From positions 1 through 33,051 of the forward strand of contig ONJS01000030.1 in the NCBI GenBank assembly GCA_900318205.1: a DNA stretch of 33,051 nt, in the 5' to 3' direction. The notes under the pieces are model-generated. The model searched no databases and was not told the DNA's origin. It saw only the letters and a program-made list of their open reading frames with translations. The position numbers and the translations under genes were made by a program. This document shows positions 1 through 33,051 of the stretch, piece after piece (the first letter of the stretch is position 1; every line of letters begins with the position of its first letter). The DNA is from an uncultured Prevotellaceae bacterium. Lineage in GTDB: Bacteria; Bacteroidota; Bacteroidia; Bacteroidales; Muribaculaceae.

Positions 1-196
1 GGGCTACACTCCGCAAGGCATGCCGATTGTGCTCATCACCGAGCCGACCTGCGAGATCAGCGACGCGGACGGTGAACTCAACACCGTGAAGTTCACCTAT
101 CAGTACCAAGACAGGCGGACGTATCTGCCGACAGATTACCTGTCCGTGGATCACGACCGCATCTTCACCGAGCAGTTTGACCCATCATTCCAATAG
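1..196 (+). CDS. 3' end of an unidentified, probably phage-derived ORF (partial)
   Basis: An open frame enters from the left edge (first full codon at base 2) and stops with TAG at 194-196, giving about 64 residues that end in EQFDPSFQ. I do not recognise the family. It lies 4 bases before the next small ORF, in the same direction, and upstream of a truncated portal-like gene, so it probably belongs to a prophage remnant. Its GC-rich codon use resembles the portal remnant and differs from the AT-rich ORF between them. The start lies outside the window, so full length and domains cannot be judged. Confidence 0.6.
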   Translation, partial: GYTPQGMPIVLITEPTCEISDADGELNTVKFTYQYQDRRTYLPTDYLSVDHDRIFTEQFDPSFQ

Positions 197-200
197 ACCT

Positions 201-434
201 ATGGCACAATCCATCCACATCAGCACCCTTCGCAGGATGCTCAAGGCCGGCGACCCGGTTGACCTCAAGCTTTGGACGAAGTCAGGGGAGATCCAGTGCT
301 GGCGCAACTGCATCCCCCTGCGCTACAATTTCTATCAAGGCACCCAACAGTTCAAGCTGCTCGACTCGCACCAGATACGCCAGGCCCGCATCTGCTGTAT
401 CTTCGAGATCAACGGCATCAAAGTCTTTTTGTAG
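201..434 (+). CDS. Small hypothetical protein, probably phage-derived (77 aa)
   Basis: The ATG at 201 follows the previous stop by 4 bases, which suggests coupled translation. A TTG at 177 would extend the frame by 8 residues but overlaps the upstream gene, so I prefer the ATG. The product begins MAQSIHISTLRRML and contains a basic, aromatic-rich stretch (WTKSGEIQCWRN, LRYNFYQG). It has no signal peptide or membrane segment. I do not recognise the family. Small ORFs of this kind sit near head and packaging genes in Bacteroidales prophages, and a portal-like remnant follows at 964. That context is the only functional hint. Confidence 0.6.
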   Translation: MAQSIHISTLRRMLKAGDPVDLKLWTKSGEIQCWRNCIPLRYNFYQGTQQFKLLDSHQIRQARICCIFEINGIKVFL

Positions 435-478
435 TAGCGATTATTGTTTGAAATTCATTTATACTCATAAAAATGTTG

Positions 479-486
479 TACTTTTG
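479..486 (+). promoter_or_regulatory. Putative -7 box (TACTTTTG) for the 130-aa ORF
   Basis: TACTTTTG matches the Bacteroidota TAnnTTTG box and lies 23 bases before the ATG at 510. No TTTG is found at the expected 19-21 base spacing upstream, so the match is partial. Confidence 0.4.
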
Positions 487-509
487 TGTCAAATTAAAAT
501 TAGTTTGGC

Positions 510-902
510 ATGGGATTATTGGAAGATTTCAAAAACCGCAAGATTATTAGAGAAATGTCAGATAAAGGCGGTATAAAATATTACTACCCTAAGGTAGTTG
601 CTTTCTTTAAAAAGAAAAGAGGTGATGAGTATGTTGATCATAGGGTATATAGCTCTGATCCGTTGCACATGAGTTTCAGAATTGTTTATCCGATAGATTA
701 TAGTAAACGAGAATTCAGAAAAGTACATATACATCTATTTTTAAAATATAGTCCAGATATACTGTTCATTAATGCTACGGATAGTACTGAAAGCGATGAC
801 TATGACTATTCTTCTTTTGATGAATCGTTTAGCTGGACTATTACACGTTCATGCAACCAAGATGAAGTTTTGGAGAAAATTGGGAAAGAATTATGTATAT
901 AA
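510..902 (+). CDS. AT-rich hypothetical protein (130 aa)
   Basis: This is a complete ORF with its own -7 box just upstream. The product is charged: the N-terminal half is lysine- and tyrosine-rich (KYYYPKVVAFFKKKRG) and the C-terminal half carries an acidic run (ESDDYDYSSFDESF). It has no signal peptide or membrane helix, so it is probably cytoplasmic. I do not recognise the family. The DNA from about 435 to 960 is much more AT-rich than either flank and separates two phage-type coding segments. It may therefore be a later insertion or a prophage cargo gene. No function can be assigned from sequence. Confidence 0.55.
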   Translation: MGLLEDFKNRKIIREMSDKGGIKYYYPKVVAFFKKKRGDEYVDHRVYSSDPLHMSFRIVYPIDYSKREFRKVHIHLFLKYSPDILFINATDSTESDDYDYSSFDESFSWTITRSCNQDEVLEKIGKELCI

Positions 903-928
903 CGTTGTCTTTTAGATAACCGTATCAA

Positions 929-969
929 CTCCATAATTTTGCGGAAACTTAAACCGCGAGATTATGGAG
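929..969. other. Inverted repeat covering the start codon of the portal remnant
   Basis: CTCCATAAT (929-937) is the exact reverse complement of ATTATGGAG (961-969), and a second short stem, GCGG (941-944) with CCGC (954-957), lies inside. The right arm contains the ATG at 964-966, so a transcript entering from upstream could fold the start codon into a stem. Confidence 0.5.
934..941 (+). promoter_or_regulatory. Putative -7 box (TAATTTTG) before the portal remnant
   Basis: TAATTTTG matches TAnnTTTG and overlaps the left arm of the inverted repeat. A start about 5 bases downstream would give a leader under 20 bases that lacks the left arm. There is a T-run (910-913) rather than TTTG at about 20 bases spacing. 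Confidence 0.35.
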
Positions 970-1434
970 TTAAATTTTAATAGTGTAGAAACCATCCCGG
1001 TACTCAACGCATCAGCCACTTTTAAGACAGACAGCGGCAAGGTGTTCAAGGAAGACGTGGACATCGTGCCGACGATCATCGACAAATCGCTGTCCTACAT
1101 TCCATGGGGGAGCGATAACAATATGCCGTACCACATCCTTGAACTCATCGAGAGCGACGAGACGCTCTCCACCTGCCAGATGTTCAATGCCGAGGTATGC
1201 TACGGTAGCGGGCTGCAGTACAACACCGACTCGTGTGGCGGCGATGTCAAGCGGAAGGTCGAGGACTTCCTGCTCGACAACGCCTTGCCTTCTTACTTCC
1301 TCGGTGTGTGCCAGGACTTCAAGCACTTCGCCTTCTGCGTCTCGGTCATCATCCTCAATGCCGAGGGCACGAGGATTGTGCGACTGATCCGCAAGGATGA
1401 AAATTTCTTTGGTGTAATATGTAAAAATTACTGA
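964..1434 (+). pseudogene. Truncated phage portal-like protein (156 aa)
   Basis: The product reads like the N-terminus of portal proteins from Bacteroidales prophages, with an IPWGSDNNMPYHILEL segment followed by MFNAEVCYGSGLQY. Portal proteins are usually several hundred residues long, whereas this frame stops at 156. GC-rich coding DNA continues to about 1398 (VRLIRKDE) and then switches abruptly to AT-rich DNA encoding NFFGVICKNY before the stop. This points to a deletion junction that removed most of the gene. No capsid, terminase or tail genes follow: the SusC gene begins 150 bases later. The portal assignment rests on recalled resemblance. The truncation is inferred from length, composition and missing neighbours. 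Confidence 0.6.
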
Positions 1435-1514
1435 AAAATTGTTGTTAAATCAAAAAATTCGGAGTTTTGAGTGTTAAAAAGGCACATTATATATAATGAT
1501 TGAAAAAAAAAGTG

Positions 1515-1522
1515 TATGTTTG
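1515..1522 (+). promoter_or_regulatory. Putative -7 box (TATGTTTG) of the Sus operon
   Basis: TATGTTTG fits TAnnTTTG exactly, 62 bases before the SusC start, which allows a leader of about 55 bases. The upstream stretch is AT-rich, but I see no clear TTTG at 19-21 bases spacing. Confidence 0.5.
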
Positions 1523-1584
1523 TAGTTTAAATGGTAACCCGTTTCTGAAATCATTATTACCTAATCAATAAAAACCTATTTGCA

Positions 1585-4500
1585 ATGAGAAAACAGTTAC
1601 TACTGCTACTGCTGTTGAGCCTCTTGTCGCTGCCGGGACTGGCCCGCGTGGTGACAGGCGTGGTGACGCAGTCGAGCGACGGCGAGCCGATTATCGGCGC
1701 GTCGGTCAAGGTGCACGGCACGACGCGCGGCACTGCGACCGACTTCGACGGCCGTTTCTCGATTGAGGCTAACGACGGCGACGTGCTCGATGTGAGCTAC
1801 GTGGGCATGAATCCCAAGAGCGTGAAGATTGGCCCGGGACAGACTGTGGTCAACATCGCCCTTGAGGACAATGCCCAAGTGCTGGGCGAGGTCGTGGTGA
1901 CCGCCATGGGCCAGACCCAGGAAAAGAAGAAACTGAACTTCGCTGTTCAGTCCCTTGACGAGGAACAGGTGACCGCTGGCGGTTCCACTAACTTTGCCAA
2001 CTCGCTGCAGGGCAAGATCGCCGGTCTGCAGGTAAGCACCGGCGGCAGTTCGCCCAACGCCTCAACCCAAGTCATCATCCGCGCCATTTCGTCGATGAAC
2101 AACTCGATGAACAACGAGCCGCTGATCATCATTGATGGTATGGCCATTCGCGGTGGTGCTTCAACGCTCGCCGACATGAATCCCAACGACATCGACAACA
2201 TTACGGTGCTGAAGGGTGCTGCCGCATCGGCCCTTTATGGCCAGGAGGCGGCAAACGGCGTTATCATGGTCACCACCAAAAGCGGCGGCACCAATGGTGA
2301 GGTCACCGTTTCCGCATCGGCATCGTTGGAGTTGAATGTGCCGGCACGTCTGCCCAAAATCCAGAGCACCTTTATTCCTGGTGCCAAGGGAATGTACAAG
2401 GAGAACATGGGCAGCGGCGGCTGGGGCCCCTACATGAACGAGAATGACACCTATTACAACAACTTGAAGGATTACCTCAAGACAGGTATCTTGCAGAAGT
2501 ATGACGTCAGCGTGAGCGGCGGTTCCGAGAGATTCTCATCTTACGCCTCGGTGTCTTACTATGACAATCAGGGTATAGTCCCCAAAGACTACCGCAAACA
2601 GGTGAATGCCCTCATCAAGGGTGTGTATAAGCCCAGCAACAAGGTTACCGTGCAATTGAGTGCCAACTTCATGAACCGCAAGTCGCGTGGTTCCGGTAGC
2701 TCGATGTCCACCATATACAACTGGGGCATCAACAAGAACATGAGCGACTACCGCACCCTTGAGGGCCATGTGAATTGGTGGGCCTACTATGACCACTGGG
2801 AGAATCTGCTCGACACCGAGCGCATCAACGGCGCCGTGTCACCTTACTTCGGCCGCTACATGGACTGGAGCCAGACCGAAGGCAACCGTTTCGTCCTCAA
2901 TGGCCAAATCAGCTACGAGCCCATCAAGAACCTGGTGTTTACCGGCAAGATGGGATATGATAAGAGTTACTCGATGTATGACTCCTATACGGTGCCTCGC
3001 ATCTATGACGGCGACCTGGTCGATCCCAATGCGGAGGACGTGCAGACTAAGCTCAGCGACATGCAGGACCGTTTCGGCTCATACAGTTTCCAGCCCTCGC
3101 GTGGCGCGTTGTTGAATATGCAGTTCTTGACGACCTATCAGCACACTTTTGCCGAGGACTATACCGTGAGCGCCCTCTACGGTCTCGAGTACAAGCAGAC
3201 GCGTGGCGTTGAGGCTTCGATCTACAACGAACACTTCCAGCTGGGTGGCGAGTTCTACAGTTTCAACAACACCGACTTCACCAACGGTGACTTGCTCATC
3301 AGCAACCATCCCACGTTGTATCACAGCAAGAGAAACATCTACGGCCACTTTGGCGAGTTGCGTTTTGACTACAAGGGCATGGCCCAGATTTCGGCTACTG
3401 CCCGTATGGACGGCTCGTCAACCTTGAGGCAGTCTACCCAAACTACCTTCTTCTATCCGTCGGTAACGGCCGGTATCATCTTCAGTGAGTTGTTCAATCT
3501 GAGCAACGATTGGTTCAGCTACGGCAAGTTGCGCGGCAACTGGGCGAAGGTGGGCAAGGATTGCCAAGCCTACTTGTTTACCGATACATACAAGCAATGG
3601 ACCCTCTTCCCCGACGGCGGCTATGGTGTGGATCCCACCACATCGCGTGCTGTCGACCTGGTGCCTGAGATGACCAAGTCATGGGAGATTGGCGCCGACC
3701 TGCGGTTCTTCCGCAACTGGACACGCCTCGACATTGCTTACTATTCGACTACGGTCGATAACCAGATTGTGACGGTGCGCGTGTCGCCCGCCTCGGGTGT
3801 GATTCTCCAGACCCGCAACGAGGGTAGCCTGAAGAACCATGGTATGGAAATCTCGTTGAACCAGGACATCATCAAGGCCACCGACTTCTCATGGACCGCA
3901 CTGGCCAACTTCTCATTCAACCGCAGCAAGGTGCTCTACCTGCCCAACGAGTTGACCGAGATCCAGGGCACCCAGTATGGCGACATCTTCCCCGTTGCCC
4001 GATTGCACGAGTCATCGACGGGTATCTCGGGTAAAGACTACGTGCGTGACCCCGAAGGTCGTGTCGTGTGTGACGAGAACGGTTATCCCATCATCGATGC
4101 CGCCAAGGGCCTCTACATCGGTAACCGCGAGCCCGACTGGCTGCTGGGTGTGGGCAGCACTTTGCGTTACAAGAACGCCACGCTGTCGTTCCTGTTCGAC
4201 GGCCGCAAGGGCGGTGATGTGGTCAACGTGACGGGCCGCAGCCAGATCACTAACGGCATGAGCAGCCTCTATGACAAGTACCGCAACCGCGAGTACATCA
4301 TCGACGGTGTTCAGGCCGTGGCTGGTCCCGATGGAACGACGACCTATGTCAAGAACACCACGCCCATCGTGCTTGACTCTTATTTCATCAACACCTATTA
4401 CTCGACTGTATCGTCCAACTTTATCGAGGACGGTTCCTATATCCGCTTGAGTTATGTGACGCTGAGCTATGACATCGGCAACCACTTCAAGCGCACTTGG

Positions 4501-4680
4501 CCCATCAAGGGCTTGTCGCTCATCGCTACTGCACGCAACCTGTTCCTGTTGACCAAGTACCGTGGCAATGACCCCGCCGTGCTGGCTGGCACCGGCGGTG
4601 GTACCGGTAGCGCTGGTATCGACAATTACAACGTGCCCAGCACACGCAGTTTCAATTTCACACTTAAAGCAACATTCTGA
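1585..4680 (+). CDS. SusC/RagA-family TonB-dependent outer-membrane transporter
   Basis: This is an outer-membrane active transporter of 1031 residues, the normal size for SusC proteins. It imports oligomers captured by its SusD partner using TonB-derived energy. A signal peptide (about residues 1-20, ending GLA) is followed by a carboxypeptidase-regulatory-like domain (about 22-100). Then come the TonB-box-like segment GEVVVTA (101-107), a plug domain (about 113-235, including TVLKGAAASALYGQEAANGVIMVTTK-type sequence) and a long beta-barrel. The C-terminus, FTLKATF, ends in the aromatic residue expected for barrel insertion. It is the first gene of an operon and lies 17 bases before SusD. 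The ligand cannot be read from the sequence. The linked enzyme is GHL10-like, so a glycan is likely but not shown. Confidence 0.96.
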   Translation: MRKQLLLLLLLSLLSLPGLARVVTGVVTQSSDGEPIIGASVKVHGTTRGTATDFDGRFSIEANDGDVLDVSYVGMNPKSVKIGPGQTVVNIALEDNAQVLGEVVVTAMGQTQEKKKLNFAVQSLDEEQVTAGGSTNFANSLQGKIAGLQVSTGGSSPNASTQVIIRAISSMNNSMNNEPLIIIDGMAIRGGASTLADMNPNDIDNITVLKGAAASALYGQEAANGVIMVTTKSGGTNGEVTVSASASLELNVPARLPKIQSTFIPGAKGMYKENMGSGGWGPYMNENDTYYNNLKDYLKTGILQKYDVSVSGGSERFSSYASVSYYDNQGIVPKDYRKQVNALIKGVYKPSNKVTVQLSANFMNRKSRGSGSSMSTIYNWGINKNMSDYRTLEGHVNWWAYYDHWENLLDTERINGAVSPYFGRYMDWSQTEGNRFVLNGQISYEPIKNLVFTGKMGYDKSYSMYDSYTVPRIYDGDLVDPNAEDVQTKLSDMQDRFGSYSFQPSRGALLNMQFLTTYQHTFAEDYTVSALYGLEYKQTRGVEASIYNEHFQLGGEFYSFNNTDFTNGDLLISNHPTLYHSKRNIYGHFGELRFDYKGMAQISATARMDGSSTLRQSTQTTFFYPSVTAGIIFSELFNLSNDWFSYGKLRGNWAKVGKDCQAYLFTDTYKQWTLFPDGGYGVDPTTSRAVDLVPEMTKSWEIGADLRFFRNWTRLDIAYYSTTVDNQIVTVRVSPASGVILQTRNEGSLKNHGMEISLNQDIIKATDFSWTALANFSFNRSKVLYLPNELTEIQGTQYGDIFPVARLHESSTGISGKDYVRDPEGRVVCDENGYPIIDAAKGLYIGNREPDWLLGVGSTLRYKNATLSFLFDGRKGGDVVNVTGRSQITNGMSSLYDKYRNREYIIDGVQAVAGPDGTTTYVKNTTPIVLDSYFINTYYSTVSSNFIEDGSYIRLSYVTLSYDIGNHFKRTWPIKGLSLIATARNLFLLTKYRGNDPAVLAGTGGGTGSAGIDNYNVPSTRSFNFTLKATF

Positions 4681-4681
4681 A

Positions 4682-4688
4682 AAGGAGG
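4682..4688 (+). promoter_or_regulatory. Shine-Dalgarno-like site before SusD
   Basis: AAGGAGG ends 9 bases before the ATG at 4698. Such a strong site is uncommon in Bacteroidota, where most genes lack one. It supports the chosen start and efficient re-initiation after SusC. Confidence 0.55.
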
Positions 4689-4697
4689 CCAACGACT

Positions 4698-6611
4698 ATG
4701 AAAAAGATTAAATTTTTAGCATTGTTAATGCTGGTTGGCCTGGTGTCGGTGAGCTGTAACGATATCCTCGATGATAACGTCAACCCCGACAGGGCCCATA
4801 AGATTGAGGCTAAGGACGGTCTGCCCGTCATCATCTATTACGCCCAGCAGATTGTTTATGACCACAGCGAATATTACGCCTACTTCTCCCAGATGCTTAC
4901 TACCGGAGGCAAGAGTTCGGTGGGTGCCTACAGCTACAAGTGCGAGTGGGAGATGCTGACGATGAACCGCCACCCGATGTGGCGCCGCCACTTCTATGAC
5001 ATCGGCAAGAACACCGTCAATCTGGTGAACAACTCCCAAGCCATCAATTCTCCCAACTACGAGTTGATAGGCCGCACGATTATGCTGATGTCCACCCAGT
5101 TGACAACCGACGCCTTTGGTGACATTCCCCGCAGCGAGGCTTATCAGAGCATCGCTCCGACCTATGACACCCAAGCCTCGGTATATGCCTGGATGATGCA
5201 GGAGTGTGAAGACCTCATTAAGATGTATGAGGACCCTGCAATCGTAAATAACCCCGACAACCAGCCCCTCACGGCCAAGGAAGACCGTGTCTATGGTGGT
5301 GACCTCGAGAAATGGAAAGGTCTCGTGTATGCCATCAAGGCCCGTCTGCTGTTGCGCAACATCCCTAATGTGGACCGCTCGCCGGCCATGTGCCAGAAGA
5401 TTATCGACGCTGCCGATGCTGCCATCAACCAGTGGCGCAAGGGTGATGTATTCGATTACCAGGGCGGCCGTGATGCATGGTTTGGCAATGAGCCACGTTA
5501 CTACTGGGACGGCGGCACGGGTACACAGAACGCCGTGTGGAGCGTTGCCCAACCCGTTATCAACTCGTGGGAGTCGCGTGGTAACCTCTTGGGTAGCGCT
5601 ATCCCGAGCAAATTCTTCATGGTTGACCTGCTGGGTATCAGCAAGCCCGACAACGAGATGACCTGCGGCATGTTCAATGCCGAGGGTGCCCACGACGGCT
5701 TTGCCAACGATCCCCGTTGCGGCCTGCTGATGATTGCCCGCACGGGACCCGCAAGCCCGTCGGTAGCCAATGAGCGTATCAAGATGCGCTACCTGGAGAA
5801 CAACATCGGCATGGGAACATCCTACAAGATTGCCAACTATCCCAACCTGTACATGGGTGCCTATGCTGGCGCCGCCAATGCCTATAATCCCATCTTCACA
5901 ATGGAGGAACTCTACTTCATCAAGGCCGAGGCCATGTATTGGATGGGCAAGAAGACCGAGGCTTGTGCTCTGGCCAAGGAAGCCACACAGTGGAATATCC
6001 AGCGCCACCTCGCCGCCTTCTTTAAGTACTATGTCAATCCCAACTACAATGCGACGACCGATAACAAGTATCCCGGCAACTCGGTATCTGGCGGAGCCCC
6101 GGGTTACCAGCCTGCAGAGTATTGGGATGGCCAGATTGCCGCTTTCCTGGATAACGAGGACTATTACAAGGGCAAGAACGTCGCTGTACACAAGGTGACC
6201 GACCGTGGCAACAAGCACTGGTTCTTCAATCCCAGTGAGTTCACGTTGAGCGACCTGATGCAGCAGAAGTACATTGCCATGTATCTGCAGCCCGAGCAGT
6301 GGACCGACATGCGCCGTTACCACTACAGTAACAACCGCAACCACTACGGCATCGGCGACAACCAGGAAATCGTTTATCCGACCCTGCGTCGTCCTTACAA
6401 CCTCTATTCGGCTTACTGGATTGACGGCTTGACCGAGGAGCAGAAGGAGAACACCTGGATCCAGCGCATCAACTACGACCCCGAGACCGAGGAGAAGTAC
6501 AACCGTCAGGAACTTGAGCGCCTGGGTGCCTACAAGAACTACAGATGGTTGCAGGAACCCATGATCTGGGCCCACGAGTATGGTGAAGTCACCTCGTTGA
6601 CGCAAGAGTAG
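4698..6611 (+). CDS. SusD/RagB-family nutrient-binding outer-membrane lipoprotein
   Basis: This is the surface lipoprotein partner that lids the SusC channel and binds substrate. The signal peptide ends in a lipobox with the acylated cysteine at residue 20 (VSVSC), followed by NDILDDNVNPDRA. The NVNPD motif just after the anchor is typical of the SusD-like_2 (RagB-type) subgroup. The body has the helical, tetratricopeptide-like character of the family, for example MEELYFIKAEAMYWMGKKTEA. At 637 residues it is longer than many members (roughly 500-600). It lies 17 bases after SusC and is preceded by a good ribosome-binding site, so the two are almost certainly co-transcribed. Substrate unknown. 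Confidence 0.94.
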   Translation: MKKIKFLALLMLVGLVSVSCNDILDDNVNPDRAHKIEAKDGLPVIIYYAQQIVYDHSEYYAYFSQMLTTGGKSSVGAYSYKCEWEMLTMNRHPMWRRHFYDIGKNTVNLVNNSQAINSPNYELIGRTIMLMSTQLTTDAFGDIPRSEAYQSIAPTYDTQASVYAWMMQECEDLIKMYEDPAIVNNPDNQPLTAKEDRVYGGDLEKWKGLVYAIKARLLLRNIPNVDRSPAMCQKIIDAADAAINQWRKGDVFDYQGGRDAWFGNEPRYYWDGGTGTQNAVWSVAQPVINSWESRGNLLGSAIPSKFFMVDLLGISKPDNEMTCGMFNAEGAHDGFANDPRCGLLMIARTGPASPSVANERIKMRYLENNIGMGTSYKIANYPNLYMGAYAGAANAYNPIFTMEELYFIKAEAMYWMGKKTEACALAKEATQWNIQRHLAAFFKYYVNPNYNATTDNKYPGNSVSGGAPGYQPAEYWDGQIAAFLDNEDYYKGKNVAVHKVTDRGNKHWFFNPSEFTLSDLMQQKYIAMYLQPEQWTDMRRYHYSNNRNHYGIGDNQEIVYPTLRRPYNLYSAYWIDGLTEEQKENTWIQRINYDPETEEKYNRQELERLGAYKNYRWLQEPMIWAHEYGEVTSLTQE

Positions 6612-6651
6612 TGAATAGTTAATAGATAATAGTTAATAGTTGACAACAATT
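6612..6651 (+). repeat. AT-rich intergenic simple repeat
   Basis: The 40 bases between SusD and the next lipoprotein gene repeat variants of AGTTAATAG. Together with 7699-7785 and 9531-9575 this makes three consecutive Sus-operon gaps filled with short low-complexity repeats. No hairpin is obvious in this one. Confidence 0.5.
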
Positions 6652-7698
6652 ATGAAACGATACAATATATATGGCCTCTTGGCTCTGATGGCATTGCTCG
6701 CCGCATCGTGTGCAATTCATGACCCGTTTGCCGACAACGGACAACTCGGTCAGGTGTTGCCCACGGTTGATTGGGAACAAGGCTCCACAGTGGTCAAGGC
6801 GGGCCGCTATGCCACCTTCAAGGGTAAGTACTACACCACCAGCGAGAAAGCGATTGACCACAGCGAGGTGTGGTGCCTCATCAAGCGTGAGCAGGTTGCT
6901 ACAGCGACCAGCAAATTAACCACGTCGCTGGCTTACACCAAGAACTACTCCCTGACCGACACGGTGCGCTCCAGCCAGATGGTAGCCACCTATCCCCACA
7001 GCAAGGCCGAGTGGGACGGTTACGAGTATGTGCTGACCGACAGTTTCCCCACTTCACGCACCCTCGCCCCTGTGACCTGGGTCAATCCCGAGGAGTGGGA
7101 CCAGGAGAAGTTTGACAGTTATTATCCCTCGACGTTCCAGGACGAGTTTATGGCCTACATGGTCAATGCGTTGACCAAGGACAGCACCTACTACAACGAC
7201 CTGCGCAACGTCTATATCAAGTACAACTTCCCCATTGAACTGTTTGAGCAACTCAATGCCCAGTACAACATCGATTTCCCGACCGACACGACTACCGACG
7301 ATAAGTCCAACGCCTGGTACACTACCGACGAAGTGGATCATTACTACTACATCACGGTGGCCGAGGACGGTTCGGCTGTCTATCATGAGATTGCCGACGA
7401 GAGCGCTGCCCCGACAGGTGCCAACGTGCAACCGGTTTACAAATCGGCATTCTGGCTCTTCTCGCGTTACAGCGATGACACGGGTGGCAAGATCACCACA
7501 GTGCGTCGCCAGTACATGCCCTATTTCAAGAGCATGATTGAGACCATTCCCTTCACGTCGTGGATTTATAACACGGCCGACAAGGTCTATACGGTGAACT
7601 TCAGCCGTACCTACTTCCTGGAACCCCAATTCCGCGTGTATGACACCGACGGCAAGGTGGGCGTGACTACCGATAACAAAGAAGTAACACTGAACTAA
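6652..7698 (+). CDS. Sus-operon surface lipoprotein of unknown family (348 aa)
   Basis: I use the ATG at 6652. A TTG four codons upstream would only lengthen the signal peptide's charged end. The signal peptide ends in a lipobox (LAASC, cysteine 20), so the protein is lipid-anchored, probably on the outer membrane surface. The rest is soluble and rich in Tyr, Thr and Asp (for example DEVDHYYYITVAEDGSAVYHE), with no domain that I recognise. Its place third in the operon, after SusC and SusD, is where surface glycan-binding proteins (SusE/SusF-like) usually lie, so an accessory ligand-binding role is the best inference. Nothing in the sequence proves it. Confidence 0.8.
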   Translation: MKRYNIYGLLALMALLAASCAIHDPFADNGQLGQVLPTVDWEQGSTVVKAGRYATFKGKYYTTSEKAIDHSEVWCLIKREQVATATSKLTTSLAYTKNYSLTDTVRSSQMVATYPHSKAEWDGYEYVLTDSFPTSRTLAPVTWVNPEEWDQEKFDSYYPSTFQDEFMAYMVNALTKDSTYYNDLRNVYIKYNFPIELFEQLNAQYNIDFPTDTTTDDKSNAWYTTDEVDHYYYITVAEDGSAVYHEIADESAAPTGANVQPVYKSAFWLFSRYSDDTGGKITTVRRQYMPYFKSMIETIPFTSWIYNTADKVYTVNFSRTYFLEPQFRVYDTDGKVGVTTDNKEVTLN

Positions 7699-7785
7699 AG
7701 TTTAGAGTTTAAAGTTTAGAGTTTAGAGTTGGCATCCGCCAGCGAACTAAAGGCTAAAAACTAAGGACTAAGGACTAAAAACTTT
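7699..7785 (+). repeat. Intergenic imperfect hairpin with a GGCATCCGCC centre
   Basis: Copies of GTTTAGAGTTTA (7700-7730) run into GGCATCCGCC (7731-7740). Copies of ACTAAGGACTAA then follow (to about 7785) and pair loosely with the left side. The central ten bases are identical to those in the hairpin at 9531-9575 in the next gap but one. Confidence 0.55.
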
Positions 7786-7791
7786 AAAAAG

Positions 7792-9522
7792 ATGAAGACA
7801 TTCAATAAAATATCATTCATTTTCATGATAGCGATGATGGTTGTATCGTGTATCGACAAGACGCCCGATTACGGCAACTTCGCTTCTAAGGATGTGGACT
7901 TCACCTATCGGGTGGATGATGACCGTTACGGTCTGGACTTCTATGTGGTATCCACTGTGGAGTTCACCAATACCTCATCCAAGTCAGGTCAAGTGAAATG
8001 GGACTTCGGTGACGGCACTTCTTCTACCGAGATGAATCCTTCGCACAAGTATGCCAAGGCTGGTGTCTATCAGGTAACCCTTACTCTTGAGGGCGTGGGC
8101 ACCTGCACCTACCCGCTGCTCATCTACGACATCGCTCCCCTGTTGAGCGTGGCAGAGCAGAGTTCAACCCCCGTGGTCATCAATGACGTGAATGTGAAAC
8201 TCGACATTGAGTTGCCCAATCCCGAGAATCTGACCTGCAAGTATGTGTGGACCTTCCCCGATGGCACCCGTGATGCTCAGGGTAACCTGATATCCACTTT
8301 TGAGGGCTACAGCCATCCTGACGGCACGATTGACAATCCCGGCAAACTGACCTTCAGCAACATCGGTTCGCAGAAGATCACGCTGCAGACGTGGTTTGAC
8401 ATCAACGGCGAGAACCGTCGTCTGGAGGACAGCTATGTTAATGTGCAGGTGGGTTCGTCTATTCCCGCACCCACCCTGTACTATGCAACCCAGGGCGGCA
8501 ATATCATGGCTGTGAAACTGGTGGACCTCTCCAAACTGCCCGCCGGCACCAAGAATCTGCCGTTTGACATGGGCGTGAGCTCGGGCAACATGCCCACTAC
8601 GCTGGTGTTTGCCACCGAGAAGACGGTGACCGAGACTGATGTCATTGAGCAGGACAACGTCTATATCCTGGACTGCGGCAAGCAGTACTATTACATCAAC
8701 GACGAGGCAGGTAACCTGGGTGATGGCAAAATCACCGTCATGAGTGCCGATGGCTCAACGACCAATGTCATGGTCACCAACGTGGGCGGTCCCGCCTTCA
8801 ACGACCCCTTCCAGGGCTGCACCGATGGCACGACCCTCTACTACACCGATCGCAACACGGGTATCCGCACCATGCCGCTCACGGCACGTGGCGAAACCGA
8901 GCAGACCAACTTCAACAGCACGGCTGGCTACTATGTGGTCAACAACCAGTTGAGTTACTATGGCCAGGGTATTGCCTACGGTGCCATCCACACGGGTCTT
9001 TATCTCGACAAGACCGGCATGTTCTGGTGGGGCAAGAACTATTCGGGTAACGGTATCTACCGCTTCCGCCCGAGTGACATCGGCAAGACCGGAACGGGTG
9101 TTCCTATCCCGCATCCCATTGTGCTCGAGACCACGCAGCCGCGTGCCTTCACGCTCGATGAGGACCTGGGCTATCTGTATGTGTGGATGACCAAGGGCAC
9201 CACGCCTGGTGTGGGCTTCACCCAGTATGCCATCCCCGCCGAGAACGCCACGGTGACCTATGATAAGTACATCAACTTCATCACCATGGAGGCCGATCCC
9301 ATCAACACGACCGATGCCGAGGGCGTTTATACCACGCAGTTTGCCGTTGATGCCCAGACCCACTACGTCTATTTCGGCTTCCGTGCCGCAACGACCGAGA
9401 AAACCTATACCACGGGCTTGTACTACTTCAATCCCGATGACGGTAAAGTTTATAACTTTAACGGCAACAAGGACAGGATTCTGGGTGTGTGCATCAATCC
9501 GCGCCTGACCAACCTGTTTTAG
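7792..9522 (+). CDS. PKD-domain surface lipoprotein of the Sus operon (576 aa)
   Basis: The signal peptide ends in a lipobox (MVVSC, cysteine 20), giving an outer-membrane lipoprotein. A PKD-type domain occupies about residues 40-115, with the hallmark WDFGDGTSS near residue 70 and HKYAKAGVYQVTLTL closing it. A second PKD-like segment (WTFPDGTRDAQG) lies near residue 150. The C-terminal 350 residues contain repeated aromatic and Gly-rich strands and could form a propeller-like ligand-binding region, which is inference only. PKD-like lipoproteins are known companions of RagB-type SusD proteins and probably help to capture substrate at the surface. The gene follows a repeat-filled gap and precedes the GHL10 enzyme. 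Confidence 0.85.
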   Translation: MKTFNKISFIFMIAMMVVSCIDKTPDYGNFASKDVDFTYRVDDDRYGLDFYVVSTVEFTNTSSKSGQVKWDFGDGTSSTEMNPSHKYAKAGVYQVTLTLEGVGTCTYPLLIYDIAPLLSVAEQSSTPVVINDVNVKLDIELPNPENLTCKYVWTFPDGTRDAQGNLISTFEGYSHPDGTIDNPGKLTFSNIGSQKITLQTWFDINGENRRLEDSYVNVQVGSSIPAPTLYYATQGGNIMAVKLVDLSKLPAGTKNLPFDMGVSSGNMPTTLVFATEKTVTETDVIEQDNVYILDCGKQYYYINDEAGNLGDGKITVMSADGSTTNVMVTNVGGPAFNDPFQGCTDGTTLYYTDRNTGIRTMPLTARGETEQTNFNSTAGYYVVNNQLSYYGQGIAYGAIHTGLYLDKTGMFWWGKNYSGNGIYRFRPSDIGKTGTGVPIPHPIVLETTQPRAFTLDEDLGYLYVWMTKGTTPGVGFTQYAIPAENATVTYDKYINFITMEADPINTTDAEGVYTTQFAVDAQTHYVYFGFRAATTEKTYTTGLYYFNPDDGKVYNFNGNKDRILGVCINPRLTNLF

Positions 9523-9530
9523 TCAATGAT

Positions 9531-9575
9531 AGTTGTCAGTTGTCAGCGGCATCCGCCAACTGACAACTGACAACT
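9531..9575 (+). repeat. Near-perfect 16-bp stem-loop with a GGCATCCGCC core
   Basis: AGTTGTCAGTTGTCAG (9531-9546) pairs exactly with 9560-9575. Each arm is itself a tandem repeat of a 7-base unit. The loop holds GGC-ATCC-GCC (9548-9557), which can extend the fold. There is no T-tract, so it is unlikely to be a simple terminator. It could be an RNA-stability element or a mobile intergenic repeat. Confidence 0.75.
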
Positions 9576-9589
9576 AAAAACTGAAAACT

Positions 9590-12160
9590 ATGAAAAGTAG
9601 ATTCATCCTGATAGCATTACTGGTGGCATTTGTCACCAGTTTTGCGATTTCGGCTACCGATGTCCCGCCCAAGCGTGAGCAGCGAGGCATGTGGATTACT
9701 TCATATCTGAACGACTGGCCCAGCGGAGCCATCACGGCAAGCAACACGCCCATCATGCAGAATGCCTGCCGCAAGATGCTTGATACCTTGCGCGTCAATC
9801 ACATCAATGCGATTTACTACCACGTCAGGGCGATGTGCGACGCGATGTATAACTCGGCCTATGAGCCGTGGTCCAGTTATGTCTCGGGAACCCGTGGTGT
9901 GGCGCCTGCGTTTGACCCCTTCGGCTACCTGATTGAGGAAGCCCACAAGCGGGGCATCGAGGTCTATGCCTGGGTCAACCCTTACCGCTATGGCCATGGT
10001 GACAACATGTGGGGACAGAGCGAATTGGACTACATCCATACCCATCCCGAGTGGCTCTTGACGACCAGCTATGAGACCGTGCTCAATCCAGGCATCCCCG
10101 AGGTGCGCCAGCGTGTGGTGGACGTGTGCAAGGACATTCTGGACAAGTATGATGTTGACGGTTTGGTATTTGACGACTATTTCTACAACCAGGACAACCC
10201 GTCGTTCTCTCTCGATGCCGACCTGTATAATGCCTACAAAGCGGGCGGCGGCACCATGTCGCAGGGCGACTGGCGGCGTGAGAATGTCAACCAGATGGTC
10301 AAGGATGTCAACGACATGGTCAAGGCGACGAAGCCTTGGGTGCGCTTCGGCATCGGTCCTGCCGGTGTGGCATGCACCTCCCAGGCTGTAGCCGACAAAT
10401 ATGGTGTGGAGCCTTGTCCTGTGGGCAGCGACTGGCAGTATAACCAGATTTACAGCGACCCGATGGCTTGGGTGACGCGCGGCACCATCGATTTCCTGGC
10501 TCCGCAGGTTTATTGGAAGACGACGGGCACGTTTACCGGTGTCACGACGTGGTGGGGCAAGATGGCGGCGCGTTTCAACCGCCACATCTTCATCAGCCAG
10601 TGGATTCCCGATGAGGAGGGATGGACACTTGCCGAGTTTGTCAAGCAGGGACGTGTCATGCGTGAGGCAATGGCAGCAGGCGGCAATCCGGGCATGGTCT
10701 ATTTCCGCTACGGCACGTGGCGAAACAAGAAGGAGGTCATCGACGGCAAGGTGCGTCAGTTGCGCACATGGCTCAAGGACAGCCTCTACTCGTCGGTAGC
10801 GTTGAATCCCGCTCCTGCCTGGCTCAGGCCGGACCAGACCTATCAGACGGTCACCAATCTTACCTATAGTGACGGCACGCTCTCGTGGGACAGCATTTCC
10901 AATGTGCGATATGTCGTCTATGCCATCCCCGATGGCGTGGAGGACAAGGACTTCCGCTGCCAGCAGCAGTATATCGACGGTGTGAGTTACTGGGCGTCTT
11001 ACACGCTGCCTAAAAACAAGCGGGAAGGTTACCGCTATGCCGTGACCATTCTCGACCGTTGGGAGAATGAGTATGCACCAGTGATGCCGGGTGTTATGCC
11101 CAGTCAAGCCGCCAAGCCCATCCTGCTCTATCCCGAGGACGGCGGTGAAGTATCGGAACTCTCGTCCCTGCAATGGGATGGTGACGGCATCAACTATGTG
11201 GTGCAGGTCTTTGCCGATGAGCAGATGAATGTGCTTGTGGCTCAGGTCGAGGTGGACTCGATGAGTTGCCCCCTGACCAAGGTGCCGGGCCTCAAGGCAG
11301 GTACCTATTGGTGGCGCGTGGTGGCACGCGGCCTCAACCAGTGGGACAATGCCAGCGACCTGCGCCAATTCACCTTGGGGCAGATGCGCATCACTTCTCC
11401 TGGCGATGCTGCTACGTCTGTTCCCTTGATGCCTGTCATCACATGGACACCGGGAGCACCAGGCACTTCCTATGTGCTTGAACTGTCCACCCTGGCAACG
11501 ATGAACAACCCTGACACCATCTGCCTGACCGAGGCGCAGTGGCAGGTGCCCAAGTATAGGCTGGCAGGCGCCACGACCTATTATGCCCGTGTGACGGCGA
11601 CCTATGGCAGTTCCACGGTAGTGACCCCCATATCGTCGTTTACGACCCTTGAGGTCATCCCACCTGTACCCGTGTTTATCGTTCCCGGTGAGGCTGATAC
11701 GGTACTGTATAATACCGATGTGGTGAGTTTTGAACCTGTAGAGGGAGCCGGGTCGTTGAGGGTGCAAATCAGCAGTTCCACCTCTTTCCCCACGCGCTCT
11801 TCTTACAACGGCACGCTTGAAGGCACATTTGAGACTCCTCAATTGGGCACTATCAAGGGAACCGGCAAGTTGACCGACGGTAAGACGTATTATGCCCGCG
11901 CCCGTTATGCTTATCGCACGCTGGCCACGGGTACGACGGTACAGTATACCGACTACTGTGACATCCGTTCATTTGTCTATCATGAGGTGATAACAGGTGA
12001 TGTGAACCGTGACGGTGAGGTCAATATTGCCGATATCAATACGGTCATTGACATCATCCTTAGCGGTCAGGCAGTATCCAATCCCTTTGCCGATGTGAAT
12101 CGTGATGGCGAAATCAATATTGCCGATATCAATGCCATCATTGATATCATTCTCAATTGA
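9590..12160 (+). CDS. Secreted GHL10-family glycosyl-hydrolase-like protein with C-terminal dockerin pair
   Basis: The protein has 856 residues. A signal peptide (about 1-22) precedes a glycosyl-hydrolase-like 10 (DUF187/YngK-type) domain at about 27-380. This domain is recognisable from QRGMWITSYLNDW at the start, VYAWVNPYRYG, and DGLVFDDYFY at 190-199, where the acidic residues are the likely active-site region. Four beta-sandwich (FN3-like) segments follow, starting near residues 425, 509, 601 and 693. The end (803-855) is a duplicated EF-hand-like dockerin: GDVNRDGEVNIADIN and ADVNRDGEINIADIN. The substrate is unknown; family members are suspected of acting on bacterial cell-wall or other glycans. 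It is the last gene of the Sus operon, followed by a strong hairpin, and the first of six consecutive dockerin-ending genes. Confidence 0.9.
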   Translation: MKSRFILIALLVAFVTSFAISATDVPPKREQRGMWITSYLNDWPSGAITASNTPIMQNACRKMLDTLRVNHINAIYYHVRAMCDAMYNSAYEPWSSYVSGTRGVAPAFDPFGYLIEEAHKRGIEVYAWVNPYRYGHGDNMWGQSELDYIHTHPEWLLTTSYETVLNPGIPEVRQRVVDVCKDILDKYDVDGLVFDDYFYNQDNPSFSLDADLYNAYKAGGGTMSQGDWRRENVNQMVKDVNDMVKATKPWVRFGIGPAGVACTSQAVADKYGVEPCPVGSDWQYNQIYSDPMAWVTRGTIDFLAPQVYWKTTGTFTGVTTWWGKMAARFNRHIFISQWIPDEEGWTLAEFVKQGRVMREAMAAGGNPGMVYFRYGTWRNKKEVIDGKVRQLRTWLKDSLYSSVALNPAPAWLRPDQTYQTVTNLTYSDGTLSWDSISNVRYVVYAIPDGVEDKDFRCQQQYIDGVSYWASYTLPKNKREGYRYAVTILDRWENEYAPVMPGVMPSQAAKPILLYPEDGGEVSELSSLQWDGDGINYVVQVFADEQMNVLVAQVEVDSMSCPLTKVPGLKAGTYWWRVVARGLNQWDNASDLRQFTLGQMRITSPGDAATSVPLMPVITWTPGAPGTSYVLELSTLATMNNPDTICLTEAQWQVPKYRLAGATTYYARVTATYGSSTVVTPISSFTTLEVIPPVPVFIVPGEADTVLYNTDVVSFEPVEGAGSLRVQISSSTSFPTRSSYNGTLEGTFETPQLGTIKGTGKLTDGKTYYARARYAYRTLATGTTVQYTDYCDIRSFVYHEVITGDVNRDGEVNIADINTVIDIILSGQAVSNPFADVNRDGEINIADINAIIDIILN

Positions 12161-12180
12161 TAGCCACTAACTATCTGATA

Positions 12181-12221
12181 AAGAAAGTGTGACCGGGTTT
12201 CCCCTGCTGTCACACTTTCTT
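12181..12221 (+). terminator. Transcription terminator hairpin closing the Sus operon
   Basis: AAGAAAGTGTGAC (12181-12193) pairs perfectly with GTCACACTTTCTT (12209-12221) around a 15-base loop. Only a short T-rich stretch (TGTTTC) follows. Its position 20 bases after the GHL10 stop and before a fresh promoter supports a terminator role. Confidence 0.75.
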
Positions 12222-12250
12222 GTTTCGGTCACTAAATCGTTGGTTTTCCA

Positions 12251-12282
12251 TTTGGACACTAAGGAGGTTTGAAGTATATTTG
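12251..12282 (+). promoter_or_regulatory. Consensus Bacteroidota promoter for the CotH-like gene
   Basis: TTTG at 12251-12254 and TATATTTG at 12275-12282 are separated by 20 bases, a full match to the -33/-7 consensus. The ATG at 12292 lies only 9 bases after the -7 box, so the leader would be a few bases at most. Confidence 0.75.
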
Positions 12283-12291
12283 CAGTGCAAT

Positions 12292-13890
12292 ATGAGACGA
12301 TTGCTGCAACTGATATTGGTAATTGTGTTGGCAGGGTGTTTCCATCATGCCAGCGCTCAGCGTGCCCTTGCGCCAATGAACCCAAGGGTGACGCTCACAT
12401 CGACCAATCTCCCTATCGTCTGGATTAATGTGGATAGCGTGGTTAACCGCGACGAGAGGGTCACGGCGCGCATGAAAATCATTGACAATGGAGCAGGCCA
12501 CACCAATTATGCCGACACGATTTCCCATCCAGGGCAACGTGTGGATTACGAGGGTTATATCGGCCTGCGTTATCGTGGTAATTCGTCCTATCTGTATAGT
12601 GCCAAGAAGCCGTATTCTTTCCGCCCGCTGAACCGTCCCCTGGAGGAGGGTGGAACCTGGAAGCGCGTGTCGATCCTGGGCATGCCTAAAGACAACAACT
12701 GGGCGATGCTTGCTCCCTATAACGACAAGAGCATGATACGAGACATCCTTGCGTTTGAGATTTCCAGGCCATGGATGGAATATACGCCACAGGGACGTTT
12801 CTGCGAGGTAATCTGCAATGATGTTTATTACGGCGTTTTTCTCTTGTGCGAGGTGGTTTCCAAGGGGGCAAACCGACTCAACCTTGAAAGCCCAGGCGAG
12901 TCGGGTGATGAACTCACCGGTGGCTACCTGATGGAGGTGGACCGTAACGAGGGTAATTGTTATCGTTCCTGGTATCTGCCTGTCCGCAGCGATGGTAGCG
13001 TGATCTCGACGACTTACATCTATTTCCAGTACAAGTATCCCGAGTATGAAGACTTGACAAGTGCCCAGATGACCTATATTCAGGACCGCATCTACGAGAT
13101 GGAACGCACCTTTGCCAATTATACTTTCCGCGACAGCCAGTCGGGCGAGTGTCTCTACATTGATGAGATGTCGTTTATTGATTACCAGTTGGCGATGGAG
13201 ATATCGCACAATGTGGATGCTTATCGGTTGAGTTGCAAGTTCTTCAAGCACCGCGACAGCGTTGACCCGCGATTTAAACTGGTCGTTTGGGATATGAATC
13301 TGGCTTATGGTAATGCCAATTACAATGAAGGTTATCGCACTGACACATGGGCCTATCAGATGAACAATATTCTGCCTGAGAGACTCTCAACCGACATGGT
13401 GCCCTTCTGGTGGTATAAACTCAACAAAGAGGCCAAATACAAGCAGCACCTCAAGGAGAGATGGGTGCAATACAGGCGCAGCAACTTGCGCATCGACAGC
13501 TTGATGGCAAAGATTGACTCGCTGGCGACGTTGTTGACCGTCGGCGGTGCCGAGGAGCGCAATAGCCGAGCCTATCCTGTCTGGGGAATCTATGTCTGGC
13601 CCAATTACTATATCGCCAGGGATTTTAATAGTGAAATCACTTTTCTTAAACGTTGGCTCATTGACCGCATCATGTGGATGGATAAGCACTTGGACTATGT
13701 GCCCGAGTTGCAGAGCGGCGATGTGAACGGTGATGGTGAGTTGGGAATTAATGACGTCAATGCATTGATCAACGTCATCGGTGGAGGCAGCAGCGATGAA
13801 GGCGAGCGATCCAGGGCTGATGTGAACGAGGACGGGGAAGTCAACGTCAATGATGTCAATGCCCTGATCGATCTGATTGCCGGTTTTTAG
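12292..13890 (+). CDS. CotH-kinase-like secreted protein with C-terminal dockerin pair
   Basis: The ATG at 12292 gives a 532-residue protein starting with a signal peptide. LAGC at 13-16 is a good lipobox, so it may be a lipoprotein, although SASAQ-type cleavage near residue 23 is also possible. The CotH kinase-like fold (about residues 40-460) shows GLRYRGNSSY, HNVDAYRLSCKFFKH and FKLVVWDMNLAYGN. The last matches the family's conserved W-D metal-binding segment. CotH proteins are atypical secreted kinases first described in Bacillus spore coats; the substrate here is unknown. Residues 476-531 carry two dockerin-like repeats (GDVNGDGELGINDVN, ADVNEDGEVNVNDVN), more divergent from the others in the cluster. 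An upstream frame extension crosses the promoter and is unlikely. Confidence 0.88.
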   Translation: MRRLLQLILVIVLAGCFHHASAQRALAPMNPRVTLTSTNLPIVWINVDSVVNRDERVTARMKIIDNGAGHTNYADTISHPGQRVDYEGYIGLRYRGNSSYLYSAKKPYSFRPLNRPLEEGGTWKRVSILGMPKDNNWAMLAPYNDKSMIRDILAFEISRPWMEYTPQGRFCEVICNDVYYGVFLLCEVVSKGANRLNLESPGESGDELTGGYLMEVDRNEGNCYRSWYLPVRSDGSVISTTYIYFQYKYPEYEDLTSAQMTYIQDRIYEMERTFANYTFRDSQSGECLYIDEMSFIDYQLAMEISHNVDAYRLSCKFFKHRDSVDPRFKLVVWDMNLAYGNANYNEGYRTDTWAYQMNNILPERLSTDMVPFWWYKLNKEAKYKQHLKERWVQYRRSNLRIDSLMAKIDSLATLLTVGGAEERNSRAYPVWGIYVWPNYYIARDFNSEITFLKRWLIDRIMWMDKHLDYVPELQSGDVNGDGELGINDVNALINVIGGGSSDEGERSRADVNEDGEVNVNDVNALIDLIAGF

Positions 13891-13951
13891 CCCCTTAGCC
13901 AAAAGCCGTTGGGTGACCGATTGGCCATTGAAAAAAATTGAATAAAAGTCG

Positions 13952-13981
13952 TTGAGCATAAGGATTTTATTTGTAACTTTG
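13952..13981 (+). promoter_or_regulatory. Promoter for the first paralogous dockerin gene
   Basis: TTG (13952-13954) lies 19 bases before TAACTTTG (13974-13981). The start codon at 14041 is 59 bases beyond, leaving room for a leader of about 54 bases. Confidence 0.65.
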
Positions 13982-14040
13982 CTTGATTAACGGATAATAT
14001 AATGACAAAAACAATATAACTAACTAAAAAACAATCGTTT

Positions 14041-15435
14041 ATGAAGAAATTTTTACTCTCCTTTCTTTTAATTGCTTCTAGCGTGGCTGCAGCATGGGCT
14101 GTGACCGATGGGGTGGCCTATGAACGCGTTAACGACATCGGTATCAAGAACCTGTGGATTCAGGACCGTGCACACACTTCTGAAGTGTGGTCTAACCAGC
14201 CCTATTGCAATACCAGTGCCCGCACGGCGGTGATGAAGGACGGCTATATCTACATTGCCCGTTCTAATGCCAATACCGTCATTCAGGGTACCGATACTTT
14301 GGCTCAGAGTGTGATTTACAAAGTTAATGCCGCTAACGGCGAGTTGGTCAAGGAACTGGCTCTGACATTGGACGGCGAGATCTATGGTGGCGCTACCTTG
14401 AGCAGCAACACGGTGGGCATGGATAACTTTGGCCACCTGTTCATGGCACCCTTCTCCAGCAACCTGGCTACAACCCAGCCGGTTTACATGGTGGACAAGG
14501 AGACGGGCGAATTGACCTTGATCGCCGAACTCGACAAGGGTGATGCCCTGCAGCGTTGCGACTACATCGATGTGATGGGTGATATCACCCGCGAGGAGGC
14601 CGAGTGCAACATCATGACTGTGGGCGCCAGCTCAGAGTATATCTATCGCTGGCATGCCGACCAGGGCGACGATTTCTATGGTGGCTTTGATGGTGACCCC
14701 TATCTCGCTATCTTGGACTTCTATCCCGAGACCGTTGTACAATGGGGCTATGCTCCCGTTGTCAAGATGGTGCTTGGCGAGGATGAGGATACCCGCTACA
14801 GTGGCGAGTTGTTCTACATTGACGGCTTTACCACAGCGCCCATTCTCTATGACGTGACGGGTACTAAGGTGGAGGACTTCGAGAACGTGGATCCCGCATT
14901 CTGGCCGATGGACGTTGGTGCTAACGGTGTGTGTGAGTTCACCCTCGACGGCCGCAACTTCATCGTCTTTGTCGCTGCCCAATATACTGGTGTTGACGAG
15001 GCAACCATGGTCAACAAGGCCTGCCAGGTTTACATCTGTGAACTGGGTGAGGGTATGACCCTCGAAGGCATGCAGCGCTACTGGATGGTGCCCGATGAGT
15101 TGGGTGCCGTGAGCGACGGTGGTACGCGTGTCCAGAGCATGAACGTTGAGTATGGCGTTGATGCCGAGGGCAACGAGGAAGTGACCCTGTTTATCTTCAA
15201 GTGCTATAACGGTATGGCGGTTTACAAGATCGGTTCCAACGTCTATGGCGACGAGCCGCAGCCTGTCAAGCCCGGTGATGTAAACGGTGACGGCGAGGTG
15301 AACATCGCTGACGTCAATGCCGTAATCGACATGATTCTGTCAAATAAGCCTTCGGCTTCGGGCGACGTGAACCGTGACGGCGAGGTGAACATCGCCGACG
15401 TCAATGCCGTTCTCGACATGATTTTGAACGCTTGA
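14041..15435 (+). CDS. Secreted dockerin protein of unknown family, paralogue A (464 aa)
   Basis: A signal peptide (MKKFLLSFLLIASSVAAAWA) leads into an unrecognised domain of about 390 residues. It contains several repeated beta-strand patterns (DGYIYIARSNANTV, PVYMVDKETGELTLIAEL, SGELFYIDGFTTAPILYDV), which look like propeller blades. That fold is a guess. Residues 412-464 are two dockerin-like repeats, GDVNGDGEVNIADVN and GDVNRDGEVNIADVN. The next gene (15560-16948) is a clear paralogue with the same order of motifs: EEAECNIMTV, FDGDPY, RYSGE. A strong terminator lies between the two. The function is unknown. A role in binding or displaying a surface ligand is possible but not supported by any catalytic motif that I can see. 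Confidence 0.85.
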   Translation: MKKFLLSFLLIASSVAAAWAVTDGVAYERVNDIGIKNLWIQDRAHTSEVWSNQPYCNTSARTAVMKDGYIYIARSNANTVIQGTDTLAQSVIYKVNAANGELVKELALTLDGEIYGGATLSSNTVGMDNFGHLFMAPFSSNLATTQPVYMVDKETGELTLIAELDKGDALQRCDYIDVMGDITREEAECNIMTVGASSEYIYRWHADQGDDFYGGFDGDPYLAILDFYPETVVQWGYAPVVKMVLGEDEDTRYSGELFYIDGFTTAPILYDVTGTKVEDFENVDPAFWPMDVGANGVCEFTLDGRNFIVFVAAQYTGVDEATMVNKACQVYICELGEGMTLEGMQRYWMVPDELGAVSDGGTRVQSMNVEYGVDAEGNEEVTLFIFKCYNGMAVYKIGSNVYGDEPQPVKPGDVNGDGEVNIADVNAVIDMILSNKPSASGDVNRDGEVNIADVNAVLDMILNA

Positions 15436-15443
15436 TATGACTT

Positions 15444-15457
15444 CCGCCTGATGGCGG
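15444..15457 (+). other. Small hairpin after paralogue A
   Basis: CCGCC (15444-15448), a TGAT loop and GGCGG (15453-15457) form a compact 5-bp GC stem just before the large terminator, with no T-tract of its own. It may add to termination or stabilise the 3' end. Confidence 0.5.
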
Positions 15458-15469
15458 CATGATATTATT

Positions 15470-15524
15470 GCCCGCGGATTGCACGGGGTGTACACCACAT
15501 CCGCGTCAATCCGCGGGCTTTTTT
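15470..15524 (+). terminator. Strong intrinsic terminator between the paralogous genes
   Basis: GCCCGCGGATTG (15470-15481) pairs perfectly with CAATCCGCGGGC (15507-15518), followed by six Ts (15519-15524). The loop contains the palindrome GGTGTACACC (15487-15496). CGCGGAT (15473-15479) could instead pair with ATCCGCG (15499-15505), so a competing fold exists. Confidence 0.9.
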
Positions 15525-15559
15525 AAACCAACAACTGAAATCCAAAATTCTACACTGCA

Positions 15560-16948
15560 ATGAAAAAATTATTACTTCTTTCTGTTACAATGCTCGTTGC
15601 TACTTTGAGTATGATGGCGAAGACCGACGGTCAGACCTATCCCGAAGTGAACGGCATCAAAATCGTGAATCAATGGATATTTGACCGCGTACACAGCGGT
15701 ACGGATTATACCGAAAATGTCATCTGCAACCAGCGTGCACGCACTGCGACGATGGATCAAGGCATCATCTATGTGGCGCGCAGCGAGGAGAAGGCGATCA
15801 TTATCGGCAATGATACCATTTCCCAGTCGGTTATCCACCGTTTCTCGGTGGCCGATGGCCATCAACTTGAAGACCTGCCCCTGTATCTTGACGGCCAGCC
15901 CTATGGACGTTTCCTGGGTGTAGCGAGCATCGGCAGGGACAGTTTCCACCACATCTGGGTGGCTCCCATGACCAGTACTGCCCAGCAGTATGTACCTGTC
16001 TATCTGGTGGATACCGAGACGGGTGAATTGACGCTGGTTGTGGAAATGGATAAAGGCGACGCGCCCCAGCGAACCGACTACCTTGACATCATCGGTGACC
16101 TGACGCTTGAGGAGGCCGAGTGTAACATCATGACTGTGTCGGGTTCAACGGCCGACCCCGGCTTCCCCACGTTGTATCGCATGCACGCCGACCAGGGTGG
16201 CGAATGGGAAGGCGGCTTTGACGGCGACCCCTATATGGATGTCATCAATTTCTACCCCGAGACCAAGACGGGCTTCTCCCTGGCTCCTGTCATCAAGATG
16301 ATTGAGGGTCCCGATGAGGACTCGCGCTATAGTGGTGAGATGTTCTATATCGACTGCTTTGACACGGCACCGGTGGTGTACGACTTCTCGGGCTCGGTCA
16401 TTGATTCGTTTGAGGATACTGATCCTGAATTGTGGCCTCAGTCCCAGCCCAACGGTTGCATTGAGTTCAAGTTGGAAGGTCGTGACTTCCTCGTGTATGT
16501 CAACGCCGATATGAACGGTAACGGCCATGGTTGCCAGGCCAACATCTGCGAGTTGGGTGAAGGTCAGTCATTGGGCGGCATGACCAAGTACTGGAAGATT
16601 CCTGCCGACAGCCTGGGCAAGGTGAACGACAGCGGTCTGCGCGTGCACTGCTTTGCTGTGGATTATGGCGTTGATGACGAGGGCTATGAGGAGGTGACGC
16701 TGCTCACCTTCAAGGCCTATAATGGCATGGCGGTCTATAAGATTGGCCGCAACGTGAGTGCTGGCGAGGAACCCCAGGGCACACCTGGTGACGTGAACGG
16801 TGACGGCGAGGTGAACATTGCCGACGTCAATGCCGTGATTGACCTGATTCTGTCGGGTAAGACTACAACTGCCGGAGATGTAAACCATGACGGCGAGGTG
16901 AATATTGCCGATGTAAATGCCGTGCTAGATTTGATATTGAAAGCATGA
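15560..16948 (+). CDS. Secreted dockerin protein of unknown family, paralogue B (462 aa)
   Basis: This is a tandem paralogue of the preceding gene. The two share the mature start (TDG), QSVI, ETGELTLV, MDKGDAPQRTDY, EEAECNIMTV, GGFDGDPY and a YNGMAVYKIG segment just before the dockerin. The signal peptide is about residues 1-20. Residues 410-462 hold two dockerin repeats: GDVNGDGEVNIADVN and GDVNHDGEVNIADVN. The central domain is not one that I recognise and shows no obvious catalytic residues. No -7 box is visible in the 35 bases after the terminator, so expression may depend on readthrough. Its stop overlaps the start of the next gene (ATGA), implying translational coupling with the NAGPA protein. 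Confidence 0.85.
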   Translation: MKKLLLLSVTMLVATLSMMAKTDGQTYPEVNGIKIVNQWIFDRVHSGTDYTENVICNQRARTATMDQGIIYVARSEEKAIIIGNDTISQSVIHRFSVADGHQLEDLPLYLDGQPYGRFLGVASIGRDSFHHIWVAPMTSTAQQYVPVYLVDTETGELTLVVEMDKGDAPQRTDYLDIIGDLTLEEAECNIMTVSGSTADPGFPTLYRMHADQGGEWEGGFDGDPYMDVINFYPETKTGFSLAPVIKMIEGPDEDSRYSGEMFYIDCFDTAPVVYDFSGSVIDSFEDTDPELWPQSQPNGCIEFKLEGRDFLVYVNADMNGNGHGCQANICELGEGQSLGGMTKYWKIPADSLGKVNDSGLRVHCFAVDYGVDDEGYEEVTLLTFKAYNGMAVYKIGRNVSAGEEPQGTPGDVNGDGEVNIADVNAVIDLILSGKTTTAGDVNHDGEVNIADVNAVLDLILKA

Positions 16949-19308
16949 GAAAAACGCTCTTTTTGACGGCCTTTGTCCTGCTGCTGGCGTCGGCAACAGG
17001 CAATGCCCGTGACCAGTGGGTCATCGGTGACAAGGCCTATGAGGTGGACACGCTCATTTTCCCGCATCTGGCGGGACCGGGCGTGACGGCTGCCAAATAT
17101 GACATCCCGGCTTTGCCGCTCAAGGTGAGCGTTGTCGAGATGGACTTGACCAATCCCTATATCATGATGGAAACGTGTCTGGGCGGCGAGAAGTCGGTGG
17201 CGTGTGAGACGCCTGTCAATATGGCGACACGCAACACGCGGCCTGGACATGAAGTGGTGGGTGCCGTCAACGGCGACTTCTTCATGACCTCACCGACCAA
17301 CGAGGTGGGTCTCCCCTTGAGTGGCCAGGTGCGCAACAACGAACTGGTCCTCAGCAGCCATAACCGTGCCTGCCTGGTGCTGGATAATGACAAGCGCCCC
17401 TATATCGACCGCTTGACGTTCACGGGCACGGTGACGAGTGGCGACCATTCGTTTGCGCTCAATCTGGTGAACCGCATGCGTTACGCCTATGAGAACATCG
17501 CTGCCAACCAGTCTTTCCTGTTTACCCGCAGTTATGGCCCGGTGACCTACGACGGCTCCAACTCGGGCAAGATGGTGCTGCTGCGTCCTGCCGAGGGCGA
17601 TTTCCGCTGGAATGCCAACGGCGTGGAGCATTGTGTCATTGAGGATATCTTTGACGCTCAAGGCTCAAGAACGATTCCCGACGGCAAGGCTATTCTGTGG
17701 CTCAAGGGCACCTATGCCAATCAGACGGCATGGATGTCGGTGGGCGATGTGCTGGACATCAGTTTCAGGCTCACACTCAACAACGGTCCGCAGGATGTGA
17801 ATATCGATCAGCTCATCGGTGGCAGCAACCACATCATCATGCAGAACGGTCAGTTCATGGAGGACTGGGCAGAGCGCCATCCCCGCACTGCCATCGGTTT
17901 TAATGCCGACAGTACGCGCCTCTATTTTGTTGTGGTGGACGGACGTCACATGACTTCGGTGGGTGTGACGCTAAAGGAGATGAAAGGTATCTTTGACGCA
18001 TTGGGTGCTGTCAATGCCGTGAACCTGGATGGTGGCGGTTCGTCGTGCATCCTGGTCAATGACGAGGTGCTGAATCATCCCAGCGACGGCCCTGTGCGCG
18101 CTGTGGGCAACGGCTGCCTGTTTGTTTCGACTGCCCCCGAGGACGACGAGATTGGCATCATCAGTTTTGAGCCCCGTTGCTACAACCTGTCGATATCGGC
18201 AACCACATCATTTGGTGTGTGGGGCTATAACCAATATGGAGTCTTGAAGACGCGCGACCTGCAGGGCTGCACTTTCTCGTGTGACGAGCAGGTCGGATAC
18301 TTTGATGATGAAGGTAACTTCCATGCGGTGTCAACACCTGCTACGGGCAATCTTTATGTAACCTACAATGGCGTCACAGCCACTCAGCCCGTAACGATTA
18401 TGGAGGCGCAGTGGCAACTGGTGAGCGACAGCGTGGTGGTTGACCGTTTTCATCCCTATGCCATCAACATCAACGGCATCAGTGGCTATGGACTGGACAA
18501 GGTGGACCCTTCGGTAGTGGCTTGGGCTTCGTCCAATGAAGAGGTGTGTACTGTTGACGACCAGGGTATTATCACTGCTGTCGCTGATGGTCAGACCTTT
18601 GTGGGCTCAAGCCATCCCCTGCTTGCCGATTCGTTGCTGGTGCGTGTCGAGAACCCTAAAGGACACGTTACCTCAATAGAAAATGCCCCCATCGACCCCG
18701 CCACATGGGAAATTACCCAGAGCGGTGGCAAGGATAGGGTAGTAACGGCGCTTGACAATGGCCTCCAGATAGACTTCACAGGCTCATCGTCCCGCAATCC
18801 TTACCTCAAGATTGCCAAGGCGGTGCAGATGTGGGGACTGCCCGATACTTTGCGCCTGAGAATGAGGCCTGGTGACATACAGCTCAAGACCGTCAAGATA
18901 CTTGTCGAGACGGCCTATGGGGAGCGCGTCACCGCCGAGCTCCCCATTGAGGAAGCCAATGACGAGATTACGATAGATGTTCCGGCCAGCAGTTTGTGTG
19001 ATGCTGCCGACTTGGGAAATTTTCCCCTGCATCTCGTGTATTACTACATCACCTATAGCGCCGTCACCTCTGGCGCGCAATGTAGCCTGCAGATTCCTGG
19101 CATGGAACTCGTCTATGCCAGCATGCCGCCCGATGAGCATCCGCTCACTGGCGACGTGAATGTTGACGGCGAGGTGAACATTGCCGATGTCAATGCCGTC
19201 ATCGACGTGATTGTATCGGATGCATCGCTGCCCATTGCCGATGTGAACGGGGATGGCGAGGTCAATATTGCTGACATAAATGCCGTTATTGACATCATCC
19301 TCTCGTGA
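16945..19308 (+). CDS. Secreted phosphodiester glycosidase (NAGPA) family protein with dockerin pair
   Basis: The 787-residue protein begins with a signal peptide (about 1-21, ending GNA). A NAGPA-type domain (about 85-395) carries NGDFF at 109-113, TAIGFNADSTRLYFVVVDGR, and the hallmark NLDGGGSS (aspartate 362). Enzymes with this domain remove sugar from phosphodiester-linked glycans, for example the GlcNAc-phospho cap in lysosomal enzymes; in bacteria the targets include cell-wall polymers. Ig-like segments follow (about 400-480 and 496-575; SNEEVCTVDDQGIITAVADG resembles bacterial Ig-like domains), then a beta-sandwich. Two dockerin repeats occupy 736-787 (GDVNVDGEVNIADVN, ADVNGDGEVNIADIN). 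The start overlaps the previous stop by 4 bases. Confidence 0.9.
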   Translation: MRKTLFLTAFVLLLASATGNARDQWVIGDKAYEVDTLIFPHLAGPGVTAAKYDIPALPLKVSVVEMDLTNPYIMMETCLGGEKSVACETPVNMATRNTRPGHEVVGAVNGDFFMTSPTNEVGLPLSGQVRNNELVLSSHNRACLVLDNDKRPYIDRLTFTGTVTSGDHSFALNLVNRMRYAYENIAANQSFLFTRSYGPVTYDGSNSGKMVLLRPAEGDFRWNANGVEHCVIEDIFDAQGSRTIPDGKAILWLKGTYANQTAWMSVGDVLDISFRLTLNNGPQDVNIDQLIGGSNHIIMQNGQFMEDWAERHPRTAIGFNADSTRLYFVVVDGRHMTSVGVTLKEMKGIFDALGAVNAVNLDGGGSSCILVNDEVLNHPSDGPVRAVGNGCLFVSTAPEDDEIGIISFEPRCYNLSISATTSFGVWGYNQYGVLKTRDLQGCTFSCDEQVGYFDDEGNFHAVSTPATGNLYVTYNGVTATQPVTIMEAQWQLVSDSVVVDRFHPYAININGISGYGLDKVDPSVVAWASSNEEVCTVDDQGIITAVADGQTFVGSSHPLLADSLLVRVENPKGHVTSIENAPIDPATWEITQSGGKDRVVTALDNGLQIDFTGSSSRNPYLKIAKAVQMWGLPDTLRLRMRPGDIQLKTVKILVETAYGERVTAELPIEEANDEITIDVPASSLCDAADLGNFPLHLVYYYITYSAVTSGAQCSLQIPGMELVYASMPPDEHPLTGDVNVDGEVNIADVNAVIDVIVSDASLPIADVNGDGEVNIADINAVIDIILS

Positions 19309-19333
19309 GAAGGCTTTTTCAAATTGTTTTTAC

Positions 19334-19341
19334 TACCTTTG
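19334..19341 (+). promoter_or_regulatory. Putative -7 box (TACCTTTG) for the C10 peptidase
   Basis: TACCTTTG matches TAnnTTTG 40 bases before the ATG at 19382. A T-run at 19315-19319 is the only -33 candidate, at shorter than usual spacing. Confidence 0.5.
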
Positions 19342-19381
19342 CGCCATTATTTGACCTTAGGACATTTTACGAATTCTGATT

Positions 19382-21949
19382 ATGAAGCGAATACTATTCA
19401 TCTTAGCCATTGCGATGGCAACGTTTTACAGTCTGCAAGCGGCTTCAATCAACGAGGCTGAAGCCCGCCAAGTGGCCGATAAGTTCTTTTCAGTCCATTC
19501 TTCACGCATGATGGCTCCGGCTGCACAGCCAGAGGTACATCTTGCCTATACTGCCGAGCGTGGACGTTTTTATGTCTATGATCGTGGCCGTAACGGCGGC
19601 TTTGTCGTTGTTGCCGGCGATGACCGCTTGCCACAAGTGTTGGGCTATGGCGATAAGGGAGATTTTTCAACTTCCGCTCTGCCTTCATCACTGCAGTACT
19701 GGATGAAAGAGATGAACAGGCAAATCGAATTCATGCAGTCACATGAGGACGTGGTGGCTTACCAGCCTGTCAAGCGGGCTGCGGCTGTCGGTCCCCTCAT
19801 GACTACCCTTTGGGATCAGGATGCTCCGTACAATGACCTTTGCCCGACATACACCGATGGCAATGGCGTTACCAATCGTGCCGTGACAGGATGTGTGGCT
19901 ACCGCCTTTGCCCAGGTGATGAATTATCACCAGTGGCCCTCGGTCGGCCAGGGAAGCCATTCCTACGTCTGCAATGTGAATGACATGACAGTTACTGAAC
20001 TCAGTGCCGACTTCAGCCAGTCACAATATCGCTGGGATTTGATGCTTGACAGTTATAATTCCAGCAGCAGTCCCGAGTCCTGTGAGGCTGTAGCCAAGTT
20101 GATGTCAGATGTGGGCATTTCAATGGATATGGGCTATGGCAGCAGCAGTGGCGCTTCTGAGCGCGCCGCCATGAATGCGATGAAGCGTTATTTCAAGTAT
20201 GGTGACAACTGTTATCTGGTTGAACGTGACTACTTTAGCGCTGCTGAGTGGGATCAGATGCTGACGGATGAACTCAGCGCCCGCAGGCCTATCGTCTATT
20301 GTGGCTATGATCTTTCAGGTCAGGATGCTGGAGGACATGCTTTTGTGTTCGATGGCTTTAACATTGATGGCTATTATCATGTCAATTGGGGTTGGGGAGG
20401 TTCCTATGACGGCTATTTCCTCTTCTGGGTGCTTAATCCCGGAAAATATAATTTCAATTACATACAGGATGCAGTTCTTGGCCTTGTCCCTGAGACGCAG
20501 AATGATGACGTCAACAAAGTCCTGTACGTCCGCAGCCAGTTGGTGCCCAAGACACCTTCGGTGTCGTTGGGTAGCACAATCACCATGACTATGGATAACT
20601 TCACTGCTGTGGGCAATATGTTGGATACGGCAGGTTACGATCAGCGAGACAACCGTAAGATGTACTATGCCTTGATTCCGATGTCATTAGGCGTCTTTGG
20701 CGAGAATGGTGTGGAACGTCAGAATCTGCACTTTGATTACAAGAAATACCTGGACGACCATTGGTGGTCTTCAGGACAATATCTGTACCTTGATGTGTTG
20801 AATTCGCTGGAGGATGGTGAGTATAAAATCAAGTTGGCTTATTCCATCGATGGCGGTGAGCACTATGACCAGAAAGTGCTGGACTTCAGCGGCAAGGAAT
20901 TGTATGTCAAGATGCTGGTGAGCAATGGCGTGGCCTATCTGAAGGATTGCTTCTTGTCTAACACCTATACTGTGGATTCGTTTGTCGTGCCTAGCGGCAT
21001 CATGGTCAACGAGACGATTGATGTGGATGTCAACATGACCTATCATGTTTGGTATAATGAGGATGGCCCGGTGGGTAATGTTTATCTGGCAATGGTGCAG
21101 GACGGCAACGAAGTGACTACCAGTGAAATGCGCGAGGTAATGATTCCCGGCAATACGGTGCAGAACTATCCGATGCAGATCACTGCCCCCGCCGAATGGG
21201 GACGCTATGACTTGGTACTGAAAGATGAGAGCGGCAATGATTTGCTCTTTATGGACGATTGGTACAGTGGCGGTTCCGAGTTCAAGGTGCCCGTCTTTGT
21301 TCTGCCAATCTGCAACCAACTTGCCGAGGACTTTGAGTCGATGGAAGCCAACAGCAGCACAAACGCTAAACGTGTCGAGGGTCAGTTTACCACATGGAAC
21401 TTTACTAAGTGTGGTGTTCGTGCTCCGGGTGAGGGCCGCTGCAATGGCGAACACTCCATCATGATGAAGAAGGCCAGCTCGTTCTGCAACGATCAGCCCC
21501 TTCGTGGCAACTTCTTTATGGCTCTGGCAAATATCTTCAACCAATCGGCCAGTGCAGCCAAGTACACGCTGGAGTATTCACTCGACGGTGGCAATACGTG
21601 GCAGAGGGCTTATGATATCGATGACCGCGAAGCCATTGATGTGCCCGAGAAGAGCACAGTCAATGCCATGTGGATGCTTCATCTGACGGCCGCTCAGCCT
21701 GCCATCTTCCGTGTCGCCATGATAGCCGGCTCGGCAGCTACCTATATTGATGACTTTGCCCTCTATCATACCGAATCGGCTGTCGGTGATGTGAACAGCG
21801 ATGGCGAAATCAATGTTGCCGACGTCAACATGGCCATCGATATCATCTTGACACTTGACACATTGCCTGCTGCCGACGTGAACGGTGACGGTGAGATCAA
21901 CATCGCCGACATCAATGCCCTTATCGACATGATCATGGGCTTATCTTGA
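19382..21949 (+). CDS. Secreted C10-family (streptopain-like) cysteine peptidase with dockerin pair
   Basis: This is an 855-residue secreted protease. The signal peptide (about 1-20) is followed by a Spi/C10 prodomain (about 22-120, with RFYVYDRGRNGGFVVVAGDD) that keeps the enzyme inactive. The catalytic domain (about 135-375) has the nucleophile Cys171 in TGCVATAFAQVMNYHQWP, His319 in GGHAFVFDGF, and the following WGWGG. The Cys-His spacing of 148 equals that of streptopain (192 and 340). A long C-terminal part contains beta-sandwich segments, one resembling a jelly-roll (LAEDFESME to IDDFALYHTE, about 650-798). Dockerin repeats end the protein at 802-855: GDVNSDGEINVADVN and ADVNGDGEINIADIN. 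No separate inhibitor gene is nearby. It could process surface partners or host proteins; the target is unknown. Confidence 0.93.
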   Translation: MKRILFILAIAMATFYSLQAASINEAEARQVADKFFSVHSSRMMAPAAQPEVHLAYTAERGRFYVYDRGRNGGFVVVAGDDRLPQVLGYGDKGDFSTSALPSSLQYWMKEMNRQIEFMQSHEDVVAYQPVKRAAAVGPLMTTLWDQDAPYNDLCPTYTDGNGVTNRAVTGCVATAFAQVMNYHQWPSVGQGSHSYVCNVNDMTVTELSADFSQSQYRWDLMLDSYNSSSSPESCEAVAKLMSDVGISMDMGYGSSSGASERAAMNAMKRYFKYGDNCYLVERDYFSAAEWDQMLTDELSARRPIVYCGYDLSGQDAGGHAFVFDGFNIDGYYHVNWGWGGSYDGYFLFWVLNPGKYNFNYIQDAVLGLVPETQNDDVNKVLYVRSQLVPKTPSVSLGSTITMTMDNFTAVGNMLDTAGYDQRDNRKMYYALIPMSLGVFGENGVERQNLHFDYKKYLDDHWWSSGQYLYLDVLNSLEDGEYKIKLAYSIDGGEHYDQKVLDFSGKELYVKMLVSNGVAYLKDCFLSNTYTVDSFVVPSGIMVNETIDVDVNMTYHVWYNEDGPVGNVYLAMVQDGNEVTTSEMREVMIPGNTVQNYPMQITAPAEWGRYDLVLKDESGNDLLFMDDWYSGGSEFKVPVFVLPICNQLAEDFESMEANSSTNAKRVEGQFTTWNFTKCGVRAPGEGRCNGEHSIMMKKASSFCNDQPLRGNFFMALANIFNQSASAAKYTLEYSLDGGNTWQRAYDIDDREAIDVPEKSTVNAMWMLHLTAAQPAIFRVAMIAGSAATYIDDFALYHTESAVGDVNSDGEINVADVNMAIDIILTLDTLPAADVNGDGEINIADINALIDMIMGLS

Positions 21950-22094
21950 TGTTCTATCATCAGAAGTTTAAAACAGAGGTCGTCCTAAGTATCCGTGAAA
22001 CAATTAGGGCAATTTCCGTTTATTAAGTCTATTGGGAAAATGCTTCTCTTTGAGATACAGAGTCACTAAGTAATTTTTTTTTAATTGTTGTATT

Positions 22095-23318
22095 ATGAAA
22101 ATAACAAGGATTATTCACCCAATTGGTCAAGGAGGTTTTTATTCTGAGATTTTGAAAGAAGGTGGTCAAGAAATCACTGTAGTTTATGACTGTGGTGGTA
22201 ATAGTAAAGCATTTATGGAGAATTATCTTGAGAATTATTTTCCCAAAATAGATGAGAAACCAACTAAGAAAAAGAATGATAAGAAAGAATCTAAGAAAAC
22301 GATTGATGCTGTTTTCATCTCACACATGCATGAAGATCATGTTAATGGCTTGGATTATTTGTTAAATCAGTTTCATGTGCGATATTTAATTCTTCCTCGG
22401 TTATCTGAAGATGAAAAGCTTGAAGCCTTTATATATAATTATCTCAAGAATCCAGAATCCGTTGGTAATGAGCTGATTCGTGATTTATATACTAGGGACA
22501 GTTATTACTATCTTAATAGCAGAACACGGGTTATTACCGTACCCTATAATGATAATTTAACAGATGAAGGAAATGAACTCCTACAAATAGAGTTTAATAA
22601 TCAACATGATTTAGACTTAACAATAGATGAAGAAAATACAAAAATATCTTTTTTGTCTCCAGGATCAAAGGTTCACTTCAGAGAAAAATGGGTATATATC
22701 CCATTTAATCCACCGATTAAAAGGAAACAAGATGTTTCTTTTTATGACTTTTTAAAAGATCGATTAAGCTTAAGAGATTTCACTATCAAAGATCTCCCAG
22801 ATATTATTGAAAAGCAGGGTGTTAAAAGATGTAAGAAAGTATATACCGACTATTTTGGTGAGGATCATAATTCTTACTCAATGACTGTGTTTTCAGGGGT
22901 TCTAAGAGATGATGAAATGATGAGTTTTATAAAGTGTTCTGGGCGCAAACTTAATCAAAAAAGAAGATATCACCCCCGCTGCCCTCACTATGATAACTGG
23001 GCTTGTTTAAATCCAAACTGTTTATATATGGGTGATTTTGAAACGAAAGACTATATGAAACTGTTACAGAGGTTTTATAGGCCATTATGGGATAAAATAG
23101 GCCAAGTGCAGGTGCCTCATCATGGCTCTGGTTATAATCATAAAGATGATTTATATGAATTTGCAGAATTGGGATTTATTTCTGTAGGAGAAGAGAATTC
23201 ATACCATCATCCCAATATAGACACCCTTATGGGTATAAAAGAAATGGCATGTAGACCGATTTTGGTTACCGAAAACATGAGTACGATCAAAGTGTTCCAT
23301 GCAACAGACGAGCGATAG
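22095..23318 (+). CDS. ComEC-type metallo-beta-lactamase-fold hydrolase (407 aa)
   Basis: The metal-binding motif HMHEDH (His77, His79, Asp81, His82) lies in SHMHEDHVNGLDYL. MGD (Asp314) and VPHHGS (341-345) complete the set seen in the ComEC-like branch of this fold. A lysine-rich insert (about 51-69) precedes the motif. A Cys/His cluster (Cys296, His298, Cys304, Cys309) just before MGD could bind zinc. There is no signal peptide or membrane segment, so it is a cytoplasmic stand-alone enzyme rather than a DNA-uptake channel; the substrate is probably a nucleic acid or phosphoester, by family analogy. The gene is far more AT-rich than both neighbours, has no partner gene and no clear promoter, and so looks horizontally acquired. 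Confidence 0.85.
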   Translation: MKITRIIHPIGQGGFYSEILKEGGQEITVVYDCGGNSKAFMENYLENYFPKIDEKPTKKKNDKKESKKTIDAVFISHMHEDHVNGLDYLLNQFHVRYLILPRLSEDEKLEAFIYNYLKNPESVGNELIRDLYTRDSYYYLNSRTRVITVPYNDNLTDEGNELLQIEFNNQHDLDLTIDEENTKISFLSPGSKVHFREKWVYIPFNPPIKRKQDVSFYDFLKDRLSLRDFTIKDLPDIIEKQGVKRCKKVYTDYFGEDHNSYSMTVFSGVLRDDEMMSFIKCSGRKLNQKRRYHPRCPHYDNWACLNPNCLYMGDFETKDYMKLLQRFYRPLWDKIGQVQVPHHGSGYNHKDDLYEFAELGFISVGEENSYHHPNIDTLMGIKEMACRPILVTENMSTIKVFHATDER

Positions 23319-23378
23319 TAAGTAGAACTATAGTTAATCTGATTATATGGCGTTTTATTGATGAGACGAGAAGAATTT

Positions 23379-24113
23379 ATGATAGAAGTGTGTGCCAATG
23401 GGGTGGAATCCTGCATTGCGGCACAAGAGGGAGGAGCCGACCGTGTGGAACTGTGTGCCGGCATCCCCGAGGGTGGAACGACGCCCAGCTATGGCGAAAT
23501 CAAGGTGGCACGACGTGTGTTGACCACCACACGCCTGCATGTGATTATCCGTCCCCGTGGTGGTGACTTTTTATATTCCGACTTGGAAGTGGAGCGCATG
23601 GCTGCCGACATTGCCGTGTGCCGCGATCTGGGGGTGGATGGCGTGGTGTTCGGTTGCCTGAATGCCGACGGCACCTTTGACATCGAGAAGAACCGCTACC
23701 TGATGGAGTGCAGCAAGGGCATGAGTGTGACCTGCCATCGAGCCTTTGACCGCGCCGCTGATCCTGAACAGGCCTTGGAAACGGTTATTGACCTTGGTTT
23801 TGACCGCATTCTCACCTCGGGACAGCAACCCAAAGCTATCCAGGGGGCAGACCTCTTGGCTCGTCTCAACCGACAGGCGGCTGGTCGCATTATTCTCATG
23901 GCTGGCAGCGGCGTGACCGAGCAGAACATCCGCCAGTTGCAAGAGGCGACGGGTTTGCACGAGTTCCATTTCTCGGCTCGCGAGCAACAACTCAGCGCAA
24001 TGCAATACGTTAATCCTAACCTCTATATGGGCCGCCCCGGTGCCAACGAAGCCGCCCTCGACTACACCACCGCCCGCCGCGTCAAAGACACCATCGCCCA
24101 GCTTATCGACTGA
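23379..24113 (+). CDS. cutC: CutC-family protein (copper homeostasis family)
   Basis: The product begins MIEVCANGVESCIAAQEGGADRVELCAG, the conserved N-terminal strand and helix of CutC, and includes IIRPRGGDFLYSD, TCHRAFDRA and ILTSGQQPKAIQG. These motifs form the TIM-barrel pocket of the family. The family was linked to copper tolerance in E. coli, but that role is disputed and the true reaction is not established. It has 244 residues from the ATG at 23379; an in-frame ATG at 23361 adds six residues but is less like family members. It is cytoplasmic and appears to be a single-gene unit facing miaA, with the composite inverted repeat between them. Confidence 0.93.
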   Translation: MIEVCANGVESCIAAQEGGADRVELCAGIPEGGTTPSYGEIKVARRVLTTTRLHVIIRPRGGDFLYSDLEVERMAADIAVCRDLGVDGVVFGCLNADGTFDIEKNRYLMECSKGMSVTCHRAFDRAADPEQALETVIDLGFDRILTSGQQPKAIQGADLLARLNRQAAGRIILMAGSGVTEQNIRQLQEATGLHEFHFSAREQQLSAMQYVNPNLYMGRPGANEAALDYTTARRVKDTIAQLID

Positions 24114-24190
24114 CCCAATAGGATATTTTAATTAATGTGAGTTCGATGAGAATATACTCTTGAGCTCAACTGGTTAGCCTGCTGAGGCCT

Positions 24191-24272
24191 GTAGAGACGC
24201 AAAATCTTGCGTCTCCCATTGTTGGGCATTATCAAAATACTGCCCTTGAGACGCAAGATTTTGCGTCTCTAC
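24191..24272. repeat. Composite inverted repeat between convergent cutC and miaA
   Basis: The 25-base arm at 24191-24215 is the exact reverse complement of 24248-24272. Each arm is itself a hairpin: GAGACGCAA, a 4-base loop, TTGCGTCTC. Between the arms, GGGCA (24224-24228) pairs with TGCCC (24241-24245). The structure can fold as one long stem or as three hairpins. It starts 77 bases after cutC and ends 3 bases before the miaA stop. A two-way terminator or an intergenic mobile repeat are the likely readings. Confidence 0.85.
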
Positions 24273-24275
24273 TGG

Positions 24276-25169
24276 TCATTTTAGCATGTTGAGGGCTGTG
24301 GTGACGGCATCGTCGGGGGTGACCCAGGTGATGTCGGGGTCGCGGCGGTACCAGGTGAGTTGTTTCTTGGCATACACGCGGGTGTTTTTCTTCATCCGTT
24401 CGATGGCCGTGTGGCGGTCCATCGTGCCGTCAAAGATGGCAAACATCTCCTTCATGCCCACGGTGTTCAATGAGTTGAGGTGGCGCAGGTGATAGACCGA
24501 GCGGGCTTCCTGCTCCAGCCCCATTTCAATCATGCGGTCCACGCGCCGGTTGATGCGGGCGAACAGTTGCTCGCGCTCGATATTGAGCGCCAACTTGATG
24601 ATGCGGAAATCGCGCTGCTTGGTGGTGCCGGTGCGCAGGGTGGAGTAGGGCACGCCTGCCTGGCGGCAGATTTCCACACCGTGGCACACGCGGCTGGTGT
24701 TCTTGGGGTCAATCGTCGCAACATACTGCGGGTCTAACTGCTCCAATTCCTTCATGAGGTTTTCCAACCCTTCGTTGGCCAGTTTCTCCTTGACGGCGGC
24801 ACGCACCTCGGGCGAGATGTCGGGCAACTGGTCAATACCGCGGCACACGGCGTCCACATAGAGCATAGACCCGCCACACAATACAGCATAGTCACCTTGT
24901 TGCCACAACGTGGGGAGCAAGGTCATGACATCGCTCTCAAACTGTGCTGCGCTATAATTCTCATCCAGTTCCTTGAATGCCACGAAGTGATGACGCGCTG
25001 CCTCGAGTTCCTCTGGGGTCGGGGCGGCGGTGCAGATGGGGATGCCACGGTAGATCTGTCGGGAGTCGGCGTTGATGATGTCACAGTGCAGGTGTTGCGC
25101 CAGCTGGATGGCTGCCGCCGTCTTGCCCACGCCCGTGGGTCCCGTAATGACAATCAACGTCTTGTCCAT
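24276..25169 (-). CDS. miaA: tRNA dimethylallyltransferase
   Basis: It transfers a dimethylallyl group to N6 of adenosine 37 in tRNAs that read codons starting with U. The P-loop GPTGVGKT (10-17) and the INADSRQIYRG segment (Asp35, Ser36, Gln38) near the N-terminus are diagnostic. LCGGSMLYVDAV (substrate pocket), RRVDRMIEMGLEQEA and the C-terminal KKNTRVYAKKQLTWYRRD (tRNA-binding) also match. It has 297 residues, the normal length. I chose the ATG at 25169, which places MDKTLIVITGPTG at the start as in homologues; a longer frame to 25187 is possible. It lies 40 bases downstream of the AI-2E transporter gene on the same strand and is probably the last gene of that operon. Confidence 0.96.
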   Translation of the reverse strand: MDKTLIVITGPTGVGKTAAAIQLAQHLHCDIINADSRQIYRGIPICTAAPTPEELEAARHHFVAFKELDENYSAAQFESDVMTLLPTLWQQGDYAVLCGGSMLYVDAVCRGIDQLPDISPEVRAAVKEKLANEGLENLMKELEQLDPQYVATIDPKNTSRVCHGVEICRQAGVPYSTLRTGTTKQRDFRIIKLALNIEREQLFARINRRVDRMIEMGLEQEARSVYHLRHLNSLNTVGMKEMFAIFDGTMDRHTAIERMKKNTRVYAKKQLTWYRRDPDITWVTPDDAVTTALNMLK

Positions 25170-25209
25170 TGTAAAGGTAAGGTTCAAGATGAGCGCTGGG
25201 GCTCATGCT

Positions 25210-26397
25210 TTACTTTTCCTTGTGCTCGTTTTGGTAGTTGGAGAAGAAAGCCGATGACACCGATATGGGTGTCTTTTTGTCGGTGGGCAGTTTCTTTTTG
25301 CTCTTGTGCAGCGGGTTAGGCTGATGGAGCACAAACTCGCAGTAGTAGCTGATGATAAGCGTCGTCAACGGCAAGCCGATAATCAGTCCGATGAAGCCCA
25401 TCACATAGACCCACAACGACAATGACAGGAAGATGATGGCGGGATTTAGGCCCATCTGGTTCTTCATAATGGTGGGGATGAGCACCATGTCCTGGATGAC
25501 TTGGCAGATGATGTAAGCCAAGATGACCCAGCCGAACATTACCCAGAAACTGCCGCCCGTAGCCGCTGTAGCCACCAGGCACAGGAATGCGGCAATGGGG
25601 ATGGAAATGAGCTGCAGATAGGGAACCATGTTCAGCAATCCGACAAACAGACCGAAGGCAATCGCCATCGGCAGCCCGATGATGTAGAACTCAATGGCAA
25701 AGATCACGCCCACAAAGAAGGATACTGCCGCCTGACCGCGGAAGTAACGGCTCATCGTGTCGGCCACGTCACCGAAGATGCGCAATGCCATGCGGCGATA
25801 GCGTGCAGGAATGGCAGCCTTGAAGGCGCGTGACAACTTGTTGAAGTCCAGCAGAATAAAGAACATGTACAACAGCACGATAAACCACGACACGATGCTG
25901 AAGATGACGCTCATCGTACCGCCAACCACCGACCATGCACTCGATGCGGCCTTATTGATAAGATCCATCCACTGTTGCTTGGAGAAGAGTTCGTTGAGCT
26001 TCTCTAAATCGATGTAGCGCTGGATGAATTCGTTGATTTCAGAGGGGACATATGGAATCCTGAGTGAGGATTTGGCATAGGCGGCCAGTTGCTTGGACAT
26101 CGCACCAAACTCGTCAATCAGGTAGGGGATGACGAGCCAGCACAAACCCGTAATCACTGCAATGACGATGACCAGGGCGAGCACGACGGCAATGCCGCGT
26201 GTCTTGATGCGCATCTTGCGTTGCAGCCACTCGACCAGCGGCTCGATGATATAAGCCAGAATAAAGCCCACGACAAAAGGCATCAGCACCGGACTCAGGT
26301 AGTTGACGAGCCACACGCCTACGGCGATGGTAAGAACGGTCAATACCATCCTCACCACGCGGTCAAAGTCATATTTCTTCTGTACTGTCTGTGACAT
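25210..26397 (-). CDS. AI-2E family transporter (UPF0118/PerM-type membrane protein)
   Basis: The 395-residue membrane protein has about seven or eight hydrophobic segments. Two lie near the N-terminus (about 14-55) and one at about 67-92. After a soluble, helix-rich stretch come others at about 163-186, 220-280 and 290-350. The GLPMAIAFGLFVGLLNMVPYLQ and IIGLPLTTL motifs are typical of the AI-2E transporter family. Members are proposed exporters or sodium/proton antiporters, and AI-2 itself is rarely the proven substrate. The C-terminus is a long, lysine-rich cytoplasmic tail (HKSKKKLPTDKK). It sits between exonuclease III and miaA in the same direction, with 49- and 40-base gaps. Confidence 0.92.
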   Translation of the reverse strand: MSQTVQKKYDFDRVVRMVLTVLTIAVGVWLVNYLSPVLMPFVVGFILAYIIEPLVEWLQRKMRIKTRGIAVVLALVIVIAVITGLCWLVIPYLIDEFGAMSKQLAAYAKSSLRIPYVPSEINEFIQRYIDLEKLNELFSKQQWMDLINKAASSAWSVVGGTMSVIFSIVSWFIVLLYMFFILLDFNKLSRAFKAAIPARYRRMALRIFGDVADTMSRYFRGQAAVSFFVGVIFAIEFYIIGLPMAIAFGLFVGLLNMVPYLQLISIPIAAFLCLVATAATGGSFWVMFGWVILAYIICQVIQDMVLIPTIMKNQMGLNPAIIFLSLSLWVYVMGFIGLIIGLPLTTLIISYYCEFVLHQPNPLHKSKKKLPTDKKTPISVSSAFFSNYQNEHKEK

Positions 26398-26446
26398 GTA
26401 AGTTTATTGTTTAGAGTTTAAAGGGATGTGCCTCTTGTGTGATTCA

Positions 26447-27202
26447 CTAAAACTTGATATCCACCTCGACGGGGCAGTGGTCGCTGCCGAAGATTTCGGT
26501 GTGGATTTTGGCATCGGTCAGTTGCGGCTGCAGGCGGTTGCTCACCAGGAAGTAGTCAATGCGCCAGCCGGCATTCTTCTCGCGTGCCCTGAAACGGTAG
26601 CTCCACCATGAATAGACATCGGCCACGTCGGGGTTGAAGAAACGCCACGTGTCGGTAAATCCTGCATTGAGCAGTGCGGTCATTTTCTCGCGCTCCTCAT
26701 CGGTGAAACCTGCGTTTCTGCGGTTGGTTTTGGGATTCTTCAAGTCAATCTCCTGATGTGCGACGTTGAGGTCGCCACACACGATGACTGGCTTCTTCTT
26801 GTCCAACTCCAGCAGATAGGCGCGGAAGGCGTCTTCCCAGGTCATGCGGTAGTCCAGGCGGCGCAACTCATCCTGGCTGTTGGGCGTGTAGCAGGTCACG
26901 AGGTAGAAGTCGGGCATCTCCAGGGTGATGACGCGGCCCTCATGGTCGTGTTCCTCAATTCCCAAACCGTAAGTCACGTTCAACGGTTCATGACGGCTAA
27001 AGATGGCAGTGCCCGAATAGCCTTTCTTCTCGGCATAGTTCCAGTAGGAACGGTAACCCTCAAATTCCAGGTCCAATTGCCCTGCCTGCATCTTGGTTTC
27101 CTGCAGGCAGAAGAAGTCGGCATCCAGTTCTTTGAAGATATCACCAAAGCCCTTGCCTACCACGGCTCTCAAGCCGTTCACGTTCCATGAGATGAATTTC
27201 AT
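26447..27202 (-). CDS. xth: Exodeoxyribonuclease III
   Basis: This is an AP endonuclease and 3'-5' exonuclease of base-excision repair, and it is complete at 251 residues. It shows the endonuclease/exonuclease/phosphatase fold motifs in order: [18 protein letters not shown] with metal ligand Glu35, GDLNVAH (Asp144, Asn146), WRIDYFLVS, and the catalytic GSDHCPV (Asp241, His242). The start follows the DUF4250-like gene by 11 bases, so the two are probably co-transcribed from the promoter at 27416-27423. Confidence 0.96.
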
Positions 27203-27213
27203 TGCGTTATGCT

Positions 27214-27393
27214 TTAAGTTTTGAATTGACGTGTTACGGGATCATACGAGATACCAGCCCTGCCCAACTCGGTCACCAGGGCAACCATATTGATGTTTGC
27301 GCTGGTGCAGAAGGTCTCAAGGTCCATGTTATTGGCCTTGATCATCATGTTCACATACTGTGATTTCATATATGGGTCTGCAGGCAGGTTCAT
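27214..27393 (-). CDS. DUF4250-like small protein (59 aa)
   Basis: From the ATG at 27393 the product is [19 protein letters not shown] followed by about 40 residues ending [11 protein letters not shown]. The LP-DP-M start, the VN segment and the GISYDP-QF end match my memory of the DUF4250 family, small cytoplasmic proteins of unknown role. A longer frame runs to 27492 but would begin upstream of the -7 box at 27416-27423, so the short form is preferred. It lies 11 bases before exonuclease III and probably heads the minus-strand run xth, AI-2E transporter, miaA. Confidence 0.75.
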
Positions 27394-27415
27394 CGCGATT
27401 TGTCCTATTAACTTG

Positions 27416-27423
27416 CAAATATA
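27416..27423 (-). promoter_or_regulatory. Minus-strand -7 box (TATATTTG)
   Basis: On the minus strand this reads TATATTTG, 22 bases before the ATG at 27393. It drives the DUF4250-like/xth group and faces away from the plus-strand box at 27468, making a compact divergent promoter region. No TTTG at -33 spacing was found. Confidence 0.55.
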
Positions 27424-27467
27424 CTGCAAATCTTGTGCTAAATCACTATTTTGGAGGATAAAAATAG

Positions 27468-27475
27468 TAATTTTG
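27468..27475 (+). promoter_or_regulatory. -7 box (TAATTTTG) for the pseudouridine synthase
   Basis: TAATTTTG fits TAnnTTTG and ends only 6 bases before the ATG at 27482, implying a leader of zero to three bases. A TTTG at 27450-27453 is closer than the usual spacing. Confidence 0.55.
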
Positions 27476-27481
27476 CACTTG

Positions 27482-29107
27482 ATGATTAGCAAATTTCATC
27501 TGCTAGGGAATGATGCTGCACTGCTGGAGTTGCCGCGGCAGTTCACGTGCCCGTTCTGCTATGAGCCGCATCCGCTGGCACTCATAGCGGTGGAGCAGGT
27601 GCAGCGCTATGTGGCATCAAGGGCCGATTGGTCCGATGAAATGGGCGCCGGCAAGATGCTGGGCGTCCTCGTGGCCCAGGACGGAGAGGGTCGGTTGGGC
27701 TATCTCGCGGCCTTCTCGGGCAATCTGGCGGGCAAGGTACATCATGACTATTTCGTGCCGCCCGTCTATGACTTGTTGGATCCGCAGGGTGAGTTCAAGC
27801 AGGGTGAGGCTCAGATTACCGCCATCAACCATGAGGTACAACGGCTGGAAACCTCTCCCGAGTTGGCATCCCTGCACCAACGCATGGCCGATGCAGTGCG
27901 GAAAAAAGCCGATGAAATCGACAATTTTAAGGCTCTGATGGCCCTCCACAAGCGTGAACGCGACGAGCGCCGCCATGCGGCAGACCTGACCCCCGATGAG
28001 CAGGAAGCGCTCCTGAACCAGAGCCGATTTGAGAAGGCTGAATTGAAGCGTATTCGTCAGCGCCATGATGAAGGATTGGCCGAAATCTCCGATGAAATGG
28101 CGGACTATCAACGTCGCATAGACCTGTTGAAGGCTTGTCGCAAGACCATGAGCGAAGCCTTGCAGGAGCGCATTTTCAGGCTTTTTGTCGTGACCAACGC
28201 CCATGGCGAGCAGCGTGACTTGGTCGAGGTGTTCAAGCCGTTGGGCACCCTGCCTCCTGCCGGGGCAGGGGAGTGCTGTGCGCCACGTTTGCTCAATTAT
28301 GCCTTCAACCATTCCCTCAGGCCCGTCTGCATGGCAGAGTTTTGGTGGGGCGCATCGCCCGTCGGCGAGGTGCGTCATCACGGGCACTTCTATCCTGCAT
28401 GCCGCAGCAAGTGCAAGCCCATCCTCGACTTTATGCTGCAAGGTCTTGATGTGGAAGATAATATGCTCGGGCAGCCAATGGATGACACATCGCTCGATGT
28501 CGTCTATGATGACCAGTGGCTCACGGTCCTCAACAAGCCCTCAGGAATGCTCACTGTGCCCGGAAAACTCCTGGAGGACAGCCTGCTCACCCGTTATCAG
28601 GATGCTCACCCCGAAGCTCATGGCCCCATGGTGGTGCATCGCCTGGATCAGGAAACATCAGGACTTGTCATCTTCGCCAAGGACAAGGCAACCCACAAGG
28701 CCCTGCAGCAGCAATTTGAAAACCATACCATCAAGAAATGCTATATTGCCCTGCTCGAAGGCATCGTCCCGCAGGACGAAGGCGTGATAGACCTGCCCTT
28801 GCGACCCGATGTGGATGACCGGCCGCGCCAGCGTGTAGATGCTGAATGGGGTAAACCGGCTGTGACCCGCTATCATGTGCTGGAGCGCAACGACGGCGTG
28901 ACACGGGTGGCACTTGAGCCCTTGACCGGACGTACCCACCAGCTGCGCGTTCATGCTTCCCATCCCATGGGACTGAATTGCCCCATCGTGGGTGACCGCC
29001 TCTATGGCAAGGCTGGCCGGCGCCTGATGTTGCACGCACAGACCATCACATTTGTTCATCCCGCGACCAACAAAACCATGACATTGGATTCTCCTGCCGA
29101 CTTTTGA
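27482..29107 (+). CDS. RluA-family RNA pseudouridine synthase with long N-terminal region
   Basis: It converts specific uridines in structured RNA to pseudouridine. The C-terminal catalytic domain (about 335-541) contains VVYDDQWLTVLNKPSGMLTVPG, HRLDQETSGLVIFAKD with catalytic Asp389, and LEPLTGRTHQLRVHASHPMG. The N-terminal 330 residues include CPFCYEPHPLA near the start, a charged coiled-coil-like helical stretch (about 110-220) and YPACRSKCKPILDFMLQGL before the catalytic domain. This is the long RluA subtype seen in Bacteroidales and some Gammaproteobacteria. The ATG at 27482 is chosen because the following sequence matches the family start; the longer frame to 27290 would run across the promoters and the divergent gene. 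The exact RNA target is unknown. Confidence 0.92.
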   Translation: MISKFHLLGNDAALLELPRQFTCPFCYEPHPLALIAVEQVQRYVASRADWSDEMGAGKMLGVLVAQDGEGRLGYLAAFSGNLAGKVHHDYFVPPVYDLLDPQGEFKQGEAQITAINHEVQRLETSPELASLHQRMADAVRKKADEIDNFKALMALHKRERDERRHAADLTPDEQEALLNQSRFEKAELKRIRQRHDEGLAEISDEMADYQRRIDLLKACRKTMSEALQERIFRLFVVTNAHGEQRDLVEVFKPLGTLPPAGAGECCAPRLLNYAFNHSLRPVCMAEFWWGASPVGEVRHHGHFYPACRSKCKPILDFMLQGLDVEDNMLGQPMDDTSLDVVYDDQWLTVLNKPSGMLTVPGKLLEDSLLTRYQDAHPEAHGPMVVHRLDQETSGLVIFAKDKATHKALQQQFENHTIKKCYIALLEGIVPQDEGVIDLPLRPDVDDRPRQRVDAEWGKPAVTRYHVLERNDGVTRVALEPLTGRTHQLRVHASHPMGLNCPIVGDRLYGKAGRRLMLHAQTITFVHPATNKTMTLDSPADF

Positions 29108-29207
29108 CGCCAAAATTAAAAATATTTACAATTTTTTGGAAATCAGTGTCGATTTAGCCAAAAAGATTGAAACAATGCTAATAGTTTACAAAAATAAATT
29201 AAATCAT

Positions 29208-29238
29208 TTTGAAGTTTGCAATTGTAACTCTATATTTG
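29208..29238 (+). promoter_or_regulatory. Consensus promoter for the TonB-domain protein
   Basis: TTTG (29208-29211) is followed after 19 bases by TATATTTG (29231-29238), a full -33/-7 match in an AT-rich gap. The ATG at 29298 is 60 bases further on. Confidence 0.75.
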
Positions 29239-29297
29239 CGGGGTTAAAGTTCGGGAAACACCCGTTATTTTCATTTGACTAGTAATATAGATTGCCG

Positions 29298-29738
29298 ATG
29301 ATCAGACAATTACGCTTAGGATTGCTTACACTATTGACCATGATGACTGTGTTGCCCATGGCAGCACAGGTGCGTCATGTGACGACTGTCAATCCCATGT
29401 CCAAGCAATTTTACATGGAGGTCTATGAGTTTGACTATGTGGATATCCAGCCTCAGTTCCCTGGTGGCGAGCGTGGCCTGATCAACTTCATCAACAAGAA
29501 CCGTGAATATCCCTATCATGCCTACAAGAAGCGCATCCAAGGGCGCGTCCTGTGCAGTTTCATCGTGGGCATTGACGGCAAGGTGACCGACGCCCGTGTG
29601 ATTCGTGGTGCCGGCGACGAGAGTCTGGACCGTGAAGCCATCCGTGTCATCAGCAAGATGCCCAAGTGGAGCATCGGCAAGGTGGGCAATCATGCCGTCC
29701 CTGTACGAGTCGTGCTGCCCATCAACTTCAGGCTGTAG
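29298..29738 (+). CDS. Secreted TonB C-terminal-domain protein (146 aa)
   Basis: A signal peptide (about 1-24, ending MAAQ) is followed by a short spacer and a TonB C-terminal domain (about 55-146). The domain has PQFPGGERGLINFINKN, YPYHAYKKRIQGRVLCSFIVG, DGKVTDARVIRG, LDREAIRVISKMPKW and a final VVLPINFRL, the standard TonB_C pattern in Bacteroidota. It has neither the proline-rich linker nor a membrane-retained N-terminal anchor with ExbB/D contacts. It may therefore be a free periplasmic TonB-like domain rather than an energy transducer. It has its own promoter, and no ExbB/ExbD genes are near. I use the ATG at 29298; a TTG two codons earlier is less likely. Confidence 0.9.
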   Translation: MIRQLRLGLLTLLTMMTVLPMAAQVRHVTTVNPMSKQFYMEVYEFDYVDIQPQFPGGERGLINFINKNREYPYHAYKKRIQGRVLCSFIVGIDGKVTDARVIRGAGDESLDREAIRVISKMPKWSIGKVGNHAVPVRVVLPINFRL

Positions 29739-29774
29739 AAGAAAAAGACCATACGATTAAACACGATACCGACT

Positions 29775-29803
29775 GAGAGGCTTGATGACAGGTCTCTCTT
29801 TTT
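29775..29803 (+). terminator. Weak terminator-like hairpin after the TonB-domain gene
   Basis: GAGAG (29775-29779) can pair with CTCTC (29794-29798), followed by TTTTTG. The stem is only 5 bp with a 14-base loop, so this is a modest candidate. Confidence 0.4.
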
Positions 29804-29894
29804 GTTTAAATATCAGTTAATTTTCAACCTACCGAAAACCGTTAATTTAAAATGGTTTCTAGATCAATCTAATGTTTATTCCTAATAAAAAATC

Positions 29895-29902
29895 TACCTT
29901 TG
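29895..29902 (+). promoter_or_regulatory. Putative -7 box (TACCTTTG) of the AraC/TPR regulator gene
   Basis: TACCTTTG fits the box and lies 93 bases before the ATG at 29995. No clear TTTG is found at standard spacing. The predicted leader of about 85 bases is long for this window. Confidence 0.5.
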
Positions 29903-29994
29903 CAGCACAAAGGAATTCTACAATATTTCTCAATAACTACTATCAAATCCTATGTCTAATTGAGAGATGCATTATCTATCATTGAGGATACTGG

Positions 29995-31674
29995 ATGTTT
30001 ATCATGAGATTTAAACGGTGTTATATCGTGTTGTTGATGCTGCTGCTGGTGTTTGCATTGGCAGGGAATGCTCACGCAGCTTATAACGTCAATCAATACA
30101 ACCGCTGGGCAAACCACTCTACCGATGAACTGATGCGACGAGGCCAGCATTTTCTGCAGGATTTGGGACAGGTCGATAGCGCTGTAGTATGCTATAGCAT
30201 TGTGGCTGGCAGGGCACGGGAGAACAGCGAGGACAGCAAGGCTATGTGCCAGATAGCCAAAGCGATGAATAACCTGGGTTACATCTATGCAACCTATTAT
30301 TATGATTACCAGAAAGCCTATGAGTGTATCAACAACTCTCTGGATATAGCGAAGCAATACAGATTTGATGACCTCAGTGCTTATGCCTACCTGAACTTAG
30401 CGTCTATCACTGAAAACCGTAATGAGCTGTATGACGATGAATCTATGTTGACCGAGGCCTTGGATAATACCAAGATGGCCTTTGCCGAAGCTGTCAAGTC
30501 CAATGAGTGGAACGTTGCAGTGACCTGTATCTACAATATGTTGGAAATGATGCGCGGCAAGAAGGATATGGAGTCAATCAAGCCGGAACTTGACCACTTC
30601 AAACGTCTGCAACTGACCGATAGCGTGGAGATGTGGCAGTGCACACGTATGTTTTGCCAAGCCACCGAGGCCTATGTCTCGGGACAATATGCTCAAGCGT
30701 TGGAATTCTACAACCAGATGGAAATCAAGGCTCAGGAGGTCACCACCAACCGCCTGCAGTGCATCATCAAGGCCAAACAGCAAAAGGGAATTGTGCTAGC
30801 TGCTATGAAACGCTATGATGAGGCTCTTGCCTGCTTGTATGAGATGGAGACAATCACCTGGGAACAGGGAATGCAGAGTGAGCTCATCAATACCTACCGG
30901 ACTATAGCACAAGTCTATACGGCGATGGGAAACAAGCAAAAGGCTGACCAGTTTGACTATAAGTATCTCAAAGCAAAGGAGGAATTCATCCATAAGAGTC
31001 ATGCCGTGCGTTTGGAGAAGTCCCGTTTCCTCAACGAGATGCGCCGTGTCAACGAGCAGGTGGCGCAGATTCGTGCCAAGCATGAGCGTGCCCATCAATT
31101 GTTGCTCATGATGAGTTTGATTGCTGCCATCATTCTGACGGCTTTGGTGCTGTTAGTGCGCAGTTATCTCAAGCAGCGAGACTACATCAGGCACCTGTAT
31201 GAGAAGAACGTGCAGTTGCTTGGCACAAGCGAGACGGTTTCCCCATCGGTTCCTAAAGAAAACATTCCCCTCGATGATTCTGCTCCCAAGTATCAAGGCA
31301 TGCTCGACCAGGAGAGCAAGGACCGCTTGTTTGATCAGATCAAGCGTGTCATGGAGGACATGAACATCGTCTGTAAACCTGATTTCTCACTCCAGTCGTT
31401 GGCCGAAGAAGTGGGGAGTAACTACAAGTATGTTTCCCAGGTCGTCAACGAGTGCTACGGCAAGAGTTTCAAGCAGGTGCTCAACGAGCAGCGGGTGCGA
31501 GAGGCGTGCCGCATGTTTAACGACACCGAGCGGTATGGTAACTTGACCATTGAGGCCATCGCTGCTAACCTGGGTTTCAATTCCCGCAGCAATTTCACGG
31601 TAACATTCAAGCGCATCACCGGCATCTCGCCATCTGATTTCATGAAGATGGCTAAGGGTAAAATTAGCAGGTGA
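29995..31674 (+). CDS. Membrane-spanning TPR protein with C-terminal AraC-type DNA-binding domain
   Basis: The 559-residue protein starts with a signal or anchor sequence (about 1-28). A periplasmic helical region with tetratricopeptide-like repeats follows (about 45-365, e.g. AMNNLGYIYATYYYDYQKAYECINNSLDIA). One transmembrane helix (about 369-389, LLLMMSLIAAIILTALVLLV) leads to a linker and an AraC-type double helix-turn-helix domain (about 450-557: FSLQSLAEEVGSNYKYVSQVVNECYGKSFKQVLNEQR, then LTIEAIAANLGFNSRSNFTVTFKRITGISPSDF). Proteins of this layout sense a periplasmic signal and regulate transcription directly. Candidate targets are the adjacent secreted protein gene at 31922 or the Sus cluster, but no site can be assigned. 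An ATG at 30004 is an alternative start. Confidence 0.88.
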   Translation: MFIMRFKRCYIVLLMLLLVFALAGNAHAAYNVNQYNRWANHSTDELMRRGQHFLQDLGQVDSAVVCYSIVAGRARENSEDSKAMCQIAKAMNNLGYIYATYYYDYQKAYECINNSLDIAKQYRFDDLSAYAYLNLASITENRNELYDDESMLTEALDNTKMAFAEAVKSNEWNVAVTCIYNMLEMMRGKKDMESIKPELDHFKRLQLTDSVEMWQCTRMFCQATEAYVSGQYAQALEFYNQMEIKAQEVTTNRLQCIIKAKQQKGIVLAAMKRYDEALACLYEMETITWEQGMQSELINTYRTIAQVYTAMGNKQKADQFDYKYLKAKEEFIHKSHAVRLEKSRFLNEMRRVNEQVAQIRAKHERAHQLLLMMSLIAAIILTALVLLVRSYLKQRDYIRHLYEKNVQLLGTSETVSPSVPKENIPLDDSAPKYQGMLDQESKDRLFDQIKRVMEDMNIVCKPDFSLQSLAEEVGSNYKYVSQVVNECYGKSFKQVLNEQRVREACRMFNDTERYGNLTIEAIAANLGFNSRSNFTVTFKRITGISPSDFMKMAKGKISR

Positions 31675-31721
31675 CCGAGGGCTTGATTCACTGAAAGAAG
31701 CCCATCAATACACGGTTTTTC

Positions 31722-31744
31722 GTTCTGTTTCACTGAAACAGAAC
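31722..31744 (+). other. Perfect 10-bp hairpin downstream of the regulator gene
   Basis: GTTCTGTTTC (31722-31731) pairs fully with GAAACAGAAC (31735-31744) around a 3-base loop. No T-tract follows directly, and it precedes the terminator at 31756. It could be an operator palindrome or part of the 3' end of the regulator mRNA. Confidence 0.65.
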
Positions 31745-31755
31745 ACAGGCGCAGA

Positions 31756-31787
31756 CCATTTTCTTGCCAAAGAGAATGGCCTTTTTT
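31756..31787 (+). terminator. Intrinsic terminator of the regulator gene
   Basis: CCATTTTC (31756-31763) pairs with GAGAATGG (31772-31779), with one G-T wobble, followed after CC by six Ts (31782-31787). It lies about 80 bases after the regulator's stop. Confidence 0.75.
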
Positions 31788-31794
31788 AATTTTG
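31764..31794 (+). promoter_or_regulatory. Promoter overlapping the terminator, for the secreted repeat protein
   Basis: TTG (31764-31766) and TAATTTTG (31787-31794) are 20 bases apart. The elements lie in the loop and T-tract of the terminator, so ending one transcript and starting the next share the same DNA. The predicted leader to the ATG at 31922 is about 120 bases. Confidence 0.55.
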
Positions 31795-31921
31795 CGAAAC
31801 AAAATCTTGAGGTAATAAGCCACCTCATGCCAGCAACACCATGACTTGTGGTGATTCTGATAGAAGATCCAAGCATAGACAATAATTCCACCATTTTCTA
31901 ACCATATTAAATTAAGTATTT

Positions 31922-33051
31922 ATGAAAAAGATTTTATTACTTTTAGCAGCAATGATTCTGGCCATTGGTTCATCAGCTAGTGTGCAGGTGAAATCCCAAC
32001 GTGCCATCAAGAATCATCGTCCCTTATCTCATAACGAGAAAATTGCAAGGGGCAACAGTCTTAACATGATTACCACCCAACCCGAAGGCGAGTTGAAAGT
32101 TTACAAACGTTCAGGCCAGACGCTTGACGGCAATGGCGGCTATGTGACCCCTACCACCCAGAGTGGTGAGTGCAACATCGTCTATGCTCCCGATGGCGTG
32201 ACCATCTACATGCAGGATCCCATCTCGGGTTATAAGACCGGCGCATGGGTCGAGGGAACCATCGACGGCAACACGATCACGGTGCCCCTAGGACAAGAAC
32301 TTGAGTATGACAGTTACTATGATGCCTATGTGGTGCTGACCTTCGGCACTACCTATTACTATTACGATAATGGCGGCAAATATATCGAGGTCGATGATAC
32401 CGGTTATGAGGTTGCCACCTTTACTATCGATGGCAATACCATCAGCCTCAACGGTTCGGCTGGCGATGTCTATGCCGATGGCGATGATGCCTACATCGCT
32501 ACTGGTCTTGCCGGTAAATGGAATGACATCAACAGCTGGTCAGGTGACCTGGACATGCACACTGTGCTCACCGAGATTCCGTCACAGCCAGATGACCCCA
32601 TTGATGTGCCCACCGTGATTTCCGAGACTCCTGAAGGCACATTGCTCACCTATTACCGCTCGGGCGGTTACATCTACCACAAGTTCATGGAAACAGGTAT
32701 CACCGAGTTTGAAGATGTCATGAACGTCGTGTTCGCCGAGGATGGAAAGGTTTACATCCAGAATCCCATTGCCACGCTCACCAATGGCAATTGGGTAGAG
32801 GGTACTTATAACGAGGAAACCGGTATCATCAGCATCCCCACCGGCCAATGCGTTTCGTGGATGGCCAATTACGGCTATGGCGGTCTGCTGGTGTGGGGCC
32901 ACACCTGGTTTGAGCAGATCGGGTGGGATGACTACGACGAGCCTGTCTATTGGCTCTATGGTGCCTACGACCCTGATGTGACCGAAATCCGCTACAAGGT
33001 CGAGGGCAATACCATCACGCTGCTCGATGGCCAGGGCGATGTGTGGGCTCC
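31922..33051 (+). CDS. Secreted protein with tandem beta-rich repeats (partial, open at the window end)
   Basis: The frame opens with MKKILLLLAAMILAIGSSAS, a clear signal peptide, and stays open for 376 codons to the edge. After a basic spacer the mature part holds at least two related modules of about 150-180 residues. Each begins with TPEG, then a YxRSG strand, a segment like VYxQxP, WVEGT and a TITV/IISIP strand, and ends with GNTI-L-G-GDVxA. The second module is still incomplete at the edge. I do not recognise the family. Such repeat proteins in Bacteroidales are usually surface or secreted and often end in sorting or dockerin modules, which cannot be checked here. It lies downstream of the AraC/TPR regulator. 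Confidence 0.75.
   Translation, partial: MKKILLLLAAMILAIGSSASVQVKSQRAIKNHRPLSHNEKIARGNSLNMITTQPEGELKVYKRSGQTLDGNGGYVTPTTQSGECNIVYAPDGVTIYMQDPISGYKTGAWVEGTIDGNTITVPLGQELEYDSYYDAYVVLTFGTTYYYYDNGGKYIEVDDTGYEVATFTIDGNTISLNGSAGDVYADGDDAYIATGLAGKWNDINSWSGDLDMHTVLTEIPSQPDDPIDVPTVISETPEGTLLTYYRSGGYIYHKFMETGITEFEDVMNVVFAEDGKVYIQNPIATLTNGNWVEGTYNEETGIISIPTGQCVSWMANYGYGGLLVWGHTWFEQIGWDDYDEPVYWLYGAYDPDVTEIRYKVEGNTITLLDGQGDVWA

Follow-up and report, generated by a model that had tools for sequence, protein, structure and literature searches.

The window analysed here, meaning the whole stretch of 33,051 nucleotides, carries six consecutive forward-strand genes whose products end in a dockerin (Table 1). 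The proteins were scanned against Pfam, in which the type I dockerin family Dockerin_1 (PF00404) has a curated cut-off of 22.9 bits. All six scored above this cut-off, and every dockerin ended 1–3 residues before the stop codon, as had been claimed in the original prediction for a run of six proteins with a terminal dockerin-type module. The labels given there to four of them (GHL10, CotH-like, NAGPA and C10 peptidase) were all borne out by Pfam matches. Paralogues A and B, described as a related pair, were 56% identical, and the Pfam scan placed no family above cut-off in either except the dockerin.

Table 1. Genes of the dockerin run and the genes preceding it, with Pfam matches and dockerin positions in the window.
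Feature	Position	Strand	Open frame	Pfam match	Dockerin	Dockerin_1 (bits)	Dockerin end to stop (residues)
GHL10 (glycosyl-hydrolase-like 10) secreted protein	9590..12160	+	9590-12160	GHL10 2.5e-54	11996-12157	35.8	1
CotH-kinase-like protein	12292..13890	+	12220-13890	CotH 3.2e-37	13717-13887	32.2	2
Paralogue A	14041..15435	+	14041-15435		15274-15432	37.2	2
Paralogue B	15560..16948	+	15560-16948		16787-16945	34.7	2
NAGPA phosphodiester glycosidase	16945..19308	+	16945-19308	NAGPA 1.2e-30	19150-19305	26.7	1
C10 peptidase with I69 inhibitor domain	19382..21949	+	19382-21949	Peptidase_C10 3.1e-67, Inhibitor_I69 2.7e-23	21785-21946	30.4	3
Upstream co-oriented genes (SusC-like TonB receptor, SusD-like_2 protein, gene without Pfam match, PKD protein)	1585..9522	+

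The GHL10 protein begins with what resembles a type I signal peptide. The frame of the CotH-like protein is open from a TTG codon at 12220, the ATG at 12292 being the more likely start, and a possible lipobox (LAGC) was picked up close to its N-terminus using a crude regular expression. The NAGPA protein contains a Big_2-like region that scored 21 bits, under the Big_2 cut-off. A structure model of paralogue A made from a two-sequence alignment was too poor for use (pLDDT 35). No T9SS C-terminal sorting domain was detected in the six proteins using Pfam and a tail profile (A3).

The upstream gene block, separated from the first dockerin gene by 67 bases, gives the locus a PUL-like context. With SusC- and SusD-like genes directly upstream on the same strand, the run could be read as a plain PUL, its six products being periplasmic or surface enzymes of the SusC/SusD system and their dockerins functionless relics. 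This is extremely unlikely, as both motifs of the duplicated calcium loop are legible in all six window dockerins, the dockerin sequences are uniform in type throughout the genome, and dockerins persist in all 19 genomes of the genus that were searched, with 29 to 146 scored matches each.

The genome to which the window belongs (G000) gave at least 151 dockerin matches, and 150 of 312 candidates were scored. Contigs C16 and C18 each have, in the stretches read, six dockerin genes lying close together on one strand, and the run in the window is not unique within the genome. Type I-like signals were recognized by a crude regular expression in 85 of 96 cargo proteins. The cargo was scanned with Pfam for 91 of 108 dockerin proteins, the longest 17 being left out. 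In the 25 of 45 families listed, LRR, peptidase, CotH and nuclease domains figured prominently, GH53 and GH32 appeared a single time each, and no cellulase was among them.

The check proposed in the original prediction, to look for cohesin-like scaffold proteins, yielded candidates. A cohesin profile (A1) was built here from 26 domains and gave 14 matches in G000, compared with 2 by the Pfam cohesin model, which found a cohesin in one of the five scaffold and adaptor proteins scanned from this genome. The matches lie on contigs C23, C26, C32, C39 and C46 and are scarce beside the 150 or more dockerins. When A1 was compared with the PDB, the sole matches under E 0.01 were cellulosomal scaffoldin cohesins (5n5p, 9.6e-7; 6kgc, 3.7e-6; 6kg8, 4.1e-6), unrelated proteins turning up above E 0.1. 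The structure of L125, an adaptor of a relative, was predicted with a pLDDT of 87.7 and searched against the PDB using Foldseek. The best 50 of 117 matches (E ≤0.001) were all cohesin or scaffoldin/cohesin by title, with a best E of 3.8e-8 and a TM by target of up to 0.78. The dockerin of L125 was modeled with three helices (block pLDDT 85–94, last block 68). The profile matches and the cohesin beta-sandwich predicted in the relative suggest that the domains of G000 are likely to be divergent cohesins. A tailed protein of 3264 residues on contig C39 of G000 was also suspected as a scaffold and was rejected, having no cohesin match.

The architecture of the cohesin proteins was tallied for 83 frames whose 3' end was visible, from 18 genomes of the genus. 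Of these frames 53 ended in a tail of 45–84 amino acids, 19 in a dockerin and 11 in neither. Tails resembling the T9SS type A sorting domain are found on most of the larger cohesin proteins. Among 52 tails, 27 matched TIGR04183, the T9SS type A sorting domain, at E ≤0.1 and 25 did not; Pfam Por_Secre_tail matched 9 of the 52 (E ≤0.1), and DUF6383 matched 11 cohesin-protein tails. The C32 protein of G000 carries three cohesins and a tail with a weak DUF6383 match (0.0016) and no NCBIfam model; up to six cohesins were counted in genomes G010 and G011. Each of the 15 named loci was found through one cohesin protein, and in every case another cohesin protein, with a tail, lies ahead of it; the protein used for finding carries a dockerin at 14 of the 15. 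The small adaptors consist of one cohesin and one dockerin and are encoded beside the scaffold. No CBM was found using Pfam (E ≤0.01) in the five scaffold and adaptor proteins of G000, two of which lack the N-terminal end in the stretch read. A putative multi-cohesin scaffold and dockerin-bearing enzymes, one of the combinations by which a cellulosome is recognized, were found in one organism. The evidence for a T9SS consists of the C-terminal tails and of the translocon protein SprA, which is full-length on contig C24 of G000.

Cohesins and dockerins were compared across genomes. A1 matches were present in 19/19 genomes of the genus and in G021, and absent from 11 other genomes of the order, the same 11 that had 0–1 dockerins. 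Order-wide, dockerins were found in 21 of 22 cohesin-positive genomes versus 86 of 247 overall (Fisher p 6e-10); 14 of the 21 genomes with both had just 1–6 dockerins, and part of the co-occurrence is within-protein linkage because in some genomes (G239, G123 and G092, for example) a dockerin of the list and a cohesin share one frame. G022 (1 dockerin) and G023 (0 dockerins) each gave an above-cut-off score with the Pfam cohesin model.

Dockerins of G000 were sorted by regular expression into two main types (78 and 27 of 108), and all six window dockerins fell in the 27. The adaptors encoded on contigs C23 and C26 have the window dialect too. Species of the same genus differ in their dialects, and the enzymes and cohesin proteins of any one species have theirs in common. 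A sample of 6 window and 20 non-window enzymes, the latter being top-scoring Pfam matches, was compared with cohesin-linked dockerins. The nearest of these was in the same genome for 18 of the 26 enzyme dockerins (mean with shuffled labels, 1.7), a result to which gene duplication inside genomes may have contributed; the five G001 enzyme dockerins were all nearest to G011. The original proposal, an assembly at the surface or secreted that uses a single docking type, is supported by the candidate cohesins on proteins with T9SS-like tails or dockerins and by the fold predicted for a relative. It is qualified in that the genome has two main dockerin types, and the window dockerins all belong to the minority one.

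The modules might instead be non-cellulosomal calcium-binding or adhesive domains, with the cohesin-like domains as ordinary Ig-like spacers and no specific docking. Such a reading would fit the 7 of 14 order genomes that have at least 8 scored dockerins and no A1 cohesin, the very large frames in which some dockerins lie, and the cohesin-like modules known from enzymes outside cellulosomes (PDB 2jh2, 2w1n and 2vo8). We consider this very unlikely in view of the cohesin entries matched by the adaptor model, the joining of cohesin and dockerin in a single small adaptor encoded next to the scaffold, and the co-occurrence and dialect matching described above.

Tailed proteins at 34 loci, chosen for their best tail matches and not a random sample, were compared with dockerin proteins, and 17 of the 34 matched one at 1e-5. 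Seven NAGPA-type queries and one CotH query, the latter 24% identical to the window CotH protein, aligned up to or near the boundary, and in a sister genus the C-terminus of a NAGPA homologue is a T9SS tail, at the place taken by the dockerin in the window protein. The C10 matches covered mainly the catalytic region, and no boundary swap was seen in them. A genome census was considered as further evidence of tail replacement and rejected. Tail counts in the own genus, 3–14 in a first count and 7, 11 and 15 in a second, at first seemed low against 30–131 in 10 of 12 genomes from other families; in 56 sister-genus genomes of the same family the counts ran from 0 to 81, many of them 2–20. Because G041, G242 and G150 combine few tails (6, 5 and 18) with 1, 1 and 0 dockerins, a low tail count is no evidence of replacement.

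The suggestion in the original prediction that the module is a secretion or anchoring signal may thus be partly true, the dockerin occupying the place of the T9SS tail in homologues. In its full form this would make the dockerin itself the export or anchoring signal, read by the T9SS or another machine and replacing the tail one for one, and not mainly a cohesin ligand. The exchange in NAGPA and CotH homologues agrees with such a signal, as do the position of the dockerin within 8 residues of the protein end in 88 of 108 G000 dockerin proteins, the retention of SprA in 17 of 19 genomes of the genus, and the finding of tail (A3 profile) and dockerin together in just 3 of the 108, two of these being cohesin proteins. 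A signal for a conserved machine should, however, be conserved, and the dialects vary between species of a genus, in most cases agreeing with the cohesin-linked dockerins found in their own genome. Furthermore, 20 of the 108 dockerins lie more than 8 residues from the end, cohesins and dockerins co-occur, and few tails are common in sister genera, three of these genomes having at most one dockerin. A direct signal is for these reasons unlikely.

The reading we prefer, with a probability of about 0.8, is that a T9SS-anchored cohesin-dockerin assembly on the surface of a rumen-type Bacteroidales bacterium takes up the six proteins as cargo, as the sequence comparisons and structure models suggest. 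Sec would take cargo and scaffold into the periplasm, and the T9SS would move the scaffold over the outer membrane and anchor it there. The calcium-folded dockerins would plug into scaffold and adaptor cohesins, and peptidases, glycosidases, CotH-like and LRR proteins would in this way be brought together on the cell surface. Certain lineages would have exchanged the T9SS tail of the enzyme itself for a dockerin. It is possible, though doubtful, that the dockerin also serves as an outsourced secretion tag, tail-less enzymes docking in the periplasm on a few tailed scaffolds and crossing the T9SS translocon as pre-assembled complexes. A single exported scaffold would then bring out many dockerin proteins, and co-export by such hitchhiking would account for homologous enzymes in which one and the same position is occupied by either a tail or a dockerin.

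In clostridial and ruminococcal cellulosomes, many secreted proteins bear type I dockerins, and the system is completed by scaffolds with several cohesins, by cohesin-dockerin adaptors and by an anchor to the cell surface. The putative assembly would share this layout of dockerin, scaffold, adaptor and surface anchor with the cellulosomes of C. thermocellum and R. flavefaciens. The assembly differs from clostridial and ruminococcal cellulosomes in its Gram-negative host, a T9SS-like tail as anchor, five own-genome scaffold and adaptor proteins without a CBM by Pfam, a listed cargo with many LRR, peptidase, CotH and nuclease families, and cohesins mostly missed by Pfam. T9SS type A cargo is resembled by the cohesin-protein tails and by homologues of the window enzymes; the window enzymes, unlike such cargo, end in a dockerin without a tail. 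The R. albus and R. bromii-type systems belong to Bacillota, hosts that are not known to have a T9SS. Like G000 they have far more dockerins than cohesins (PMC6118326). A Ruminococcus example includes LRR_5-dockerin, dockerin-peptidase and cohesin-dockerin proteins, with non-cellulase LRR and peptidase cargo as here (PMC7480376).

For rumen Bacteroidetes, published metagenome studies (moose, cow and camel) describe dockerins carried by CAZymes and by other proteins (PMC7480376, PMC6071333, PMC7260996). Bacteroidetes genomes with cohesins are tabulated in two papers: the camel bin Bin136, which has 5 dockerins and a gene with tandem cohesins (PMC6071333), and the Prevotellaceae genome RUG606, which has a two-cohesin protein (PMC5830445). 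A 2020 bovine rumen catalogue reports Bacteroidetes MAGs with dockerins and no recognizable cohesin, and leaves open whether the cohesins were too divergent to see (PMC7260996); a 2020 rumen study terms the role of Bacteroidetes dockerins undefined (PMC7480376). These papers concern the same phylum and habitat and, in the portions available, give counts only, whereas scaffold and adaptor architecture, T9SS-like tails, genus-wide presence and dialects are described here. In a literature search confined mostly to journals outside subscription, no description of T9SS-tailed cohesin scaffolds in Bacteroidales was found. Within that coverage dockerins and a few cohesins of rumen Bacteroidetes are already published, with no description found of the scaffold and adaptor architecture.

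The answer offered to the dockerin puzzle is that every one of the 19 genomes searched in a single Bacteroidales genus encodes divergent cohesins, which sit mostly on small adaptors and on proteins whose tails resemble those of the T9SS. Should binding be confirmed, this would be a cellulosome-like assembly in a major polysaccharide- and protein-degrading gut phylum and a source of new orthogonal cohesin-dockerin pairs, and the route by which tail-less dockerin enzymes reach the Gram-negative cell surface would become a question.

The six frames named in the original prediction were all open, and their translations look secreted. The paired C-terminal dockerin was recovered on every one by Pfam Dockerin_1 (26.7 to 37.2 bits, cut-off 22.9), and the GHL10, CotH, NAGPA and C10/I69 domains were each found at the position claimed. 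The distance from dockerin to stop was 1, 2, 2, 2, 1 and 3 residues for the GHL10, CotH, paralogue A, paralogue B, NAGPA and C10 proteins, respectively; the two paralogues were 56% identical. Co-oriented genes upstream (5') encode a SusC-like receptor, a SusD-like_2 protein and a PKD protein, and one further gene there has no Pfam match. The CotH protein carries a candidate lipoprotein signal that could alone serve as an anchor, and a further secreted-looking frame is cut by the window end (Table).

The genome of the window (G000, 3.62 Mb; the window is its contig C41) held at least 151 Dockerin_1 matches, with 150 of 312 candidates scored. Among the 31 genomes searched, scored matches numbered 29 to 146 per genome in the 19 of the same genus; in the 12 others of the order there were 0 or 1 in 11, and 38 in G021. 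In G000, 86 unique dockerin proteins could be read as far as their stop, and in 72 of them the dockerin lay 1-6 residues before it; in a larger set of stretches 88 of 108 proteins ended within 8 residues of the dockerin. As these stretches were picked because they contain dockerins, both figures inform on position only. N-termini of 96 complete dockerin proteins were sorted with a crude regular expression into type I-like signals (85), lipobox-like (5, the window CotH protein among them) and neither (6). A Pfam cargo scan covered 91 of the 108 proteins (the longest 17 were omitted; adaptors and scaffolds were counted in). Dockerin_1 was found in 85, and the 25 of 45 families listed included LRR_5 (17), C10 peptidase (10), CotH (8), subtilase (4), endonuclease I (3), NAGPA (2), starch-binding CBM26 (2), GH53 (1) and GH32 (1), with no cellulase family among those listed. 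In several proteins the dockerin is internal: the chain continues to the C-terminus for about 240-260 residues (for more at C25), over a region that resembles a sulfatase-modifying-factor-like (FGE) domain; Pfam confirmed FGE in 3 of the 91.

Table. Coordinates of features in G000, the window and comparison loci
Feature	Location	Strand
CotH protein with candidate lipoprotein signal LAGC	window 12292-13890	+
Secreted-looking protein, cut by window end	window 31922-33049	
Tailed 686-residue cohesin protein	G000 C32:45134-47194	
Additional partial SprA-like stretch, one in-frame TGA	G000 C26:68953-70302	
L081, 3264-residue protein, TIGR04183-matching tail	G000 C39:27770-37564	minus
L064, scaffold-like proteins carrying eight and five cohesins	G021 C25:208000-224000	
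Dockerin with FGE-like C-terminal region	G000 C17:34490, C20:19071, C25:107452, C30:129282, C31:186020; loci L126, L129, L131	

The original prediction called for a search for cohesin-like partners, and candidates were found. With the Pfam Cohesin model G000 had two matches (E up to 1), of which one exceeded the cut-off. At that locus a 686-residue protein combines three cohesin-like domains with an internal dockerin and a tail, and adjoins a 213-residue cohesin-dockerin protein. A profile built from five such domains retrieved further cohesins at other loci, and an alignment of 26 domains (A1) was made. Against solved structures A1 matched cellulosomal cohesins best (5n5p, 9.6e-7; 6kgc, 3.7e-6; 6kg8, 4.1e-6); these alone fell below 0.01, with unrelated proteins above 0.1. 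The small adaptor of locus L125, from a related genome, modeled with ten relatives in the alignment (pLDDT 87.7), is predicted to form a beta-sandwich followed by three helices. In Foldseek the best 50 of its 117 matches (E up to 0.001) all had cohesin or scaffoldin/cohesin titles. Pfam detected cohesin in one of five G000 scaffold or adaptor proteins, and such poor detection could be the reason for few cohesins in Pfam-based surveys.

Every one of the 19 genus genomes had A1 matches (1 to 15 apiece; 14 in G000), and so did G021 (24); the remaining 11 order genomes of the 31-genome set had none. Thirteen of the genus genomes contributed no row to A1, so the matches there are free of circularity. 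In an order-wide set of 247 genomes, dockerins were present in 86 and A1 cohesins in 22, of which 21 had dockerins (Fisher p 6e-10, an association due in part to within-protein linkage, since in some genomes, among them G239, G123 and G092, a listed dockerin shares its frame with a cohesin). The exception, G062, had a partial match of 41 residues. Fourteen of the 21 genomes with both modules had merely 1-6 dockerins. Eight or more dockerins were scored in 14 genomes, of which 7 (G068, G107, G119, G128, G131, G203 and G250) lacked an A1 cohesin and perhaps use the dockerin fold differently. Several listed dockerin matches in these seven begin at profile position 8 or later, in very large frames. 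Pfam Cohesin was above cut-off in G022 and G023, with 1 and 0 dockerins.

Fifteen loci were named, with taxon labels of Prevotellaceae, Muribaculaceae, Bacteroidales, Bacteroidaceae or Porphyromonadaceae; isolate names of the RUG (as used in the available text of PMC5830445) or RGIG type point to ruminant guts for 14, and one has no stated source. At all 15, the cohesin protein through which the locus was retrieved comes second, after a protein with a terminal cohesin and a 49-74-residue tail. This second protein carries a dockerin at 14, within 5 residues of the stop at 11 and followed by about 245 further residues at L126, L129 and L131. In G000 and at 10 of the 15 loci, the tailed scaffold has a divergent internal dockerin flanked by two of its cohesins. 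Among 83 cohesin frames with the 3' end in view (18 genus genomes; three further frames were cut and lie outside the 83), 53 ended in a 45-84-residue tail, 19 in a dockerin and 11 otherwise. At E up to 0.1, 27 of 52 tails matched TIGR04183, the type IX secretion (T9SS) type A sorting domain, and 9 matched Pfam Por_Secre_tail; DUF6383 was matched by 11 of the 52. Of the 19 genus genomes, 17 had the translocon protein SprA, which is full length in G000 (C24), where a partial SprA-like stretch also occurs. A profile of the cohesin-protein tails (A3) matched between 3 and 29 tails in each genus genome, with 9 for G000. The very large tailed protein L081, near a cohesin-dockerin protein on C39, gave no cohesin match. 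In L064, from another family of the order, the ends of the scaffold-like proteins resemble T9SS tails by eye.

Dockerins also occur where relatives have a T9SS tail. When 34 tailed proteins of other genomes (tail removed) were compared by BLAST with 88 G000 C-terminal dockerin proteins (dockerin removed), 17 gave matches. Window NAGPA was 36% identical over 490 residues, reaching the boundary, to L190 (G289, same family), which continues into a YPNP-type T9SS tail; a G000 NAGPA paralogue was 38-42% identical to six other tailed proteins. Window CotH matched tailed L042 (24% over 459 residues), and C10 matches covered the catalytic part only. Dockerin and A3-profile tail occurred together in 3 of 108 proteins, two of them cohesin proteins. 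A census argument for tail replacement failed: sister genera are tail-poor too, three with at most one dockerin.

Dockerins were sorted into dialects by the residue after the second calcium-loop D[VIMLF]. The 108 G000 proteins comprised 27 N-type, 78 T/S-type and 3 others, with no protein of mixed type; the N-type includes all six window dockerins. The window-type DNA pattern [VIM]NIAD[VIM]N had 81 occurrences in G000 and between 26 and 81 in each of six more genus genomes; a further two of the genus had 3 and 1, and the remaining ten, like the 12 genomes outside the genus, had none. Its reversed control gave 0 in every genome. Retrieved cohesin proteins bore the motif in five of the seven motif-rich genomes (G000, G006, G007, G017 and G018; exceptions G002 and G009) and in none of 11 motif-poor genomes with retrieved cohesin loci (G013 left out). 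For 26 enzyme dockerins of five genomes (six window, 20 top Pfam hits) compared with 73 cohesin-linked dockerins, the nearest was from the same genome in 18 (shuffled-label mean 1.7; 0 of 2000 shuffles reached 18), for which within-genome duplication could be a partial source. For the five G001 enzymes the nearest dockerin came in every case from G011, of the same dialect; four window dockerins were nearest to the G000 adaptor at C26 and two to G006. It is possible that T9SS reads the dockerin directly, a reading with which species-specific dialects sit badly.

Rumen Bacteroidetes dockerins are already published, with function termed undefined in the available text of PMC7480376. As far as the accessible parts of these sources extend, PMC7260996 catalogues no recognisable cohesin in rumen Bacteroidetes genomes and raises excessive divergence as a question, and PMC9177762 places cohesins in Firmicutes_A bins only. 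Accessible sections of PMC6071333 mention cohesins in certain Bacteroidetes and tabulate the Bacteroidetes Bin136 (5 dockerins, 1 cohesin entry), one of the bins said to have two to four cohesins in tandem, along with Bin129 (2 cohesins, no dockerin), and those of PMC5830445 list a two-cohesin protein in RUG606 (Prevotellaceae); these count against novelty. A term search of the accessible text of a 2025 cellulosome review returned neither Bacteroidetes nor Bacteroidota, and no description of T9SS-tailed cohesin scaffolds was found in the literature searched, mostly outside subscription journals.

The system is rated a variant of the cohesin-dockerin kind, differing from a strict-sense cellulosome because Pfam found no CBM on the five G000 scaffold or adaptor proteins tested and the cargo families listed include no cellulase. 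On the best-supported reading, with parts backed by sequence and predicted fold, the six proteins would belong to a surface assembly built on cohesin-dockerin pairs and anchored by way of T9SS. The scaffold would be anchored by this route, and the dockerin enzymes would dock onto cohesins of the assembly; docking, surface location and the sequence of events are inferred. The enzymes bear Sec-type signals, which leaves the outer membrane to cross. Docking in the periplasm, followed by export together with the scaffold, would fit, and agrees with the exchange of tail and dockerin.
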